Below are positions 1 through 64,000 of a stretch of 64,000 nt of DNA, one piece after another (position 1 is the first letter of the stretch; the number at the start of each line of letters is the position of its first letter). Below the pieces are notes generated by a model. It had not been told where the DNA came from. It did no database searches and was given only the letters and a program-made list of their open reading frames with translations. Source of the stretch: Thermococcus sp. MV5 (GTDB lineage: Archaea; Methanobacteriota_B; Thermococci; Thermococcales; Thermococcaceae). The position numbers were made by a program, and so were the translations under genes. The DNA lies in the NCBI RefSeq assembly GCF_012027425.1, contig NZ_SNUE01000005.1, forward strand, positions 62,001 through 126,000, written 5' to 3'.

Positions 1-1
1 C

Positions 2-1387
2 AGAAAAGGGGAAAGGGTCGTAGGTAGTGATGATTGGGCAGCTAGAGGAGGTACAGGCAGTGTTCTAATGAGGGCTCATAATGTAGTTGCTATAATCTTT
101 GGAGGGAAAGCTAAGAAAAAGTTTCCAAAGGAAGATATAGGGAGTATAAAAGTCACAAAACAAATAGTTGAGGGCGTGCATAAAAAACCCATGAATGAAG
201 TTATATCAGAGAAAACAGTCAAGTACAAGTATAATCCAAAACTTAAGACTGGCGGGACTTTTGGAGGGAACTATCCAGCAGAAGGGGATTTTGTCCCCGT
301 TTTAAACTGGCAGATGCCGTATATTCCAAAAGAGGACCGTATTAAGATACATGAGAATATTATGAAGTACTATTGGGAACCATTTAACAAGGAGGCTATT
401 GAAACTAAAAACTGGACCAATTGTGGAGAACCATGTCCTGTAGTATGTAAGAAGTTTAGAAAAGGCCATCATGTAGAATATGAGCCTTATGAAGCCAATG
501 GTCCACTAAGCGGGAGCATAGATATTTATGCAAGTGATATAAGTGTTCACGCGGTTGATGCTATGGGATTTGATGCTATAAGTTTTGGAGGTACTGCAGC
601 TTGGGTCTTGGAGCTTGTTTACAAAGGCTTGTTACAGCCTGAAGAAGTTGGATTGAGTGATAGGCCAGATTTTGACAAGGACTCCTTATTGCTAAAACCA
701 GTTGAAGCTAGTGAAAAGAATGCAAAGCTTGTAGCAGAGCTGGCTCATAGAGTGGCTTTTGCTGAGACAGAGGTAGCAAAGATAATTGGAGAAGGAATAA
801 GAAGAGCGGGCGAGGTATTTGATGAAAAGTTCAAAGACCGACTTGGCTATGGAGAGAGCTTTAAGGACTATGGGGTTTATACTCCACTTGGATCTAATGG
901 AGAAATTGTGCCAACCATGTACTGGGCCATAGGAAACTACATACCACTGCCAATTCAAGGTAGATACTGGACGTTTTATCAATTTGGAGTTTTCCTTGAA
1001 CCAGAGGAACTGGCAAATAAAATTGTGGCAAGTGCTCTTTATGAATACTGGTATGACAATATAGGCTGGTGTAGATTCCATCGTGGTTGGGCAAAGTCAG
1101 TATTAAAAGCCCTCTTTATGGAAGCTTATGGAAAAAATGTCGAAATGGAGGAGCATGCTAAGAAGATGATACGAAAGCTCATAAACTTTGCAAAGAAGGC
1201 TGGATATGAACCGGTTTTCTGGGATTCAATGAGGGTTATAGACTTGATCGCAAAGGGCGCAGAGGAGTTTGGAAACGAAAGATGGGCCGAACGCTTCAAG
1301 AAAGAGAAAGTCGCAACAGCAAAAGAATATCTAAGAAGAGTTCTTGGAGAATACAGCAGAATCTTAAGTGTTGATTGGGTGATTTGA
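2..1387 (+). CDS. gor: Glyceraldehyde-3-phosphate:ferredoxin oxidoreductase (GAPOR), C-terminal 461 residues
   Basis: The reading frame is open from base 2, so the N-terminal part (roughly 190 residues, judged from the ~650-residue family) lies outside the window. This is an AOR-family tungstopterin enzyme: a CGEPCPVVCKKF cysteine motif followed much later by the single cysteine in NIGWCRFHRGWA supplies the four ligands of the [4Fe-4S] cluster. GAPOR oxidises glyceraldehyde 3-phosphate directly to 3-phosphoglycerate and reduces ferredoxin in the modified Embden-Meyerhof pathway of Thermococcales. Assignment to GAPOR rather than another AOR relative rests on overall sequence character and on the triosephosphate isomerase gene 41 bases downstream; the two AOR genes later in the window are clearly different. 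Confidence 0.78.
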   Translation, partial: RKGERVVGSDDWAARGGTGSVLMRAHNVVAIIFGGKAKKKFPKEDIGSIKVTKQIVEGVHKKPMNEVISEKTVKYKYNPKLKTGGTFGGNYPAEGDFVPVLNWQMPYIPKEDRIKIHENIMKYYWEPFNKEAIETKNWTNCGEPCPVVCKKFRKGHHVEYEPYEANGPLSGSIDIYASDISVHAVDAMGFDAISFGGTAAWVLELVYKGLLQPEEVGLSDRPDFDKDSLLLKPVEASEKNAKLVAELAHRVAFAETEVAKIIGEGIRRAGEVFDEKFKDRLGYGESFKDYGVYTPLGSNGEIVPTMYWAIGNYIPLPIQGRYWTFYQFGVFLEPEELANKIVASALYEYWYDNIGWCRFHRGWAKSVLKALFMEAYGKNVEMEEHAKKMIRKLINFAKKAGYEPVFWDSMRVIDLIAKGAEEFGNERWAERFKKEKVATAKEYLRRVLGEYSRILSVDWVI

Positions 1388-1428
1388 TTTTTTAATTATC
1401 TGATTTAGAATTTAAGAGGTGGTTGTAG

Positions 1429-2103
<675 letters not shown>

Positions 2104-2342
2104 CCTTTAAGGATCATTAAATCTGCTTCGATATCTTCAAGGGAGGCATTCCATCCTCCGATTACATACCTTTTTCATTTTCTGTTTCAATAGTGATATT
2201 TGAAATGACTTTTCCTTCGTTTTCAAAGAAATCTATTATTCTTCTTAATTATCATTCCTTTCACCATATAGGCTTCAAATTCTCACGCTCAGCTATTTGG
2301 GGCCAATCATCCTTTCAGCATTGGATTCACTCATCATCGCTT
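2104..2342 (-). pseudogene. Decayed small gene of unknown function
   Basis: Read on the minus strand this interval keeps coding character in three successive frames. It starts with MSESNAERMIGPK, passes through EFEAYMVKGMIIKK, shifts to IIDFFENEGKVISNITIE, and shifts again to YVIGGWNASLEDIEADLMI followed by LKG and a stop at 2104. At least two frameshifts and one stop interrupt it, so no intact product of about 75 residues can be made. I do not recognise the family. It fills the otherwise empty 309-base gap between tpiA and the TauE gene. Confidence 0.6.
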
Positions 2343-2412
2343 TATGTGAATTAGTGGTACTCATATAAATCTTTTTATCCCCCTAGCAAAATAAAAACAA
2401 TGGCGAGTTTGA

Positions 2413-3150
2413 ATGAAGGAAATAGCATTCTTATTGCTTGCACTTTTTGGGGGGTTTGTGGGATCTTTGATGAGCGGTGGGAGTTTAATCACGCTATTTA
2501 TTCTTACTCTTTTAGAGATGCCTACTAAAATGGCTGTGGGGACATTAAAAATGGTGATAGCTATTTTAACTCTTGTTTCTTCGATAATTTACCTTAAGAA
2601 TGGAATATTAAAAAATATGAGGCCTGTTTACATATTAACATTCTCCTCCATTTTAGGCTCTTATTTAGGAAGTTTCTTTTTGCTTGCTATCCCGGAGAAA
2701 CCTGCTAAGATCGTTGTGGCAGGATTCCTTCTGATTGGTGCATATTTTACCCTAAGTGGAGAAGAAGAGAAAGATCCGAGACTTAAGGGTAATCTGTGGC
2801 AGGCAGTAGTGGGATTAACAATTGGGTTTTATATTGGGGTCTTGGGAATAGCATCTACCCTTATACTAATTTCTGCAATTCACTTATTTCTTTCTCTGGA
2901 TATGCTGGAGGCAAATGCTGTTGCTAAGGGTATCATTTTCGTCAATAATTTCATTGCGTTTTTGAATTATGCTTCCCAAGACAGTGTTAACTATTCCCTT
3001 GGTATTCTGTTAGCTTTTCCCATTATTATAGGCTCATGGGTTGGTGCTAAAACTGCAATAAAAATTGGCCCAAAGAAGCTCAAAGTAGTATTTTTCATAA
3101 CGGTTTTATTAACTCTCTTTAAGGTTTTACAAGAACTACTGCCGTTTTAG
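2413..3150 (+). CDS. Sulfite exporter TauE/SafE family membrane protein
   Basis: A 245-residue integral membrane protein with about eight hydrophobic segments in two similar halves, which is the TauE/SafE (DUF81) architecture. The small-residue-rich stretch GGFVGSLMSGGSLI near residue 15 and its counterpart around GLTIGFYIGVLG near residue 138 match the repeated family motif. Members move sulfur oxyanions or organosulfonates, but substrate cannot be read from sequence. The ATG is preceded by a weak GGCGAG site, and a TATA-like run lies near 2370. It appears monocistronic; no sulfur gene is adjacent. Confidence 0.85.
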   Translation: MKEIAFLLLALFGGFVGSLMSGGSLITLFILTLLEMPTKMAVGTLKMVIAILTLVSSIIYLKNGILKNMRPVYILTFSSILGSYLGSFFLLAIPEKPAKIVVAGFLLIGAYFTLSGEEEKDPRLKGNLWQAVVGLTIGFYIGVLGIASTLILISAIHLFLSLDMLEANAVAKGIIFVNNFIAFLNYASQDSVNYSLGILLAFPIIIGSWVGAKTAIKIGPKKLKVVFFITVLLTLFKVLQELLPF

Positions 3151-3281
3151 AAATAGTAAAGGAAATAAAAGACTTGAGGACTTATTTTAGCCCCTCTGAT
3201 TGGACCTCTATGGGGGTATTTGTCGACTGATTTTAACCATTAAAAGCATTTTAAGAGGGTATTTAAATCTTCCGAATCCCA

Positions 3282-3301
3282 TTTCGATAAATTTATAAAC
3301 G
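3282..3301 (+). promoter_or_regulatory. Promoter of the broken MFS gene, duplicated upstream of the intact copy
   Basis: A TTTATAAA TATA box at 3292-3299 sits about 27 bases before the ATG at 3322, which suggests a leaderless transcript. The 20 bases 3282-3301 match 3901-3920, upstream of the intact MFS gene, at 19 of 20 positions, showing that the promoter was duplicated with the gene. Confidence 0.7.
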
Positions 3302-3321
3302 CTACGATTTATAATTCAACC

Positions 3322-3670
3322 ATGTTTGGAGGGTACAACAGAGATGCAAAGCTCCTAATAGCTGCTAATGCAGCAGGACAGTTGTTTCTTCAATTCTCGA
3401 TTTTCATAATGCCCTTTTATCTCAGCGCTTTGGGATATGGGATGGATCAGATGGGAATTCTTCTTCTCAATCCAGACTTTTGTTGGTGGGGTTTTCTTTT
3501 TGTTTGCTGGTCAGGTGTCTCTAAAATTGGGATATAAGAAGACCCTGATATTTGGAGCATTTCTGGGCCTTTTGGAAGGATACTCCAAGTCTTGGCTATT
3601 AATTTCTACGTTCTCGCATTAGGGTTTTTCTTGGTTGGTGCTTTCAACATTTTGAAGAAGGTGAAAAAGA
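3322..3670 (+). pseudogene. Truncated, frameshifted MFS transporter
   Basis: The first 45 or so residues (FGGYNRDAKLLIAANAAG...) align with the start of the intact MFS protein encoded from 3938 (RGFSRDAKLVIVYSFMG...). The frame then shifts near 3475 into a segment with GQVSLKLGYKKTLIFGAF, matching GQISVKLGYRRTILVAVG of the intact protein. It shifts again near 3590 to NFYVLALGFFLVGAFNIL before ending at the GC-rich element that begins near 3671. Only the N-terminal third of the transporter remains, so this is a dead tandem paralogue. Confidence 0.85.
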
Positions 3671-3850
3671 TAACCCCGAGCCTTCCCGCTTTGGCGGGAG
3701 GTAGGGGTAACTGGCCTAAGACCGGGCCGGAGGGGTTCGAAGAACCCTCTTCGAGGGTTGTCCTGATGAGAACCCCTCAAACTTCCCCGCCAATTGGTTA
3801 GGGGGTTCCCGTTGGAACCCACGCCCTTCAAGACGGGGAGGAGGTCAGTG
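3671..3850 (+). mobile_element. Solo IS200/IS605-type right end, potential omega-RNA-like structured element
   Basis: A 180-base GC-rich island in an AT-rich background with nested hairpins. The stems are CCCGC (3685-3689) with GCGGG (3694-3698); an outer GAGGGGTT (3730-3737) with AACCCCTC (3771-3778) enclosing AACCCTC/GAGGGTT (3743-3749, 3753-3759); and GGGTTCC (3803-3809) with GGAACCC (3814-3820). It ends with a 17-base string at 3834-3850 that recurs exactly at 15608-15624. Such 3' ends are typical of tnpB elements in Thermococcales, where the same region can be transcribed as the TnpB guide RNA scaffold. No tnpA or tnpB reading frame is left. It truncates the MFS pseudogene. Confidence 0.7.
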
Positions 3851-3937
3851 CCACTCTGATTTTTTATCTCTTCTTTGCTAGATATAACAAAGTTTAAGCG
3901 TTTCGATAGATTTATAAACGGATAAATAGGAGCAATC

Positions 3938-5104
3938 ATGATGTCGATTCAGAATTATCGTGGTTTCAGCAGAGATGCAAAACTTGTCATAGTTTATTCC
4001 TTTATGGGCTGGTTAGGTGGAAATATAGCGTGGTTTATACTCCCTTTTTATTACTCCTCCCTTGGAATGAACTTCTCTAAAATTGGTGTTCTCTTTTCCA
4101 TTTCAACAATATTCCAAGCCTCCTTGCTTTTAGCTTCGGGACAAATAAGCGTTAAGTTAGGGTATAGAAGGACAATTTTAGTAGCAGTGGGCCTATTTTT
4201 TATTGGCAGGCTCCTTCAGGTTTTTGTGCCCCAATTTTGGGCTTTTGCCCTTGCGTCAGCAATATTTGGTATTGGTATGGCATTAGAAGGGCCTGCATTA
4301 ATGTCTCTCTTGAGTGAAGAGGTAAGTGAGGAGAAAAGACATTATCTTTTTAGTTTAAATGCTGCGTTGGGAACAATTGGGGCAGCATTAGGTATGTATC
4401 TGGGTGGCTTGTTACCAAAGCTCCTAGATGGTTCGAACCCTTATAAGATGACTCTTTTATTCGTTGCTTTATTAATTCCAATTCAAGGAATCTTTATTTT
4501 TCTCGTTTCGCCAGTTTTGGGAAGAGAAGAAAAGAGACTTAAGCTTGAGAGAGAACTTATGATCAAGATTCTTAAATTCTCCCTTCCATCGGCTTTAATA
4601 GGCCTTGGTGCTGGAGTTACGATTCCCTACATGGGTTTATGGTTCAACAAGCGATTTGGGACTAGCCTGGAAAGTATTGGTGGACTTTTTGCACTTCAAC
4701 AGTTTATAATGGGAATTGGAACATTTACCCTTCCAATGATATCAGATAAGTTTGGAAGTGTGAAGACAATAGTGGGCTTTAATGGCAGTGCAACTGCTTT
4801 GATATTGATGATGCCTTTTTCTCCAACTTTCCCTGTGGCCGCATTCATATATACTATTAGAACGATCTTTATGAACATTGTTAACCCAATATGGGATGCC
4901 TTTATGATGCGTTTCTTTACCAAAAAAGAGAGGGCAACAGCTTTGGCCTTGAGGAACCTATCTTGGACAGCTACTTTCGGTATAGGCCAACTTATTGGGG
5001 GAAGAATATTTGATCTCTCTTTAACAATGCCCTTTTTCATAACTGGGGGCCTTTATGCACTTTCCATGGTAACTTTTTGGGTATTGTTTGCCAAGGAAGA
5101 TTAA
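3938..5104 (+). CDS. MFS transporter
   Basis: A 388-residue major facilitator with twelve predicted membrane segments. The family signature between segments 2 and 3 is seen as SGQISVKLGYRRT near residue 68, and the charged central loop (LGREEKRLKLERE) near residue 190 splits the two six-helix halves. Substrate is unknown. A TTTATAAA box at 3911-3918 lies about 27 bases before the ATG, so the message is probably leaderless; a second ATG directly follows the first. The N-terminal third is paralogous to the pseudogene just upstream, separated from it by the IS605-type right end. Confidence 0.9.
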   Translation: MMSIQNYRGFSRDAKLVIVYSFMGWLGGNIAWFILPFYYSSLGMNFSKIGVLFSISTIFQASLLLASGQISVKLGYRRTILVAVGLFFIGRLLQVFVPQFWAFALASAIFGIGMALEGPALMSLLSEEVSEEKRHYLFSLNAALGTIGAALGMYLGGLLPKLLDGSNPYKMTLLFVALLIPIQGIFIFLVSPVLGREEKRLKLERELMIKILKFSLPSALIGLGAGVTIPYMGLWFNKRFGTSLESIGGLFALQQFIMGIGTFTLPMISDKFGSVKTIVGFNGSATALILMMPFSPTFPVAAFIYTIRTIFMNIVNPIWDAFMMRFFTKKERATALALRNLSWTATFGIGQLIGGRIFDLSLTMPFFITGGLYALSMVTFWVLFAKED

Positions 5105-5172
5105 GGAAAGAGTTATAAGTTTCGGTTGGTCTCATTGAATAGTCCCTTCTAAGTTTGTGAGAGGTGTGAGAG

Positions 5173-7395
5173 ATGGTGGTTAAAGATTGTCCTGAATGCT
5201 ATGGAAGCGGGAAAGTAAAAAGCGGTGAGAAAGAGTGTGAAATTTGTAATGGGTGGGGATATGTATCTGCGGATTTCAAAGTAGGGGATAAGCTTAAAGG
5301 TTATCGTAATCTTGAGTACTTCGGAGTAGAGGATGAAGTGGATGAAATTCCATGTCCTGAATGTCATGGAAAAGGTGTTCTGCCTGTTTATGACACATGC
5401 CCTACATGCGGGGGAACAGGAAGAGTTTTAGCGTGTGATATCTGTGGGAAAATTAAAGAGCCTTGGGAACCTGGGATGGAGTCTTCTTGGGTATGTTCTG
5501 AGTGTGAGAGGAGATATAAAGTAGTTTATATTCTAGACAAGACCTGTGATTATGAAGATGTAGAAGTTGGGAAGGTCTACAAGGGTGTTATTGAGAGAGT
5601 GGAACGCTTTGGAGTCTTTGTGGGTCTTAATCCACATATAACAGGTTTAATAAAGAAAAAGGATCTTCTCGGCAGACGAGAGTACAAACCAGGAGAGGAG
5701 ATACTAATCCAAGTTTTAGATGTGAGGCCAGAGAAAAAAGAGGTAGATCTCATAGAGTCTGCTTTAAGACACTATAAAGAGGTCTATGTAAGAAAAGAAC
5801 TTCCAATTACGGAGATTGGAGAGTTAACCAAGGAAATGGCCGGAAAAACTATTAGGATTAGAGGCAAAGTGACTCAAATCCAAGTTACTGGAGGTCCAAC
5901 AGTCTTCACGATAACCGATGGCACTGGTGTGACATGGGCCGCAGCATTTGAGGCTCCTGGAGTTAGGGCATATCCAAGTATTGAGGTTGGGGATATAGTT
6001 GAGATTATCGGCAAAGTTTCCTTTCATGCTGGTGAGATCCAAATAGAGACTAGTGACATGTCTCGCCTATGGGGCCCTGATGCAGCGGAGGTTAAAAAGA
6101 AGATTGAAGAAGAGCTTAACAAAAGGGCACAACCTGAAGACGTTGGCTTTCTTATTAAAAGTGAAGTTTTAGAGAAGCTAAAGCCCAAGATTATGCAAGC
6201 CGCGTTTATAATCAGAAAGGCCGTTTTTGAAGGAAGGCCAATTATTGTGAGACACCATGCTGACACGGATGGATATACCGCTGGTCTTGCACTTGAATAT
6301 GCTATCGTACCTCTTTTAGAGGAATTTTCACCAGATCCCCAGGCAAAATGGAAGTTCTTTAAGAGAAGACCGAGCAGAGCTCCCTTTTATGAACTTGAGG
6401 ACGTGCTTAAAGACATAATTTTCATGATTGAGGACCATGAGAGGTTTGGCGATCCACTTCCACTTCTCGTTATAGTGGATAACGGAGGAACGGTAGAGGA
6501 CATCCCTGCATACAAGCGTATAAAGGCTTATGGGGTCCCAATAGTTGTCGTTGATCATCATGATCCGAGAGAATTCATAAGCGAAGATAAGGCAGCTGTT
6601 GATGAATATGTAGATGTTCATGTGAACCCCCACCTAGTGAAGAGGGGTTATTATGAACTAACAGCGGGGATGCTTGCCACTGAATTAGCACGCTTTATAT
6701 ATCCTCCAGTTGAGGAGAAAATCCGTCATCTTCCAGCAATAGCTGGAACTGGAGATAGGAGCGATGCTCCAGAGTTTAAACAATACTTGAAAATTGCAAA
6801 AGAGGTAAAAGGTCTCGAAGAAGAGGATCTCAAGAAGATAGCAGAAGTCATTGATCATGAAGCATACTATTGGAAATTTATGGATGGACACGGTATCATA
6901 GATGAAATACTTCTTCTTACGGGTAATCTACAAAGGCATAGAAAGTTAATAGACTCTATCTACCCCGAGGTAGTGGAAAAGCAAGAAAAAGCATTAAAAG
7001 CGTCATTACCCCATGTTAAGAGCATTGTGCTACCAAATGGAATAAGGTTTAACACAATAGATATTGAGCTGTACGCTCCGAAGTTTGAGTATCCTGCTCC
7101 AGGAAAGCTCAGTGGGCTAATCCATGACTATTTCAAAGAGCAGCATGGGGAGGATAGCCCGATTTTAACCCTTGCATATGGGCCAGACTTTGCAGTAGTT
7201 AGGGCAAGTGATGGGATGCAGGCTTATAATTTTGATTTAAATCTCATAATAAATGTACTTCAGGAAAAACTACCTGATGCTGGGATTGAGGGTGGTGGCC
7301 ACAGTTTTGCAGGTTCAATAAAATTCTTTGAGGGCAAAAGAAAGGAGGTTCTTGAGGAATTTGCAAAACAAGTGGTAAAACTAAAGAAAACTTAG
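5173..7395 (+). CDS. DHH-family nuclease with DnaJ zinc fingers, S1 and OB domains (HAN-type RecJ-like protein)
   Basis: A 740-residue multidomain protein. Residues 1-115 hold DnaJ-type CxxCxGxG repeats (CPECYGSGK, CEICNGWGY, CPECHGKGV, CPTCGGTGR) plus a further Cys4 site. An S1 RNA-binding domain spans about 125-195, an OB fold about 222-300, and a DHH phosphoesterase core from about 350 with HHADTDGYTAG, VDNGGT, VVDHHDP and AGTGDRSD. GGGHSFAGSIKF at the C-terminal end is the DHHA1 motif. This order is that of the euryarchaeal Hel308-associated nuclease HAN, a 3'-5' exonuclease, and not of the shorter GINS-associated GAN. The GTGTGAGAG leader gives a ribosome binding site. It stands alone between two unrelated genes. 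Confidence 0.8.
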   Translation: MVVKDCPECYGSGKVKSGEKECEICNGWGYVSADFKVGDKLKGYRNLEYFGVEDEVDEIPCPECHGKGVLPVYDTCPTCGGTGRVLACDICGKIKEPWEPGMESSWVCSECERRYKVVYILDKTCDYEDVEVGKVYKGVIERVERFGVFVGLNPHITGLIKKKDLLGRREYKPGEEILIQVLDVRPEKKEVDLIESALRHYKEVYVRKELPITEIGELTKEMAGKTIRIRGKVTQIQVTGGPTVFTITDGTGVTWAAAFEAPGVRAYPSIEVGDIVEIIGKVSFHAGEIQIETSDMSRLWGPDAAEVKKKIEEELNKRAQPEDVGFLIKSEVLEKLKPKIMQAAFIIRKAVFEGRPIIVRHHADTDGYTAGLALEYAIVPLLEEFSPDPQAKWKFFKRRPSRAPFYELEDVLKDIIFMIEDHERFGDPLPLLVIVDNGGTVEDIPAYKRIKAYGVPIVVVDHHDPREFISEDKAAVDEYVDVHVNPHLVKRGYYELTAGMLATELARFIYPPVEEKIRHLPAIAGTGDRSDAPEFKQYLKIAKEVKGLEEEDLKKIAEVIDHEAYYWKFMDGHGIIDEILLLTGNLQRHRKLIDSIYPEVVEKQEKALKASLPHVKSIVLPNGIRFNTIDIELYAPKFEYPAPGKLSGLIHDYFKEQHGEDSPILTLAYGPDFAVVRASDGMQAYNFDLNLIINVLQEKLPDAGIEGGGHSFAGSIKFFEGKRKEVLEEFAKQVVKLKKT

Positions 7396-7442
7396 GGCTT
7401 AAGTTTTTATATTTTTGAAACAACTTCTTATGGGTGGTAACC

Positions 7443-7661
7443 ATGTACCTGGCCGAGTTTAAACTTAGATATGGCTCAAGAAAGTGGTATGTGAGGAGGA
7501 TCATTGAGGCTGATTCTCTTGAGAAAGCTCAAGAGCTTGCAGAGCGCTATGTCAAAGCAATTAACAAAGGAGATGTTATCTGGGAAGTTGCAGACGTGTA
7601 TGAGGTGAAGAAACCTCTCACGATAACCCCAGAAATGGTGGAAATGTTAGAAAAGGCTTAA
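7443..7661 (+). CDS. Small conserved archaeal protein, unknown function
   Basis: A 72-residue protein starting MYLAEFKLRYG. An upstream in-frame GTG at 7434 exists, but GGTGGT at 7433-7438 is well placed for the ATG at 7443, so I prefer that start. The sequence alternates beta-like and helical stretches, with a conserved-looking WYVRRIIEADSLEKAQELAE segment that resembles small proteins carrying a DUF-type alpha/beta fold; I do not recognise a family. A TATA-like TTTTTATATTT lies at 7404-7414. Its stop overlaps the end of the convergent asparaginase gene by four bases. Confidence 0.75.
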   Translation: MYLAEFKLRYGSRKWYVRRIIEADSLEKAQELAERYVKAINKGDVIWEVADVYEVKKPLTITPEMVEMLEKA

Positions 7662-8653
7662 CTTTCTATTTCGTTTACGTAGTTTGTGTGCATTATTTTT
7701 CTTACTTCCTCCACATCTTTCGTGTGCCCAAGTGCCCACATAAGTTTTGTAACAGTTGCTTCCTTTGTCATATCTTTTGCAGGTATGATCCCAGTCTCTA
7801 ATGCCCTTCGTCCTACTTCGTATTTTGTCATATCAACCCCATCGTGGATGGCCTGGGTTGTCATTACCACTGGGATTTTTGGGGCAATTTCTTTTATTTT
7901 ATCCAGTAGGTTTCTCTTTCTATACGGAATGCCTCCAGCTCCGTATCCTTCCAGAACTATCCCCCTATATCCTGTGTTAATGATAGCATCTATAATCTCC
8001 TCGCCTAGTCCAGGAATGATTCTCAAAAACACAACGCGGGGATCGTATTTTATATCCAGTTCAGGCTCACCATTGGGTCTGAATTTTTCTTTGGGGAGAT
8101 TATACAAAATCTTCTCTCCCTTCACATAGGCGACATCGGGATAGTTTATACTCATGAAAGCGTTTAATCCCAAAGCCCTAACTTTAGAAGCTCTACACCC
8201 AAGCATTATTTTGTCCATAAAAGCGACGAAAACTCCTGCAACCTCCTCCATTGCAAACTTTATGGCAGCTTTAAGATTCCTGGGGGCATCACTCCCCTTT
8301 TCCGTAATCGGTAGCATAGAACCGGTTAACACAACTGGCTTGTTAACGTTTCTTAACATGAAACTTAGCATTGAAGCTGTATAACCTAGAGTATCAGTTC
8401 CGTGGGTTATAACTATTCCATCGTATTCATCAAGAGCTTTGAAAACTTCTTTAGCTATAAGTTCCCAATCTTCGGGTTGTATTAAAGTGCTGTCTAGGTT
8501 CAGAATATTGGTTCTATCTATTTTATATCCATTTTCTAATTTTATTCCGGCTAGATTGAGAATCTCGTCAACACTGAAGACACTTTTATAACCTGCTTCA
8601 GTCTTTGCACTTGCGATTGTACCACCGGTGCCAATGATTAAAATTCTTTTCAT
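7658..8653 (-). CDS. ansA: L-asparaginase, type I (cytoplasmic)
   Basis: A 331-residue enzyme that hydrolyses L-asparagine to aspartate and ammonia. Both catalytic threonine motifs are present: GTGGTIAS at residues 8-15 and HGTDTLGYTAS near residue 85; the catalytic Lys lies further on. Length and lack of a signal peptide match the archaeal and cytoplasmic bacterial type I enzymes and not the archaeal GatD subunit, which carries an N-terminal extension. The ATG has a GAGGTTAAAG site. It is monocistronic and convergent with the small gene to its left. Confidence 0.93.
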   Translation of the reverse strand: MKRILIIGTGGTIASAKTEAGYKSVFSVDEILNLAGIKLENGYKIDRTNILNLDSTLIQPEDWELIAKEVFKALDEYDGIVITHGTDTLGYTASMLSFMLRNVNKPVVLTGSMLPITEKGSDAPRNLKAAIKFAMEEVAGVFVAFMDKIMLGCRASKVRALGLNAFMSINYPDVAYVKGEKILYNLPKEKFRPNGEPELDIKYDPRVVFLRIIPGLGEEIIDAIINTGYRGIVLEGYGAGGIPYRKRNLLDKIKEIAPKIPVVMTTQAIHDGVDMTKYEVGRRALETGIIPAKDMTKEATVTKLMWALGHTKDVEEVRKIMHTNYVNEIES

Positions 8654-8779
8654 TCTTTAACCTCCCATTTTTATTTGTGTATTTCTTTTTTAGTCTTTCT
8701 GACAATACTCTATTGAAAACAGAAAGGATTATTGTCATTTGTTTTTATTAGGGATGAAAATAATAGAAAAATGACGGGT

Positions 8780-9961
8780 CTAATCTTGTACAAAAGTCAT
8801 CATTAATATCATAGTAAGGAGATTAATGATCGCTGCGTAGAGGAAGCCTATCCTGAGGGAGTATTCTTGCCAAAGATAACCCACTATTATTGATGCAGGA
8901 AATACGAATATTCCAAAAACTGTATGATATGCCCCGATAACTGTTCCCTTTTCGAAATCCTTTGCAAGATCTGCCATATATGCTCGCGGGATTGTGTCTT
9001 CAATGGCTATATAAATGCCATAAAAGATGAATGCTGCCAAAAGCATAAGTAGGCTTTTTGAATATGCAAATAAAAGTGAAGCCAGGGTTGCTACTCCGAA
9101 GCCGAGAGTTATGATGCTTTTTTTACTGACCTTATCTGAGTAATATCCTATAGGATATGCTGAGAAGGCATAGATTGCATTGAAGATTGCATAAAAGCCA
9201 AGACCTTGGATAATAGAATAGCCAAGTTCCTTAGCCTTCCAGAGTGTGAATGCATAGCTGTATCTCCCAAGAGCTCCAAGAGCGATTATCCCTAAGAACA
9301 CCCGCAGATTTCGGCTTTTAAGAGCGGAAATTCCTTTTATCTTTTTCTTAACCTCTTCACCCTTGTCCTTAACCAAAAACACTACTAGCAAGATACCTAC
9401 AATTCCGGGGATGGCTGAAAGCAAAAATACATATTGGTATGCTACTCGTATTGGGTAATTCTTTAAGAGAGCTAGCAAACCTATTGCAACTAATGGTCCA
9501 GCCACAGCTCCAAGAGTATCCATCATTCTATGGAAACCAAATGATCTTCCACTTTTCCCTTTTTCACTTGACTCGGCTATAAGAGCATCCCTAGGGGCCG
9601 TTCTTATACCCTTTCCAACCCTATCAAGGACTCTGAGAGTTAAAAAATCCCACCATGAGCGTGTAAACGCTAAAGCACCTTTTGATATTGTTGAGAGTAG
9701 ATAACCAAGAGCGACAAATACTTTTCTTTTCCTAAAAACATCACTTATGTAACCAAAAAGAACTTTAAACAGTGAACTTAAACTCTCTATGAGTCCCATT
9801 ATTGAACCACTCACGGCCTTTCCAATCCCAAGAACGTCTGTCAAGTACGTGGGGACTATTGGTGCTATCATTTCACTGCTCATGTCATTTAAAAAGCTTA
9901 CAAGGCCGAGGATGAATACGTTCCAACTTATTCCAAAAATTTTCTTTCTTTCATTACTCAT
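8780..9961 (-). CDS. MFS transporter under a PadR-type regulator
   Basis: A 393-residue major facilitator with about twelve membrane segments. The loop 2-3 signature appears as FGYISDVFRKRKV, and RVLDRVGKGIRTAPRDALIA near residue 95 is characteristic of a subfamily of multidrug-type MFS proteins. An in-frame GTG at 9970 exists, but GGTGAT followed by ATG at 9961 is the better start. Its beginning overlaps the end of the PadR gene by eight bases, so the two are co-transcribed and the regulator very likely controls this exporter. Substrate is unknown. Confidence 0.88.
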   Translation of the reverse strand: MSNERKKIFGISWNVFILGLVSFLNDMSSEMIAPIVPTYLTDVLGIGKAVSGSIMGLIESLSSLFKVLFGYISDVFRKRKVFVALGYLLSTISKGALAFTRSWWDFLTLRVLDRVGKGIRTAPRDALIAESSEKGKSGRSFGFHRMMDTLGAVAGPLVAIGLLALLKNYPIRVAYQYVFLLSAIPGIVGILLVVFLVKDKGEEVKKKIKGISALKSRNLRVFLGIIALGALGRYSYAFTLWKAKELGYSIIQGLGFYAIFNAIYAFSAYPIGYYSDKVSKKSIITLGFGVATLASLLFAYSKSLLMLLAAFIFYGIYIAIEDTIPRAYMADLAKDFEKGTVIGAYHTVFGIFVFPASIIVGYLWQEYSLRIGFLYAAIINLLTMILMMTFVQD

Positions 9962-10262
9962 GGGGATCACCCAAAATCTCCGTGCAAAGCTCTTTTATCC
10001 TCTTTTTTCCCTCCTCAAGCATCTGGATACCTTTAGGGGTTATCTCATAGAATCTGATACGTCTCCCATTTCGTGTCTCCCAATGGCTTTTTAGAAGATC
10101 TAAACGCTCCATTTTTTGAAGTAATGGATATATTGTCCCAGGACTGACGTTATAACCATGTTTCTTGAGTTCTTTCATCATAAAGCTTCCGCTTATGGGT
10201 TCTTTGCTTGCATGGTGAAGAATGTGTAGACCCATAAAGCCGAGAATAAGGCGTCTCATCAT
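9954..10262 (-). CDS. PadR-family transcriptional regulator
   Basis: A 102-residue winged-helix protein with the PadR pattern: an N-terminal helix (LILGFMGLHILHHA), the HTH with SPGTIYPLLQKMERLDLL near residue 40, and the wing containing GRRIRFYEITPKGIQML. PadR proteins commonly repress efflux genes and respond to small aromatic or lipophilic ligands. It heads the operon with the overlapping MFS gene. A 7-3-7 inverted repeat between its TATA box and start codon (10274-10290) is the natural autoregulatory operator. Confidence 0.92.
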   Translation of the reverse strand: MMRRLILGFMGLHILHHASKEPISGSFMMKELKKHGYNVSPGTIYPLLQKMERLDLLKSHWETRNGRRIRFYEITPKGIQMLEEGKKRIKELCTEILGDPHE

Positions 10263-10273
10263 ATTGGATCACG

Positions 10274-10302
10274 ATATCGAGTTTCGATATTAATGTATAA
10301 AA
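10274..10302 (-). promoter_or_regulatory. Promoter and predicted PadR operator
   Basis: Perfect inverted repeat ATATCGA-GTT-TCGATAT at 10274-10290, directly downstream of a minus-strand TATA box (TTTATACA, about 10294-10302). With the start codon at 10262 the repeat would cover the transcription start region, a position expected for a repressor site. Confidence 0.7.
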
Positions 10303-10359
10303 AAGTTTTGAATGATGTGGCTGCTTTCCACTTTGTAATTAAAGAATGAAAAAGAAGAA

Positions 10360-10746
10360 TCACTCAAGAATGTGCTTTTCCAAGACGTAACAGTAAAATG
10401 TTCCTTCTAGTACTTTCTCGTTGCTTTGGTTGAAAACTTCAGTGTGGACAATTTTCTTTTTGCCCAGATCCTCCACAACTTTTGCTTTGGCTAGTAGGTT
10501 ATCCCCAAGCTTAACAGGTTTGGTGAATTTTACCTCTGCCTTTCCCAGTACTACCGTGGGTTCGTTAACTGCAAGCATTGCTGCATAATCTGCAAGACCA
10601 AATGTAAAACCTCCATGAATTAATCCGTACTCATCTACTTTCATTTCTTCTATGATCTTAAGCTCAACCTCTGCGTATCCCTCTTCAATCTTTCTCACTT
10701 TCCCAACAAGATCTTTTGAAGTTAAACGGTGAGTCCTTTGTTCCAT
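10360..10746 (-). CDS. PaaI-type hotdog thioesterase
   Basis: A 128-residue single hotdog domain. The family segment YGLIHGGFTFGLADYAAMLAV near residue 40 matches the HGG-T-F-LAD pattern of PaaI/YbgC acyl-CoA thioesterases, where the Asp and Gly residues form the active site. It presumably hydrolyses an acyl- or aryl-CoA; the acyl group cannot be told. An in-frame GTG lies at 10755, but GGGGTGAT ahead of the ATG at 10746 decides the start. The neighbour at 10848 is divergent, with the two promoters in the 100 bases between. Confidence 0.87.
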   Translation of the reverse strand: MEQRTHRLTSKDLVGKVRKIEEGYAEVELKIIEEMKVDEYGLIHGGFTFGLADYAAMLAVNEPTVVLGKAEVKFTKPVKLGDNLLAKAKVVEDLGKKKIVHTEVFNQSNEKVLEGTFYCYVLEKHILE

Positions 10747-10847
10747 TTGTATCACCCCAGTCCATTTTAATTCACCGAAATATAAACTTTTACATTGTTG
10801 AAAAAGTTTTTAAATTTTATAGGATTTTATTATCTGAGGTGGGAAAA

Positions 10848-11483
10848 ATGGTATATCTTGAGCATGGTCCAGAATATGGGGCTTATCTCATCACGATAGC
10901 ATTTTATTATATTGGTGGCTTGGGAATAATACTTTATGGTGCTTATCTTAATAGGAATTATTTACTCAAAAAGGAGTTTAAATTTACTGATATAAGAGGT
11001 GGGCTTTGGCCATTTTTTAAGCGTTTTCTCCCTTGGCTTCTCATAGGTCTCTTAGTTTGGTCTGTTTCAGCTTTTAAAGCAACGGACTATTATCTCTCTC
11101 TGTATTCATTCACTATGACTGAAACTCATCTAACTTCTACAGAAGTTTTTGAAGATATGAAAGTTGATGAATTTTACAGGTTTGATATTGAAGGAATTCA
11201 AAAGCTTGGTGCTCCTTCAAGTGGGTTGTTAAAAGGTTACAAACTCCTAGATTCAAAAAGGGAGGGCCTAATAGTCAGGAGGGTCGATCAAGTGGTAATC
11301 GCTCAAGGATACCTATTTTTACCAGTGGTGAAGCTTCATATCTATGAAGTGGAAGGAAAGCAGGTAAAAGAGCTCAGAACAGCCTATCTTTTCTATCCAC
11401 AATCTCCTGGAGGGAGACTCTCAGAACTCTTTGATTTCCCATTTGAAATGTTTTTCTGGGGTGGAGGCGGAGTTGGTCCGTGA
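10848..11483 (+). CDS. Membrane protein of unknown function
   Basis: A 211-residue protein starting MVYLEHGPEYG. The ATG at 10848 is preceded by GAGGTGGG and, further up, by a TTTTTAAATTTTA box at about 10806, which rules out the longer open frame from 10716. Two hydrophobic segments are visible, about residues 14-36 and 62-80, followed by a soluble C-terminal domain of about 125 residues, rich in beta strands, and a glycine-rich tail (GGGGVGP). I do not recognise a family. The topology suggests a membrane-anchored extracytoplasmic or cytoplasmic domain; its side is uncertain. Confidence 0.75.
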   Translation: MVYLEHGPEYGAYLITIAFYYIGGLGIILYGAYLNRNYLLKKEFKFTDIRGGLWPFFKRFLPWLLIGLLVWSVSAFKATDYYLSLYSFTMTETHLTSTEVFEDMKVDEFYRFDIEGIQKLGAPSSGLLKGYKLLDSKREGLIVRRVDQVVIAQGYLFLPVVKLHIYEVEGKQVKELRTAYLFYPQSPGGRLSELFDFPFEMFFWGGGGVGP

Positions 11484-11566
11484 TATGTCATCAGACTTCA
11501 TCCATTGGGGCAGGAAGGAGGTCAATTTGCAAAACTTTTTATTTTTTGAGTTCTTATTTATAATTG

Positions 11567-11974
11567 GTGGAATCCGTGGAAGCTTTGAGACATGCTATTC
11601 TCTATAAAGGTTCAAATGAATTCTCAAAGCCTGAGTTAATCGGCACGCTCGTGCTCAAACTTGGCCTTATGGATTACATTGAGGCTAAAAACCTCGTTGA
11701 TGAAGCGATAAAAAGAGGGATAATTGAACAAAGAGGAGAGAAGCTTATAATTAATGAAGAGGCTCTTAAAGAAGTAGAGACCCATGAAGATGTATTTGGC
11801 GAGATGATAAATTACATTGCTCAACAGTTAGGATGGAGTCACCTTGAAGTTCTTGAGAATTTAGAGAAGTTCTCTGAGAGATATGGAGAGCTAGACAAAA
11901 AGATTCTTGCATATCTTTATGGGGTTGATAAAGGAATTGATATGTCCAGATTTAAAGATAAACTGGAGGAATAG
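11567..11974 (+). CDS. DUF2240-family archaeal protein
   Basis: About 135 residues, fully helical in appearance, with an N-terminal winged-helix-like half (KPELIGTLVLKLGLMDYIEAKNL) and a second helical half (EMINYIAQQLGWSHLEVLENLEKF). It fits the archaeal DUF2240 family, whose role is unknown. The start is uncertain: TTG 11564, GTG 11567 and GTG 11576 are all in frame, no clear ribosome binding site exists and a TATA-like TTTTTATT lies at 11537-11544, so a leaderless message starting near 11567 is likely. The nicotinamidase gene begins two bases after its stop, so the pair is an operon. Confidence 0.75.
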   Translation: MESVEALRHAILYKGSNEFSKPELIGTLVLKLGLMDYIEAKNLVDEAIKRGIIEQRGEKLIINEEALKEVETHEDVFGEMINYIAQQLGWSHLEVLENLEKFSERYGELDKKILAYLYGVDKGIDMSRFKDKLEE

Positions 11975-11976
11975 AG

Positions 11977-12522
11977 ATGGAGGCATTGATAATAGTTGAT
12001 ATGCAGAGGGATTTTATGCCTGGGGGAGCGTTGCCAGTGCCGGAAGGCGACAAGATAATCCCAAAGGTTGAAGATCTTGTTAAGAAGTTTAAAAAAAGGA
12101 AGGCACTAATAGTTGCCACCAGAGATTGGCATCCGCCTAATCATGTGAGTTTCAAGGAGAGGGGTGGGCCATGGCCCAAGCACTGTGTCCAAAACACTAA
12201 AGGTGCAGAGATAGTAATTGAACTTCCCGAGGATGCGATAATAATCTCGAAAGCAGATGAACCAGATAAAGAGGCTTATTCGGGTTTTGAAGGAACAGAC
12301 TTGGCCAAAATCCTCAAAGAGAAAGGGGTTAAAAAAGTTTACCTCTGTGGAGTTGCAACTGAGTACTGTGTTAGAGCAACAGCCTTAGATGCATTAAAGG
12401 AAGGCTTTGAGGTTTATCTTCTCCAAGACGCAATAAAGGGCATAAATGCAGAAGATGAAGAAAAGGCCTTAAAAGAGTTAAAGGAAAAGGGAGCAAATGT
12501 TATTGATTCTACAGGGCTTTAA
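11977..12522 (+). CDS. pncA: Nicotinamidase
   Basis: A 181-residue isochorismatase-fold hydrolase that converts nicotinamide to nicotinate for NAD salvage. The catalytic triad is Asp8 (VDMQRDF), Lys92 (SKADEP) and Cys131 (CGVATEYCVRATA), and the metal site is Asp50, His52 and His69 (TRDWH, PKHC). Length and motifs closely match the structurally known Pyrococcus horikoshii enzyme. Co-transcribed with the DUF2240 gene. Its last 14 bases overlap the convergent AI-2E family gene. Confidence 0.95.
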   Translation: MEALIIVDMQRDFMPGGALPVPEGDKIIPKVEDLVKKFKKRKALIVATRDWHPPNHVSFKERGGPWPKHCVQNTKGAEIVIELPEDAIIISKADEPDKEAYSGFEGTDLAKILKEKGVKKVYLCGVATEYCVRATALDALKEGFEVYLLQDAIKGINAEDEEKALKELKEKGANVIDSTGL

Positions 12523-13495
12523 CTCTTTTCCATTCTTTTAATAGAGCTACTACTAAGTTTAGCACTATTGGGCCGATTATTAGTCCCTTTATTCCAAAGC
12601 TCCATACTCCACCAATCATCCCTACAAGTACCATTGTTTCATCTAGCTTTGCCTCTTTAGCAACCAATTTTGGTCTTATGGTGAAATCTGGTATGGGGGA
12701 TACTAGGGTTGCACCATATATTGAAAGGAGGATTCCCTTGAGAATCATTCCATTTTTTATCATATATAACGCCCCAACAAGCCATATCATCCATCCCTCG
12801 AATAGGGGAATAAAGCTGAAGAGTATGGTTAGTAATCCCAGTAGTAGGGCTGTTGAAAACTCAGTAATCCCAAATCCCCAAAACCCGAGGGTCATGAAAA
12901 TCCCTTTAGCAATGTTAAGGAGGAGCCACGCTCGGATGAGGGCTTGTAAAGTAACGTCGGCTCTTCTTAAGAGCTTCTTTCCTAAGTCTTCATGTCCCCC
13001 TGGGATTAGGGCGTATATTTGTTGCCTTATCTCTTCAGAGTTTGCAAGAAATGTGTAAAATACAGTGAGAAAGATGGCCAACTGAAGGAGGTACTTTGGA
13101 ATTGAAAAAGCATAACTCTGAACGTATTCAGTTAATTTTGGAGTTAGCTGATCATATACCTTTTGAAGGATATCATGGGTGCCAAAGGGGAGCTCAAGCT
13201 TTAAACTCCATGAAACAAAGTTCATTATATCTTTGTAAAAGGAAAGGACGAGGTCTTTTATTATTAGCACCACTTCAACTGTTATTAGTGTGGAGAGTGC
13301 TATTAAGAGTATAGTGAGTGTTAAGGCTGCTTTTTTACGGTCAATTCTTTTTGAAAGGTGTTTGTGAAGTGGTAATACTGCGTAGGACAATACAGCGGCA
13401 AAGAATATTGCTGATAACAGAGGAGCTATTATTTTCCATGCTAGGTAAATAATTATTAATGTCACACTTCCCCATATAATTTCTTCTGTCTTCAT
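12509..13495 (-). CDS. AI-2E family transporter
   Basis: A 328-residue membrane protein with about seven to eight hydrophobic segments and the family features of the AI-2E/PerM group: an N-terminal pair of helices, a long amphipathic central region (residues about 85-150), and the C-terminal GFGIKGLIIGPIVLNLVVALL element, in which G-x-x-G-x-x-x-G-P is diagnostic. Members include quorum-signal exporters and Na+/H+ antiporters; an archaeal function is not established. The ATG has a GGGAGAAAC leader. It stands alone. Confidence 0.87.
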   Translation of the reverse strand: MKTEEIIWGSVTLIIIYLAWKIIAPLLSAIFFAAVLSYAVLPLHKHLSKRIDRKKAALTLTILLIALSTLITVEVVLIIKDLVLSFYKDIMNFVSWSLKLELPFGTHDILQKVYDQLTPKLTEYVQSYAFSIPKYLLQLAIFLTVFYTFLANSEEIRQQIYALIPGGHEDLGKKLLRRADVTLQALIRAWLLLNIAKGIFMTLGFWGFGITEFSTALLLGLLTILFSFIPLFEGWMIWLVGALYMIKNGMILKGILLSIYGATLVSPIPDFTIRPKLVAKEAKLDETMVLVGMIGGVWSFGIKGLIIGPIVLNLVVALLKEWKRVKAL

Positions 13496-13584
13496 GTTTC
13501 TCCCAGTGCCTAGGTTTAGTCTTAAGAATATATTAAGCTTTTTTGATCCTATTCTACATCCATATAAGTCTCATTCTTCAGGAC

Positions 13585-14400
13585 TTAGGGAGTTAATCCA
13601 AGCTTTGTATATATCTTCTTCTCGATTTCTTCTGGTAATTCAGGCTTATTTACTTTCTTTAGGGCCTTTTCTTTGTCTATTAACCCAAACCTAACTAAAG
13701 CCGCTATCCTTCGCATTTCAAAGCTGTAACCATGTTTCTCGTAATATCTCTTAAGAGCAGGCCCCAGAACAAGGCAATTTGTTGTATAGCCCGGTAGCTC
13801 TGGAAACTTAAAGGGGAGTTTTTCAAGAATCTTAAACCTTTCTTTTTCTGTCATAAGGCTTAACAGTCGGATCTGGATAATTCCATCGCTCATTAATCTA
13901 TAGGGGTGATGACCAAAGGGAAGTTCATGCCCCGTGATTATATGCTTGATTCCCTTTTTTAGAGCATATTTTCTAAGTCTTCTCATAGTTCTGGATGAAC
14001 ATTTCCTACATGGGGACTTAGCTTTGAGGAGTGCTTCTTTAAAGATATCAGAGTAATCATATCGGAGGATGGTTAAAGGAACATCCAAGTATTGGGCTAT
14101 TCTTTTAGCATTTCTTATAGCCTCTTTTGCTATGAATCCATGATCAACCATCACAGCATCAACTTCAACGTTATAAAATTCTTTTGCAAGATAAAGAGCA
14201 ACAGTGCTATCTTTTCCTCCAGAAAAGGCCACTATAGCTCTATCTACATTTGCCATTAGTGCTTCTAGTTCTCTCCTTATCTTATCTTTATCAGGCCTAT
14301 GAGCAAGATAGTGTATGCATTCTTTGCATAGAGGCTTTCCATCTATGATTCTAATCTTTGCTGTTCTTTCATCATATATGCAAAGTGAACATTTGAGCAT
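13585..14400 (-). CDS. TtuA/Ncs6-like PP-loop ATPase, probable tRNA thiolation enzyme
   Basis: About 271 residues. An N-terminal zinc site (CSLC...PLCKEC) is followed by the PP-loop SGGKDSTVAL near residue 62, and by CRKCSSRTMRRL near residue 133, a two-cysteine catalytic or Fe-S element typical of TtuA. TtuA-family enzymes adenylate uridine in tRNA and insert sulfur. The usual C-terminal zinc finger of TtuA is not evident, so this may be a paralogue with another substrate. The ATG at 14400 follows GGTGA, which forms part of the end of the upstream radical SAM gene, so the two are translationally coupled and probably work together. Confidence 0.75.
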   Translation of the reverse strand: MLKCSLCIYDERTAKIRIIDGKPLCKECIHYLAHRPDKDKIRRELEALMANVDRAIVAFSGGKDSTVALYLAKEFYNVEVDAVMVDHGFIAKEAIRNAKRIAQYLDVPLTILRYDYSDIFKEALLKAKSPCRKCSSRTMRRLRKYALKKGIKHIITGHELPFGHHPYRLMSDGIIQIRLLSLMTEKERFKILEKLPFKFPELPGYTTNCLVLGPALKRYYEKHGYSFEMRRIAALVRFGLIDKEKALKKVNKPELPEEIEKKIYTKLGLTP

Positions 14401-14401
14401 T

Positions 14402-15532
14402 TCATTCACCGAAGTACTTTATGCGGATCTCTTTAGCTGTTTCTTTATTGGCTCCTTTTATCAGAACTTTCCCTGTGTTGAAGATCATTATCTCCGCATT
14501 TCCATCCCAAAATCGTATATAACTCTTGCTGGACTCATAGTCGATGCCAAGTGCCTTTATTCTTGATATGATGTCTTTTAGATTTACTCCATATACCTTG
14601 AACCTGATTGCTCCATCACATGTTTCTTCAATTTCCGTTCTCTTTCTTTTTACTATTGGAGCAACATCTCTTCCAATCCTCTTTGCGCTGAAGAGTATAA
14701 GGGGATCCATAGTTCTGTAAATAACCAGTTGGCAACCACTTATTCTAACGTCAATATATTTCTTTGCTTCCATGGCAGTTTTTAGGTATTCCTTTATGCT
14801 CGCGGCTTTTTCAAAGTCAAGCCCTGCTTTTTTTAATCTTTCTTCGTTAAGTTCATGAACTGTCAAAGGCTGAAGCATCATTTCATCTATGCCTAGAGAA
14901 GCTGCTAATTCTGCTATTTTTGGAATATCTTCATCGTTTATACCTGGCATAAAGATAGTTCTTATGATGGAACGAACGCTTTTATCCCTTCCCACTATCC
15001 TAAGAGCATTCACGACCTTATCAAAGGTATCAGCATTAGTTATCATTTCATGCTTCTCTCTTGAAGCGGCATCCAAACTAATCATCACCAGGTCAAAGTC
15101 TAACTTTTCCCATAGTTCCTCCGTTAATAGTGAGCCATTTGTTTGTAAATCCAATCTTGCATTTGGAAATCTTTCACGGAGCATCCTGTTAACTTCTATT
15201 ATTTTCGGACTTATGAGGGGTTCTCCATACTGGGAAACTGTAATTGCATATGGATTTTCCCATCCATAATAACCTGATTTTGGCGCCTTTCCCAACTTTA
15301 GGGCCACATTTGAGTAACAGAATATACAGTCGTGATTACATGCTGGAGTAAGCTCATAACTCGGATGGTGAACGGGATTTTCTATACTCAAATCTAGCCC
15401 TTGACACCCTATACAATGAGTGGGGGGTACTAAATCATCCACGAATTTTTTTAATAACCTAGCCTCTTTATTTTCCAAAATTTGAGGTTCTACACCCATT
15501 TTTCTCGCAAATTCTTCCCAGCTGTATTTCAT
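14402..15532 (-). CDS. Radical SAM enzyme with a C-terminal TBP-like domain
   Basis: A 376-residue protein. A cysteine pair (CIGCQG) precedes the radical SAM cluster motif CNHDCIFC near residue 68; later motifs such as QYGEPLIS and LQTNGSLLT fit a MoaA/NifB-like TIM barrel. The last ~75 residues contain AEIMIFNTGKVLIKGAN, which resembles the second half of a TATA-binding-protein repeat (family text LLIFSSGKVVVTGAK). The gene is coupled to the PP-loop ATPase downstream. The pairing of radical SAM and sulfur-transfer chemistry suggests modification of RNA or of a protein, but the reaction is unknown. Confidence 0.8.
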   Translation of the reverse strand: MKYSWEEFARKMGVEPQILENKEARLLKKFVDDLVPPTHCIGCQGLDLSIENPVHHPSYELTPACNHDCIFCYSNVALKLGKAPKSGYYGWENPYAITVSQYGEPLISPKIIEVNRMLRERFPNARLDLQTNGSLLTEELWEKLDFDLVMISLDAASREKHEMITNADTFDKVVNALRIVGRDKSVRSIIRTIFMPGINDEDIPKIAELAASLGIDEMMLQPLTVHELNEERLKKAGLDFEKAASIKEYLKTAMEAKKYIDVRISGCQLVIYRTMDPLILFSAKRIGRDVAPIVKRKRTEIEETCDGAIRFKVYGVNLKDIISRIKALGIDYESSKSYIRFWDGNAEIMIFNTGKVLIKGANKETAKEIRIKYFGE

Positions 15533-15589
15533 TTTCTCACCGAAGAAACCTTATAGAAAAGCATTAAAAACTTAACTTTTCTCCTTTTC

Positions 15590-15623
<34 letters not shown>

Positions 15624-15624
<1 letters not shown>

Positions 15625-15788
15625 TTAAAAGAAAGGCCTTCCTCGAGGAGATCCCAAAGGTTGTTGAAGAGCTTATCAAAGAGTATGGAGTTTCTTTGAA
15701 GAACATAAACATCGAAGAAGATGAAAAAGGCTGCTACACTATCCACGCAACTTATGAGTCACTACTTCTTAAAAACCCTGAGATCTAA
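15624..15788 (+). pseudogene. 5'-truncated coding fragment
   Basis: Fifty-four codons without a start codon encode a well-formed protein end: KRKAFLEEIPKVVEELIK, then NINIEEDEKGCYTIHATYES, then LLLKNPEI and TAA. Codon use is like that of neighbours. The fragment begins exactly at the IS605-type right end, so the rest of the gene was probably lost when that element moved or was deleted. I do not recognise the parent family. Its end overlaps the convergent Taw2 gene by 27 bases. Confidence 0.6.
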
Positions 15789-16604
15789 AACCACATGCCA
15801 GACTCCAGGAGCATAACGTTTTAGTATTCTACTTTCTAAGAGTTCTGCTTCGTACCCCTGCTCATTGGCTATTTTTTGAAAAGTTGCAAACGGCTCTCTT
15901 GGCATCAATCTCTCCGGGATTGTGTTATGGTAGTGGATTATTGCTTCATTTTTTGCTATCTCTAAAGCCTTTGGAATAAATTCGTGAGTTTTAACGACGT
16001 ATCCCATTATGATTCTATCCGCTATATTCTCTCCTTTAAATTCACGGTTATCGATGTTATATGCGGTCATTCGGTCCTGAACTTTGTTAAGTTCAATGTT
16101 CTCAACTAAAAACTGGAATGTGTAGGGGCTTTTTTCAATGGCTATAACCCTAGCTCTACAGTGTTTTGCTACTGGTAAGCTTAAATGGCCGATTCCTGCG
16201 AACATATCAACCACTAATTCGTTTGGGTTAGCTATGCTTGCCATCCTAACCCTTTCTTTCACATTGGCTGGAGAAAACATAACTTTGGAAGCGTCGAACT
16301 TGTATAGAATACCGTTTTCCTTGTGTATTGTCACTGGGTCATTTCCATAGATTATCTCATAGTTTGTCTCCCTAAACTCTCCACCTATTTTTCCTTTTCT
16401 TAAGACAGTTTTAACATCTAAGACTTCTGCATAGACTTCTGCTATTTCCTTTTTGTACGGGAGGAGTTCCTTTCTGAGGGGGAGAATTAAAACGTCTCCT
16501 AGCTGGACCCAATGTTTCGGGAGAAGGTTAACTAACTCTGGAGGGAGTTTTCTACTTAGTATCTCTCTTATCCTGGGTTTTATTACCTGGGTTCTCTTTG
16601 GCAT
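15762..16604 (-). CDS. taw2: tRNA(Phe) 4-demethylwyosine aminocarboxypropyltransferase, TYW2/Taw2
   Basis: A 280-residue protein of the Trm5/TYW2 group. Residues 106-125 hold KVMFSPANVKERVRMA and the SAM motif DMFAGIGHLSLP follows at about 133; the Trm5 catalytic NPPY motif is replaced by HYHNTIPE, the feature separating TYW2 from Trm5. TYW2 transfers the aminocarboxypropyl group of SAM to the wyosine base at tRNA position 37. Length and sequence closely resemble the Pyrococcus horikoshii enzyme of known structure. It has no co-directional partner. Confidence 0.9.
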   Translation of the reverse strand: MPKRTQVIKPRIREILSRKLPPELVNLLPKHWVQLGDVLILPLRKELLPYKKEIAEVYAEVLDVKTVLRKGKIGGEFRETNYEIIYGNDPVTIHKENGILYKFDASKVMFSPANVKERVRMASIANPNELVVDMFAGIGHLSLPVAKHCRARVIAIEKSPYTFQFLVENIELNKVQDRMTAYNIDNREFKGENIADRIIMGYVVKTHEFIPKALEIAKNEAIIHYHNTIPERLMPREPFATFQKIANEQGYEAELLESRILKRYAPGVWHVVLDLRVFKK

Positions 16605-16777
16605 CAGAGGGAATTTGAAAGGGGGTTTATATTGTTTTCTTTATTTTGTTCTCTGGCAGGGAAGGAAAACAAAACTTGGATATAAATTGGTCATTTCGGC
16701 AAAAAACGATAGAAAAAGCTTAAAAAGAAGGGTTCCTCATAATCATTTGAGAACCTCACCGGAGGTAGAGTTTAACA

Positions 16778-17122
16778 ATGGATGATGAATCTTCGAGTAG
16801 TTTTTGGTTGAGCAAGATTTTAAAATCGAAGAGAAAGGAAAGCGTCATTGAGCAAAGGATAACAGAGGACGCATATAAAGATTTGAGGGCTCTTTTAATG
16901 AGAGCTAAACCAGAGATAGTTGGGAATAGAGTTGTTCTAAAGTTGCCAAACGGTACAGTCGAACTAACAAAGGATAAACTTAGAGTAATTTCGGACAGTA
17001 GAGAACATGCAGAAAAGATTCTTAGAAACCTTCACCACTACTCAATGCCGCCTGGTCTCTGGCCTGCCTATGGACTGAGCTACTCAATAAGGAAGGGCTC
17101 TCTGTTAAAAAGTAGAAGTTAG
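16778..17122 (+). CDS. Conserved hypothetical protein
   Basis: A 114-residue soluble protein. The first ~30 residues are serine- and lysine-rich, and the middle (EIVGNRVVLKLPNGTVELTKDKLRVI) looks like a beta hairpin; the C-terminal part ends LWPAYGLSYSIRKGSLLKS. I do not recognise a family. The ATG has a GGAGGTAG site and a TTAAAAAG box lies at about 16722-16729. Next to it is a C/D box RNA gene, without evident connection. Confidence 0.7.
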   Translation: MDDESSSSFWLSKILKSKRKESVIEQRITEDAYKDLRALLMRAKPEIVGNRVVLKLPNGTVELTKDKLRVISDSREHAEKILRNLHHYSMPPGLWPAYGLSYSIRKGSLLKSRS

Positions 17123-17142
17123 TTTTTCTTTTTACCTCAAAT

Positions 17143-17150
17143 ATTTTAAA
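17143..17150 (+). promoter_or_regulatory. TATA box of the C/D box sRNA gene
   Basis: ATTTTAAA at 17143-17150 lies 27 bases or so before the predicted 5' end of the sRNA near 17173, the usual archaeal spacing. Confidence 0.6.
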
Positions 17151-17172
17151 CCTCTAAGTCTTATTTTGATTA

Positions 17173-17230
17173 GCGGATGATGGGCCTTGCCCAGTCTGAA
17201 TTAATGATGACGTCGGTATTAGCTGACGCG
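17173..17230 (+). ncRNA. C/D box small guide RNA
   Basis: All four boxes are in order: C-like ATGATGG 17177-17183, D' CTGA 17196-17199, C' ATGATGA 17204-17210 (perfect), D CTGA 17223-17226. The two guides are each exactly 12 bases (17184-17195 and 17211-17222) and D' and C' are four bases apart, as in Thermococcales sRNPs. Flanking GCG (17173-17175 region) and CGC (17227-17229) can form the terminal stem. By the D-plus-5 rule the predicted 2'-O-methylated targets are a G within ACUGGGCAAGGC and a U within CUAAUACCGACG; I cannot assign them to a particular RNA. Confidence 0.85.
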
Positions 17231-17266
17231 TTTAACAAGGCCCTTTAAAATTTAGGGGGAGCTTGA

Positions 17267-17881
17267 ATGAGTGAACTGCTAGAATTTTATGCTAGCGAAG
17301 CGATGACATGTCCTAGAAGAATATATTTCCGTCTTAAAGGATATAAAGAAAAATGGCCCGAGTTTGTCAGGGTCAGACTTGAACAGGGAGTTAATACTCA
17401 CAACGTTCTTGGGGAACTCCTTAAGCGGAGGTTTGGATTTGAACTTGAAAAGCACATTGTCTTGAAGTCTCCTAGACTTGGACTTGAGATCCATGGGAGG
17501 ATAGACGCTTATAGAGATTTTCCCATTGAAATAAAGGGAAAAACTTCTCTTCCTCGAATCCCATACGAATATCACCTGGCCCAGTTGAATGTTTACTTAA
17601 GATGGGCCGAGAGTGAATATGGGTATCTTTATTATGTTAAACTCCATGAAGAGCCCAAAAAAGTTTTAGGGGGGATTGATTTTTCGAGGTTTCCGATAGT
17701 TAAGGGAAGAAACTTCAAAGCTTTTGAAGTACCCTATGACGAAAAGCTCTTTAAAGAGACAGTAAAGCAATTCTATAAAATAAAAATGTATTATGAGAGG
17801 GATATTCCCCCAGAGGGTTGGAGAGACTATACATGCAAGTTCTGTCCTTATTACTATCTTTGCTCTACCAATGGAGACTAG
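17267..17881 (+). CDS. Stand-alone Cas4-like PD-(D/E)XK nuclease
   Basis: A 204-residue protein with the Cas4/Dna2 nuclease plan. Cys15 (TCPRRIYF) and the C-terminal trio in CKFCPYYYLC supply the four ligands of an Fe-S cluster; the nuclease core is HGRIDAYRDFPIEIKGKT (Asp, then E-x-K) near residue 75, and an LAQLNVYLRW helix follows, the usual Q motif. Cas4 processes prespacers in CRISPR adaptation, but no array or other cas gene is in the window, so this belongs to the orphan Cas4-like group of unknown role. The ATG follows GGGGGAGCTTGA. Confidence 0.85.
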   Translation: MSELLEFYASEAMTCPRRIYFRLKGYKEKWPEFVRVRLEQGVNTHNVLGELLKRRFGFELEKHIVLKSPRLGLEIHGRIDAYRDFPIEIKGKTSLPRIPYEYHLAQLNVYLRWAESEYGYLYYVKLHEEPKKVLGGIDFSRFPIVKGRNFKAFEVPYDEKLFKETVKQFYKIKMYYERDIPPEGWRDYTCKFCPYYYLCSTNGD

Positions 17882-18750
17882 GATCGGGTTTTCCACTTAA
17901 GATCCTTTTCCACTACAGGTTCTATGAGATCTCTGTTGTAGAGACTTGCTATCATTGCCCTTATAGGGACTTGGTTTAAGGCCAATATTTGTGGAGTTAT
18001 CTTTGCTTCAAACTCTTTTGCAAGGCCGTAACTAAGCTCACTTACACTTTTTGGCTCTTTTAAGAGTTCAAGAATTCTTTCTTCTCCCTCTTCAACTCGT
18101 TTAAGATTCAGCTCGAGAAGGTTTGTGGCATTTTCTCCCTTTACAGCTTTTCCATGCGAGGGAATCAGGAGGAGGCCTTCTTCAGCGTACTCCATAAGTC
18201 TTTTTATGGACTCTTTGAAGAGTTCTGGCTCCACTAAGTAGGGTAATCCAACAGATTGGATTACTTTCTCTCCAAAGAAACTATCTCCAGCATAGAGAAC
18301 CGCGTTTTCCTCGTCAAAAAAACCGGTCATCCCTGGAGAATGTCCAGGAAGTTCGATTGTTCTGAGCCCAAAGAGTTCATCTCCCCATTCAAAAACACCA
18401 TAAACTTTTACCTCTTGAGGAAACTGATACACTAAAAAGCCCTTGGGGGCTTTTGACCCAAAAGTTAGTAGTTCTCTGTTGAGAGGACTCTCGGCGATTG
18501 AGAATTCATACCTATGAATGAAGAGGGGCTTTTTAAGTTTTGGAGCAATTGCTAGATGATCTGCGTGTCCATGGGTGGCGAGCATGTATTCAATTTCTAC
18601 ACCAAGTTTTCTAAGTTCTCTTCTAAGTTCTTTATGCCTCTTACTTCCATGGCCTGGATCAGTTATTACAGTTCTTTCACCGATTTTTATCAGTGTAGAG
18701 GGGCTCCCGGGATACAGATATAAGTTCTCCCCAAGCTTTTCAAGTGCCAC
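17878..18750 (-). CDS. MBL-fold metallo-hydrolase
   Basis: About 290 residues. The metal motif THGHADHLAIAP lies near residue 56, and LPGHSPGMTGF and YAGDSFFGE provide the remaining histidine and aspartate ligands. A C-terminal helical region (RVEEGEERILELLKEPKSVSELSYGLA) looks like a winged helix, as in glyoxalase-II-like and LACTB2-like members that act on thioesters or RNA. Substrate is unknown. Three in-frame starts (TTG 18762, GTG 18759, GTG 18750) are possible; GGTGAG favours 18750. Confidence 0.85.
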   Translation of the reverse strand: MALEKLGENLYLYPGSPSTLIKIGERTVITDPGHGSKRHKELRRELRKLGVEIEYMLATHGHADHLAIAPKLKKPLFIHRYEFSIAESPLNRELLTFGSKAPKGFLVYQFPQEVKVYGVFEWGDELFGLRTIELPGHSPGMTGFFDEENAVLYAGDSFFGEKVIQSVGLPYLVEPELFKESIKRLMEYAEEGLLLIPSHGKAVKGENATNLLELNLKRVEEGEERILELLKEPKSVSELSYGLAKEFEAKITPQILALNQVPIRAMIASLYNRDLIEPVVEKDLKWKTRS

Positions 18751-18780
18751 AATACTCACCAAGAAAAATAGCTTTTGAGG

Positions 18781-19320
18781 TTAATAACCTTTCAGTTTCT
18801 TGAGTTCTTCAATTAGTTCTCCAAAATATTTGTGGAATTCACTCTGTTCTAGATATTCTAAGGCATTCCAGAATTCATCTAATCCTTTAATTCCGGCCTT
18901 TTCATATTCCCAGGCCTGGAGAATCATTTCTAATTTATCAGCAAACTTTACAAGCCTTCCTTCAAGGCTTTTTTCTTCTTCATATTCCCGAAAGAGTTCG
19001 AAATATTCTACTTTCTCTGCCCCAAGAATGTCTACCATTGCTTTTCTTTCGGCTTTTTTCTTATCCACATAGTTTTGGGCCTCTAAAGGTAGGTCTGTTA
19101 TCTTTGCTTCCGCAAGATCATGAAGAAGAGCTATCTTAAGAGCCCTTTCCACGTTAATCGAAACTCCTCTTTTCTTAAGTTCATCTGCTAAGAACAGGGT
19201 TATAATAGCAACACGAAAGCAATGTTCTGCAACGCTTTCTGGGTGTGGAACTCCTCTAAGCAACCACCCCATTCTCGGGAGTTTTTTCAATTTTCCTGCC
19301 TCGATGAATGTATCAAGCAT
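18781..19320 (-). CDS. HD-domain phosphohydrolase, YfbR-like
   Basis: A 179-residue HD protein. The metal ligands are seen in HPESVAEHCFRV (first His), LLHDLAEA (HD pair) and KFADKLEM (final Asp). It fits the YfbR/HDDC2 group of 5'-deoxynucleotidases, which dephosphorylate deoxynucleoside monophosphates. It follows the 104-residue gene by two bases and has a GGAGTAAT site formed from that gene's end, so the two are co-expressed. Confidence 0.87.
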   Translation of the reverse strand: MLDTFIEAGKLKKLPRMGWLLRGVPHPESVAEHCFRVAIITLFLADELKKRGVSINVERALKIALLHDLAEAKITDLPLEAQNYVDKKKAERKAMVDILGAEKVEYFELFREYEEEKSLEGRLVKFADKLEMILQAWEYEKAGIKGLDEFWNALEYLEQSEFHKYFGELIEELKKLKGY

Positions 19321-19322
19321 TA

Positions 19323-19637
19323 TTACTCCTCCGTTATATACAGGGCTTTTTCTGTTTCGATAGCCCTTGCGATTATTCCATCTCCGATGAATCGCCCATA
19401 GATCTTAACCAGCTCTCCCTTTCCTATGTTTGGTGTTCCAGAAAATTCTATCTTAAGGCCATCTATGTGAAAAGTAGTTCGATAACTTGGGAGCTCCATT
19501 GGGAGAAACTCTATAGTTGCTTTATCCTCTACAATGCCTTCTATCATGATGTTCTTCCCGCGAAATTTGCCATCTTTCAATTCATCAATGGTGAGGATAT
19601 AATAATAGTTATGACCGAACTTAACTCGTTTGGGCAT
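19323..19637 (-). CDS. Small OB-fold-like protein
   Basis: A 104-residue, beta-rich protein. Segments such as GKNIMIEGIVEDKATIEFLP and KGELVKIYGRFIGDGIIARAIE have the spacing of an OB fold, with the pattern seen in single-stranded nucleic acid binding proteins; this is inference from strand pattern only. It is the first gene of a two-gene unit with the HD nucleotidase. The ATG follows GGTGATGG. It is divergent from the GTPase gene with 53 bases between them. Confidence 0.65.
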   Translation of the reverse strand: MPKRVKFGHNYYYILTIDELKDGKFRGKNIMIEGIVEDKATIEFLPMELPSYRTTFHIDGLKIEFSGTPNIGKGELVKIYGRFIGDGIIARAIETEKALYITEE

Positions 19638-19690
19638 TTTTCCATCACCCTTATAATATAGTCATCGTGAGGATAATTTGGTGGTGAGAT

Positions 19691-20254
19691 ATGATAAAGG
19701 TTGCGATTATTGGTGCTGAGAATGTTGGGAAGTCCACTCTTATGAACGCTCTTCTCGGTAGAAAAATTTCTGAGACCATGCCAGTCCCTGGAACAACTAA
19801 AGGTGTTATTAGAAGGGCTTTTGGGAAGGTTAAGATACCGAAAAGCATGAAAAATCCATTTGGTGGAGTAGATGAATTGGTTTTGATAGATACAGCTGGA
19901 CTATATGATCCCCAGCATGAATTGAGAGGAAAAGTGTTGAGTGAAGAGAAATTCAAAGAACTTTTGAGTGAGATTATTTCAGCTGATGTAGTTATACATA
20001 TGATAGACGCTCAATACGGCTTGCATAGAGGGATGGAAAAGCTTCATCACCTCTTAAAGTTTAGATATGAGAGACCGATCATTGTGGTGGTAAACAAAAT
20101 AGATCTGGTGCCAAGGGAACAAGTGGAAGAACTTGGGAAACTCATCAAGAAACGACTTGAACAAAAACCAATAATGCTTTCTTTGGTCACATATGAGGGA
20201 TTTAACGAGCTTTTGGAGGCTTTGGCATATTATGCTCAGTATGCCAGGAAGTAG
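19691..20254 (+). CDS. Era/TrmE-like small GTPase
   Basis: A 187-residue single-domain GTPase. Motifs are G1 GAENVGKST (residues 8-16), G2 TTKG, G3 DTAGLYD near residue 58, G4 NKID near residue 136 and a G5-like SLV. No extra KH or membrane domain is present, so it is not a full Era. Function in archaea is unknown, possibly ribosome-related. GGTGGTGAG precedes the ATG. The last 53 bases overlap the convergent 93-residue gene. Confidence 0.87.
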   Translation: MIKVAIIGAENVGKSTLMNALLGRKISETMPVPGTTKGVIRRAFGKVKIPKSMKNPFGGVDELVLIDTAGLYDPQHELRGKVLSEEKFKELLSEIISADVVIHMIDAQYGLHRGMEKLHHLLKFRYERPIIVVVNKIDLVPREQVEELGKLIKKRLEQKPIMLSLVTYEGFNELLEALAYYAQYARK

Positions 20255-20483
20255 TGGTCTTTGCAATTCTTAGAAGCCCTTTGATGTTTAATAACTCATC
20301 CACAACTGCGTAGTCTTTTACAAGTTCCTCTGCAAGCTCTTTAGGAATCCCATTTTTAATTAAGCTCTTTCTGAATTTTCTTTTGCCTTTATTAATTGCT
20401 CTTTTCATTCCTGCAAACTGCCACAATATTTTAGGTAGAACAAACATTAACCTTAAAGAGGATAAAAAGAGCGAAAGAACCAT
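20202..20483 (-). CDS. Small basic membrane-associated protein
   Basis: A 93-residue protein. A hydrophobic N-terminal stretch (SLFLSSLRLMFVLPKILWQFA) is followed by a very basic segment (KRAINKGKRKFRKSLIKNG) and a short helical region. Its start codon overlaps the stop of the upstream coiled-coil gene (TGATG), which indicates translational coupling. I do not recognise a family. The large overlap with the convergent GTPase gene leaves the C-terminus less certain. Confidence 0.65.
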   Translation of the reverse strand: MVLSLFLSSLRLMFVLPKILWQFAGMKRAINKGKRKFRKSLIKNGIPKELAEELVKDYAVVDELLNIKGLLRIAKTTTSWHTEHNMPKPPKAR

Positions 20484-21064
20484 CAGAGCTCCTCCTCAAA
20501 CTCCTCCTCGACTTCTATCTCTCTTCTCTTTTTCTTTCCAAGCTTTTGGAGCTCTTTGAATCCTTCAAGTTTGTGCATCTTTTCTTTCATAAATGCCCCT
20601 ACTAGGGTCTTAATAACATTCATGCTCTCCATGTATTCTTTTGTAAGTTCAAAGGCCTTATCTGGGTCCATTCCAGCACCCACAAGTTCTTTGTAAAAGT
20701 TGGCCACATTCTTTCCAAACTTCTCCGCTTTCTCTGGGTCATATACATCGTTCAAAAGTCCTTTTATGGGACCAAAAATTGAGTCCATTATTTTGGGTAA
20801 ATGCTCTGAGACCGTACTGAGAACTTCTTCTAGTTCTTCTGCATCTTCTTTTCCTTTTTTACCCTTTATTTCGTGTAGCATCTCGTCTAGAACTTCAATT
20901 TTTCTTTCAATAAGTTCTATATCCTCTTCACTTTTTGCTTCTTTAAGTTCTTGTGTGAGTTCTCTGATGGTTTGTTCAATAAATTTCTTTGCTCCTGTCT
21001 CACTTTCCATGGCCTCTTCAATTTTTTTCTTTATTTCTTCTCCGAATTTTTCGTCAAATTCCAT
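20483..21064 (-). CDS. Coiled-coil protein of unknown function
   Basis: A 193-residue, strongly charged protein. Residues about 5-80 are glutamate- and lysine-rich with heptad character (EIKKKIEEAMESE, REL-QELKEA), the middle is less charged (VSEHLPKIMDSIFGPIKGLLND), and the tail ends in an acidic EVEEEFEEEL. GAGGTGGTT favours the ATG at 21064 over an upstream GTG. It lies between an HTH regulator (18 bases upstream) and the small membrane protein; the three form a unit. Function is unknown. Confidence 0.75.
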   Translation of the reverse strand: MEFDEKFGEEIKKKIEEAMESETGAKKFIEQTIRELTQELKEAKSEEDIELIERKIEVLDEMLHEIKGKKGKEDAEELEEVLSTVSEHLPKIMDSIFGPIKGLLNDVYDPEKAEKFGKNVANFYKELVGAGMDPDKAFELTKEYMESMNVIKTLVGAFMKEKMHKLEGFKELQKLGKKKRREIEVEEEFEEEL

Positions 21065-21081
21065 ATCAACCACCTCAATAA

Positions 21082-21534
21082 TTATTTTGTTTGGTCAAAC
21101 TTAATGGGGATTCCGATCAAATCAAACCACTTATTGAGCACTTCTTTCTTAAGGGCATAAGTGTTTCCTCTCTCTCCTTTAGCTTCTTCGACAATGTTGA
21201 GCTCAATCAAGTGGTGGAGTTTCTCTCTAACAGTATTTCTTGATGCTTTCCCTCTTCTTTTCTTTAATTCTTGGGCTATCTGGCTTATATTGGCACTTTT
21301 TAGGTCAAAAAGAATCTTTACAATTTCTCTTGCAATGGGGTCATGTCGTAGTTGGGGGACGACTACGTCTATTCCTAGTCCTCCGTATTGAGCGTATATG
21401 TTTATTAGGCGAAGATAATTTTCAGCCAGACTAGAAACTAGTTCAAAACTCCTCATAAGCTCATTAAGGGCTTTCCTTAAGGTTTTGACTTCTTCTGATA
21501 GCTTCTTCACATCTTGGTCTTCTGGCATCTTCAT
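21082..21534 (-). CDS. Winged-helix transcriptional regulator with N-terminal coiled coil
   Basis: A 150-residue protein. Residues 5-60 form a predicted coiled coil (VKKLSEEVKTLRKALNELM), and residues 70-140 a winged helix: IAREIVKILFDLKSANISQI, then RNTVREKLHHLIELNIVEEA and the wing GERGNTYALK. The pattern is that of MarR/ArsR-like archaeal regulators that dimerise by an N-terminal helix. It heads a three-gene minus-strand unit with the coiled-coil and the small membrane proteins, which are its likely targets. The promoter would lie in 21535-21600. Confidence 0.8.
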   Translation of the reverse strand: MKMPEDQDVKKLSEEVKTLRKALNELMRSFELVSSLAENYLRLINIYAQYGGLGIDVVVPQLRHDPIAREIVKILFDLKSANISQIAQELKKRRGKASRNTVREKLHHLIELNIVEEAKGERGNTYALKKEVLNKWFDLIGIPIKFDQTK

Positions 21535-21540
21535 CCCACT

Positions 21541-21787
21541 ACTATCTATTATTGCTCAAACCATATAGGGTTTCTGATTAGAAATGACCAGTGACCAGAG
21601 GAACATAATTTATTGGGGTAATATTATCTTATATCCAGTTCGATTTTCGACATAATAAAACTTTCGTTCGTTATTTTGGATTAGACATGATGAATTGGGG
21701 AATTTCCAGCTAATTGGCGGATATTGAAGGATTATCCCAAAATATTCTCTCTAGGTCTCTTTGAGATAAATAAAAAATAAGGGTATA
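21541..21787. other. Gene-free stretch, upstream part
   Basis: Nothing coding is convincing here. It probably carries the promoter of the HTH regulator gene at its left end. One perfect ATGATGA at 21687-21693 is present without matching CTGA boxes, so it was not called as an sRNA. Confidence 0.4.
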
Positions 21788-21788
21788 C

Positions 21789-21805
21789 CAGAGGCTTCCC
21801 CTCTG
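21789..21805 (-). terminator. Hairpin with flanking T run
   Basis: CAGAGG (21789-21794) and CCTCTG (21800-21805) form a six-pair stem with a five-base loop. On the minus strand it is followed by a T-rich run (TTATTTTTTATTT), and it sits just after the stop of the decayed gene at 21808, which suggests an old transcription terminator. Confidence 0.45.
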
Positions 21806-21807
21806 AC

Positions 21808-21935
21808 TTAATTTTTTATGAGCGCTAAAGCATTCTTCTTTGGAAGTTCATTGCCTCGTATTTCGCATGCTCTCTCTGAAGTTCGGGTCTTCTCTCCTGC
21901 TCCCAAAACTTTCTCAAACTCTCGAAACTAACCAT
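21808..21935 (-). pseudogene. Frameshifted short gene remnant
   Basis: On the minus strand an ATG at 21935 with a GGTGATGTGAG leader opens MVSFESLRKFWEQERRPELQ and continues with REHAKY. Shifting frame near 21850 gives EIRGNELPKKNALALIKN and a TAA at 21808. One frameshift therefore separates a plausible start from a plausible end of a product of about 42 residues. It could be a small antitoxin- or regulator-like protein, but I cannot identify it. Confidence 0.4.
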
Positions 21936-22062
21936 CTCACATCACCAATTAGTAATGGAGTGCTCAAACTACAAGGAAATAGTGGTCAAAAATGGTCATT
22001 TTTGATAATTAAGGAGCTATAATTCAAGCCGAGAAAATGATAAAAAACAAAAACTAGTAGTC

Positions 22063-22464
22063 TTAGCATTCACATATCTTTACGAAAATTCTCCTTCTCC
22101 TTGGCCCGTCCAGCTCTACAAACATCACGCTCTGCCATGTTCCTAGCAAAAGTCTTCCATCCTTTATTGGGATTGCAATGCTCGGGTTTAAGATTATGCT
22201 CCTCAAGTGGGAGTGAGCATTGTGGTCTATTCTATCATGGTGATAACCTTCTCCCTTTGGAACTAACTTTTCAAAAAACTCTTTAACGTCAGTAACTAAA
22301 CCACTTTCGTTTTCGTTAATGAAAAGCGCCGTGGTCGTATGTCTAGTAAAAATAACTGCAATCCCGTCCTTAACATTTGCTTTCTTTATTTTTTCATTTA
22401 TCAGAGAGGTTATATCAATAAGTTCGAACTCTTTCCTCGTTGGAATTTCTATCTCGAAGAGCAT
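22063..22464 (-). CDS. YjbQ/UPF0047 family protein (secondary thiamine-phosphate synthase-like)
   Basis: A 133-residue protein with the family's conserved core: RHTTTALFINENESGLVTDV near residue 45, HDRIDHNAHSHLRS near residue 80, with the invariant histidines, and LLGTWQSVMFVELDGPRRR near residue 108. Bacterial members show weak thiamine phosphate synthase activity, but the physiological role is unsettled. It starts directly at the stop of the methyltransferase gene, so both form an operon. Confidence 0.92.
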   Translation of the reverse strand: MLFEIEIPTRKEFELIDITSLINEKIKKANVKDGIAVIFTRHTTTALFINENESGLVTDVKEFFEKLVPKGEGYHHDRIDHNAHSHLRSIILNPSIAIPIKDGRLLLGTWQSVMFVELDGPRRRRIFVKICEC

Positions 22465-23256
22465 CTAACCTTCCTCCAGCTCCTTTGCTATTCTCTTTCT
22501 AGGACCTTTTAGGTATATTATGTTAGAGACTCCTGTTACACCATGTTCCATTTTGGCAATAAGACGGTGTTCTCTAAAGAAGATGCTCCCAAGCGCAAGT
22601 TGGGAAGCCAAATCCCACAGTCTGTGTTCTTGTTCTGTAACTTTTTCAAAGCCTGGTAGTTTGTAGTATGTTCTCTTAAACACTCCTCTAATTGGATCGT
22701 ATCCTTCATGCATGGAAATTAAGGTGTATTCGTCGGTCTTAGTCTCTACAAGCATGTCTTTGTACCCCATCTGATAGAATATCCCATATACTCTATCTGA
22801 TTCCTCAAGAAGGAAAACCCCATTATCGCTTAGAGTCAAGGCCATGTTTGTGAATAACTTCACAGCATCAAAAGCATCAAAATGTGGCATTGTTAAACCC
22901 CAGAGAAGAGCTATATCATGTTCATTAACGAGTTTTGAGGCTTCTCTTACATCTCCAATGATGATCTCAGGTTTTAAGTCTAAATCAGCTATTTCAAGCC
23001 ATTTTTCGACTTTTTTGAGATCCTCTTTTCTTGCATCGATAACAGTAAGGGCTTGTGCGTTTGTTGCTTTTGCCATGGCAACTCCTGCTATTCCTGTTCC
23101 AGCACAAATATCTAGGACTCTTGGATTTGCGGGGAGTAAATTCTTCTCTTTTAAGACTTCAAAAGCTTTAACTATTCTCCAAAACCTTATTACTGCCCTT
23201 TCATCATCTGGATCCATTCTCCACCTAAGATATCGGTAAAGCTCTTCAAGACTCAT
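22465..23256 (-). CDS. Class I SAM-dependent methyltransferase
   Basis: About 263 residues. SAM motif I is VLDICAGTGIAGVAMA near residue 45, the acidic loop is VIDARKEDL, and motif IV-like text is ALLWGLTMPHFDAF. A long C-terminal part with many tyrosines and histidines suggests a small-molecule substrate. GGGATG ahead of the ATG at 23256 favours that start over the in-frame GTG at 23268. Operon with the YjbQ-like gene. Substrate is unknown. Confidence 0.85.
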   Translation of the reverse strand: MSLEELYRYLRWRMDPDDERAVIRFWRIVKAFEVLKEKNLLPANPRVLDICAGTGIAGVAMAKATNAQALTVIDARKEDLKKVEKWLEIADLDLKPEIIIGDVREASKLVNEHDIALLWGLTMPHFDAFDAVKLFTNMALTLSDNGVFLLEESDRVYGIFYQMGYKDMLVETKTDEYTLISMHEGYDPIRGVFKRTYYKLPGFEKVTEQEHRLWDLASQLALGSIFFREHRLIAKMEHGVTGVSNIIYLKGPRKRIAKELEEG

Positions 23257-23311
23257 GAGGCATCCCACATTTTATTGATGGATAGTAATTTAAGCATTCC
23301 TCTTCCAAAGG

Positions 23312-23319
23312 TTTTTAAA
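23312..23319 (+). promoter_or_regulatory. TATA box deciding the start of the THUMP methylase gene
   Basis: TTTTTAAA lies about 25-28 bases upstream of the ATG at 23341. The open frame begins earlier, at 23275, but a transcription start near 23340 makes that extension untranslated and the message leaderless. Confidence 0.7.
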
Positions 23320-23340
23320 CGCGCCGATAAAGTTCCCATC

Positions 23341-24432
23341 ATGTATGCAATCATTTATGGAAAGAACCCTAGGCTTAGTGAGGCCGAATTCTGGGCATTT
23401 ACGAAGAGATTTGGATTAAAGGTTAAAGTCGTTGAGAGTTCTAGACATTGGGTAGTTTTTAATAGCGGTAGGAATATAGAACGGCTTTTTCATAGACTTG
23501 GTGGTTCTTTGAAGCTTGTGAAGATTGTTGGAGAAGAGGAAGATGCGATACGTGACTTGGAATATGCAAAGCATTTTACGGTGAGTATTTATGGAAAAGA
23601 TGATTGGAAGCTTTGGAGAAAGCTTGGGAGTGAGATAAAAAAACATTTTAAATCTCAGGGTTCTTCCAAGTTCTTCAAACCTGCCAAGGTCTATGCTATG
23701 CCTTCGGAACTTGTTTTAAAAGGCTTTCCAGAAGTTAAGGACTTTGTCTTTCTCTTTGGAAGAAACCTTTATGTGGGAGAGACAATTGCTGTAGCAGATC
23801 CCTTTGAGCTTAAAAAGCTCGATGTTGAAAGGCCTGTTCAGAGGGCTATCCTTTCAATACCTCCACGTTTGGCTAGAATAATGGTAAATCTAACCGAAAT
23901 CAGGCAAGGTAATTTCCTTGATCCATTCTGTGGAATAGGGACGATAGTGCAAGAGTTTTTGATTCAAGGTCTTAATGCTTATGGGAGTGACTCCAACCCT
24001 AAAGCTATCAATGGTGCTAAAGAGAATTTAAAATGGCTGAAAAAGGAATTTAGAACTAAGAAAAGTGCGCATCTTGAAGTTTGTGATGCAAGAAAGCTCA
24101 AGCATTGCTTTAGGATAAAATTTGATGCAATAGTTACCGAGCCTTATATGGGCAAGCCTTTAAAATATCACCCCACTAAAGGAGAAGCAATAAAACTTGC
24201 AAATGAGCTTGACAGATTTTATTATAGCGTCTTTGATAGTTTTGGAGATGTTCTAAGGAGACATGGGAGGGTCGTTTTTGTCTTTCCAGCCTATAAGCTC
24301 AATGATGGCAGGATTTATAGAAAAGAGAGAAAATGGCTTGGAAAGCTTGGTTTTGAGGTTATGGCAAGATACACAGACTTTGAAGAAAGGCATCGGGTAG
24401 TTAGGGACATTCATGTGCTGAGATATAGGTAG
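23341..24432 (+). CDS. THUMP-domain tRNA guanosine-N2 methyltransferase (TrmG10/Trm11 type)
   Basis: A 363-residue protein. The N-terminal THUMP-like region (residues 1-150) includes KHFTVSIYGKD; the Rossmann domain has DPFCGIGTIVQEFL near residue 200 and the catalytic motif TEPYMGKPL near residue 270, in place of the usual DPPYG. Relatives methylate guanosine 10 of tRNA; the Trm11 branch has a similar motif change. Start at 23341 is chosen from the TATA box; residues upstream do not resemble the family. It is divergent from the SAM methyltransferase gene. Confidence 0.82.
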   Translation: MYAIIYGKNPRLSEAEFWAFTKRFGLKVKVVESSRHWVVFNSGRNIERLFHRLGGSLKLVKIVGEEEDAIRDLEYAKHFTVSIYGKDDWKLWRKLGSEIKKHFKSQGSSKFFKPAKVYAMPSELVLKGFPEVKDFVFLFGRNLYVGETIAVADPFELKKLDVERPVQRAILSIPPRLARIMVNLTEIRQGNFLDPFCGIGTIVQEFLIQGLNAYGSDSNPKAINGAKENLKWLKKEFRTKKSAHLEVCDARKLKHCFRIKFDAIVTEPYMGKPLKYHPTKGEAIKLANELDRFYYSVFDSFGDVLRRHGRVVFVFPAYKLNDGRIYRKERKWLGKLGFEVMARYTDFEERHRVVRDIHVLRYR

Positions 24433-24601
24433 ATGAGTTCCACATTATTCTTAACGTAGCTGAGAGCACATAAAAGTGCATGCTCGTACGTTTGTTAGCG
24501 CTCAATCTTTATAATCTCTTAGAAAATCTTGTCTTTAAGGCGGAATGCAGACATTTAAGACTAGCACGTAAGTTCATTTGGTAAAATATGAGGTGGTTAA
24601 A

Positions 24602-25771
24602 ATGTTTGAAACTGTCTTAAAATGCACAAAATGTGGTAGGGAATATTCTTTGGCAAGTGGTGTCTATAAATGTGGGGAGTGTGGAGCTCCACTTGATGTT
24701 CAATACGATTACGAAGGAATAAGGGAGCTTATAGAGGATAATGATGCATGGTTTAGGGAGGCTCCAAGATTATGGAAATATTGGATGTTCTATCCAGTTT
24801 CAAATCTAAGAAAGATTGTGAGCTTAAATGAAGGAGGTACAAGGCTTTATAGGGTAAAAAACCTTGAGAAGAAACTTGGTTTTGGAAGACTTTACATAAA
24901 GAATGAAGGCGAAAATCCAACTGGTGCCTTTAAGGACAGGGGCTCAAGTGTTGAAATAACAAAGGCTTTGGAATTTCATGCAAGAAAAGTTGTGGTTGCT
25001 TCCACAGGCAACATGGCTGCTAGTATCTCTGCTTATGGTTCTAAAGCAGGACTTGAAGTGACAATAGTAGTTCCAGAGGGAACCCCAGTAGGTAAATTAG
25101 TTCAGGCTGTTGTCTATGGAGCAAAGATAAAGATACATGGAACTACCTATGACGAGGCCCTTGCAGAGAGTGAAAGAATGGAAAAGGAAGAAGGGTACTA
25201 CTTAACGGGCAATTATCATTATAGAGTGGAGGGTCAAAAGAGCACGGCATTTGAAATCTTTGATCAACTTCGCTTTGATCCTCCTGATTGGATCGTTGTT
25301 CCCATTGGAGCTGGAACCCACTTAAGGGCTATCTGGAAGGCTGCGAAGGAGTTCTACAAAGTGGGTCTCATTGAAAAGTTGCCAAAGATTGCTGGAGTTC
25401 AAGTGGAAGGTTATGATGCCATAGTAAGGGCCTGGAAAGAGAAAATGCCTATTAAGCCAAGAAAGGAAAAGAGGCCTACAGTAGCGTCAGCAATAGCTGT
25501 TAAAGCACCCGTAGATGGAGAAAATGTTCTAAGGGCTATAGAGGAGAGTAAAGGACACCTGGGCATCGTAACAAATGAAGAAGCTATGAATGCTGGTTTA
25601 TTGCTTGGAAAGGAAGGTCTTTTTGTTGAACCATCCTCTTCAACTGCCCTTGCCCTTGCAAAGCAGATGAAAGAAGAAGGAATAATTGATAAAGACGAGA
25701 GAGTCGTTGTGGTGGCTACAGGACACGGTCTTAAGGATACTAAGACATGGGAAAGTTTTATTAAATTTTAG
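24602..25771 (+). CDS. thrC: Threonine synthase
   Basis: A 389-residue PLP enzyme that converts O-phosphohomoserine to threonine. A zinc ribbon of four cysteines (C8, C11, C24, C27) opens the protein, the PLP lysine is Lys111 in NPTGAFKDRGSS, and the substrate loop is STGNMAASISAYG. VPIGAGTHLRAIW and ATGHGLKDT are the phosphate-binding and C-terminal motifs. GAGGTGGTT before the ATG at 24602 decides the start over the GTG-type extension from 24578. No other threonine gene is adjacent. Confidence 0.92.
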   Translation: MFETVLKCTKCGREYSLASGVYKCGECGAPLDVQYDYEGIRELIEDNDAWFREAPRLWKYWMFYPVSNLRKIVSLNEGGTRLYRVKNLEKKLGFGRLYIKNEGENPTGAFKDRGSSVEITKALEFHARKVVVASTGNMAASISAYGSKAGLEVTIVVPEGTPVGKLVQAVVYGAKIKIHGTTYDEALAESERMEKEEGYYLTGNYHYRVEGQKSTAFEIFDQLRFDPPDWIVVPIGAGTHLRAIWKAAKEFYKVGLIEKLPKIAGVQVEGYDAIVRAWKEKMPIKPRKEKRPTVASAIAVKAPVDGENVLRAIEESKGHLGIVTNEEAMNAGLLLGKEGLFVEPSSSTALALAKQMKEEGIIDKDERVVVVATGHGLKDTKTWESFIKF

Positions 25772-25795
25772 CCTCTTCTTCTCTTTTGATGCCTC

Positions 25796-26227
25796 ATGCT
25801 TTATGAAGAAAAAAGATTTAGTAAGCTCATGCTCATCCTGACTGTACCAGGTTTCATTGGTCTTCTGGCTGGGCTCTGGGGGACTTATACTGCGGAGGAG
25901 GGATTCGAGATAATGGTGATTATTTCTACGATTGTTATTTTAATCCTCATTGATGTTCTTACTTTTAAAATTGAGATAGATGAGCGGGAAATAAGGCTTC
26001 GTGGCACTTTGGGGATTATAATCAGAAAAACAATAAAAATTGAGGATATTGAAAGTTTTGAGGTTAAAGAAGGCTGGATAGGGTGTTGGGCCCCAATAAG
26101 GTTCAACTTCCCTGCAGAGGGATGCATCACCATCCACAAAAAGGGCCTTGATGTGGCGTTCACAACTCGCAATCCAGAAGAGATTGCAATGATTTTAACT
26201 ACTCTGGGCGTTCCACGAGAAGCTTAG
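25796..26227 (+). CDS. Membrane protein with PH-like domain
   Basis: A 143-residue protein with two hydrophobic segments (about residues 12-30 and 38-57) and a C-terminal beta-rich domain (KIEIDEREIRLRGTLGIIIR, then EDIESFEVKEG) that resembles the bacterial PH (bPH2) domain, often seen in small archaeal membrane proteins. Function is unknown. It lies 24 bases behind thrC. Its end overlaps the convergent NfeD-like gene by 29 bases. Confidence 0.68.
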   Translation: MLYEEKRFSKLMLILTVPGFIGLLAGLWGTYTAEEGFEIMVIISTIVILILIDVLTFKIEIDEREIRLRGTLGIIIRKTIKIEDIESFEVKEGWIGCWAPIRFNFPAEGCITIHKKGLDVAFTTRNPEEIAMILTTLGVPREA

Positions 26228-26597
26228 TGCCCTTTACTTTGACTATTCTCACCATTTCGTTTTTCTTTGCCATGCCGTTTATGCACTCTGCAATCCATAG
26301 CTCGTTTCCTACCTTCACTATTCCTTTTGGGTTTAACTCTTCTATGACTACAGCCTCCTCGCCAATTAGGGCCTCTGGACCAACTTCAATCCTCTTCTCA
26401 AAGATCTCCCATAGAAACTTGACGGCAATGACATCTTTGAAAATGAGAAATCCTATCACAGCTAGTGCTGGTTTTAAGGGTACCTTAATTCCGGCCCTTG
26501 GGAGGATTAGAAATAGGAATATTCCTACAACTATCTCGTCTATAAGTATACTGAGGATTTTTAAAGTGTTTTTAATGTAGCTTTTCACAACCTTCAC
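26199..26597 (-). CDS. NfeD-like membrane protein
   Basis: A 132-residue protein. Two hydrophobic segments cover about residues 12-32 and 40-62; the C-terminal 65 residues form an OB-type NfeD domain (GEEAVVIEELNPKGIVKVGN, then ELWIAE). Short NfeD proteins usually pair with stomatins or with a serine protease; neither is adjacent here. The ATG overlaps the end of the upstream membrane protein gene by four bases, so translation is coupled. Confidence 0.78.
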   Translation of the reverse strand: MKVVKSYIKNTLKILSILIDEIVVGIFLFLILPRAGIKVPLKPALAVIGFLIFKDVIAVKFLWEIFEKRIEVGPEALIGEEAVVIEELNPKGIVKVGNELWIAECINGMAKKNEMVRIVKVKGTKLLVERPE

Positions 26598-27334
26598 ACT
26601 CCTAGGTTAGGGAGTCCTCCATAAAGTAGGAAAAGCAGCCCCACAAATACCGGTTGGTGGAGAATGTAGATCTTTAGTGTGTTCCTCCCGATGAAGCATA
26701 TGAAATCTATAAGAGGATTGTTTGGGGTTTTTATCTCTATTCTTCTGAATCCCTTTGGATAGAACAAAGCTCCTATCCCAGTACCAAGTAAAAAGACACC
26801 AAACCAGGGAAAAATTGGGAAGTAATCTAGGGTGAAAAAGTCTTGAGGCATTATTCCTAAGGGGAGCAATAAGAGTGTTGCTGTGGTTATACTCTGGGTG
26901 ATTTCTTTTCCCAGTATAAATATCGGCGCTATGAGAAGGTTTTTCCACCCTAAGCGATAGAATGGAATTATTAGCAAACTCGCAACCCCAAGGAAGTGAA
27001 GGATACCAAAATATATCGTTCCCCTCTCTAAAAGAACGTATGTGGTGAAGGTTATTAAGACCCCGAGTCCAAAGAGCTTTCCGAATCTCAGTAAATACTT
27101 TTTATAATTTTTTCCTCCCCTTGAATAGCTTATCCATAAAGAGAGACCAGAAATCGATACAAATAGAAATGCAGTTGCGTATGCGAAGAATTTCCAAAAA
27201 AGTTTGTGTTCCGAATAGCCAAGAAAGAATTGGAGGTCCGTTACGAAATTTGAGATAAGCATCATGACTAATGCTATTCCTCTTGCAAAGTCAACCTCCC
27301 AAAACCGTTTTGAGTAGATTTCGCTACCAAACAT
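26594..27334 (-). CDS. DUF1624/acyltransferase-like membrane protein
   Basis: About 246 residues with seven or more hydrophobic segments. The N-terminal RFWEVDFARGIALVMML is the signature of the DUF1624 group (heparan-alpha-glucosaminide acetyltransferase-like), and IGRNTLKIYILHQPVFVGLL near the end is its second conserved element. It may acylate a sugar or lipid. A TATA-like AAATAAG at about 27355-27364 supports the ATG at 27334 with a leaderless message, against the longer open frame. A divergent gene starts 43 bases away. Confidence 0.8.
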   Translation of the reverse strand: MFGSEIYSKRFWEVDFARGIALVMMLISNFVTDLQFFLGYSEHKLFWKFFAYATAFLFVSISGLSLWISYSRGGKNYKKYLLRFGKLFGLGVLITFTTYVLLERGTIYFGILHFLGVASLLIIPFYRLGWKNLLIAPIFILGKEITQSITTATLLLLPLGIMPQDFFTLDYFPIFPWFGVFLLGTGIGALFYPKGFRRIEIKTPNNPLIDFICFIGRNTLKIYILHQPVFVGLLFLLYGGLPNLGV

Positions 27335-27377
27335 CAAAGGATATAAACCCGAAGGCTTATTTAAGTTTGGGGTTGTC

Positions 27378-27935
27378 ATGGAGAGAAAAGAACTGAGGTT
27401 CGTGTTTTTCACTTTGGCAATTTTAATGGTGACACAGCCTGGGGCTGTAGCTTTTGCTAACTTTGATGCTCCGTATGGGTTCTATAAGGATCTAAGCACG
27501 TGGATTTTATCATATCTTGGTGGAGCGGTTCTTCTGTTTGTGTATGGAGTGATAACAAGAGGAGAAATTAGTGGAAAGTTTCTTAGGTTTTATGGAATGC
27601 ATATTCTGGTAACTCTTTTTCTTACATACTCTATAATTGTCAGAGAGGTTAACCCCTCGCTTTCAACCTTGACTCTTCCAGTCTTAATTTTCCTCAGTTT
27701 CTTTCTGAGTATAATGTTGTTTGTGCCTTCCGTTTTTTCACCTCCCTACTATTCTTACGATCTTCCTCTTCTTCTTGCTCAAATAGGTCTTTGGATAGTT
27801 ATGTTTTGGATGTTGCTTAAGCTTAGAAAATTTGAGGACGAAAAGAGGTTTTTGACTATTTATAGAGTCTTTCTTGGGCTAATGCTCTTTTCAATATTCT
27901 TTGGAGTTCTCAAATTGATAGAGGTGTTCAGATGA
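27378..27935 (+). CDS. Polytopic membrane protein, unknown
   Basis: A 185-residue protein with about five hydrophobic segments and short charged loops (ITRGEISGKFLR, KLRKFEDEKRF). The first segment may act as a signal-anchor. I do not recognise a family. The start ATG follows GGGGTTG. Its stop overlaps the start of the SPL-like gene by four bases (ATGA), so it is the first gene of a three-gene unit. Confidence 0.72.
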   Translation: MERKELRFVFFTLAILMVTQPGAVAFANFDAPYGFYKDLSTWILSYLGGAVLLFVYGVITRGEISGKFLRFYGMHILVTLFLTYSIIVREVNPSLSTLTLPVLIFLSFFLSIMLFVPSVFSPPYYSYDLPLLLAQIGLWIVMFWMLLKLRKFEDEKRFLTIYRVFLGLMLFSIFFGVLKLIEVFR

Positions 27936-28729
27936 AAGTTATCAAAACAAGGGCAAAGAACATCTATACAAAAAGTAGAATTCCCGGGGTAGAGTATGCT
28001 ATAAATCAATATGTTGGCTGTCAATTTGCTTGTAAATACTGTTATGCCAAGTTCATCTGCAAATGGAAACCTTACGGAGAGTGGGGCACTTGGGTGGAGG
28101 CAAAGATTAACGCACCAGAGCTTGCAAGAAAGAGAGTTTATGGAGAGATTATGATGTCAAGCATAAGTGACCCTTATCAACCGGTAGAAAAAGAGCTAAA
28201 GCTTACACGAAGGACTCTTGAGGCGATGAATAAGAGGAATGAGCTCAGTATTCTTACAAAATCTCCTCTTGTTATAAGGGATATCGATCTCTTCAAGCTT
28301 TTTAATGAAATTGAAGTTGGGTTAACAGTAAATAGCTTTGAGAGAAGGGAAAAGCATCTCATAGAACCACTTACACCTTCACAGAAGCTTAGAATTGATG
28401 CTCTTAAGAAGCTTAAAGATGAGGGAATCAAGAATTATGCCTTTGTGAGTCCAATAATACCTGAACTTACGGATATAGAGGCCATAGTTAAAGAAACAAG
28501 GGGTTTTGTGGATTATTACTTCTTTGAAGTCCTTAATCTTGCTGCAGCTGGAGGAGAATTTAGAGAGATGTTAAAGAACGCTTTCCCTGAAAGTTACAGG
28601 ATCATGGTTAATGAGGAAAAATTCTGGAAATTTGTGAAAGAGCTTATGGGAATTATAAAGGAGTTAAACATAAAAACAGAGGGTATCGAAATTCACAAGA
28701 GAGGATGGGAATTCATAGAGGTGAAATAA
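27932..28729 (+). CDS. SPL-family radical SAM protein
   Basis: A 265-residue radical SAM enzyme. The cluster motif CQFACKYC lies near residue 29 in YVGCQFACKYCYAKFICK, followed by MMSSISDPYQPVEKELKLTR, a conserved element of spore-photoproduct-lyase-like proteins (SplB, COG1533). Archaeal members do not act on spore photoproduct as far as is known; function is open. Translationally coupled to both neighbours: overlaps upstream by four bases and the next gene starts directly after its stop. Confidence 0.88.
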   Translation: MKVIKTRAKNIYTKSRIPGVEYAINQYVGCQFACKYCYAKFICKWKPYGEWGTWVEAKINAPELARKRVYGEIMMSSISDPYQPVEKELKLTRRTLEAMNKRNELSILTKSPLVIRDIDLFKLFNEIEVGLTVNSFERREKHLIEPLTPSQKLRIDALKKLKDEGIKNYAFVSPIIPELTDIEAIVKETRGFVDYYFFEVLNLAAAGGEFREMLKNAFPESYRIMVNEEKFWKFVKELMGIIKELNIKTEGIEIHKRGWEFIEVK

Positions 28730-29518
28730 GTGGAGATAGCTCGGGTAAATGGCCTTTCATTCGAAATTCCAGATGTTAGATATTCTTTTTTCGACACTCC
28801 ATACGTTCCCCATAAGCTTGGCACTGCCGTAGATGTTTACTTTGAAGAAAAAGCCCTTTTTCCCTTTGAGGAGGGCAAATTAATTGAGATAAGGAGGATA
28901 AAAACTCCGAGGCACATTCCTGTTGATGAGGATTATCTCTTGATATTTGAAGTGGAGGATTTTTGTTTGAAGGTTCTCCATGTGAATCCGGATGTTAAAC
29001 TTGGTGAAAAGGTTTTTCTTGGTGATGAGATTGGAGAGTTAAGATTCTCCGGTTTCTTTTCACCTTGGAGTGATAAACATGTACATTTTGAATTTAGGCC
29101 GTGTCAAGACAGATATAGGGCTAGGGGTGGGATTGTACTCTTTCCTAAGATAAGAAGATTGGTTCCAATGGTCAGAGGGAAGGAGTTTGAGGTTATTGAA
29201 AAGAAAGAACACTACGTCTGGCTGAAACCACTTAGGAAAGGTAAGAAGAGAATGACTCCGTTTGGAAATATTGAAGGAGGAATGCCTCATTATCATTATG
29301 GAGCTATATTTGGAGGTTTAGAAGGAGATCTTTTAGGAAAGAAAGTGAGAGCTAATGTCCTTCTCGAAAATAACGTGGGAATTTTTACCACTGATTTTAG
29401 AGTATTTGCCAATAGAAGAGAGATTAAAGGTATAGGTGTTTATTGCAATGAGGATAGGGTTAAATTAATTGGTGGAGACTTAGATGTTGGAGATCTTGTA
29501 AAGTTGGAGATTATTTAG
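28730..29518 (+). CDS. M23/LytM-like peptidase-fold protein
   Basis: A 262-residue protein without a signal peptide or membrane segment. The N-terminal half has an M23-type pair: PHKLGTAVDVYF near residue 27 (His and Asp ligands) and KHVHFEFRP near residue 116 (H-x-H). The second half contains GGMPHYHYGAIFGG, a further histidine-rich loop. M23 enzymes cleave peptidoglycan or elastin-like peptides; an archaeon has no murein, so this is either a cytoplasmic metallopeptidase or a binding fold. GTG start directly after the SPL-like stop, with GAGGTGAAATAA as leader. Confidence 0.65.
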   Translation: MEIARVNGLSFEIPDVRYSFFDTPYVPHKLGTAVDVYFEEKALFPFEEGKLIEIRRIKTPRHIPVDEDYLLIFEVEDFCLKVLHVNPDVKLGEKVFLGDEIGELRFSGFFSPWSDKHVHFEFRPCQDRYRARGGIVLFPKIRRLVPMVRGKEFEVIEKKEHYVWLKPLRKGKKRMTPFGNIEGGMPHYHYGAIFGGLEGDLLGKKVRANVLLENNVGIFTTDFRVFANRREIKGIGVYCNEDRVKLIGGDLDVGDLVKLEII

Positions 29519-29558
29519 AAAAATTGCCCTAATATTTGTAAATTTTTTTGTACCGTAA

Positions 29559-29592
29559 GTTATATATTTACCAAATGAGATCTATATAAATG
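29559..29592 (+). promoter_or_regulatory. Promoter region of the first E1 operon
   Basis: Two TATA-like boxes, GTTATATATTTA at 29559-29570 and TCTATATAAATG at 29581-29592, precede the ATG at 29639. The second would give a transcription start near 29611 and a leader of about 28 bases. Confidence 0.5.
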
Positions 29593-29638
29593 ATTTGTTT
29601 GTTTTGGGTTTTTGTTAATGTATACAGAGGTGTGTGAG

Positions 29639-30646
29639 ATGGCGAAATTAGAGGAGATTCCTAAAGAAACCTTGCTGGAGATATACAAAAGAATGCACAA
29701 GATCAGAACTTACGAGGAAACGCTTGCAGAGTGGTATTATAAAGAGAAGAGCCCCAGATTTGACATTTCTGCAGGCCCGATACCAGGAGAACTCCATCTT
29801 TCCTCGGGCCAAGAGTCTGCTGCTGTGGGAGTTTGCATGCACCTAAAGCCAGAGGATGCGCTTATAGGGACCCATAGGGCCCACCACTTTGCGATAGCCA
29901 AAGGAGTAGATCTAAAGAAGATGACCGCTGAGATTTTTGGAAAAGCCACTGGTCTATCGGGTGGTAAAGGAGGGCACATGCATCTCTTTGATGCGAAATA
30001 CAACTTTAGTTGTAGTGGAATTGTTGGGGCAAGTTTTCCACAGGCAGTTGGTGTTGGAATAGCTGCAAAGCTGAAAGGCGAGGATTATGTTGCGGTTGCA
30101 GTAGGTGGAGATGGCGCGGCAAATCAGGGAACTTTTCATGAAGCCCTTAACCTAGCAGCAATCTGGAAACTTCCTGTGATCTTTGTAATAGAGGACAACA
30201 GCTGGGCAATATCAGTTCCAAAAGAAAAGTCTACAGCGGTTTCAAAGAACAGTGAAAGAGCCGCTGCATATGGGATTCCAGGAGTTAGTGTGGATGGAAT
30301 GGATGTTATAGCAGTGTATGAGGTAGCCAAGGAGGCCGTTGAAAGGGCCAGAAGAGGAGAAGGTCCAAGTCTAATTGAGATAAAAGTTTATAGGTTAAGA
30401 GGCCACTTCGAGGGAGATCCTCAACACTATAGGCCCAAAGAAGATCTAGAACTAGCTAAGCAAAAAGATCCTCTCCTGAACTTTGAAAAGACGCTCTTGG
30501 AGAAAGGTATTGTCACAGAGGAGGAACTTAACAAGATCAAAGAGGAGAATATTAAGGAAGTTCAAGAGGCTATTGATTTCGCTGTAAACAGCCCATATCC
30601 AGAACCAGAAGAAGCTTTAAAGGGCGTTTTTGCGGGGGGTGAGTGA
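29639..30646 (+). CDS. Thiamine-diphosphate dehydrogenase E1 alpha subunit, copy 1
   Basis: A 335-residue E1 alpha of the acetoin/2-oxoacid dehydrogenase type. The thiamine diphosphate motif is GGDGAANQGTFHEALNLAA near residue 158, with EDNSWAIS and GHFEGDPQHYR later; the active-site THRAHHFAIAKG segment is near residue 80. E1 decarboxylates a 2-oxoacid or cleaves acetoin and passes the acyl group to lipoyl. AGAGGTG decides the ATG at 29639 over upstream ATGs. E1 beta follows after one base. Copy 1 differs most from the other two; its HLSSGQESAAVG text replaces VGEEAIATG. Confidence 0.9.
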   Translation: MAKLEEIPKETLLEIYKRMHKIRTYEETLAEWYYKEKSPRFDISAGPIPGELHLSSGQESAAVGVCMHLKPEDALIGTHRAHHFAIAKGVDLKKMTAEIFGKATGLSGGKGGHMHLFDAKYNFSCSGIVGASFPQAVGVGIAAKLKGEDYVAVAVGGDGAANQGTFHEALNLAAIWKLPVIFVIEDNSWAISVPKEKSTAVSKNSERAAAYGIPGVSVDGMDVIAVYEVAKEAVERARRGEGPSLIEIKVYRLRGHFEGDPQHYRPKEDLELAKQKDPLLNFEKTLLEKGIVTEEELNKIKEENIKEVQEAIDFAVNSPYPEPEEALKGVFAGGE

Positions 30647-30647
30647 A

Positions 30648-31646
30648 ATGGCAAGAAAACTTCCCATGTATAAGGCCATATCTGAGGCTATAGCTCAAGA
30701 AATGGAGAGAGATGGAAATGTATTTGTTATGGGCGAGGATATTGGAGCATATGGAGGCATCTTTGGCGCAACAAGTGGTCTTCTTGAGAAGTTTGGACCT
30801 GAAAGAGTTAAAGATACACCAATAAGCGAATCTGCCTTTATAGGAGCGGCCTTAGGGGCTGCATCTAAAGGAATGAGACCAATAGTTGAGTTGATGTTCG
30901 TTGACTTCTTTGGAGTTGCTATGGATCAAATTTACAACCATATAGCCAAAGCCCACTACATGTCCGGCGGTCAAGTGAAAATGCCAGTAGTAATAATGAC
31001 CGCAATGGGTGGTGGATATAGTGATGCTGCACAGCATTCGCAATGTCTTTACGGACTTTTTGCTCACGTGCCAGGCTTGAAAATAGTAATTCCCTCAAAC
31101 TCTTACGATGCAAAGGGACTAATGATTTCTGCAATTAGGGATGACAATCCTGTAATGTATTTCTTCCACAAAGGACTAATGGGCCTTGGATGGATGCCTT
31201 CTCCAGCTGAGGCAGCAGTTGAAGTTCCAGAAGAGCCCTATACGGTGCCTATTGGGGAAGCAAAGATAGTTAGGGAAGGAGACGATGTTACCATTGTGGC
31301 AGTTGCAAAGATGGTTTATGAGGCATTATGGGCTGCAGAAGAGCTTGAAAAGGATGGTATAAGTGCAGAGGTGATTGATCTTAGGGCTCTGGTTCCCTTA
31401 GACAAGAAGGCTATCTTAGATTCAGTAAAGAAGACCGGGCGCTTAGTTGTAGTGGACGAGGACTACAGAAGTTATGGGATGAGTGGAGAAGTTATTACAA
31501 CAGTTGTTGAAGATGGAATATCTTTAGAGGCTCCTCCCGTAAGGATAGCTTACCCAGATGTTCCAGTTCCGTACAGCAGAGTTTTGGAGAGATACGTCCT
31601 TCCAGACAAGGAGAAAATCATCAAAGCTGTGAAGAGCATAATGTGA
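30648..31646 (+). CDS. Thiamine-diphosphate dehydrogenase E1 beta subunit, copy 1
   Basis: A 332-residue E1 beta. Typical elements are MGEDIGAYGGIFGATSGL near residue 28, KDTPISESAFIGAALGAA near residue 55, and AAQHSQ near residue 131. The transketolase C-terminal domain begins near residue 200. The segment FFHKGLMGLGWMPSPAEAA differs from the FEHK-LY-IKGPVPEE text of copies 2 and 3, pointing to another substrate. GGGGGTGAG leads into the ATG at 30648. It forms an alpha2beta2 heterotetramer with the preceding product. Confidence 0.9.
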   Translation: MARKLPMYKAISEAIAQEMERDGNVFVMGEDIGAYGGIFGATSGLLEKFGPERVKDTPISESAFIGAALGAASKGMRPIVELMFVDFFGVAMDQIYNHIAKAHYMSGGQVKMPVVIMTAMGGGYSDAAQHSQCLYGLFAHVPGLKIVIPSNSYDAKGLMISAIRDDNPVMYFFHKGLMGLGWMPSPAEAAVEVPEEPYTVPIGEAKIVREGDDVTIVAVAKMVYEALWAAEELEKDGISAEVIDLRALVPLDKKAILDSVKKTGRLVVVDEDYRSYGMSGEVITTVVEDGISLEAPPVRIAYPDVPVPYSRVLERYVLPDKEKIIKAVKSIM

Positions 31647-31667
31647 CTTAACATCGGAGGGGAGAGA

Positions 31668-31904
31668 ATGGAAATTGAAGTCAAAGTTCCAATAGTTAGT
31701 CAGGAGGATAAAAAAGGTGTGGTAAACCAGTGGTATAAGAAGGATGGAGATGTCGTAGAAGAAGGCGAGGAAATAGCTGAAGTTATGATAGAGAAAGTTG
31801 TCGTTATAGTGAAGGCTCCAGCAAGTGGAAAGCTTAAAATACTCGTCCCCGAAAACGAGGAAGTATCGCAGGGGCAGGTAATAGCACTTGTGGAGACCTC
31901 TTGA
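31668..31904 (+). CDS. Free-standing lipoyl-domain protein A
   Basis: A 78-residue single biotinyl/lipoyl domain. The modified lysine is expected to be Lys43 in EVMIEKVVVIVKAP, a variant of the usual DKA tip; SEKLT is found in the other two copies. The following KAPASGKLKI is the conserved second strand. As a mobile carrier it would shuttle acyl groups between E1 copy 1 and an acyltransferase, but no E2 catalytic domain is fused. It is the third gene of the E1 copy 1 operon, 21 bases behind E1 beta. Confidence 0.85.
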   Translation: MEIEVKVPIVSQEDKKGVVNQWYKKDGDVVEEGEEIAEVMIEKVVVIVKAPASGKLKILVPENEEVSQGQVIALVETS

Positions 31905-32006
31905 AGTTTGTTCTTTACTTCATGTTTTTATTTACTTTCTATTTTTATGTCTAGTAAATTCATAAGTTTGCAGTTTTTAAACCTATTGTTTAATATGTTA
32001 ATCTAA

Positions 32007-32036
32007 AATTTTAACTAATTCGGGATTTATACTATA
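32007..32036 (+). promoter_or_regulatory. Probable promoter for lipoyl protein B and the TRAP operon
   Basis: AAATTTTAAC at about 32007-32016 and a second TATA-like TTTATACTATAA at about 32025-32036 lie in the 147-base gap before the ATG at 32052, which suggests an independent start for the six-gene unit that follows. Confidence 0.45.
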
Positions 32037-32051
32037 ATTGTAGGATGGGAT

Positions 32052-32297
32052 ATGAAAGTGGAAGTTGTAATGCCGAAATTGGGGCTTACTATGGAAACGG
32101 GAGTTATAAGAGAATGGCTTAAGAAATTAGGTGACCGCGTGGAAGAAGGTGAAGTTATTGCTATAGTGGAGAGTGAAAAGTTAACTGGGGAGATTAAGGC
32201 CCCTGTGGCAGGTATATTGGCTGAGGTTCTCTATGAAGAGGGGGATGAAGTCCCCGTGGGAGAAGTCGTGGCATATTTGGAGGTGTCTGAAAAATGA
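32052..32297 (+). CDS. Free-standing lipoyl-domain protein B
   Basis: An 81-residue lipoyl domain with the motif MPKLGLTMETG at the start and the lipoyl lysine Lys43 in VESEKLTGEIKAP. It is closely similar to lipoyl protein C at 41377 (same ESEKLTGE tip). Its stop overlaps the start of the TRAP binding-protein gene by four bases (ATGA), an unusual coupling of a carrier protein to a transporter. It is the first gene of the unit that ends with E1 copy 2. Confidence 0.9.
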   Translation: MKVEVVMPKLGLTMETGVIREWLKKLGDRVEEGEVIAIVESEKLTGEIKAPVAGILAEVLYEEGDEVPVGEVVAYLEVSEK

Positions 32298-33466
32298 AAA
32301 AACTTGTTGCCTTAATTTTAGTTGGGGTTTTGATTTTAGCGGCAAGTGGATGTATAGGGGGAAAAACACCAACGTCTACTCCAACTACTACCCCCTCCTC
32401 AGCTAGTAGCCCCACTTCCTCACCGGCTCCCAGTAAGGTATATAAAATGAGCGTTGTCGTTGGTCCTAATTCTCCATGGGGACAGGCAGCGCAGATGTGG
32501 GCTGATGAGATAGAGAAAAGAACAAATGGGAGGGTGAAGATTAAGATTTACTTCTCTGGCCAGCTCTTTGCGGGAAAACAAACTAATGAATTTGTGCTCT
32601 TAAGCCAAGGGGTTGCAGACTTTGCAGTTGGTTCTACTATCAATTGGGCTCCCCAAATACCAGAATTAAACCTGTTTACCCTGCCATTCTTCTTCCCCGA
32701 AGGGAATGAAAAAGGAGATATATACAAGGCCGTGGATGCTGTGGAAGAAGGAAAAGCGGGAGAAATGTTATCCAAGATTCTAGAGCAGAAAGGAGTTATA
32801 CCTCTTGCATGGGGTGAGAACGGCTTTAGACAGGTTACCAATTGGAAGAAACCTATAAAAACCCCTGAGGATCTAAGTGGACTAAAGATAAGAGTTGTCG
32901 GCTCCCCAATCTTCATAGATACCTTCAAGGCTTTAGGGGCCGATCCCACTGAAATGAATTGGGGAGATGCCATTACGGCATTCCAGCAGAGAGTTGTTGA
33001 TGGCCAAGAAAACCCGATAAACATAGTTATAATCCCATATAAAATACATGAATTCCACAAATACATGACTGTATGGGATTATGCAATTGATCCCTTGATC
33101 TTTGCAGTCAACAAAAAGACATGGGAGTCCTTTGACCCAGAAACACAAAAAATAGTCAAGGAAGCCGCAATAAAAGCGGCAAAATGGGAAAAAGCCATGG
33201 CAAGAGTTGGCTTAGATGACGGCACTTCTCTTAAGATTCTAAAGGAGGAGTACAACTACACTCCAGAAATCCTTGATCCATTTGAATACCTTAAGGATAA
33301 GGGAATGGAGATAACTTTTCTTACACCAGAGGAAAGGAGTGAGTTCAAAAACAAGGTTAGAAGTGTATACAGTGAATGGGTTCCAAAAATTGGAGAAGAC
33401 CTCGTGAATGCAGCCATTTCAGATATTAAGAACGCTATTGGGATAGAGGTTGAGATTCCCTCTTGA
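32294..33466 (+). CDS. TRAP transporter solute-binding protein (DctP family), lipoprotein-like
   Basis: A 390-residue protein with an N-terminal signal and LAASGC lipobox at residues 16-21, then a threonine/serine/proline linker (residues about 27-48) typical of Thermococcales surface binding proteins. The DctP domain follows, with GENGFRQVTNWKKPIKTPED near residue 180 and LKIRVVGSPIFIDTFKALGA near residue 198; the Arg of KIRVVGS binds the carboxylate in characterised members. Ligands are generally organic acids, so a 2-oxoacid or related carboxylate is plausible here. Confidence 0.92.
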   Translation: MKKLVALILVGVLILAASGCIGGKTPTSTPTTTPSSASSPTSSPAPSKVYKMSVVVGPNSPWGQAAQMWADEIEKRTNGRVKIKIYFSGQLFAGKQTNEFVLLSQGVADFAVGSTINWAPQIPELNLFTLPFFFPEGNEKGDIYKAVDAVEEGKAGEMLSKILEQKGVIPLAWGENGFRQVTNWKKPIKTPEDLSGLKIRVVGSPIFIDTFKALGADPTEMNWGDAITAFQQRVVDGQENPINIVIIPYKIHEFHKYMTVWDYAIDPLIFAVNKKTWESFDPETQKIVKEAAIKAAKWEKAMARVGLDDGTSLKILKEEYNYTPEILDPFEYLKDKGMEITFLTPEERSEFKNKVRSVYSEWVPKIGEDLVNAAISDIKNAIGIEVEIPS

Positions 33467-33508
33467 CTTTTATATTTTTGTTTTTATAGGGTGTAAGGGG
33501 GATTCAGA

Positions 33509-33964
33509 TTGGAGGAAAAAATCGAGTTTGAAGGATACATTTCAGCGTTTCTTCTTTTGGTTATGATTATTGTAGCTTTTGTAAACGTGGTTAGTAGGTA
33601 TCTTTTCAACATGTCATTGGCCTTTACGGAGGAAATTGAAGTTGCTTTTTTTGTGTGGATAACTTTTATAGGAATAGGAATGGCATTTAAAAGAGGTTCT
33701 CACTTGGCAATGGTTTTTGTAAGGGATAGACTGCCAATAAGAAAACCCCTTATAATCTTTGGGCAGATATTGAGCTTAGTTCTCTTCGTTGTTGTTCTGT
33801 TTCTTACTGGAAAATACGTGTATCTTGACATGACGCTTTATCATTCGAGAACAATGGCATTGGGAATCCCCATGTGGGTTTATACAATTGGCATGCCCAT
33901 TATTTCAATTTTAGTAATTTTCAGAACAATACAAAAAATAAGGGAGGTTATTGAAAATGGTTGA
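33509..33964 (+). CDS. TRAP transporter small permease (DctQ family)
   Basis: A 151-residue membrane protein with four predicted segments and the family text FTEEIEVAFFVWITFIGIGM near residue 40, plus GIPMWVYTIGMPI near residue 115. The start is a TTG preceded by AAGGGGGATT; the next ATG would cut into the first membrane segment. It overlaps the large permease gene by eight bases. Together they form the Na+-driven transporter. Confidence 0.88.
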   Translation: MEEKIEFEGYISAFLLLVMIIVAFVNVVSRYLFNMSLAFTEEIEVAFFVWITFIGIGMAFKRGSHLAMVFVRDRLPIRKPLIIFGQILSLVLFVVVLFLTGKYVYLDMTLYHSRTMALGIPMWVYTIGMPIISILVIFRTIQKIREVIENG

Positions 33965-35246
33965 TCCCTCAATAGTGATACTTTTGATCTTTGGAGTGCT
34001 TCTTCTTCTAGGGGTTCCCATAGGCACATCCCTGGGCATAGCCTCTATTTTTGCAATTTGGTACTACGACTATGGGCTTGCTGTTGTTGGGCCTAACCTT
34101 TACTCCTCAATAGCAAAATTTCCACTACTGGCAATTCCTTTCTTTGTTACTGCTGGTGTGACAATGCAGGAAAGTGGAATTGCTGAGAAGATAATAAAGC
34201 TCGCAAAGCTGTTAATAGGTAACATATATGGAGGTCTGGCTATAGTTGGAGTTGTTGTAGCAACATTTTGGGGTGCGGTTTCTGGTTCAGGCCCAGCTAC
34301 AACGGCGGCACTTGGGGTGATTTTAATCCCAGCCCTAATAGCAAGCGGCTATTCTAAAGGTTTTTCTGCTGGGGTAATATCCACAGCCTCAGGTTTGGCG
34401 ATAATAATTCCTCCAAGCATAGCCTTTATCATTTATGGAGTTATTACGAGCGTATCAATTGGAGCCCTTTTCATCGGAGGAATACTTCCTGGACTTGTTG
34501 TGAGCTTTTTGTTAATAATTACAACCTATGTGGTCTCAAAGAGAAGGGAGTGGAGAGGAGGGAGTGAAGAAAGGACTATCCAAGAAATAATGGTAGCGTT
34601 TAAAGAAGCCATTTTGGGCTTAATTGCTCCCATTATTATACTGGGTGGAATTTACGGTGGAGTTTTCACACCAACAGAAGCAGCAGTTGTTGCAGTTGTT
34701 TACTCGTGGTTTATAGGAGCTGTTGTATATAAAACCATTACCTTCAAAAAATTCCTTAAAATTCTTAGGGACTCAGTTGAGACGTCTGCAGTTGTCATGT
34801 TTGTTGTGGCATTTGCAACATTGTTTTCTTGGACGGAACAAACTGCAGGGCTGATAGATAAAGCTGTTCAGGCTATTATCGGATTTTCCAGCAGCCCGAT
34901 AGTTATAATGCTCTTGATAAACATCATGCTCTTAATTGCCGGGATGTTCTTAGATGCAATATCAATATACTATGTCTTTCTCCCAATCTTCATGCCTATA
35001 ATGGCTCACTTTAATTGGGATCCTCTGTGGTTTGGGGTAATAATGACGATAAACCTTGCTATAGGACAGGTTACTCCTCCGGTTGCTGTTAATGCATACG
35101 TTGCTGCAAATATTGCAAAAACTTCTCTTGAAGACATAGCGAGGGAGGCGCTTCCTCTTATAATTGCCGCTATTATTGGGTTGTTGATAGCAATATTCTT
35201 CCCTCAATTAAGCTTGTGGTTGCCTGAAAGGGCCGGTCTTTATTAA
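33957..35246 (+). CDS. TRAP transporter large permease (DctM family)
   Basis: A 429-residue protein with about twelve hydrophobic segments. Family motifs are GTSLGIASIFAIWYY at the start, VATFWGAVSGSGPATTAALG near residue 105, SGLAIIIPPSIAFIIYGV near residue 148, TPTEAAVVAVVYS near residue 240 and GQVTPPVAVNAYVAA near residue 370. GGGAGGTTAT precedes the ATG at 33957. The E1 alpha copy 2 gene begins 14 bases after its stop, tying uptake to the dehydrogenase. Confidence 0.93.
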   Translation: MVDPSIVILLIFGVLLLLGVPIGTSLGIASIFAIWYYDYGLAVVGPNLYSSIAKFPLLAIPFFVTAGVTMQESGIAEKIIKLAKLLIGNIYGGLAIVGVVVATFWGAVSGSGPATTAALGVILIPALIASGYSKGFSAGVISTASGLAIIIPPSIAFIIYGVITSVSIGALFIGGILPGLVVSFLLIITTYVVSKRREWRGGSEERTIQEIMVAFKEAILGLIAPIIILGGIYGGVFTPTEAAVVAVVYSWFIGAVVYKTITFKKFLKILRDSVETSAVVMFVVAFATLFSWTEQTAGLIDKAVQAIIGFSSSPIVIMLLINIMLLIAGMFLDAISIYYVFLPIFMPIMAHFNWDPLWFGVIMTINLAIGQVTPPVAVNAYVAANIAKTSLEDIAREALPLIIAAIIGLLIAIFFPQLSLWLPERAGLY

Positions 35247-35260
35247 AAGGGGGAGATAGG

Positions 35261-36256
35261 ATGAGGATAAGATGGGAGGAAATATCGAAAGAAAAGCTGG
35301 TCTGGATGTATGAAACTATGGTAAAGATTAGGGAGTTCGAAACTGTGGTGGAGCAGAACTTTCTGCGTGCCGAGATCCCAGGATTTGTGCATTCCTATGT
35401 CGGGGAAGAAGCAATTGCCACTGGTGTCGTAGCTAACCTTAGAAAGGATGATTATATAACGAGCACTCATAGGGGCCATGGGCATTTGATTGCCAAGGGA
35501 GCAGATCTAAAGAAAATGATGGCAGAGATTTATGGAAAAAGAACAGGTTACTGCAAGGGAAAAGGTGGCTCGATGCACATAGCAGACATCTCAATAGGTG
35601 TATTGGGGGCAAATGGAGAAGTTGCCGGTGGAATTCCAATAGCCGTGGGAGCGGGGTTAGCTATAAAGTTCAAAGGTACTGATCAAGTTGTTGTATCTTT
35701 TTTTGGAGATGGTGCGACAAATAGAGGAGCCTTTCATGAAGGCCTAAACTTTGCAGCGGTTTATAATTTGCCAGTCGTATTTGTTGTTGAGTTCAATGAA
35801 TATGCCTCTACAGCTCCAGCGAGAGAGATGATACCCGTTAAAAACGTTGCAGTAAGAGCTGCTTCCTATGGTTTTCCGGGAGTTACAATAGATGGAAACA
35901 ACGTATTGGAAGTATATGAGGCTGCAAAAATAGCTATAGAAAGAGCCCGCCATGGGGGAGGGCCATTTTTGATAGAGGCTAAGACATACAGGTTGAAAGG
36001 ACACTTCATAGGCGATCCCGAGCTGTATAGAGATAGAGAAGAGGTTCAGCGCTTCTGGAAGAAAGAACCTATAGGAAGATACGAAAAATTCCTTCTCAAA
36101 AATGAAATACTCACCTCAGAGGAAATGGAGGAAATAAAGAGGAAAGTTCGGGAAATGGTTATGGGAGCTGTAGAATTTGCCAGAAACAGTGAATTTCCCA
36201 AACCGGAGGAGGCTCTTGAGGACCTCTTCGTTGATGATAGGGGGTATGATTACTAA
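35261..36256 (+). CDS. Thiamine-diphosphate dehydrogenase E1 alpha subunit, copy 2
   Basis: A 331-residue E1 alpha closely related to copy 3 at 41801 (shared EISKEKL-W-YE-MVKIRE-E start). The thiamine motif is FGDGATNRGAFHEGLNFAAVY near residue 147, and the active-site segment is STHRGHGHLIAKGAD. KGKGGSMHIADISIGVLGAN is characteristic of acetoin-type E1 alpha. The residue following the motif, EFNEYASTAP, differs from ENNLYQISLP in copy 3, so substrate choice may differ. GGGGGAGAT serves as ribosome binding site. Next gene starts after 11 bases. Confidence 0.92.
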   Translation: MRIRWEEISKEKLVWMYETMVKIREFETVVEQNFLRAEIPGFVHSYVGEEAIATGVVANLRKDDYITSTHRGHGHLIAKGADLKKMMAEIYGKRTGYCKGKGGSMHIADISIGVLGANGEVAGGIPIAVGAGLAIKFKGTDQVVVSFFGDGATNRGAFHEGLNFAAVYNLPVVFVVEFNEYASTAPAREMIPVKNVAVRAASYGFPGVTIDGNNVLEVYEAAKIAIERARHGGGPFLIEAKTYRLKGHFIGDPELYRDREEVQRFWKKEPIGRYEKFLLKNEILTSEEMEEIKRKVREMVMGAVEFARNSEFPKPEEALEDLFVDDRGYDY

Positions 36257-36267
36257 GAGGTGGAAAC

Positions 36268-37242
36268 ATGAGAATCATTACGTTTGCCCAGGCTATTTGT
36301 GAGGGAATTTTGGAAGAAATGCTGAGGGATGAGAGGATTATTACCTATGGAGAAGATATAGCAAAGCAGGGAGGAATATTTGGGACATATAAATGTCTTC
36401 TTGAACATGAGGAAATTAGGGAAAGAGTCTTCGACACTCCAATTTCGGAGGAGGTTATATATGGCTCTGCTCTTGGGGCTGCAATAGCTGGATTAGTGCC
36501 CATAGTGGAGTTTCACTTTGCCGACTTCCTTTTTACAGGGATTACAGCTATAACAAATCAAATAATGAAATTAAGATACATGACCGGGGGACAGGTATCA
36601 CTTCCCATAGTCCTTAGAGGGCCGGATGGGGTTGCTAGATCCGCTGCAGCGCAGCATTCTCAAAGCATAGAGACGATATTTATGCACGTGCCGGGAATAA
36701 AGGTCGTGGTTCCTTCTACTCCTTATGATGCCAAAGGTCTCATAAAAGCATCAATAAGAGATCCCGACCCAGTTATATTCTTTGAGCATAAGTCTCTCTA
36801 TAAAATTAAAGGACCAGTTCCAGAGGAGGAATATGTAATACCCTTGGGCAAAGCAGATATTAAAAGAGAAGGAGAAGATATAACCATAATAGCAACAGCA
36901 AGAATGGTTCATGAAGCACTAAAAGCTGTCGAAATCCTTAAAAACGACGACATAAGTGTTGAAGTAGTCGATTTGAGGACTCTCGTTCCATGGGATAAGG
37001 AGACGGTTTTAAAATCAGTCAAAAAAACTGGGGGAGCTTTAATAGTTCATGAAACTTGGAAAAGGGCTGGATGGGGAGCAGAAATCGCAGCAACAATAAA
37101 TGAGGAATTGTTTGGACAGCTTGAGATCCCAGTCAAGAGAATTGGTGCAAGGAATGTTCCGCATCCTTTTAGTCCTCCACTGGAGCGCTTTGTAGTGCCA
37201 AATGCTGAAGATATTGTTAAGGAGCTTAAATCTCTCTTTTAA
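36268..37242 (+). CDS. Thiamine-diphosphate dehydrogenase E1 beta subunit, copy 2
   Basis: A 324-residue E1 beta. Conserved elements are TYGEDIAKQGGIFGTYKCL near residue 24, FDTPISEEVIYGSALGAAIA near residue 53, AAAQHSQSIETIFMHVPG near residue 123 and FFEHKSLYKIKGPVPEEEY near residue 170, the last typical of acetoin dehydrogenase beta. It pairs with the gene before it and closes the plus-strand unit that begins with lipoyl protein B. Its end overlaps the convergent regulator gene by 17 bases. Confidence 0.92.
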   Translation: MRIITFAQAICEGILEEMLRDERIITYGEDIAKQGGIFGTYKCLLEHEEIRERVFDTPISEEVIYGSALGAAIAGLVPIVEFHFADFLFTGITAITNQIMKLRYMTGGQVSLPIVLRGPDGVARSAAAQHSQSIETIFMHVPGIKVVVPSTPYDAKGLIKASIRDPDPVIFFEHKSLYKIKGPVPEEEYVIPLGKADIKREGEDITIIATARMVHEALKAVEILKNDDISVEVVDLRTLVPWDKETVLKSVKKTGGALIVHETWKRAGWGAEIAATINEELFGQLEIPVKRIGARNVPHPFSPPLERFVVPNAEDIVKELKSLF

Positions 37243-37957
37243 TTTTTTCCAGATCGTAAGATCCGAAGACTTTTATCCGAATTAGTTCTGCAAGTAGTTT
37301 CATTCCAACCTCTTCCATTCTCCTTAAATTTTTTAGAGCTGTCACTTTTGAAATCCCAATGTCGTCAGCAATTTTTTTTAGGGTGGTTCTTCGTGGATAT
37401 TCATAGTAGCCTTTTTCTAAAGTTTTGTCAAGTATTTTGCGTTGGGTTTCCGACAAATTCACTTCAAGAAGAGAAATCAAACGGAGATAAGTGGGAGGAT
37501 CAACCATTAAAAGGGCGGGTGTTAAAGTGGATATTCTTTCTTTATGTAAAATGTGAATTTCGTTATCTTCTTTGAGTCTTTGGATCACTTCTTTCTCTGC
37601 TTTTTTATTTTCAACTATTATACCCCATCTTTCATACCCATTTTGTGCAAAGTATGCTCTCTGAAAGATTACCTCTGAATGGAGAAAAGTGTCCATTGCA
37701 TTCGTTGTTTTACAGATAATCTCGACTCCACTTATCTCATTCTCTGTCCACAAAACTCTAACCATTCTTACGGAATTATGGTTCTTTAAAGCTCTTATAG
37801 AACTTTTCAAGTTATTGCTTGGAACAGTGATAAAGACTCTTGTTTTCTCACCCACTACGTGGGGCATTATAACATAGAATCGAGGGTCTTTTATAACCTC
37901 GGAGAGATATACGATAGGACAATCAGGTTGCCACATATCTAGAGTAATCACTCTCAT
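37226..37957 (-). CDS. HTH_10 (bacterio-opsin activator type) transcriptional regulator
   Basis: A 243-residue protein. The C-terminal HTH_10 domain covers about residues 168-230, with LSETQRKILDKTLEKGYYEY, then PRRTTLKKIADDIGISKVTA and LKNLRRMEEVG. The N-terminal ~160 residues are a sensor-like alpha/beta region (VLWTENEISGVEIICK). It is the only DNA-binding protein within the dehydrogenase island and lies at its centre, so it is the best candidate regulator of it. A minus-strand TTATAAAAACTTT box at about 37977-37990 is its promoter. Confidence 0.85.
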   Translation of the reverse strand: MRVITLDMWQPDCPIVYLSEVIKDPRFYVIMPHVVGEKTRVFITVPSNNLKSSIRALKNHNSVRMVRVLWTENEISGVEIICKTTNAMDTFLHSEVIFQRAYFAQNGYERWGIIVENKKAEKEVIQRLKEDNEIHILHKERISTLTPALLMVDPPTYLRLISLLEVNLSETQRKILDKTLEKGYYEYPRRTTLKKIADDIGISKVTALKNLRRMEEVGMKLLAELIRIKVFGSYDLEKIKREI

Positions 37958-38427
37958 ACGATTTAAGATGCTCTTTTAAAGTTTTTATAATTTTTTATTT
38001 GGGAAAATTTTCTGCATGCATCACACCATACTTAGTATACTCACAGTTGCAGTACTTTCTTTAGAAAACAAAAACCCTACTGTCAAATCTATTTGAGATA
38101 AGCCTACTTCTTTGAGTTTATGACTCCACCCAAAGTTGTTATCGTCTAGAAGAAGTCAATAAAAAACTCAAACAAAAGTCGTCATGACAAGCTTTTAGAT
38201 ACCTGGAGATTTGGAGCCAAATTTTTGAATGTTTAAAAACAAAATCTTGGCATGTTATGTAGGGAAAGGGAAATGATCTTTGGGTTATTTAGACTAAGTT
38301 TTTAGGACTTTGTTTATTCTCAATCGCTAGGTATGATCATATTTTATTGAAATAGGTTAATGAAAATACAAAACCTGCCAATACTCCAACTGAAAAATTT
38401 TAATAGTTTTCATGAGTTTTTGAAATT
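37958..38427. other. 470-base gene-free stretch
   Basis: It holds the promoters of the divergent regulator (left end) and the lipoate ligase (right end). The middle, about 38040-38300, is AT-rich with stops in all frames; short open pieces such as LTVAVLSLENKNPTVKSI hint at a lost gene but match nothing I can name. No repeats or hairpins stand out. Confidence 0.5.
38395..38404 (+). promoter_or_regulatory. TATA box of the lipoate ligase gene
   Basis: AAATTTTAAT lies about 28 bases upstream of the ATG at 38428 and no ribosome binding site is seen, which indicates a leaderless message. Confidence 0.6.
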
Positions 38428-39216
38428 ATGTCCCTGAGGGTTTTGGAGTACAGCATTCAAAATCCCTACCTCAATGTTGCCTTCGAAGAAAGTCTTGCAA
38501 GGGTTAGAGGGAAAGATATTATTAATGACACCTTGAGGATATGGACTAACGAGAGTTCAATTGTTCTGGGGCGTTTTAGAAAAGTTGACGAGGATGTTAA
38601 TTGGCAAAATGTTGAGAGATTTGGAATTCCAATAATACGTCGATTTACAGGTGGAGGAACGGTTTACCATGATAGCGGTTGTTTAAATTACTCTCTGGTA
38701 ATTAGGAGGGATGTAACTTATCCATTGGATTACCTTTATGGGGTTCTTTTAAGGGGAACTCTGTTCGCATTGAAAAAGCTTGGCTTGAGGAGTTATTTAA
38801 AGAACACTAACGATGTCGTTGTAAATGAAAGAAAAGTTTCCGGGACTGCTGCAAGTATAAGATGGGGGGTTCTTTTTCTACATGGTTCTGTTTTAGTAAA
38901 TTCTGATTTGTTAAGACTTTATTCTTTCCTTAAGATTCCAAAATGGCACAATTTTGATCCAGTTAAATATAAGGTTGCCAATCTTTCCACCTTTGTGAAG
39001 AGAATTAAAATGGAAGATGTTGTAAATGCATTAGTATGGGGTTATTCCAGGGTGTTACTGGAAGATCCCTCCTTTGAGGATCCGTTAAAGGAAGAATTAA
39101 AGATAGCTAAGGTCCTTTACGAGGAAAAGTATTCAAAGAAAGAATGGAACTTGAACTATCCTCCCCAGGTGGATGAAAGAAAGATTAAGGAAAAAATAGA
39201 AGAAGTGTGCCATTAG
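38428..39216 (+). CDS. lplA: Lipoate-protein ligase A, catalytic domain only
   Basis: A 262-residue protein that activates lipoate as lipoyl-AMP and attaches it to lipoyl domains. Visible motifs are RRFTGGGTVYHDSGCLNYSL near residue 71 (lipoyl-AMP pocket), the catalytic lysine in NERKVSGTAAS near residue 135 and LFLHGSVLVNSD near residue 148. Length matches the Thermoplasma LplA, which lacks the C-terminal domain and needs a separate LplB; no LplB-like gene is visible in the window. Its targets are presumably the three lipoyl proteins nearby. It converges with acoX, overlapping by four bases. Confidence 0.9.
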   Translation: MSLRVLEYSIQNPYLNVAFEESLARVRGKDIINDTLRIWTNESSIVLGRFRKVDEDVNWQNVERFGIPIIRRFTGGGTVYHDSGCLNYSLVIRRDVTYPLDYLYGVLLRGTLFALKKLGLRSYLKNTNDVVVNERKVSGTAASIRWGVLFLHGSVLVNSDLLRLYSFLKIPKWHNFDPVKYKVANLSTFVKRIKMEDVVNALVWGYSRVLLEDPSFEDPLKEELKIAKVLYEEKYSKKEWNLNYPPQVDERKIKEKIEEVCH

Positions 39217-40193
39217 TCGCTAAAGAAGCCTCTTTCTGCCGCTATCTTTAGAGTCTTTTTGTAATCTATAACCCGAGGACCGTTTCTGGTTATTTTTGCT
39301 GTTATTTTTCCTTTTATCTCGGTCTCTCTTTCTCCATCAAGGGCTAAGAGAGAGGGTGATGTTTTCAGCTCGATTTCTTCGTTTAACTCCAGAGTTCGTA
39401 CTTCTTTGACTTTTATACTTCTAAATACACCTGGGGCTATAGGAGCTTTTAATGCCTTTCCTTCTCCAAGCTCTACATATATCCCTAAATCATCTTTTTC
39501 TGTTATCTCTCTTAACATTCCCGGGATTGAACTTAATCCAATGTTGTAGGGTGAGGAAACGCTTGCAACAACTTCCTTTAGATATTCCGGCTTCCAAACA
39601 GCTTTGGAGCCTTTAAAAGAGTGCAACGTCGCGACGGCATCGATTAATGCTATATCCCTAAGCTCCTCGTTTTCATAGAGCTCAATTCTTTTTGTTTTGT
39701 ACGTGCCTTCTTCAGGTTTAACCACACCGGTTGCTATGGCTGAGACAGCGGCTCCTGCTATTGTAGCCTCTATCATATAAGGAAAGACATTATTCGTTCC
39801 TGTGGATATAGGCATTAAAGGGATCTCTCCGGAGGCCTTTGCTACCACCCTATTGGTACCATCTCCTCCGATTACAATTATGACATTTACTTTATCTCTC
39901 ATGAGTTCTGTGGCTTTTAATGTGTCTCTCCAGTCTCCAAAAACCTTCATCGGAAGCATCTCCACCTCCAAAGATACTTGCTCCCCTACGGCATGCAGTG
40001 CAGCTGGTACTATTCCAAAGGTTTCGGGCATTGCTAAAACTTTCTCAACACCCAATTCTTGCATTATGAGCAGAAGCCTTTTCACTATGTTGACTTTTTC
40101 CATATTGTCGAATACACTTGCATGGGCTATTAAACGCCTTATATCCCTGCCGGATTCAGGGTTTGCTATAATTCCAACTGTAATTTTTCTCAT
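39213..40193 (-). CDS. acoX: AcoX-like ATP-NAD kinase family protein
   Basis: A 326-residue protein of the NAD kinase/diacylglycerol kinase fold. The signature IVIGGDGTNRVVAKASGEIP lies near residue 106 and STGTNNVFPYMIEATIAGAA near residue 130. N-terminal IIANPESGRDIRRLIAHASV is the nucleotide loop typical of AcoX, the protein encoded at the head of bacterial acetoin dehydrogenase operons; its role is unproved. Here it is the last gene of the lipoyl C-E2-Lin0512-AcoX unit; its ATG shares one base with the Lin0512 stop. Confidence 0.88.
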   Translation of the reverse strand: MRKITVGIIANPESGRDIRRLIAHASVFDNMEKVNIVKRLLLIMQELGVEKVLAMPETFGIVPAALHAVGEQVSLEVEMLPMKVFGDWRDTLKATELMRDKVNVIIVIGGDGTNRVVAKASGEIPLMPISTGTNNVFPYMIEATIAGAAVSAIATGVVKPEEGTYKTKRIELYENEELRDIALIDAVATLHSFKGSKAVWKPEYLKEVVASVSSPYNIGLSSIPGMLREITEKDDLGIYVELGEGKALKAPIAPGVFRSIKVKEVRTLELNEEIELKTSPSLLALDGERETEIKGKITAKITRNGPRVIDYKKTLKIAAERGFFSD

Positions 40194-40564
40194 CAGGTCC
40201 CTCTCCTCACGTAAATCGTTATAAATGCTACCGCGATTAGGATTTCATCTGTTTTGTCTCCAAATTCTTTTAAAGCTATACCAGGTCCTTTTAGGCCCCC
40301 TTCGATAATATTCACATCCTTCTTGCATTCTAGGGGGATTGCAGCTTTCACTTTTTCTATCTCCACCAATTCAGGGTAAGGGACTCCGATAATACTTTCT
40401 ATTCTTATGTTCTTGGGATTGAAATCAAAAAGTTCTACAAGTCCAACGGCACACACCCTGCTTATTGCATCTTTCACTGCTTTTATCGCAGCTTTTGTGG
40501 GGTCTTGTCCATGTTGATCTATTCCCATTCCCATTTCAATAACATATCTTTTCCATTCATCCAA
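40193..40564 (-). CDS. Lin0512 family protein
   Basis: A 123-residue protein with the family start KRYVIEMGMGIDQHGQDPTK and a later IIGVPYPELVEIEKVKAAIP. The open frame extends further upstream, but the TTG at 40564 overlaps the E2 stop (TTGGATGA) and gives the family length. Lin0512 proteins are small, of unknown function and frequent beside acetoin-type genes, in agreement with the context here. Tightly packed with E2 and AcoX. Confidence 0.8.
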   Translation of the reverse strand: MDEWKRYVIEMGMGIDQHGQDPTKAAIKAVKDAISRVCAVGLVELFDFNPKNIRIESIIGVPYPELVEIEKVKAAIPLECKKDVNIIEGGLKGPGIALKEFGDKTDEILIAVAFITIYVRRGT

Positions 40565-41375
40565 TCTCAAACACCTTCTCTGGATTTTCCATATAGTACT
40601 TGACTCTTCCCAAAAACTTTGCCGCTGGTGCCCCATCTATGGCCCGGTGGTCAAAGGTGAGGGAAAGCATCATTGTATTTGCTATTTTGATCTCTCCGTT
40701 CTTAACTACCGGTTTTTGGACTATTCTGTTAAGGCCCAGAATCGCAATCTGAGGTGGATTGATGATTGGAGTAAAGGACTCAACCCCAAGCATTCCGAGA
40801 TTTGTAATAGTAAATGTTCCTCCGACAAAATCTTTTTCCTTAAGTGCGCCTCTCTTTGCTCTTTCAACAATGTCTGCATAATCTTGTAGGAGCTCCTCAA
40901 GTGACTTTTTATCGACGTCTCTGATCACTGGAGTTATTAAACCTATTGGGCTATCTACAGCCACGTTTATGTTTATGTTCTCGTAAATTACTATTTTTTC
41001 TTCTTCCATTGTTGCATTAATCTCTATAAAGTCCCTAAGGGCTTTTGCAATACATTTGAGCATTAAAACAGTATAGGAGGGCTTTGTATTGAGTTTTTCA
41101 ATAAGCTTTTTTCTCATCTCGATGAGATTATCCATCTCAACTTCCATATTTAGAGTCACGTGAACAGCCTCTCTGTAGCTTTTTGAGAGTCTCTCTGCTA
41201 TTACTTTTCTAATTCCAAACACTTTTCTCTCTTCTTTTACCTTCGGGAAGAAGTGTTCTTGTATGTATTTTTCAAGATCTTCAAGTGTAACCTCTCCGTT
41301 GGGTCCTGAGCCTTGTATCTTTGAGAGATCTATGTCATATTGCTCAGCTATTATTCTGACTTCTTCATTCACCAT
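40557..41375 (-). CDS. Dihydrolipoamide acyltransferase (E2) without lipoyl domain
   Basis: A 272-residue E2 consisting of an E3/E1-binding domain (residues 5-38, VRIIAEQYDIDLSKIQGSGP and GEVTLEDLEKYI) and the acyltransferase domain (about 50-271) with catalytic His243 and Asp247 in DHRAIDG. The N-terminal lipoyl domain is absent and is supplied by a separate gene one base upstream. Transfers the acyl group from lipoyl to CoA. It is the only E2 in the window for three E1 pairs. The binding domain implies an E3 partner, none of which is encoded here. Confidence 0.93.
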   Translation of the reverse strand: MVNEEVRIIAEQYDIDLSKIQGSGPNGEVTLEDLEKYIQEHFFPKVKEERKVFGIRKVIAERLSKSYREAVHVTLNMEVEMDNLIEMRKKLIEKLNTKPSYTVLMLKCIAKALRDFIEINATMEEEKIVIYENININVAVDSPIGLITPVIRDVDKKSLEELLQDYADIVERAKRGALKEKDFVGGTFTITNLGMLGVESFTPIINPPQIAILGLNRIVQKPVVKNGEIKIANTMMLSLTFDHRAIDGAPAAKFLGRVKYYMENPEKVFEIG

Positions 41376-41376
41376 G

Positions 41377-41625
41377 TCAACTCCCCTCGGTTTCTATTAT
41401 TGCTATAACCTCACCTACAGAAACTTCATCACCAATATCATGAAGGATCTTTGCCAAAACCCCCGAAGCTGGAGCTTTCACTTCTCCGGTTAACTTCTCA
41501 GACTCAACTATAGCAATTATTTCCTCTTTCTCTACCTTTTCTCCAACCTTCTTTTTCCACTCTATGATAGTGCCTTTTTTCATGGTCATACCTAATTTTG
41601 GCATAATGACATTTACACTTGACAT
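41377..41625 (-). CDS. Free-standing lipoyl-domain protein C
   Basis: An 82-residue lipoyl domain, with VIMPKLGMTMKKGTI at the start and lipoyl lysine Lys44 in VESEKLTGEVKAP. GGTGAT ahead of the ATG at 41625 decides the start over an in-frame GTG. It is the first gene of the minus-strand operon with E2, Lin0512 and AcoX, and looks like an E2 N-terminal domain separated from its catalytic part. It is paralogous to lipoyl protein B. Confidence 0.92.
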   Translation of the reverse strand: MSSVNVIMPKLGMTMKKGTIIEWKKKVGEKVEKEEIIAIVESEKLTGEVKAPASGVLAKILHDIGDEVSVGEVIAIIETEGS

Positions 41626-41685
41626 AGATATCACCATATCGCTATTTTAACTTGATCTTAATAAACTTTTGGAATAAAAATAGAA

Positions 41686-41736
41686 AAGTATATATACTTC
41701 CTCTTTAAGAAAATCACAATGTTTAGTTGTATTGTG
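41686..41736 (+). promoter_or_regulatory. Divergent promoter and operator-like repeats
   Basis: A 14-base palindrome AAGTATATATACTT (41686-41699) contains the TATA box of the E1 copy 3 operon. Just downstream, CACAAT (41715-41720) and ATTGTG (41731-41736) form an inverted repeat with a ten-base spacer over the expected transcription start (about 41719), a likely repressor site. The minus-strand operon has its own TATA near 41662. Confidence 0.55.
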
Positions 41737-41800
41737 GTTCAATAACCTCCTTACAAAATAAGCTCTTCTTCAAATCTATAATGATTAGAGGGGAGGGAAG

Positions 41801-42799
41801 ATGGCTGAGATCTCAAAAGAAAAACTGTTGTGGATATATGAAGCAATGGTGAAGATAAGGGAACATGAAGAACGGGTGGCAGAACTTTTCGCTCAAGGCA
41901 AGATACCAGGGTTCGTCCACCTATATATTGGAGAAGAAGCAGTAGCAACGGGCGTAATGGCTCATCTAAGAAAGGACGATTTTATAACGAGTACTCACAG
42001 AGGACATGGACATTTTATTGCAAAAGGAGGCAACATTAAGGCCTCAATGGCGGAGTTATTTGGAAAAGCCACTGGGATATGTAAAGGAAAAGGAGGGTCA
42101 ATGCACATAGCGGATTTGGATGTCGGTGAGCTAGGAGCAAATGGTATAGTCGGGGGTGGAATTCCCCATGCGGTAGGCGCAGCATTAGGGATAAAGCTAA
42201 ATGGTTTAGACAGTGTCGCTGTGGCGTTCTTTGGAGATGGAGCATCTAACCAGCAAAACTTCCACGAGGCAATAAACCTTGCTGCGATTTGGAAACTTCC
42301 GGTTGTATTTGTATGTGAAAACAACCTTTACCAGATATCTCTGCCATATTCAAAGCAGCAAGTGATAAAGAGCGTTGCCGAAAGGGCAGCAGCCTATGGA
42401 ATTCCCGGAGTTAGTGTAGATGGCCAAGACGTTTTTGCAGTTTATGAGGTTGCTAAAGAAGCAATAGAGAGAGCTAGGAGGGGAGAGGGACCAACTCTAA
42501 TAGAGGCAAAAACCTACAGGTTCAGGGGACACTTTGAGGGAGATCCTGAAATATATAGGTCAAGAGAAGAGGTAAAGTGGTGGAGGGAAAACAAAGACCC
42601 CATAGTGATCTTTGAAAGAACAGTTCTGGAGAAAGGCCTCTTGAGCAAAGAAGAACTTGAGGGGATCAAAGAGAAAGTTAAGAATGAAATTGAAGAGTCA
42701 ATAAGGTTTGCTGAGGAAAGCCCATGGCCCAAACCGGAAGAAGTTCTTGAAGATGTATTTTCAACCCCAACAAAGGGGGTGTTAGTATGGCAGTGGTAA
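41801..42799 (+). CDS. Thiamine-diphosphate dehydrogenase E1 alpha subunit, copy 3
   Basis: A 332-residue E1 alpha. The thiamine motif is FFGDGASNQQNFHEAINLAA near residue 145, then CENNLYQISLP; STHRGHGHFIAKGG and CKGKGGSMHIADLDVGELGA are the active-site loops, as in bacterial acetoin dehydrogenase alpha. Divergent from the E2 operon, so these two units together make a nearly complete complex. GGGGAGGG ribosome binding site. Its end overlaps the E1 beta start by 13 bases. Confidence 0.93.
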   Translation: MAEISKEKLLWIYEAMVKIREHEERVAELFAQGKIPGFVHLYIGEEAVATGVMAHLRKDDFITSTHRGHGHFIAKGGNIKASMAELFGKATGICKGKGGSMHIADLDVGELGANGIVGGGIPHAVGAALGIKLNGLDSVAVAFFGDGASNQQNFHEAINLAAIWKLPVVFVCENNLYQISLPYSKQQVIKSVAERAAAYGIPGVSVDGQDVFAVYEVAKEAIERARRGEGPTLIEAKTYRFRGHFEGDPEIYRSREEVKWWRENKDPIVIFERTVLEKGLLSKEELEGIKEKVKNEIEESIRFAEESPWPKPEEVLEDVFSTPTKGVLVWQW

Positions 42800-43770
42800 G
42801 GGAAATCACCTTTGCAGAAGCCCTTAATGAAGCACTAGACTACGAAATGTCCAAGGATCCAAAGGTTGTTGTGATGGGTGAAGACGTGGGAAGATATGGA
42901 GGTATCTTTGGTGTTACAAAGGGGCTCATTGATAAGTATGGAGATGAAAGAGTTAAAGATACACCCATAGCAGAAAGCGGATTTATAGGAACGGGAGTAG
43001 GAGCCGCTGCAGCAGGTTTGCTAAGACCTGTTGTGGAGCTCATGTTCATAGACTTTCTTGGAGTGGCATATGACCAAATCTACAACCAAGCGGCTAAAAT
43101 GAAGTATATGTTTGGAGGAAAGGCCAAGATTCCAATAGTGATTAGAACGGTCTCTGGAGCAGGAGCAAGCGCTGCAGCACAACACTCTCAATCGTTGCAT
43201 GCACTCTTTATCCACGTTCCGGGATTAAAAGTGGTTATGCCATCCACTCCATATGATGCCAAAGGGTTGCTAATATCTTCAATTGAGGATGATGATCCAG
43301 TAATTTTCATCGAACATAAGATGCTCTATGGAATTAAAGGGCCTGTTCCAGAGGAGGCTTATTCAATTCCTCTTGGCGAGGCTGATGTTAAGAAAGAGGG
43401 GAAGGATGTTACAGTTGTAGCAACAGCTTTAATGGTTCACAGAGCCCTAGAAGCTGCGAATAAACTTGAAGATGAGGGAATAAGTGTTGAAGTCATTGAT
43501 CCAAGAAGTCTTGTGCCGTTAGATGTCGAAACTATTCTCAATTCCATAAAGAAAACTGGAAGGCTTGTTGTTGTTGATGAGGCCTATCCAAGGTGCAGTT
43601 TTGCCACGGATATAGCAGCCTTGGCCCTTAATAAAGCCTTCGATAGCTTAAAAGCACCCGTTAAGCTTGTCACAGCCCCAGCAACTCCGGTTCCCTTCAG
43701 TCCTGCCTTGGAGAAAGAGTGGATGCCAAGCACTGAAAAGATTGAAAGGGCAATTCGGGACGTTCTTTGA
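42787..43770 (+). CDS. Thiamine-diphosphate dehydrogenase E1 beta subunit, copy 3
   Basis: A 327-residue E1 beta. Elements are VMGEDVGRYGGIFGVTKGL near residue 27, KDTPIAESGFIGTGVGAAAA near residue 56, AAAQHSQSLHALFIHVPG near residue 130 and FIEHKMLYGIKGPVPEEAY near residue 176. Forms the heterotetramer with the preceding product. It is followed after 31 bases by a DUF6506 gene and a decayed OsmC-like gene in the same direction. Confidence 0.93.
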   Translation: MAVVREITFAEALNEALDYEMSKDPKVVVMGEDVGRYGGIFGVTKGLIDKYGDERVKDTPIAESGFIGTGVGAAAAGLLRPVVELMFIDFLGVAYDQIYNQAAKMKYMFGGKAKIPIVIRTVSGAGASAAAQHSQSLHALFIHVPGLKVVMPSTPYDAKGLLISSIEDDDPVIFIEHKMLYGIKGPVPEEAYSIPLGEADVKKEGKDVTVVATALMVHRALEAANKLEDEGISVEVIDPRSLVPLDVETILNSIKKTGRLVVVDEAYPRCSFATDIAALALNKAFDSLKAPVKLVTAPATPVPFSPALEKEWMPSTEKIERAIRDVL

Positions 43771-43801
43771 TGTTCTTTATTATTTTATAGGAGATGATAT
43801 A

Positions 43802-44110
43802 ATGGGAAGGCTTAAAGCGGCTTTTATATTTGTAGCTCCTGAAGCGGAGCCTGAGAAGCATAGGGCAATTATTTCAACGCCTGTGGTAGAGCTTCACGTG
43901 GTTGGAGTTAAAAATTATGATGAGGCCTGCAAAGTTGCAAAGAAACTTGTAAATGATGGTATAGGGGCAATTGAACTATGTGGCGGCTTTGGCCATGAAG
44001 GTGTTGCAAAAATTGTGGAAGCAGTGGAGGGAAAAGTCCCGGTGGGAGTTGTTAGATTTGATGTTCATCCGGGGCTTGAGGGAAAAAGTGGGGATGAAAT
44101 ATTTGGATGA
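43802..44110 (+). CDS. DUF6506 family protein
   Basis: A 102-residue protein, starting MGRLKAAFIFVAPEAEPEKH, with ELCGGFGHEGVAKIVEAVEG in the second half. It agrees with the DUF6506 family, small alpha/beta proteins of unknown role with a glycine-rich loop. The open frame continues upstream to 43667 inside E1 beta, but AGGAGATGAT before the ATG at 43802 sets the start. It is probably co-transcribed with E1 copy 3. Confidence 0.78.
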   Translation: MGRLKAAFIFVAPEAEPEKHRAIISTPVVELHVVGVKNYDEACKVAKKLVNDGIGAIELCGGFGHEGVAKIVEAVEGKVPVGVVRFDVHPGLEGKSGDEIFG

Positions 44111-44570
44111 GCAAGGGTAAAAAGTTGAAGGAAGTTACTGTTAAGTTTTTCGTTGAGGGGAAAACAGAATCTCCAACAAAATGACTGGGAAGGTCGGGGA
44201 TTTTGAAGTTATAGTAGATGAATCTCTAGAACTTGGAAGCACTAACAAAGGGCCAACCAGTGGAGTATCTCCTGATAGCATTAGTTGGATGTTTAAGCAT
44301 CACAGGCCACTTGATAGCAAAAGAGAAGGGTATAAATCTTAACTCCATTGGGATTAAGGTTATTTGGAATATTAGACTCAAGGAAATTCCAGGGGATTGG
44401 GGGGACGGGCGGGCTATAAGGAGATTAGAGTTGAGATACTCCCTGAAGGAAATGTCGAAGAGACCAAGCTTGCAGAATGGATAAGAGAAGTTGAAGAACG
44501 TTGCCCCATAACTAATAACCTCAAAAATCCAGCTCCAGTTAAAATTGAGATAAGAAAAGAGAACCTGTAG
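44107..44570 (+). pseudogene. OsmC/Ohr-like protein, frameshifted
   Basis: The ATG overlaps the DUF6506 stop (ATGA). Successive frames give KLKEVTVKFFVEGKTESPTK, then GKVGDFEVIVDESLELGSTN, then PVEYLLIALVGCLSITGHLI, and finally GYKEIRVEILPEGNVEETKL through ERCPITNN to a TAG at 44568. All parts of an OsmC-family peroxidase-like protein, including both redox cysteines, are present in order, but three frameshifts at A, C and G runs interrupt it. Real decay or homopolymer sequencing errors would look the same. Confidence 0.8.
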
Positions 44571-44617
44571 GGTAAGAAAAATCTTAATGGCTCCAATTAT
44601 ACACCATGAAATCTCAA

Positions 44618-45040
44618 TTAAACATCGTATATCTCAGTTTCCATTCTTTTTGCTTTTTCTACATAAACTCTCTTGAAGCTTAGCTTGTTGTATGAAATAA
44701 TTGCTATTATTGCATAGGGATTGCATTTTCCACTAAGCAAGTGCCCTCCATACACCTTATTGTTTTTATCAGCAATACTTACGTGAACGTGGACTCTTGG
44801 AGCAGTCTCTTGTAGATATCCTGTTATTGAGACTATTTCATAAATTCCTTCAAATTTTTTCCGTTCGTATTCAGTACCAGTGTAGTATCCCATTTCTAGG
44901 TCTTTTAACATTCCAATACCTGAGATAATCATGCCGGCTTTGATGTTTTCACTTTTTGCCACTTTTGTTAATCCATCTAGAAGGTCTTCATTTCTTTCTA
45001 GTTTTACTATTACGTACTCATTATCTCTCTTAATATACAT
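44618..45040 (-). CDS. PPC/DUF296-domain protein
   Basis: A 140-residue single PPC (DUF296) domain: GMIISGIGMLKDLEMGYYTG near residue 35, PRVHVHVSIADKNNKVYGGH near residue 81. In plants the domain binds DNA with an AT hook; stand-alone prokaryotic members form trimers, some binding metals through the H-x-H and GGH residues, and have no established role. It follows the phosphotransferase subunit gene by 51 bases on the minus strand and may share its message. Confidence 0.85.
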   Translation of the reverse strand: MYIKRDNEYVIVKLERNEDLLDGLTKVAKSENIKAGMIISGIGMLKDLEMGYYTGTEYERKKFEGIYEIVSITGYLQETAPRVHVHVSIADKNNKVYGGHLLSGKCNPYAIIAIISYNKLSFKRVYVEKAKRMETEIYDV

Positions 45041-45091
45041 TATAGAAGCCCCCCTAAAGCATAAATAAAAATAATAAAAATTTAAAAAAAC

Positions 45092-46921
45092 TCATTCTTC
45101 CTCCAAAACAGTCACTATACCATTTACTCCATCCAAGCGCACTTTCATACCATCTTTGAGCATCCTGGTAGCTATTCTTGTGCTCACTACACAGGGGATA
45201 CCAAATTCTCTTGAAACTATTGCTGGGTGAGAGGACAATCCTCCACTGTTTGTTATTACTCCCTTTATTTTTGGATATACTGAAATCCATGCTGGACTTG
45301 TTATGTCACAAACAAGAATGTCTCCATCTTCAACTTTGTCGAATTCATGTGGTCCCTCTACTACTTTAACGACTCCTTCTATTACCTTTGGTGCCCCTGC
45401 TGCGAGACCTTTTAATATTTTGGCCTTACCAGTCTTTGCAAGCTCATACGTTTCTTTTTCTTGTTGCAGTTTTTCAAGGCTCCATCCCCATAGTCCCTGC
45501 TTGTATGGCTCTTCTTTGATGGACCATTCTGTAATGGTACCTACATAAGGAGCTGGGATAAGTTCTTTAGCTTTTTCTCTTTCTTCTTTCCTTTGCTTGA
45601 CTAAAGCTTTGGCATCAATTTCTGAGGGATCTGCGAATAGTGTTCTTATCTCATCATACTTCAGGTAAAGTATGTCGTAGGGCTCTTCTAACAGGCCTTC
45701 TTTTACAAACTTCTTTCCCAACTCTCTAAGTACGTATTTTGCGGCTGCGTTTGTTTGTTGGTCAATGTAGAAGTGGTGGTTTGGTGTTAGTGGCGCCATT
45801 CTAATAGCCCTCTCCATTTTCTCTTTTACTAGTTCTTTCTTATCTTCGGGTATCATTTCCATTAGTTTTTCTATTGCTTCTTTTTGGTCTGTTATAATCC
45901 ATTCTTTATCTGCGTAGAAATCATAGTCCATCGCAAGGTATGTTCTTAGCTGGGCAATGACTGTGGGTGGGTATTCCTCCCAGGTAGGAAGATCGTACTC
46001 ATATACATACAATGACTTTCTTCCATATTCTTTTAGGAATTTGACGATTCTTTCATATATTTCTTTACCTTCTTCTAATTTTTGCAGCTCTTCCCAAACC
46101 TCTTCGTCAGTCTTTGGAGATTCAAATAATGTTCTTACTGCAGAATTACCCTTAACAACTTCTTTGATCTCATATAATACCTTTAGAGAGTCCCAATTGA
46201 CGTCATCTGTAGAAACTAATATTCTTGCAAGTAAGTCTTGCACCTCGGGAGTATTGTATTTCTCATCACCAAGTATCTGGCGAACGGTTTCTCTGAAGTC
46301 CAGGAAGGATGCGAATTGGGCAAAGTTCAGTATCCAGTGAAGCTTCCAATGTCTATCATAGATGTCTATCATCTCTTCTAAAAGCCACATTAGCTCCCCT
46401 AATGAAGCTTCCTCGTAGGGGTAGTTGAATATAAACTCTAGATTCTTCTTGATTTCGGGGACATATCTCTTCTCCCACTGATCTAAGAAGATGTCGGCAT
46501 ATATTGGCAATATTTTCATGAAATATTTTCCAGATATTCTTAGCTCATCCGGGTCTGTACGTGGAATTATCGTAGTATAAACATATCCATTAACCACTTT
46601 TGCTGGCCATGCTCTTCCAGTAGGAGACCAAAATCTCCTGTACATATATTCACAACTCTTTATGAGTTTTGCATCCCACCAAGTGAAAAGTTCCATTATT
46701 GGCAAAGCTGGATGTGGATTGTGTAAATCGCTTCTCCACCAGTGTAGATCTTTTTCGTGTTCCTTCAAAACAGTTATCCATTCGACATTTAGATCTTTGT
46801 CCCAGTTTTCACCCCACTTTACTGGAAAGTAGTCATCTCCTAGAAACTTTTCTATAACTTTGGACCCAAGTGCATACTCTTCTTTTTTCTCTTCTTCCTT
46901 TTTTCTAGAAAACAGTCCCAC
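45092..46921 (-). CDS. PEP-synthase-like phosphohistidine subunit (phenylphosphate synthase alpha-like)
   Basis: About 609 residues (70 kDa). The C-terminal ~110 residues form a PEP-utilising mobile domain, GDILVCDITSPAWISVYPKI followed by NSGGLSSHPAIVSREFGIP with the phosphoryl-accepting histidine near residue 565. The large N-terminal part is helical and tryptophan-rich, with no ATP-grasp domain, so ATP must be used by another subunit: the PPDK-N-type protein at 58590. The split and the sizes match phenylphosphate synthase of Thauera. Start: TTG 46936 would place GGAGGTG inside the gene, whereas GTG 46921 lies six bases after it. Natural substrate is unknown. Confidence 0.75.
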   Translation of the reverse strand: MGLFSRKKEEEKKEEYALGSKVIEKFLGDDYFPVKWGENWDKDLNVEWITVLKEHEKDLHWWRSDLHNPHPALPIMELFTWWDAKLIKSCEYMYRRFWSPTGRAWPAKVVNGYVYTTIIPRTDPDELRISGKYFMKILPIYADIFLDQWEKRYVPEIKKNLEFIFNYPYEEASLGELMWLLEEMIDIYDRHWKLHWILNFAQFASFLDFRETVRQILGDEKYNTPEVQDLLARILVSTDDVNWDSLKVLYEIKEVVKGNSAVRTLFESPKTDEEVWEELQKLEEGKEIYERIVKFLKEYGRKSLYVYEYDLPTWEEYPPTVIAQLRTYLAMDYDFYADKEWIITDQKEAIEKLMEMIPEDKKELVKEKMERAIRMAPLTPNHHFYIDQQTNAAAKYVLRELGKKFVKEGLLEEPYDILYLKYDEIRTLFADPSEIDAKALVKQRKEEREKAKELIPAPYVGTITEWSIKEEPYKQGLWGWSLEKLQQEKETYELAKTGKAKILKGLAAGAPKVIEGVVKVVEGPHEFDKVEDGDILVCDITSPAWISVYPKIKGVITNSGGLSSHPAIVSREFGIPCVVSTRIATRMLKDGMKVRLDGVNGIVTVLEEE

Positions 46922-46984
46922 AATATACACCTCCAAGAGAGATTCTCATTATGCAATATGATACTTTACACTTAAATAGTTTAT

Positions 46985-47004
46985 GGTATATAAACGTTAT
47001 ACAC
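46985..47004 (-). promoter_or_regulatory. Operator-like inverted repeat upstream of the phosphotransferase subunit
   Basis: GTATA (from 46985) and TATAC (to about 47003) form an imperfect inverted repeat within GGTATATAAACG and TTATACAC. It lies just upstream of a minus-strand TATA-like CTATTTAAG at about 46972-46980. The same GGTATA word recurs in other promoters of the island. Confidence 0.4.
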
Positions 47005-47033
47005 ATATCAAATTTAAAATTGAACTTTATGTA

Positions 47034-48467
47034 TCATTTTTTGTTATTTTTCACCTTAAAATAACCTTTATAATATGATACTAATGCTTGAAACTTGGGA
47101 TATGGGTCCTTTACATATAACTTATTGTTTTGGTATCTCCATCCTTTCCATCTATCTTTTATAGTTTCTATTAGAATCTGTGTAACAAAATGTACAAGCT
47201 CTGGATCATTGATGTGGGCATCCGAAGGTATGACAGTTACATTTGGGTTTGTTAAATCTATATTTTCCATTATTCCTTTCCACAGCATCATATCAGAATG
47301 GGGATTCCACCATGGTATAGTGGTTTGTACTAATTTGCCATTTTTGATTTTTTGACAGTAAACTCCCGAGGAGTTGGGAAGAAGAGGGTCTTGGTCATAG
47401 GCACTGAACCCACGGATTGGAATTATGATTATTACGGGGGCTTCAGCATCGTTAACTCTTTCTGCAATTAATTTTCCTGATTGATACATTTCTCTCTCAT
47501 TTGCTCGCATCAAAGTTACCATTCCTTTGCTATGTTCGTAAAAAAGGCGTTTTCTGTATTTATATGGAATGGTATTGGGAGGTCCGAAAACAATTTGATC
47601 TAGTCCCCCTGGAAGGATTATATGAGGTATCTTTCTTTCAATAGCCGCTCTTAGTCTTAGTTTCCCCTCATGACTTGCTATTAAGATTCCACCTGCAATC
47701 TCATCTACTATCTCGTGAGTTGTTAGATCATAAACTGCAACTACCCTTTCTTCACCTCTAACGAACTCTTCCATAATATATCCACCAGAAAGTCCCACGG
47801 CATGGAAAGAAATTACTTCAAACTCATTTTCTAGGATACTTTTACCCATCAATAAGTGTTGCGTAGTAGTTCCAAACTGTGTCGCTACAATAATTGGTTT
47901 TCTGGGGATTTTCACTGATTTTGCTTTTAGTTCTCCCATAATAGCAGCCGCAGCTTGATTAAGGACTGTTGCTTCTATAGTGTTTATTGTGTTCCCTCCG
48001 GAGATATCTGAGACAGACCACCAGATCTTAATGTCACTTCCAGCGGTCTTGGAGGAAACTTCTTGAGGCAGTGTTGTTATTAAATATTTAGGAATAAATA
48101 ATGGTAAACTTTTGAGTATCTTGATACCCATGCCTGTTCCTACCGAACCTCCAAATGCGATAACCCCATCTACTTTCTTTTCTCTTAAGAGATTATTCAG
48201 TATCTTTACAGCTCCTTTGATCATAATCTCTTGGGCTTCTATTCGATTTTTCCTAGAAACTTCCTCAATTGTACTTCCTCCTTCTTGGGCCACAGCATGG
48301 TTGGGGATATCAGGGGATACTATGGAGGAAGTGTATTTTTTGAGAGAAATGTCAATTAAAATAGGCATCCCGGCATAAAGTTTTATTCTCTCTTTCAGAT
48401 ATCTAGCTTCTATACCTTTTGTATCAAATGTACCAATGATGCATACCCTTGTCCCACCTATTTTCAT
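47034..48467 (-). CDS. Tm-1-like ATP-binding domain protein (UPF0261)
   Basis: About 477 residues; most family members are near 400, and the extra length is C-terminal (from about 420). The N-terminal nucleotide-binding part has CIIGTFDTKGIEARYLKERI at the start and AFGGSVGTGMGIKILKSLP near residue 104; the second part includes HEGKLRLRAAIERKIPHIIL and PGGLDQIVFGPPNTIP. Tm-1 from tomato binds viral helicase; the prokaryotic role is unknown and may be enzymatic. GAGGTGAC supports the ATG at 48467 over GTG 48479. It is divergent from the malate dehydrogenase gene. Confidence 0.85.
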   Translation of the reverse strand: MKIGGTRVCIIGTFDTKGIEARYLKERIKLYAGMPILIDISLKKYTSSIVSPDIPNHAVAQEGGSTIEEVSRKNRIEAQEIMIKGAVKILNNLLREKKVDGVIAFGGSVGTGMGIKILKSLPLFIPKYLITTLPQEVSSKTAGSDIKIWWSVSDISGGNTINTIEATVLNQAAAAIMGELKAKSVKIPRKPIIVATQFGTTTQHLLMGKSILENEFEVISFHAVGLSGGYIMEEFVRGEERVVAVYDLTTHEIVDEIAGGILIASHEGKLRLRAAIERKIPHIILPGGLDQIVFGPPNTIPYKYRKRLFYEHSKGMVTLMRANEREMYQSGKLIAERVNDAEAPVIIIIPIRGFSAYDQDPLLPNSSGVYCQKIKNGKLVQTTIPWWNPHSDMMLWKGIMENIDLTNPNVTVIPSDAHINDPELVHFVTQILIETIKDRWKGWRYQNNKLYVKDPYPKFQALVSYYKGYFKVKNNKK

Positions 48468-48577
48468 AACATTTGTCACCTCTGTGATAGAATTATATCA
48501 AAAATATGTTATTAAGAAATATTTAAATATCTTTCTTTCTATTTTAATTTTGTAAAAAATATCTTGAGGTGGTTAAG

Positions 48578-49465
48578 GTGAAAATTGGATTTGTGGGTAC
48601 AGGTAGGGTGGGCTCAACAATAGCGTTTACTTGTATTCAACAATTAGATGTAGATGAAATTGCCCTCGTTGATATTGTTGAAAACTTGGCAATTGGAGAA
48701 GCTATGGATTTAAGTCATGCGGCGGCTGGTCTTGATAGATATCCAAAAATTGTAGGAGGGGGTGACTATAAACTTCTTAGAGGGAGTGACATAATAGTAG
48801 TAACCGCAGGATTGGGAAGGACACCCGACATGACAAGACTAGATTTAGCCACAAAGAATGCGGGTATTATTAAAAGTGTAGCAAAGAAAATAGTGCAGAA
48901 TTCTCCTGAAAGTAAAATATTAGTAATAACGAATCCTGTTGATTTAATGACATATGTCATGTGGAAGGAGACTAGAAAACCACGAAATGAAGTCTTTGGG
49001 ATGGGAAATACACTGGATTCAATGCGTCTTAAAAGGATCCTCTATGAATTTACTACTAAAAAGATAAAAAAAGCTTGGATACTGGGAGAACATGGAAATA
49101 GCATGTTTATATCCAAAGGTTTGATAGATGTTGAGAGCGTGCCTGATTTGGATAAAATACTCTCTAACGTCCGATTTGCAGCAGCAGAGGTTATAAGAAA
49201 AAAAGGAGCCACATTTTACGGTCCAGCAATCGCAGCATATAGGATGATAAACGCTGTTCTAAATGATACAAAGGAAGAGATACCTGCTAGTGTAGTCCTA
49301 GATGGGGAATTTGGGCTTAAGGATATTGCAATAGGTGTTCCTATTATTCTCGGGAAAAATGGCGTGGAAAAAATTGTGGAGTATGAGCTTACTCAAGAGG
49401 ACTTAAAAAACCTAAGAAATTCTGCAAGTCTGTTAAAAGAAAAATTAAAGGAGCTAGGATATTAA
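48578..49465 (+). CDS. mdh: NAD-dependent malate dehydrogenase (LDH-like)
   Basis: A 295-residue Rossmann-fold 2-hydroxyacid dehydrogenase. GFVGTGRVGSTIAF is the dinucleotide loop; Asp in ALVDIVEN favours NAD over NADP. In TAGLGRTPDMTRLDLATKN the specificity residue is arginine, the malate/oxaloacetate type, and the catalytic His is in GEHGNSMF. GAGGTGGT followed by GTG at 48578 fits better than the GTG at 48569. It is the only plus-strand gene between 44.6 and 62 kb, convergent with the AOR operon, and could supply or consume oxaloacetate for it. Confidence 0.87.
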   Translation: MKIGFVGTGRVGSTIAFTCIQQLDVDEIALVDIVENLAIGEAMDLSHAAAGLDRYPKIVGGGDYKLLRGSDIIVVTAGLGRTPDMTRLDLATKNAGIIKSVAKKIVQNSPESKILVITNPVDLMTYVMWKETRKPRNEVFGMGNTLDSMRLKRILYEFTTKKIKKAWILGEHGNSMFISKGLIDVESVPDLDKILSNVRFAAAEVIRKKGATFYGPAIAAYRMINAVLNDTKEEIPASVVLDGEFGLKDIAIGVPIILGKNGVEKIVEYELTQEDLKNLRNSASLLKEKLKELGY

Positions 49466-49481
49466 ATAAAAAAGAAATGAG

Positions 49482-49880
49482 TCAAATCTTATCACTAAGG
49501 AACTCCTTAGCCTTATTTTCGGCTTCTTCAAAATATCCCGAGGCCTTGAGTGCTGGTACGTAAACACAGATCAGTTTTAGTGTCTCGTCGCTAGTATTTT
49601 TCATCTCGTGTTTTACTCCTGCTGGGGCATATACGAGCATATCAGGATGGACTTCTACTTCACCTTCCTCTGAAATTGCTACTCCATGCCCTGAGGCAAT
49701 ATACATGTATTCATCTACATCGTGGGTGTGAGCCCCAGTAGTGCTGTGCGGGTATATCAGGGATACTAATAGGGTAAGGTCTTTGTTGCCGACATTGGGG
49801 GAAAACAGCACTTTTAGCACTCTTTCATTTGGTTTCGGAACAGTTACTCCCGGAACTTCCCAAATTTTTATAGCCGCCAT
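49482..49880 (-). CDS. Cupin-domain protein
   Basis: About 132 residues forming one cupin barrel. Motif 1 is seen as HSTTGAHTHDVDEYMYIASG near residue 50 (two His and a Glu as metal ligands) and motif 2 as PAGVKHEMKNTSDE near residue 94. Small cupins can be isomerases, decarboxylases or ligand sensors. GGAGGT supports the ATG at 49880. It is the last gene of the seven-gene operon, 14 bases after the kinase-like gene. Confidence 0.88.
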   Translation of the reverse strand: MAAIKIWEVPGVTVPKPNERVLKVLFSPNVGNKDLTLLVSLIYPHSTTGAHTHDVDEYMYIASGHGVAISEEGEVEVHPDMLVYAPAGVKHEMKNTSDETLKLICVYVPALKASGYFEEAENKAKEFLSDKI

Positions 49881-49894
49881 ACTACATACCTCCA

Positions 49895-50785
49895 TCAAAT
49901 AATTTTTTCAATTTCATCCATAATAATTTGTGGGTTTTTAGCCCGAATTAAATATACATCTAGCTCATCTGCGACTTTCTTAACGAATCTCAGCCTTCTT
50001 TCCCGTAGTTCTTGATAGTCGATAAGTGGGAATGGTCGTTTACTAGAAAGCATATAATGGGCCATGAAATATGTTTCTGTAAGGCATATGAAAGTCTGAT
50101 ACATTTTCTCATAAGTGTCGAGTTTTTTGACAAATGTGTCAAAATTGCCATCGATATCTGGGATTATTATAAGATCTAACTTTCTAAACTCTTCTACCCA
50201 TCTCCATTCTGGCAGTTTATCAAAGAACTTCCATACTCCCGCAGTTGCAGGAGGTAAGTCTGATCTTTCTGTGCCCTTCACTCTCTTTGTTATAAAGACA
50301 TCTTTGCTGCCTTCCACTACTTTTAAGTCCTCGTTAACTAATACACTCTCTGTGCCTATAATTGCGCCTCCTCTTCTGACAGCTTCAATTAAACTCATCG
50401 TCTTTCCGTGGTTTTCTTCACCAGCCATAAAGAGTATATTTTTCCCTTTGTAATTCACGGCTGTAGAGTGAAAATTGTATATGCCATTCTCTTGGAGTTT
50501 TCTAACTATCATTGCAAGCATTAATTTTTGTATATCTCCCGGTGGCAGTTGTCCATATAACATCAAAACCTTTCCATCTGGGTTATAACTGATGTCTATT
50601 TTTTCTACATCTGCATACCAGATTATATCTGGTCGGCCTTCTTTTATATCTTGAACCTCCTTTAGGCCTCCAAGTCTGTATTGAATAAAGCTTAGATCCC
50701 CAATAAGATCTTCTTGAGTTCTTGAAATTATGTCTACTCTCAACCTAACACCTGCGGTTTCAAATTCGCGAGTCTTAACTTCCAT
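49895..50785 (-). CDS. HPr-kinase-like P-loop protein
   Basis: A 296-residue protein. The Walker A-like loop GEENHGKTMSLIEAV lies near residue 122, after YNFHSTAVNYKGKNILFMA, the strand arrangement of the HPr kinase/phosphorylase C-terminal fold (PEP carboxykinase-like). HPrK phosphorylates HPr on serine; an archaeon without a PTS would use another substrate. The second half contains IIIPDIDGNFDT and a tyrosine-rich region. It starts directly after the HMGL-like stop and is co-transcribed. Function inferred only by fold. Confidence 0.65.
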   Translation of the reverse strand: MEVKTREFETAGVRLRVDIISRTQEDLIGDLSFIQYRLGGLKEVQDIKEGRPDIIWYADVEKIDISYNPDGKVLMLYGQLPPGDIQKLMLAMIVRKLQENGIYNFHSTAVNYKGKNILFMAGEENHGKTMSLIEAVRRGGAIIGTESVLVNEDLKVVEGSKDVFITKRVKGTERSDLPPATAGVWKFFDKLPEWRWVEEFRKLDLIIIPDIDGNFDTFVKKLDTYEKMYQTFICLTETYFMAHYMLSSKRPFPLIDYQELRERRLRFVKKVADELDVYLIRAKNPQIIMDEIEKII

Positions 50786-52042
50786 TTACTTTCCCTCCTT
50801 TTCTAAAACTTCTCTTGCAATTCTTATCAATAAAGAGTCGGATACAGTACTTTTTAGAGTGTTAGCTGTCTCTTTAACTTTATATGCTATTTTTCTCATA
50901 ACTTCAGGATCTTCTACTGTAATCCCCAATTCTGCCAACCTTTCTGCAACAAATGAAGTTCCACTTCCTTTTGAAACTACATATTCCAATTTTCTTCCAA
51001 CTGCTTCAGGCATGAATGGGAGCATTCCCGTAAGCTTACCTGCTTCTCTTGCTTTTCTGTGCATCCAAGTGATCCATCCAGCTGTGTATTTGAATTGGTT
51101 CTCTCCAACTATGGGTTTGTTTACTGCGACTTTTACTTTTGATATCTCTTCAACGATTTTCGAGACTTCATATAGTTTTTCTAGCTTTATATTTGTCTTT
51201 ACACCAAGTAAAAATTCTAATGCAACTGCAATTTCCTCTAGCGATAACAAACCAACTCTCTCTCCAAGGCCGTTAACTGTTACATGAAGTCCTTCAATTC
51301 CAGAAGCTACGGCGACTAAAGCACCAGCAGTTGCTAACCCAAAGTCATTGTGTATGTGTAGTTCTAAGGGAGTCTTACCAGCAGCCTCTTTAAGCCGTTT
51401 CATCACGTATTCCATGGCCCAGGGAAGGGCGTCTCCATACGTGTCACATATGGTAATCCTGTCTACATGAGCCTCTACTAATGCTTTTACGTTCTTTTCT
51501 ACAAACTCTAGGGGGGCCTTGAAGTCGTCCCAAGGCATTGCCACTACATAAAGGCCATGTTCCTTTGCGTATAATGCAGCGTTAAGGCCTCTTTCAATAA
51601 TTTCTTCTGGCTTTAAATTCCAGAATACCTTCCCTTGCCAAGGATTTCCAACAAAATCCAAGACAATCCCTTCTAAGTCAAGTTTTAAAGCTAAATCTGT
51701 GTCTTCTTTTTTCCAGCTTACAAAGGAGAGAAGCTTTGCATTGAGGCCCATATTTACTAACTCTTTTGCGGCCTCTTCATCATCCTTTGAAAGGAAGGGG
51801 ATTAGTTCTATTCTGTCTATGCCAAGCTCATCTAGAGCCTTTGCAATCATCACTATCTCATCTCTCTTAAAGGCCACTCCTGGCATTTGTTGGCCTTCTC
51901 TAATTGTGGCATCATGTAGTACTACTCTTTCAGGGGGAGTTATTTTGGAGCGTACTTCCTCAATCCAATTGTAAGGGGTCAACCAATACTTTTCGGTATC
52001 CCATTTTTCTTTATTTGGCAAATCCAATCTTACCACCTCCAT
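50786..52042 (-). CDS. HMGL-like/isopropylmalate synthase family enzyme
   Basis: A 418-residue protein of the DRE-TIM metallolyase family. The motif HDATIREGQQMPG (residues 43-55) replaces the usual DTTLRDGEQ; the metal His pair is in LELHIHNDFGLATAGAL near residue 205, and VNGLGERVGLLSLEEIAVAL follows. Members perform Claisen condensation or aldol cleavage (2-isopropylmalate, homocitrate, HMG-CoA). The C-terminal regulatory domain of LeuA is lacking. Within this operon it is more likely to be catabolic than for leucine, as no leuB-D genes are near. Confidence 0.82.
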   Translation of the reverse strand: MEVVRLDLPNKEKWDTEKYWLTPYNWIEEVRSKITPPERVVLHDATIREGQQMPGVAFKRDEIVMIAKALDELGIDRIELIPFLSKDDEEAAKELVNMGLNAKLLSFVSWKKEDTDLALKLDLEGIVLDFVGNPWQGKVFWNLKPEEIIERGLNAALYAKEHGLYVVAMPWDDFKAPLEFVEKNVKALVEAHVDRITICDTYGDALPWAMEYVMKRLKEAAGKTPLELHIHNDFGLATAGALVAVASGIEGLHVTVNGLGERVGLLSLEEIAVALEFLLGVKTNIKLEKLYEVSKIVEEISKVKVAVNKPIVGENQFKYTAGWITWMHRKAREAGKLTGMLPFMPEAVGRKLEYVVSKGSGTSFVAERLAELGITVEDPEVMRKIAYKVKETANTLKSTVSDSLLIRIAREVLEKEGK

Positions 52043-52050
52043 AATATAAC

Positions 52051-52821
52051 CTAAACATCATCCTTTCCAAGCAATTTTGTCCATGGATGACGTGGATGAG
52101 GACCGGCCGTGAGTAGAGGATATATCTGAGGAGGATACTTTGCATCAATTTCTTTTATCCTGGTTAGTGCACTTTCTAACTCCTTGACACTCATTCCAAA
52201 CCAAATTTCATCATCCTGGACATGTGCCATAGCTCTCGCTCCTCCGCAGGGAATATTGATCCAGGGATGATTCCCTAAGACAAGAGCTGCTACAATCTCA
52301 CATGCGGCATGGCCATTGAATGCAGAAATCGGTTTTTTGAACTCCGAGTCATAATAGCCTCCCAGAAGTAGATAGGCTTGAGTAGGATTAATTGTTAATA
52401 TAACGCCATCTGGACTAATATTTAGACGATAGAAATCCTTTAATGGGCCAAAAATAGCTTCTTGATATTCTCCCTGTGGGAGATGGACAATATCGTTTAT
52501 CATTTTTTCGTAACCTTCTTCAGTATATTTCTTACCTAAAAGCCATTTTGCTTTTAATTTTTCAGGAAGTCCCTCAAATCCAAGAATATAAGGTCCAAAA
52601 ACACACGCGGCTAAGCTTCTGCTGTCAACTCTATACGTCTTCTCGTGTATTGCTACTAACTTTAAAACCTGGCATAGGGTTAGTTTCCGTCTTAGTTTTT
52701 TGATGGCTTTGTATTTTGAGATTTCATGGGTTTTTACCATCTTAAATGCTATAGGGGCACCTTTAGGTTTGATTCGCTGTTCAAGTTCCTCTGAAATCTC
52801 TTTTGTGTTCGTATCTTTCAC
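52051..52821 (-). CDS. DUF169 family protein
   Basis: A 256-residue protein with the family arrangement: PIAFKMVKT near residue 22, LTLCQVLKLV with a cysteine near residue 50, RSLAACVFGPYILGF near residue 68, FNGHAACEIVAALVLGNHPW near residue 168 and CGGARAMAHVQDDEIWFGM near residue 190. The conserved cysteines suggest metal or cluster binding; function is unknown, and DUF169 genes are common near anaerobic redox enzymes. Start is uncertain: the in-frame GTG at 52821 lies inside the AGGAGGTG ribosome binding site. Confidence 0.8.
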   Translation of the reverse strand: MKDTNTKEISEELEQRIKPKGAPIAFKMVKTHEISKYKAIKKLRRKLTLCQVLKLVAIHEKTYRVDSRSLAACVFGPYILGFEGLPEKLKAKWLLGKKYTEEGYEKMINDIVHLPQGEYQEAIFGPLKDFYRLNISPDGVILTINPTQAYLLLGGYYDSEFKKPISAFNGHAACEIVAALVLGNHPWINIPCGGARAMAHVQDDEIWFGMSVKELESALTRIKEIDAKYPPQIYPLLTAGPHPRHPWTKLLGKDDV

Positions 52822-52836
52822 CTCCTAATAAAAAGC

Positions 52837-54642
52837 TCAGTCGATCTCTTTTACAATCCCATCTTCAGTTAGTCCTCTTAACTCGTAGTATCTTGGTAGC
52901 CATTTTTCTATGGGTGGAACTTGTGTATCCGTCCTGTTTGCATGAGGTGTTGCCATTCTAAGGGGTAACTTATCGTCTTTAGCAGTTATGCCTAGTTCGT
53001 TGTTTATCTTTCTCTGTACTTTCCATATTCTATTTGCAATTTCCATTAATTTCTCAGGAGTGTATTCTTTTCCTGTAACAAAGTAAAGAAGCTTTATTAT
53101 GTCTGTTACAGTCAAACCAGCGGCAAAGGCATATTTGCAGATAATCAACGAGTCGTAGATTATCATTAAGTTCTGCATTTTTATTACAGTTTCAATCAAT
53201 TCATCGCCATCGATGTATCTATTGTCAAAGGCTTTTATGCCAAGTTCAGGCACGGAAATGCCTTTAAATGGCATATGGGGCCATCCTAAATGGTCTGCAC
53301 CACGATTCATAGTTACGTGGCTTAGTCCATGGGACCAGTAGGCTCTACCATCATGGGCGGGCATTTCTAGACCCTTTATTTCTACCGCAAGTTCAGGAGC
53401 TCCTAGTTTCTCTGCAGCTTTTTTAACACCTTCTGCCAAGATATCTCCTATTCCCTCTCTGTGGGCAATTTTTTCAATCAGTTTGTGCACTGTTTCTGCG
53501 TTTCCCCATTCTAGGGTTAGGCCTTCGAGATTCTTGTCTACTATTCCTCTTTCTGCTGCATCAAAAAGGAATCCAATGACGTTTCCGGTTGAAATCGTGT
53601 CTAATCCTAGTCTATCACACATGTTATTGGCTTTGATAATTGCCTCTAAGTCATCTACTAACAAGTTTGAACCTAAAAGGCCCACAGTTTCATATTCTGG
53701 CCCTAATCCAACAAATTCTTTGAAATATTTTCCATTCTTTACTTCCACAAGCCTTTTACATGCAATTGGACAGAATGTACATGCGAACGGACTCTTAAGG
53801 TAGTTTTCTGTTAAACTCTCTCCACTGATCTTAGCAACTTTTTCATCATCCCACTTGCCCCAAAGAAAGTTTCTAATAGGGAGATTCCCGAGCACATGAT
53901 ATCCTTTTACTCCTCCAGCGCTTCCATATCTTCTTAGTCCAGTTCCACCTTTTGTTAGCTTCTTTATCAATTCTTTTAGGAATTCTTTTAGTTCCTCTGG
54001 ATAAGCAACGGGAATTGTTTGTGTGCCTTTTGCTACTATGGCCTTGAGGTTCTTTGACCCCATCACTGCTCCGAGACCGCACCTTCCTCCAAATCCCTCT
54101 TCGTTTGCTATAATAGAAATTTTAACCTTCTTCTCTCCAGCAGGCCCTATAGCTAGGGCCTTTATTGTTGAGTCGTTTAAGTCCTTTCTGAGGGACTCTA
54201 TTGTTTCGTGTATATCCCTACCCCAATATTTGCTTGCATCTCTAATCTCTGCGTTTCCATCATGGAGGAATAAGTAAACAGGTTTTTCAGCTTTTCCTTT
54301 TACAATTATTGCGTCAAATCCTGCTTTTTTCATTTCGATCGCAAACCTTGTTCCAATATGGGTCTCACCCCATATTCCAGTTTCTGGAGAAATAGAGCCG
54401 ACAGTTACTCTTCCTCCATTAGGAATTCCATCGATGGTTAAAGGACCAGTAGCAAAAACCATTATGTTGGACTCATCCTCGGGATCTTTAATCTTTTTAA
54501 GATTCTCATGTATGATATGGGCAGCGTATCCAGTTCCACCCATATATTTCTCATAGATTTTGGGATCGGCCTCTAGAACCTCGAGTTTGTTTTCACTCAA
54601 ATCAACATTTAGTATTTTTCCAGTATATCCAAACCATTCCAT
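52837..54642 (-). CDS. Aldehyde ferredoxin oxidoreductase family tungsten enzyme, copy 1
   Basis: About 601 residues, the usual AOR length. FGYTGKILNVDLSENKLEVL opens the N-terminal domain, GGRCGLGAVMGSKNLKAIVA near residue 187 is a pterin-contact element, and the cluster ligands are CTFCPIAC (about residues 288-295) plus the cysteine in LIICKYAF near residue 502. AOR enzymes oxidise aldehydes to acids with ferredoxin as acceptor. The ATG at 54642 follows GAGGTG; an upstream GTG at 54651 is less well placed. A dedicated ferredoxin gene precedes it in the operon. Confidence 0.92.
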   Translation of the reverse strand: MEWFGYTGKILNVDLSENKLEVLEADPKIYEKYMGGTGYAAHIIHENLKKIKDPEDESNIMVFATGPLTIDGIPNGGRVTVGSISPETGIWGETHIGTRFAIEMKKAGFDAIIVKGKAEKPVYLFLHDGNAEIRDASKYWGRDIHETIESLRKDLNDSTIKALAIGPAGEKKVKISIIANEEGFGGRCGLGAVMGSKNLKAIVAKGTQTIPVAYPEELKEFLKELIKKLTKGGTGLRRYGSAGGVKGYHVLGNLPIRNFLWGKWDDEKVAKISGESLTENYLKSPFACTFCPIACKRLVEVKNGKYFKEFVGLGPEYETVGLLGSNLLVDDLEAIIKANNMCDRLGLDTISTGNVIGFLFDAAERGIVDKNLEGLTLEWGNAETVHKLIEKIAHREGIGDILAEGVKKAAEKLGAPELAVEIKGLEMPAHDGRAYWSHGLSHVTMNRGADHLGWPHMPFKGISVPELGIKAFDNRYIDGDELIETVIKMQNLMIIYDSLIICKYAFAAGLTVTDIIKLLYFVTGKEYTPEKLMEIANRIWKVQRKINNELGITAKDDKLPLRMATPHANRTDTQVPPIEKWLPRYYELRGLTEDGIVKEID

Positions 54643-54681
54643 CTTCTTCACCTCTTCTAAACAGAAAAATGAAAGCTAAAA

Positions 54682-55164
54682 TCAAGGATCCTCAATGATT
54701 TGTTTTGTCAACGTGATTATTGTTTTGTTTTGTTCATGGGCCACTTTGCTGGCCAGTGGGTGAACGAATTGAATGGCCTCTGTCGGGCAGTATTTTGCAC
54801 ACTGAGGATCCCCATCACACAAATCACATATTGTTATCTGGTTAAGTACTGGATCTAGGATAATACCATTGTATGGACAAGCTTTGATACACAGTCTACA
54901 ACGAGTACATTTGTCATGATCCACAACGATAGCTCCGGTTTCGGGGTATACTGATAATGCATCAAATGGGCAGGCTTGAATACAGAATTTCTCTTCACAT
55001 TGGACACACACGTTTACAACGTCCAAGTTTTCTTGTTCCTTTCTAAGGACTCTAATCCTACTTCGGTCAGGGTTTATCACACCTAAATGATAAGCTGAAC
55101 ACACTATGGAGCAAACATTACATCCTGAGCATTTTTCAGGATAGAAAACCAACATTCCCTTCAT
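54682..55164 (-). CDS. Four-cluster ferredoxin partner of AOR
   Basis: A 160-residue iron-sulfur protein with 16 ligand cysteines in four groups: CSGCNVCSIVC (residue 12), CVQCEEKFCIQACP (residue 53), CTRCRLCIKACP (residue 86) and CDLCDGDPQCAKYCP (residue 113), enough for four [4Fe-4S] clusters. The arrangement matches the electron-transfer subunits (HycB/AorA-like) that join AOR to other redox partners. Its start overlaps the end of AOR copy 2 by four bases and it is followed by AOR copy 1. Confidence 0.92.
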   Translation of the reverse strand: MKGMLVFYPEKCSGCNVCSIVCSAYHLGVINPDRSRIRVLRKEQENLDVVNVCVQCEEKFCIQACPFDALSVYPETGAIVVDHDKCTRCRLCIKACPYNGIILDPVLNQITICDLCDGDPQCAKYCPTEAIQFVHPLASKVAHEQNKTIITLTKQIIEDP

Positions 55165-57080
55165 TCTTCTCCCCCCTTAATAAGGCCTCTTTTTCTGAGA
55201 TCTTCTTCGATTTCATGGACTTCTAGTTCTTTGAGAATCTGTGGTTTAGGTGCTGTAGTCTTCGGATCGAGCCCTCTAAGTGCATAATATGCATCGAGTA
55301 GCTTCTCAAACTTCTCACGTGGGAATATTTTGGTGTCCCCCTTCTCATTTATTGGAAGAGGTTCTTCGAAGACCCTTCTTGGGAGATAATCATGTTCTCT
55401 GCGCAGTCCGTATCTTACATTCTCTGCTCTTTCGGTTAGTATTGTCCTATGAGCAGCTTTTGCAAAGTCCTCAGGGGTCAAATTAAGGCCAGTTGCGGCG
55501 TTATATATCTTAAACATTCCTTTTTCTTTTACTTCCGCAATTTCAGGCGTGGAAGTGTATGAAGAATAGGCCCAATTACAGACTTCGAAGAGGTTTACTA
55601 ATGTTACATAAGTCTCAAAGTGAACAAATACTCTCATTGCCTCGTCTTCTGGGAGTTCATCCCATTTCAAAGATCTTCCACTGCTTAACACAGAAACTCT
55701 CAGGTGATCAGCACCTCTGGTGGCGATGGCATATCTCATGTTGTAGACATTTCCAGCCCGGGGGTCATTAGAGGGCATTGTTAATCCTTTAACTTCTAGT
55801 GCATACCATTCACTCTCAGGTCCAAACTCTTTGATTAACTCTTTTGTACTTTTTGCAAAGAGTTCGCCAATCTTACCTTTTCTGTAAGCTACACTTTTTA
55901 TGATTTCTTCTATTGCTTCAAAGTTTCCCCAAGTAAGTTCTAGACCTCCAACTTGTTCTTTTGTTATTATTCCATTTTCATACAAATCTATTGCAAAAGC
56001 GATGTTGGAGGGTAATGTTGTTGCATCAATTCCATATGCATCACAAAGCTTGTTCAGGTAGATCCCGGCCTCTGTATCCCATCCCCCGGCCCTATATGTG
56101 AGGGATTGGATTGAATAGTATTCTGGGCCTCTCCCTTTTATCAGTCCATACTTTTCACTCTCCATGTATATTGATCTGGTACATGCTATTGGACAAAGGA
56201 AACAGGATCTCCCTTTGACGTGATATTTTAGTATTGTTTCGGCACTTACCTTCTCAAGTTCTTCCTCAGTTGCGTATCCACGGTGGCCATTTTCAATAAT
56301 TAGAGTTCCATGTGCCGAGTGGACTCTATGAAGGAAATTAGATCCTAATAATCTTCCCACCTGAGATGTCATGGGATCATCTAGAAATACCTGCAACAGT
56401 TCTTCAAATGCTTCTTTCCAAGCTTCATAATCTGCTAATTTAATGTCTTTTGTACCACGCACAGAGATAGCTTTTAGATTCTTGGAGCCCATTACAGCAC
56501 CCATTCCAGCTCTTGCAGCTGCGCGGCTTTCGGTTTCTATTATGGCCGCAGTTGCAACTAAATTTTCTCCTGCGGGCCCTATTGCCACGGCCTTTATATT
56601 TCGATCCTCTTCTTTTTCTCTAAGATGGTCAAAGGTTTCGTGGGTAGTCAAACCCCACATGTCTTTGGCACTTTTAATCTCAACATTGTCGTCTTGGATG
56701 GAGAGATAAACGGGTTCTTGAGCTTTACCAGTAATTACTATGAAGTCATAACCGGCATGTTTTAGTTCCATGGCAAAATCTCCACCAGAATTAGAATCTC
56801 CATGAATTCCAGTGGCTGGAGATCTGGCTCCAACGGTGAATCTACCCGAAGCAGGGGCTATTCCCGATAGAGGCCCAGTAGCAAATACTAAGGGGTTTTG
56901 GGGATCTAAAGGATCTCTCTCAGGATCTACAAGGTCAAAAAGAAGTTTTGCAACAAATCCACGCCCACCAATGTACTTTACAGCAAGTTCAGGATCAAGA
57001 TCTTTTGTTAGAATTTTGTTCTTAGATAAGTCGACCCAAAGGGTCTTTCCTGCATATCCACCTTCAATATGTATACTCAT
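55161..57080 (-). CDS. Aldehyde ferredoxin oxidoreductase family tungsten enzyme, copy 2
   Basis: About 639 residues, some 40 longer than copy 1. Key elements: YAGKTLWVDLSKNKI at the start, GGRGFVAKLLFDL (residues 38-50), AGMGAVMGSKNLKAISV near residue 191, the cluster ligands CFLCPIAC at residues 293-300 and a late cysteine in EVCNWAYSS. Copy 2 has a longer C-terminus (residues about 600-639). GGAGGAAGG leads to the ATG at 57080. It is the first gene of the operon, preceded by a 31-base dyad. Substrate is unknown. Confidence 0.92.
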   Translation of the reverse strand: MSIHIEGGYAGKTLWVDLSKNKILTKDLDPELAVKYIGGRGFVAKLLFDLVDPERDPLDPQNPLVFATGPLSGIAPASGRFTVGARSPATGIHGDSNSGGDFAMELKHAGYDFIVITGKAQEPVYLSIQDDNVEIKSAKDMWGLTTHETFDHLREKEEDRNIKAVAIGPAGENLVATAAIIETESRAAARAGMGAVMGSKNLKAISVRGTKDIKLADYEAWKEAFEELLQVFLDDPMTSQVGRLLGSNFLHRVHSAHGTLIIENGHRGYATEEELEKVSAETILKYHVKGRSCFLCPIACTRSIYMESEKYGLIKGRGPEYYSIQSLTYRAGGWDTEAGIYLNKLCDAYGIDATTLPSNIAFAIDLYENGIITKEQVGGLELTWGNFEAIEEIIKSVAYRKGKIGELFAKSTKELIKEFGPESEWYALEVKGLTMPSNDPRAGNVYNMRYAIATRGADHLRVSVLSSGRSLKWDELPEDEAMRVFVHFETYVTLVNLFEVCNWAYSSYTSTPEIAEVKEKGMFKIYNAATGLNLTPEDFAKAAHRTILTERAENVRYGLRREHDYLPRRVFEEPLPINEKGDTKIFPREKFEKLLDAYYALRGLDPKTTAPKPQILKELEVHEIEEDLRKRGLIKGGEE

Positions 57081-57099
57081 ATAACCTTCCTCCATTAAA

Positions 57100-57130
57100 A
57101 ATTTCAATATATGGTATACAAATTGAAATT
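57100..57130 (-). promoter_or_regulatory. Large dyad upstream of the AOR operon
   Basis: AATTTCAAT (57100-57108) and ATTGAAATT (57122-57130) are a perfect nine-base inverted repeat around a core holding the palindrome GTATAC (57114-57119). Further GGTATA words lie at about 57142-57147 and 57218-57223. The dyad begins 20 bases ahead of the start codon, so it would cover the transcription start. Confidence 0.6.
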
Positions 57131-57261
57131 CTTAAGCTTTTTGGTATAGATATTATGAAAGAAATTATAACATTATGTAAAAAGAAATTGGAATTTTCAT
57201 ACTATATAATCCCCCTATGGTATAACACAAATGAAGTTAAAAGAAAAAAACTAATACTCTT

Positions 57262-58071
57262 TTACTCTTTTTCAACAATTGCAACGGCTCTGACCCATCC
57301 AGCACTTGCTTTCTCAATCTTTATTGGGAAAAGAACTACTACGAAACCTGTTGGTTTTGGTATTTTGTCTAGGTTTGCAAGTCTTTCCAGATGTATATAT
57401 TCCCTTTCCCTTCCAACATTGTGGGCTGGCCAGAGAACACTTTTATCTCCAGTTCTCTTGTATTCTTCTCCCATTACTTTAAATGCTCTATCAAATCCAA
57501 ATGCATCAATCCCCATAACTTTCACGCCTTGGTCAATTATGTAAAGGGTTGCTTCTCGGCTCATTCCTGGGTGGGCTTCAAAATACTCTCTTGTTCCCCA
57601 TTTCTTATCCCATCCAGTATGAATTAAGACGATGTCCCATGGTTGAAGTTTGTAATTAATTTTTTTCAAAGCTTCTTTCACGTCTTCTTCGGTTATAAGT
57701 TCTCCAGGCCCTTTATGTGTCATGTCTAGGACTACTCCATTTCCAATACACCATTCAAGAGGTACCTCATCGATAGTTTTTGCTTTCATTTTACCATTTT
57801 CAGTTGTGGGAAAGAAATGCCAAGGAGCATCCATGTGAGTACCGATGTGAGTAGCCAAAGTTAATTCTTCCCAAGCTTGTGAGTGATACTCATAAAATGG
57901 TGGTCCGGGAGGGAAGTCTATAGGATTTATTCCTGTGGGAACTGAATTTAGCCTAGCACCTTGTTCATGGTTCCATTGGGTCATCTTTACATACCCTACA
58001 ATGTCAGGCATAAAGGGCTGTATTGGCAGTGTCAAATCAATTAACTGATATTTTTCTCTGTCCCAAAACAA
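57262..58071 (-). CDS. Cyclase/kynurenine-formamidase-fold metal hydrolase
   Basis: A 269-residue protein of the cyclase family. The metal-binding signature HIGTHMDAPWHFF near residue 95 is clear, and DIVLIHTGWDKKWGT near residue 165 and VKVMGIDAFGFDRAF near residue 208 agree. Relatives hydrolyse cyclic or formyl amides (kynurenine formamidase, isatin hydrolase). The start is a TTG six bases after GGAGGTGG. Monocistronic, with GGTATA at about 58104-58109 near its predicted transcription start. Confidence 0.87.
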   Translation of the reverse strand: MFWDREKYQLIDLTLPIQPFMPDIVGYVKMTQWNHEQGARLNSVPTGINPIDFPPGPPFYEYHSQAWEELTLATHIGTHMDAPWHFFPTTENGKMKAKTIDEVPLEWCIGNGVVLDMTHKGPGELITEEDVKEALKKINYKLQPWDIVLIHTGWDKKWGTREYFEAHPGMSREATLYIIDQGVKVMGIDAFGFDRAFKVMGEEYKRTGDKSVLWPAHNVGREREYIHLERLANLDKIPKPTGFVVVLFPIKIEKASAGWVRAVAIVEKE

Positions 58072-58302
58072 GGTTTGCCACCTCCAAATGTCTGATCACT
58101 TGGTATATTTCATGAAACTATTTAACTTTTTTGGTTTGACTTCCATGCTATTAGTAGGCCCATATCAAAAATAAATTTTAATAATATAAAACATTTTGAT
58201 ACATAGTAAAGCAACCTAGAAGAAAGACACACCCCCACCCCATGATAATAAGTTATAAAAAAGAGGAAAATTGAATCTAACGTTTCTATGATAACAATGT
58301 AT

Positions 58303-58593
58303 TTAGAGAGCTCCGCCATGTACTACTGGTAGGAAGAAGACTTCCTCTCCATCTTCTAATTGGACTCTGGGTAAGTCTTTAGGTATCAATACCCGGCCTC
58401 TTACAATGATAGTTGAAAATTCAAAGATTTTATTAGGATTATCCTCAAAAAACTCTGCCAGTTGAGGGTATCTTTGAAAGAGCATCTCAACTAACTCTTG
58501 AACAGTAAGAGGAGATTTATCTATTTCGAGTGTTTCCTTATGTTTTTTTATTTTTTCGTAAAATGGTCCTCCATATGTTAAAGTTAGTTTCAC
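58303..58593 (-). CDS. MoaD/ThiS-like protein with a GGAL tail
   Basis: A 96-residue beta-grasp protein (MKLTLTYGGPFYEKIKKHKE, later VQLEDGEEVFFLPVVHGG). The C-terminus is GGAL and not GG, so two residues would need removal before the diglycine could be adenylated, unless the protein does not act as a sulfur carrier. GTG start overlapping the stop of the PPDK-N-like gene (GTGA), so both are translationally coupled. A role in tungstopterin supply for the two AORs is plausible. Confidence 0.82.
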   Translation of the reverse strand: MKLTLTYGGPFYEKIKKHKETLEIDKSPLTVQELVEMLFQRYPQLAEFFEDNPNKIFEFSTIIVRGRVLIPKDLPRVQLEDGEEVFFLPVVHGGAL

Positions 58594-59657
58594 TCCTTAC
58601 ACCTCAATTTATGTTTCAGCACTCTCGGTTTTTGGATTTTTCCCTTTTTGACATTCCAAACTGTTTCCGCTCGGGCCTGTACAATTTTAACTTTTCCTGG
58701 GAAATCTTCGTATCTGTCTATTGCCCATTCAATATCCATAAAGATGCCATAATGCTCCTCAATCTTTTTAGCATATTCCACAAGTAGTGCTATCTCTTTC
58801 TCATTGATTGAAGGCATTTTTCTGAATTGTGGAAATACAGGAAGCTCTTTCACGGTTTGAGTGTAAGGGTCCCAGTCGATTCTTATAGTCTTTTCTGCAA
58901 TCTGCTTCTTTATAATCCGTTTAGTGTTTTTATCCACTACAAAGTGGTCTGGGATTACTCTTCCACTCACAACCGCTTCTCCTAATCCCCAGCTTCCTTC
59001 AATCACTATCTCATTTTCATCTCCAGTAATGGGATTTACTGTGAACATAACTCCAGCGGCTTTAGAACGCACCATAGCCTGGATAACCACTGCCATGTAC
59101 ACATTTTCGTGGGGGATGTTCATCTGATTTCTGTATACAATAGCTCTCGGAGTGTAAAGACTTGCCCAGCACTTTTTCACGTGTTTAATCACACTCTCTG
59201 GGGTTGAGACATACAAATATGTATCTTGCATGCCAGCAAAACTGGCACTTGGTAAATCTTCAGCAGTTGCTGAACTTCTTACAGCCACTTTAGTGTTTTT
59301 TTCTTTTTTTATTTTGCAAAGTTTTTCATAAGCCTCAACTAACTCTTTTTCAAAGTTTTTATCTAATTTTGCTGAGATTATCATGTTCTGTATTTTTTCA
59401 GCGGTTTCTTTTATTTCAGAAGGCTTAGTTATACTTTTAGTTTCTCTTAACAGACGTTGGATCTCCTCCCAGATTCCAGTTTGTGTCATAAAGTTCTTGA
59501 ACGCCGTTGAAGTTACCACAAACCCTTCTGGAACTCTTATTCCTATGGAGACCAGTTCCCCAAGATTTGCACCTTTTCCGCCAACTATACTTAAGTCATC
59601 TTTACTTATATCTTCAAACCACAGGATATTTTTCTTATATTTTTCAGGAATTGACAT
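58590..59657 (-). CDS. PEP-synthase-like ATP-binding subunit (phenylphosphate synthase beta-like)
   Basis: A 355-residue (40 kDa) stand-alone PPDK N-terminal ATP-grasp domain: GGKGANLGELVSIGIRVPEG near residue 23, VAVRSSATAEDLPSASFAGM near residue 124, NPITGDENEIVIEGSWGLGE near residue 206 and QARAETVWN at the end. It lacks the phosphohistidine and PEP/pyruvate barrel domains. It must therefore pass phosphate to a histidine on another protein, most probably the 609-residue product at 45092. The size matches the second subunit of phenylphosphate synthase. Operon with MoaD-like gene. Confidence 0.8.
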   Translation of the reverse strand: MSIPEKYKKNILWFEDISKDDLSIVGGKGANLGELVSIGIRVPEGFVVTSTAFKNFMTQTGIWEEIQRLLRETKSITKPSEIKETAEKIQNMIISAKLDKNFEKELVEAYEKLCKIKKEKNTKVAVRSSATAEDLPSASFAGMQDTYLYVSTPESVIKHVKKCWASLYTPRAIVYRNQMNIPHENVYMAVVIQAMVRSKAAGVMFTVNPITGDENEIVIEGSWGLGEAVVSGRVIPDHFVVDKNTKRIIKKQIAEKTIRIDWDPYTQTVKELPVFPQFRKMPSINEKEIALLVEYAKKIEEHYGIFMDIEWAIDRYEDFPGKVKIVQARAETVWNVKKGKIQKPRVLKHKLRCKE

Positions 59658-59719
59658 ATTCCCAACTCCTTGTGTCTAAATATCTTATTTACATGTAATA
59701 TATCAAACTTTTTAAACCT

Positions 59720-59733
59720 TTTTGTATACAAAA
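59720..59733 (-). promoter_or_regulatory. Palindrome upstream of the ATP-binding subunit gene
   Basis: TTTTGTATACAAAA is a perfect 14-base palindrome with the GTATAC core also found at 57114-57119. A minus-strand TATA-like GGTTTAAAAA lies just downstream, at about 59709-59718. Confidence 0.5.
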
Positions 59734-59861
59734 TGTTATAATAAAATCGCATTTTGTAAAAACATGAGAAGGGTGCTTACACTATTAACAGTACACCATT
59801 AAAAATGTTGGCAATTTATGTTATGCCTATTTATATAATAAAAATAAAAGGAACTAAAGCC

Positions 59862-60389
59862 TCACTCTTCTACAGTCTGTGGAAATGTTATTGTGACGTT
59901 AAACCATCCTAAGAACGCACCGAAGTATCCTGCTACTAGTGTCCAAAAGGCCGCAACAAAAGTGGCAGCGTACGAGCCTACCTCCACTGGGGGCAAAGCT
60001 CCAGTGAAATACACAGCAAGCGTCATTGAAATTCCGTTAAATATTGCTAGAACGGCTTTTCCTATACTGGGATACTTTAGGGTATATACCACAATACCAA
60101 CCCAAATGAAGTTCGTGATGATAAATGCAATATCAAAGCCTAGTGATGGTGCCAATGCAAGGGATGAGGCTAGCCAAAAGGCCGTCATAATGCAGCCATA
60201 AAGGAAACCATACCCAATCATTTTCAATGCTTCTACATTTGCTCCAAACACAAAATACTCAGCCCAAACAATAAAGCTAATCCACACGGGGAGTCCCCAA
60301 GCCCCCAATCTTGTTGCAAATGGAGTTGCTACCGCTACAGTTATAGGAGTGGCTATCCAGAGGGGTATCCTTTGCTTTACAACAGCCAT
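59862..60389 (-). CDS. DUF1097-type membrane protein
   Basis: A 175-residue integral membrane protein with about five to six segments, including WGLPVWISFIVWAEYFVFGA and GFLYGCIMTAFWLASSLALA in the first half. It resembles the DUF1097 (YcdZ-like) family, of unknown function but sometimes grouped with transport. It may carry the substrate or product of the surrounding pathway. GGTGATTTC precedes the ATG. Confidence 0.72.
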   Translation of the reverse strand: MAVVKQRIPLWIATPITVAVATPFATRLGAWGLPVWISFIVWAEYFVFGANVEALKMIGYGFLYGCIMTAFWLASSLALAPSLGFDIAFIITNFIWVGIVVYTLKYPSIGKAVLAIFNGISMTLAVYFTGALPPVEVGSYAATFVAAFWTLVAGYFGAFLGWFNVTITFPQTVEE

Positions 60390-60654
60390 GTGAAATCACC
60401 TTTAACTACTATGTGTTCCTCCTTTATATATTTTGTGTATATCTTGTAATTTTTCTTTCTCTTTGTTTATTGTTATCTGTATTTATTTAAACAAAAAATT
60501 TATATTTTTAAAACAAAAAGTACGGCTTGTTTTTCATCCTCCCCCTTAGTCTAGAGAATAAATGTAACATTACTTTACAATTTTCATGATAATCTTTTTA
60601 GACGTTTTAATATTGAACCATTTCAGAACAAAATTTAAAAGGAAATAGTTCAAA
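60390..60654. other. Intergenic stretch with promoter signals only
   Basis: Very AT-rich. The left part carries the promoter of the DUF1097 gene, including GTGTATATCTTG near 60431; no coding frame, repeat or hairpin is convincing. Confidence 0.4.
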
Positions 60655-61956
60655 CTAGAAGGGTAATTTGTAATGTTTGACAACTAGTTCATCTATACCC
60701 ATCTTTTCAAGTATACTTAAAGGTACTTGCATGGAAACTTGCACTATCCCTGGAAGTCTACCAATCTCTACAGCACCACTTATGGTAACTCTGTTCCTAA
60801 CTTCCTCAATGCTCATTTCAAAGAGCTTTGCGGCCCTCTCAAAGCCTCTCATTGCGGCTTCATTTATTGTAGGTCCAGAGCCTATTATTTGGACTGGTGC
60901 AACCGGTTCGGGTTCAATTCCGAACTTTTTGGCTAAAGTTTGTACCCTTTCCCATTCGTCTTTTCTCCAAGGTTTAACCAGTGGGGGTAAGTCTTCTTCT
61001 GGGGGCAATAGGATTGGACCGTCTAGATTCAGGTTCTTAATGACTGAAACCTCTATAACACTCTCGGCACTTATATCTGTCGTGTGGCCTGCTACTTCTC
61101 CATCTCCTTGCATTGCATGAGCATCTCCAGCATAAACACCTCCTCCATCGACCTTCACTGGGGCTATTATTATTGCTCCTTCCCTAACTGCGTCAATATC
61201 TAAGTGACCGTCTGTGAGTTTAGTCTCATATTCCTCTTTAGTTATCGCATAGGGGTGGGGCGCGTTTATCAAGAATGAACCAAAATCTCCTGCATTATGT
61301 GAGTCTGGTATATCAACAGCAGGGACTGTTCCAAACTGTCCCAAAAATGGTCTTATTCTTGATGGGACTCCAACTATATCGGCTTTGGCAAAGATCAAAA
61401 TTGGAACCTGCTTTGAGTTTTTGGGTAAGGAATGCCATTCCCAAGCTTCTTGAGCTATCATTTCAGCGGTCTCTTTGTTTACTGTAACTCCAACACCGAG
61501 ATTGTGGTCAAGAACCATGGTATATCCGTTAACCATTTTAAACGGTGATGCTGGAGAACCACAGTGTTTGCACCGTATAGCGTCTTCTCCAATCCCAATT
61601 ATTTCGAACTCAGGCCAGGGATCGTTACATGAGGGACATTTCTTAGCCACGTATGGATCACCAACAAAAGCTCCCTCCCTAACCGTATCAACACCCGAAG
61701 AGGCTGCTTTTGAGAGAACTTTTATGCTCTTTATTCGCATTACTAGTCCATCACCAACTTTTGCTCCTTCAACGGCAACAGGAACGTTAACTTCGTGGCC
61801 TCCCCTAAGGGTTGGTGTTATCATTGGGCCCCAGCATCCGGGTGCCGTAATGAAGATTATTCTCCCCCCATCTGCCACAGGCCCAAGCATTTTGGAGTGC
61901 GGTCCAATAATCCCGTTTGTTTGTAGGTCATTAAAAATCTCTTCTTCGGAAACCAT
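60655..61956 (-). CDS. Acetamidase/formamidase family protein
   Basis: A 433-residue enzyme of the FmdA/AmdA family, which hydrolyses formamide or acetamide to ammonia and acid. It contains GGRIIFITAPGCWGPMI near residue 27, a zinc-finger-like insertion (CPSCNDPWPEF then CKHCGSP) near residue 110, SHNAGDFGSFLINAPHPYAI near residue 222 and VYAGDAHAMQGDGEVAGHTT near residue 275, the active-site loop. The Cys4 insertion is unlike the shorter bacterial enzymes. GGTGATTTGC leads to the ATG. Monocistronic. Confidence 0.88.
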   Translation of the reverse strand: MVSEEEIFNDLQTNGIIGPHSKMLGPVADGGRIIFITAPGCWGPMITPTLRGGHEVNVPVAVEGAKVGDGLVMRIKSIKVLSKAASSGVDTVREGAFVGDPYVAKKCPSCNDPWPEFEIIGIGEDAIRCKHCGSPASPFKMVNGYTMVLDHNLGVGVTVNKETAEMIAQEAWEWHSLPKNSKQVPILIFAKADIVGVPSRIRPFLGQFGTVPAVDIPDSHNAGDFGSFLINAPHPYAITKEEYETKLTDGHLDIDAVREGAIIIAPVKVDGGGVYAGDAHAMQGDGEVAGHTTDISAESVIEVSVIKNLNLDGPILLPPEEDLPPLVKPWRKDEWERVQTLAKKFGIEPEPVAPVQIIGSGPTINEAAMRGFERAAKLFEMSIEEVRNRVTISGAVEIGRLPGIVQVSMQVPLSILEKMGIDELVVKHYKLPF

Positions 61957-62117
61957 TGCAAATCACCAAGAATTATTTTAATTATATAATATAAAAGTCT
62001 TTATGTATTTGACAAACTAGTAGATAAAAATGTTTAAATTCCCTCCCGTTCAATAGGGCCCCTTAGTATTAATTAAGATTTTAAATTTCGAAATTAGAGA
62101 AAGTATAGTGATGAAAA

Positions 62118-62633
62118 ATGTTTGGGTTTGGCTATCACTCTTTTTTAAATGAACACATAAAAAAGAACAAATGTAAAAAATTAATGGAGATCGGCGTATA
62201 CGACGGAGAGAATGCAAAAAACATGATTGAAGCAGCTAAGGAAAGTTTTCCTCCCAAAGAGATAGAGTATTATGGATTTGACTATTTTGAAGATGAACGA
62301 CTGTACCGGAGGGTCTATAAAAAGTTGGAAGAAACGGGGTGTAGGTTTAAGCTATTTCAGGGAGATTCTAAGGTTACCCTCCCCCAACATGTAGAGGAAC
62401 TTCCAATAATGGATTTAATATTTATTGATGGTGGGAAATCCTATGAAACTGCAAAAAGCGACTGGGAAAACTGCAAGAAACTAATGGGGAAGCATACGGT
62501 GGTGTTTGTTCATAACTACGAATTTCCAGGGGTTAAACGAATGGTAGATGAAATTCCTAGGGATGAGTATATTGTGGAAATAATTCATCCCTCAGACGAC
62601 TACGCAACTGCAAGGATTAGGAAAAAGTTGTAA
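62118..62633 (+). CDS. Class I SAM-dependent methyltransferase
   Basis: A 171-residue small methyltransferase: MEIGVYDGENAKNMIEAAKE near residue 24 is motif I, YYGFDYFEDER carries the acidic SAM-binding residue, and LPIMDLIFIDGGKSYETAKS near residue 94 is a motif IV-like loop of the Methyltransf_24 (glycosyl-associated) group. It has no partner gene on either side and a spaced GTGATGAAAA leader. The substrate is not predictable. Confidence 0.78.
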   Translation: MFGFGYHSFLNEHIKKNKCKKLMEIGVYDGENAKNMIEAAKESFPPKEIEYYGFDYFEDERLYRRVYKKLEETGCRFKLFQGDSKVTLPQHVEELPIMDLIFIDGGKSYETAKSDWENCKKLMGKHTVVFVHNYEFPGVKRMVDEIPRDEYIVEIIHPSDDYATARIRKKL

Positions 62634-62713
62634 TGTCTGAGGTAAATAGCTCCAACTTCATTCGAAATTCTCGATAGGTGTATATACCTTGAACTCTTAT
62701 CCCCTTATGGTGT

Positions 62714-63901
62714 ATGAAAATGCGGTGGGTAATACTTATTGTGGGCTTACTCTTCTTTCTCCCCTTGGCGAGTGCATGCTATAACCCAATGGATTCTCTA
62801 GCAGTTGAGGTTTATCTCAACAAGCCGTGGCTTTCTTATGACTTAACTTCCCTCACGCATGCGAAGAATGTTTTGATAGAAGATGAGGGAATAGTTTACC
62901 GTTCTCATTATGATAATAGGGTTGCAGTTATATTGAAGGAGCAAGATGGGTTTTTACGGATCAGGATCCAGATCCCAGCGAAGAGTTTTAACCTCACATA
63001 TGCACATGCTTCTTTTGTGACTCCCTTGCTGATTTCCCAGGAAGAAGTTGAGAAAGCTAAAAAGCTCGGGTGGAATGTGAATAACCTTACTTTCAGAAAG
63101 GGGAATTTGCTTGTGCAGATAAACACTGGAAGAGGCAACGAATGTCGCAGTGATTTTGATTGTGCCACAGGAGGATGTTCTGGAGAAGTATGCACAACAA
63201 GAGACAAAGCCGAAGAAATAGCTACCCCTTGTATATATGCAGAGTGGTACGATTGTTTAAGGTTAACTCAATGTGGCTGTGTAAATGGTTTCTGCACGTG
63301 GGAGCCAAATGAAGAATTTGAAAAGTGCTTAAAAGAGCACAACATGGACCCATCGAAGGCCATCAAAGTTCCAAGCGCCGAGATTTGGATGGCAGATTAC
63401 AACAAAGAGAGGCCAAGCGAGGAAGATTTGGGGGAAATAAAGAAGTTGCTTGATGTGTTTGGAGTGTCATGTGCGCTTAGGGATTTAACTTTTAAGACTG
63501 AAGTTACTAATTTTCCTGTAGGAGTTGTCGATCCTTATTCCTTTGACTTCAAGCAGGCCCTTAGGGTTGAACTTGAATGGCTCAGAGATGTAGGAATTAT
63601 TAAAATTGAGAACGAAGACATTAGGGCGATTGTTGAGTCTGCTGAGATGGGTAAAGCAGGTTATAACTCTCACATAGGCTGGTATGAAAAGGAAGGGAAA
63701 TACTCATGGGTTGCTTATGATGAGAGCGATAATCCGCTTTTGCTTAGGTGTGTTGGCCAGCCCTTTGAGCTTAAGCTTCCTGAGGGTGAGGTAGAACTTT
63801 CCCAGACTACTTCTACCCCGCAGGTATATCAAGGTGTTTGTGGCCCGGGGATTTTGGTTGTACTCATGTTGGTGAGCTTAATGCGCAGGAAGAGACTTTG
63901 A
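62714..63901 (+). CDS. CGP-CTERM-anchored secreted protein with eight-cysteine cluster
   Basis: A 395-residue protein exported through an N-terminal signal (residues 1-20, ending near LASA). Residues about 138-200 have an eight-cysteine cluster (CRSDFDCATGGCSGEVC then CIYAEWYDCLRLTQCGC and CTWEP), a domain known from Thermococcales surface proteins. The tail CGPGILVVLMLVSLMRRKRL is the CGP-CTERM sorting/anchor signal. A threonine-rich stretch precedes it. Function is unknown; it marks the organism as Thermococcaceae. Confidence 0.93.
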   Translation: MKMRWVILIVGLLFFLPLASACYNPMDSLAVEVYLNKPWLSYDLTSLTHAKNVLIEDEGIVYRSHYDNRVAVILKEQDGFLRIRIQIPAKSFNLTYAHASFVTPLLISQEEVEKAKKLGWNVNNLTFRKGNLLVQINTGRGNECRSDFDCATGGCSGEVCTTRDKAEEIATPCIYAEWYDCLRLTQCGCVNGFCTWEPNEEFEKCLKEHNMDPSKAIKVPSAEIWMADYNKERPSEEDLGEIKKLLDVFGVSCALRDLTFKTEVTNFPVGVVDPYSFDFKQALRVELEWLRDVGIIKIENEDIRAIVESAEMGKAGYNSHIGWYEKEGKYSWVAYDESDNPLLLRCVGQPFELKLPEGEVELSQTTSTPQVYQGVCGPGILVVLMLVSLMRRKRL

Positions 63902-63920
63902 GTTTTACTCTCTTATTTTC

Positions 63921-64000
63921 TTAAAGCAGCTTTTCGATTAGTTTGTAGTCTTCTTCTGGAATTTCTCTCATAGCTTTGCCCATCAAGTGGCCGCTCCACT
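63921..64000 (-). CDS. C-terminal end of a gene running off the window
   Basis: On the minus strand an open frame enters from beyond base 64000 and ends at a TAA (63921-63923). Its last residues are SGHLMGKAMREIPEEDYKLI followed by EKLL. The text is well formed and looks like the end of a real archaeal protein, but it is too short to identify. Confidence 0.65.
   Translation of the reverse strand, partial: WSGHLMGKAMREIPEEDYKLIEKLL

Follow-up and report, generated by a model that had tools for sequence, protein, structure and literature searches.

Two AOR-family genes in a co-inherited 15-gene block of Thermococcus: a candidate for an undescribed anaerobic catabolic route

Organization of the Locus

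The window analysed here (64,000 nucleotides of Thermococcus sp. MV5) contains a seven-gene operon, which its open reading frame list places entirely on the minus strand. The first gene, AOR_A (55161–57080, 639 aa; AFOR_N/AFOR_C), encodes an AOR-family large subunit (WorL) and starts with an ATG at 57080 after GGAGG. It is followed by a WorS-type ferredoxin subunit with 16 Cys and four 4Fe-4S motifs (54682–55164, 160 aa; Fer4), by AOR_B, a second AOR-family large subunit (52837–54651, 604 aa; AFOR_N/AFOR_C), and by a DUF169 protein (52051–52821, 256 aa; PF02596). Then come an HMGL-like DRE-TIM enzyme with an N-terminal extension (50786–52042, 418 aa; PF00682), a P-loop HPrK/PEPCK-like protein (49895–50785, 296 aa), and a cupin (49482–49898, 138 aa; PF07883). 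Six of the seven genes have Pfam support (AFOR_N and AFOR_C twice, Fer4, DUF169, HMGL-like, and Cupin_2); the window copy of the HPrK-like protein has no Pfam match and was assigned from homologues in two Bacillota genomes (G468 and G459) and from a fold match. From AOR_A to the cupin, the gaps are −4, 30, 15, 8, 0, and −4 bases. The first-pass annotation, which described an operon with overlaps or small gaps, was thus correct, all of its reading frames being where it had put them and no gap exceeding 30 bases. The conserved promoter region of the operon (57081–57261, minus strand) carries three TATACCA motifs and has a mean column identity of 94% among four genomes.

Seven genes are, nevertheless, too narrow a unit. 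They are the middle part of a 15-gene block of about 16 kb (approximately 44.6–60.4 kb). Besides the operon, it encodes a two-component dikinase, a hydrolase of the cyclase family, proteins of the WorX/MoaD-like and UPF0261 families, and a malate/lactate dehydrogenase. On the operon's upstream side, all on the minus strand, lie the cyclase-family metal hydrolase (57262–58071, 269 aa; PF04199), the MoaD/ThiS-like, WorX-like protein (58303–58593; PF02597), the ATP-grasp component of the dikinase (PpsB/HpeI-like, 58590–59657, 355 aa; PPDK_N), and, at the right end of the block, a DUF1097 membrane protein (59862–60389; PF06496). On the other side, the malate/lactate dehydrogenase (48569–49465, plus strand, 298 aa) scores above the cut-off of an NCBIfam malate dehydrogenase subfamily. 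Beyond it, on the minus strand, are the UPF0261/Tm-1-like protein (47034–48479, 481 aa; PF06792/PF23189), which has a homologue in a Thermomicrobium roseum cluster, the swivel/substrate component of the dikinase (PpsA/HpeH-like, 45092–46936, 614 aa; PF00391), and a PCC/DUF296-domain protein at the left end (44618–45040; PF03479). The left border is marked by a frameshifted OsmC-like remnant (44117–44565, plus strand).

Next to the block, the window also contains other catabolic genes, namely those for an acetoin-dehydrogenase-like E1/E2 complex and a TRAP system; AcoX-like and Lin0512 genes are present as well.

Distribution and Selection in the Thermococcales

The block was found in 5 of 94 Thermococcales genomes. 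In the four others, the order and spacing of the operon are kept and the identities are 82–98%, although in one of them (G084) the operon is split over two contigs. Two block-carrying genomes, G076 and G079, consist of a single contig. Its presence in the genus is all-or-none, and two congeners (G078 and G075) have a clean empty site. The PCC/DUF296 gene occurs solely alongside the block, and the DUF1097 gene is missing at the empty site. Values of dN/dS across the block lie between 0.006 and 0.17, which indicates strong purifying selection. Profile searches found no homologue of the HPrK-like protein elsewhere in the phylum, two weak partial matches being discarded, and none was found on plasmids.

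Two further ideas about the block were rejected. The upstream acetamidase is not a member; it stands at the empty site, where it adjoins an intact OsmC-like gene (156 aa) in G078, and so belongs to the older flanking sequence. Nor does base composition give a clear signal of recent import, the block having 38.5% GC as against 39.4–41.8% in its flanks.

The Two-Component Dikinase and the HPrK-Like Protein

From their sequences, the 614 and 355 aa proteins are assigned as the two halves of a dikinase related to PpsAB and HpeHI. The ATP-grasp component matches PF01326 at 385 bits and is 45% identical to PpsB of Azoarcus, while the swivel component, which matches only PF00391, has the conserved catalytic-His motif GGLSSHPAIVSREFGIP. 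A domain search found no PEP/pyruvate-binding TIM barrel in either component, and their identification as a PEP synthase was therefore rejected. The split into parts of approximately 71 and 40 kDa, with an ATP-grasp domain, a swivel His, and no such barrel, is that of PpsAB, HpeHI, and CreHI, which phosphorylate phenolics (PMC12167813). However, the swivel component is just 25% identical to PpsA and falls in a separate group, the members of which, from Thermococcales, three sampled Bacillota (G533, G468, and G459), and T. roseum, are 41–61% identical. Unlike the PpsAB, HpeHI, and CreHI loci, the block shows no carboxylase or phosphatase genes, and where the PpsAB system has a CBS protein (PpsC), the block has the HPrK-like protein. 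A relative of these dikinases, rifampin phosphotransferase, acts on non-phenolic hydroxyls.

The Walker A motifs of the HPrK-like proteins (GEENHGKT, GESNSGKT, and GEGNRGKS) fit GxxxxGK(S/T), and full-length homologues with 42–44% identity are present in G468 and G459. Folding from five near-identical sequences gave a pLDDT of 40, and the addition of the bacterial homologues raised this to 70. With the latter model, Foldseek returned PEPCK (E = 5e-6) and HPrK (E = 5.5e-4) at low TM-scores, so that the protein is predicted, from a model of moderate confidence, to have a PEPCK/HPr-kinase fold.

Bacterial Counterparts

Among the sampled Bacillota, G533 has nine of the block's families on one strand in a different order, and in G468 the genes for the dikinase, AOR_A, the ferredoxin, the HPrK-like protein, and the cyclase lie close together. 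In G459, the dikinase and HPrK-like genes have an E1/E2/E3 operon and molybdenum genes of the XDH type as neighbours. This dikinase subfamily is rare: of the 399 Bacillota genomes sampled, 3 have it, each time within a cluster of this kind. A plasmid cluster of T. roseum resembles the block in its dikinase parts (42% and 37%), cyclase (42%), and UPF0261 protein (34%), but it has a molybdenum XDH-type oxidoreductase in place of AORs and lacks HMGL, DUF169, and HPrK-like genes. The HMGL gene is also missing from the clusters of G468 and G459, and no bacterial cluster was found to contain DUF169, which means that not all of the parts are obligatory.

Because the families recur in the G533 and G468 clusters, the combination is regarded as conserved across domains and not as assembled by chance. 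An adjacency or insertion product devoid of joint function might be suspected from the patchy distribution (5/94), but it is contradicted by these clusters and by the near-identical order in five species, and is very improbable. For the first-pass annotation, a set unlinked in every relative would have counted as refutation; the set is, in fact, conserved and co-inherited, being linked in other Thermococcales and, rearranged, in Bacillota. The annotation had also assigned a nearby hydrolase and phosphotransferase to the system, and both recur with the set in Bacillota.

Another explanation is that the block is a loose catabolic hot-spot, in which independent, aldehyde-detoxifying AORs happen to lie in one island with hydrolases and kinases that have nothing to do with them, and there is no single pathway. 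The clusters do vary in gene content, other catabolic genes (E1/E2 and TRAP) adjoin the block, and PfAOR is thought to detoxify the aldehydes that arise in peptide fermentation (PMC13328260). Yet the same families are found together in Bacillota despite the rearranged order, the genes are closely spaced and present or absent as a whole in the genus, and the block is under purifying selection; a hot-spot therefore seems unlikely.

In the window as in G468 and G459, E1/E2(/E3) genes adjoin the dikinase clusters. Along with the AcoX-like and Lin0512 genes, they could alternatively point to a diketone or acetoin-type route, in which the E1/E2 complex frees an aldehyde for the AORs while pyruvate or PEP derived from this route serves as substrate for the dikinase and the HPrK-like protein. 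This is improbable, since E1 genes occur in 21 of the 94 Thermococcales genomes, 16 of which lack the HPrK-like marker, none occurs in the 20 kb of the G533 cluster that the analysis covered, and the dikinase has no pyruvate-binding barrel.

The Lyase, the Cyclase, and Accompanying Proteins

The HMGL-like enzyme shares with isopropylmalate and homocitrate synthases (IPMS/HCS) a D-R-E/D start motif, an HxHND metal site, and 30–40% identity, but differs from them in its WWxSPYN-type N-terminal extension. After the TIM barrel, it has GWI where IPMS/HCS have GIH; the GIH His is missing in every sampled member of the extension subfamily and present in IPMS-like controls. The enzyme also scores below the NCBIfam synthase cut-offs (308 vs. 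517 bits and 302 vs. 485 bits). An identity as either synthase is contradicted by these two results. In the thermococcal copy, moreover, a metal-ligand Asn is replaced by Leu. The loss of the synthase His would fit a role in C-C cleavage. Relatives in Asgard archaea lie near FAA-type hydratase and amidohydrolase genes without AORs. Most of those in Bacillota lie near transporter, hydroxyacid dehydrogenase, or creatininase genes with no dikinase, so the HMGL gene by itself is no marker of the system.

The cyclase has the motif HxGTHxDxPxH and is 58% identical to its G533 homologue. By family membership (PF04199), it can be likened to DPGC of the anaerobic phloroglucinol pathway, which performs a retro-Claisen ring cleavage of dihydrophloroglucinol (PMC10470551), although the block shows no genes for phloroglucinol reductase, TfD, or TAL. 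The cupin has a 45% homologue in the G533 cluster. The DUF169 protein has no relative in the PDB.

The Tungsten-Type Oxidoreductases

Both AORs keep the catalytic motifs (CxxCxxxC, the GPEY Glu, and the GADH His). In a tree, AOR_A forms a clade with the G533 and G468 AORs (support 100/100), while AOR_B, the best PDB match of which is 1AOR, has no firm position, including relative to the second AOR of G533. For the ferredoxin subunit, the best PDB matches are 8c0z_C (AorA of A. aromaticum) and 6x6u_B (the Fe-S subunit of WOR5). A WorL with AFOR_N, AFOR_C, and a 4Fe-4S motif, adjoined by a four-cluster small subunit, is what characterizes Class II WOR (WorLS), such as P. furiosus WOR5/ASOR, and the MoaD/ThiS-like WorX is also in the block; AorAB of A. 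aromaticum, with which the block's WorLS was compared, is Class III. Unlike in Class II WorLS, one WorS is flanked here by two WorL genes, and these are linked to a dikinase, a cyclase, and a DRE-TIM lyase. No description of this linkage was found in the literature searched, and papers on benzene and phenol clusters do not mention an AOR-dikinase association (PMC13101534, PMC10570749). An AOR-alignment scan of contigs mostly returned unrelated AORs of Planctomycetota and Njordarchaeota without the block's neighbours.

Since BamB, the benzoyl-CoA reductase, is itself an AOR-family enzyme (PDB 4z3w) and a phenol-type activating enzyme is encoded in the same block, the pair might be reductive or ring-acting on a dikinase-activated aromatic instead of oxidizing aldehydes. 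This has little probability: both AORs are far closer to PfAOR than to BamB (330 vs. 200 and 399 vs. 183 bits), the Glu and His motifs are kept in both, no Bam-type partner subunits were seen, and Mo-hydroxylase (XDH) genes occur where AORs are missing.

A Candidate Pathway

The block probably constitutes an undescribed anaerobic route for the degradation of a small compound, which may be cyclic or phenolic; as the first-pass annotation had held, no match to a described pathway was found. The reading of the operon as the centre of a catabolic block, inherited as a whole and combining a dikinase-activated substrate, C-C cleavage, and aldehyde oxidation, is given slightly less than an even chance. 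More tentatively, a new pathway of hyperthermophilic Thermococcales and some Bacillota is proposed, which might proceed as follows. The dikinase would pass the beta-phosphate of ATP, via the swivel His, to a phenol or enol hydroxyl of a small substrate, which is most likely cyclic or phenolic and obtainable under anoxic conditions. The cyclase-family hydrolase would then open the ring or make a retro-Claisen cut in the C-C bond of a 1,3-dicarbonyl, and the non-synthase DRE-TIM enzyme would cleave a hydroxy-oxo-acid into an oxo-acid and an aldehyde or shorter acyl unit. AOR_A with the WorS ferredoxin, plus AOR_B, would form a dedicated tungsten pair that converts aldehydes into carboxylic acids and passes the electrons to ferredoxin, and MoaD/WorX would serve in cofactor assembly. 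The products would enter central metabolism through the malate/lactate dehydrogenase and possibly also through the E1/E2 complex encoded next to the block. The HPrK/PEPCK-like protein could be linked to the dikinase, either as a kinase or as a regulator.

The first-pass interpretation is thus supported in part. Its idea that the lyase makes the aldehyde for the AORs is still a conjecture: the missing synthase His fits cleavage, but the clusters of G468, G459, and T. roseum have no such lyase gene. No benzoyl-CoA enzymes, CoA ligase, or UbiD-type phenylphosphate carboxylase were seen in the block, and no UbiD-like gene was noticed by eye in the window's reading frame lists.

Significance

A physiological role has been defined for a member in only 5 of 92 clades of tungsten oxidoreductases (PMC13328260), and the two-component dikinases for which a description was found belong to a small number of phenol-type pathways in bacteria (PMC12167813). 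The block brings both enzyme types together in an archaeal genus, in a context that is open to experiment. It also delimits a DRE-TIM subfamily, the members of which automatic annotation is likely to label as isopropylmalate or homocitrate synthases. The Thermococcales are usually regarded as fermenters of peptides and sugars. If the substrate is aromatic, ring catabolism would be added to their repertoire, which would have a bearing on oil reservoirs and hydrothermal sediments.

Operon, Promoter Region, and Block

The window lies within contig C5 of a Thermococcales genome of 1.98 Mb. All seven genes of the operon proposed in the first-pass annotation (AOR_A, ferredoxin, AOR_B, DUF169, HMGL-like, HPrK-like, and cupin) were found on the minus strand (57080-49482), with spacings of -4 to 30 bases. 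Pfam matches comprise two AFOR proteins (the AOR-family large subunits), a multi-cluster ferredoxin, DUF169, HMGL-like, and cupin; no Pfam family matched the HPrK-like gene of the window. The best start of AOR_A is the ATG at 57080, with GGAGG ahead of it. The 181 bases 5' of this gene have a mean column identity of 94% across four aligned genomes, despite near-saturated synonymous sites in the surrounding block between this genome (G000) and the Thermococcales genome G079 (dS >1 for nearly all genes), so this stretch is probably a real promoter region. The promoters of the block contain five copies of TATACCA (three for AOR_A, one for the cyclase, and one for the PEP-utilising gene), against 0.3 expected from dinucleotide shuffles; in G079, the copy at the PEP-utilising gene and two of the three at AOR_A are retained. 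Since this 7-base motif was picked post hoc, it is only suggestive of a co-regulation of the block genes.

The operon is in the middle of a block of 15 genes, DUF296 to DUF1097 (about 44.6-60.4 kb), placed between a frameshifted remnant of an OsmC-like gene and an acetamidase gene. The HPrK-like gene is present in 5/94 Thermococcales genomes, all of a single genus; a profile search of 115 genomes of the phylum found nothing outside these five, two weak partial matches in another genus not being recovered. Where contigs allow, the carriers keep the order acetamidase, DUF1097, PPDK_N, MoaD, cyclase, AOR_A, ferredoxin, AOR_B, DUF169, HMGL, HPrK-like, cupin, MDH, UPF0261, PEP-utilising, and DUF296. 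In the block-free congeners G078 and G075, E1beta, DUF6506, an intact OsmC-like gene, and acetamidase are consecutive (the small genes being read in G078). On the flank tree, ((G000,G076),(G079,(G078,G075))), the distribution of the block is explained either by a gain before that split and a single loss or by transfer. The base composition of the block gave no distinct signal relative to its surroundings, and dN/dS values of 0.006-0.17 indicate purifying selection on every one of its genes.

Beyond the acetamidase, a methyltransferase gene (62118-62633) has the same five-genome distribution in the genus as the block. In G079, an extra AOR-family gene (L011:6318-8165, minus strand; 36% to AOR_A and AOR_B) adjoins the block and this methyltransferase gene; the window has no copy at the corresponding place.

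Recurrence in Bacteria

A profile built from the window HMGL protein together with its relatives in Asgard archaea detected a subfamily in Bacillota. One such genome, G533, carries on one strand of locus L103 a cyclase, an HMGL, and a cupin (58%, 43%, and 45% identity to the window proteins), a fumarase-type hydratase (alpha and beta), MoaD, an AOR (37% to AOR_B), PPDK_N (44%), a second AOR (40% to AOR_A), a ferredoxin (35%), and a PEP-utilising protein (43%); nine families are thus in common with the window, in a different gene order. The profile of the PEP-utilising protein matched in only 3/399 sampled Bacillota genomes, and in the other two, G468 and G459, the gene is likewise within matching clusters. 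That of G468 comprises malic enzyme, a fumarase pair, PEP-utilising, PPDK_N, an AOR_A homologue (41%), ferredoxin, a full-length HPrK-like protein (44%), an SDR, and a cyclase (43%), then E1alpha/E1beta/E2/E3. That of G459 comprises PEP-utilising, PPDK_N, and HPrK-like (42%), and adjoins an XDH-type molybdenum enzyme and E1/E2/E3. In Thermomicrobium roseum, a single plasmid cluster combines XDH with UPF0261, cyclase, PPDK_N, and PEP-utilising. The clusters without AORs carry a Mo-hydroxylase of the aldehyde-oxidase/xanthine-dehydrogenase family, which would fit a redox step common to both kinds of cluster. In a maximum-likelihood tree, AOR_A groups with the G533 and G468 enzymes (support 100/100); AOR_B was not placed with support. 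The linkage of the seven genes noted in the first-pass annotation is confirmed and is more than chance, and the linkage and family identity of the block are established.

Other arrangements were seen. In Bacillota L094:3000-10600 and L100:600-12000, AOR and ferredoxin genes lie near an HMGL gene of the extension type, accompanied by genes for hydroxyacid dehydrogenase and for a cupin or M24 peptidase but not by the dikinase; these are possible further catabolic variants. Loci L101, L126, and L127 have a compact set of GntR-type regulator, TRAP transporter, HMGL, and cyclase (only partly on the short contig of L126), which we read as a minimal two-enzyme catabolic cassette. In the Asgard loci L055 and L056, the HMGL relative adjoins FAA-type hydratase, amidohydrolase, OsmC-like, and phenylacetate-CoA-ligase-like genes.

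Component Enzymes

AOR_A and AOR_B retain the 4Fe-4S, Glu, and His motifs, as does the AOR paralogue of G000; their catalytic roles are presumably those in PfAOR. For the ferredoxin, the closest matches are AorA of A. aromaticum and the small subunit of WOR5. Together, AOR_A and ferredoxin follow the layout described for a Class II WOR (WorLS), with the MoaD-like protein as the counterpart of the ThiS-like WorX (PMC13328260).

The PEP-utilising protein (614 aa) and PPDK_N (355 aa) are laid out as in the two-component small-molecule dikinases HpeHI, CreHI, and PpsAB, HpeH being 71 kDa and HpeI 41 kDa (PMC12167813). The former has a swivel domain as its sole Pfam match and the catalytic-His motif, and is 25% identical to Azoarcus PpsA, versus 41-44% to its counterparts in G533, G468, G459, and T. 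roseum; the latter is 45% identical to PpsB. The pyruvate/PEP barrel is missing from both, which rules out a PEP synthase.

Both the DRE and the HxHND motif are present in the HMGL-like protein, but it and all sampled extension-bearing relatives lack the histidine that isopropylmalate/homocitrate synthases have in their GIH motif and that the IPMS-like controls retain. The thermococcal copy also has Leu instead of the metal-ligand Asn; we take the roles of these residues to be those in IPMS and HMG-CoA lyase. Its scores are far under the NCBIfam cut-offs for these synthases. The cyclase belongs to PF04199. The HPrK-like protein retains Walker A, and its model (of moderate confidence) matched ATP-PEPCK (E 5e-6), with HPr kinase second.

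Flanking Genes

An E1/E2 complex adjoins the block in the window, as it does two of the bacterial clusters. It is present in 21/94 Thermococcales, including all five block carriers, and this wider distribution suggests that it may be an older partner outside the block. A TRAP transporter (DctPQM) and a second E1alpha/E1beta pair (32294-37242) are present in G000 and absent there in G076 and G079. Short stand-alone lipoyl-domain ORFs lie beside the E1 genes (about 31670-32290 and 41376-41620, minus strand), and E2 (41375-40557) seemingly has no such domain of its own, so separate proteins may carry the lipoyl group for the complex. Elsewhere, the C/D-box sRNA sR46 (Rfam RF01130; 2287-2341, minus strand) lies between a TIM gene and a permease-like gene.

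Proposed Pathway

We infer the substrate type and the order of steps as follows. The dikinase would activate a hydroxyl of the substrate, the cyclase would cleave a C-C bond (hydrolytic or retro-Claisen), the HMGL-like enzyme would perform a metal-dependent aldol or acyl cleavage, AOR_A and AOR_B would oxidise an aldehyde with ferredoxin, and the malate/lactate dehydrogenase would dispose of a C3/C4 acid. The presence of fumarase genes in both G533 and G468, and of malic enzyme in the latter, points in the same direction. The hand-over of an aldehyde from lyase to AORs, as first proposed, is hypothetical. The analysis supports the broader proposal of a catabolic system not yet described and widens it to a block of 15 genes, families of which recur in Bacillota, and an anaerobic catabolic route is the best-supported reading of this block.
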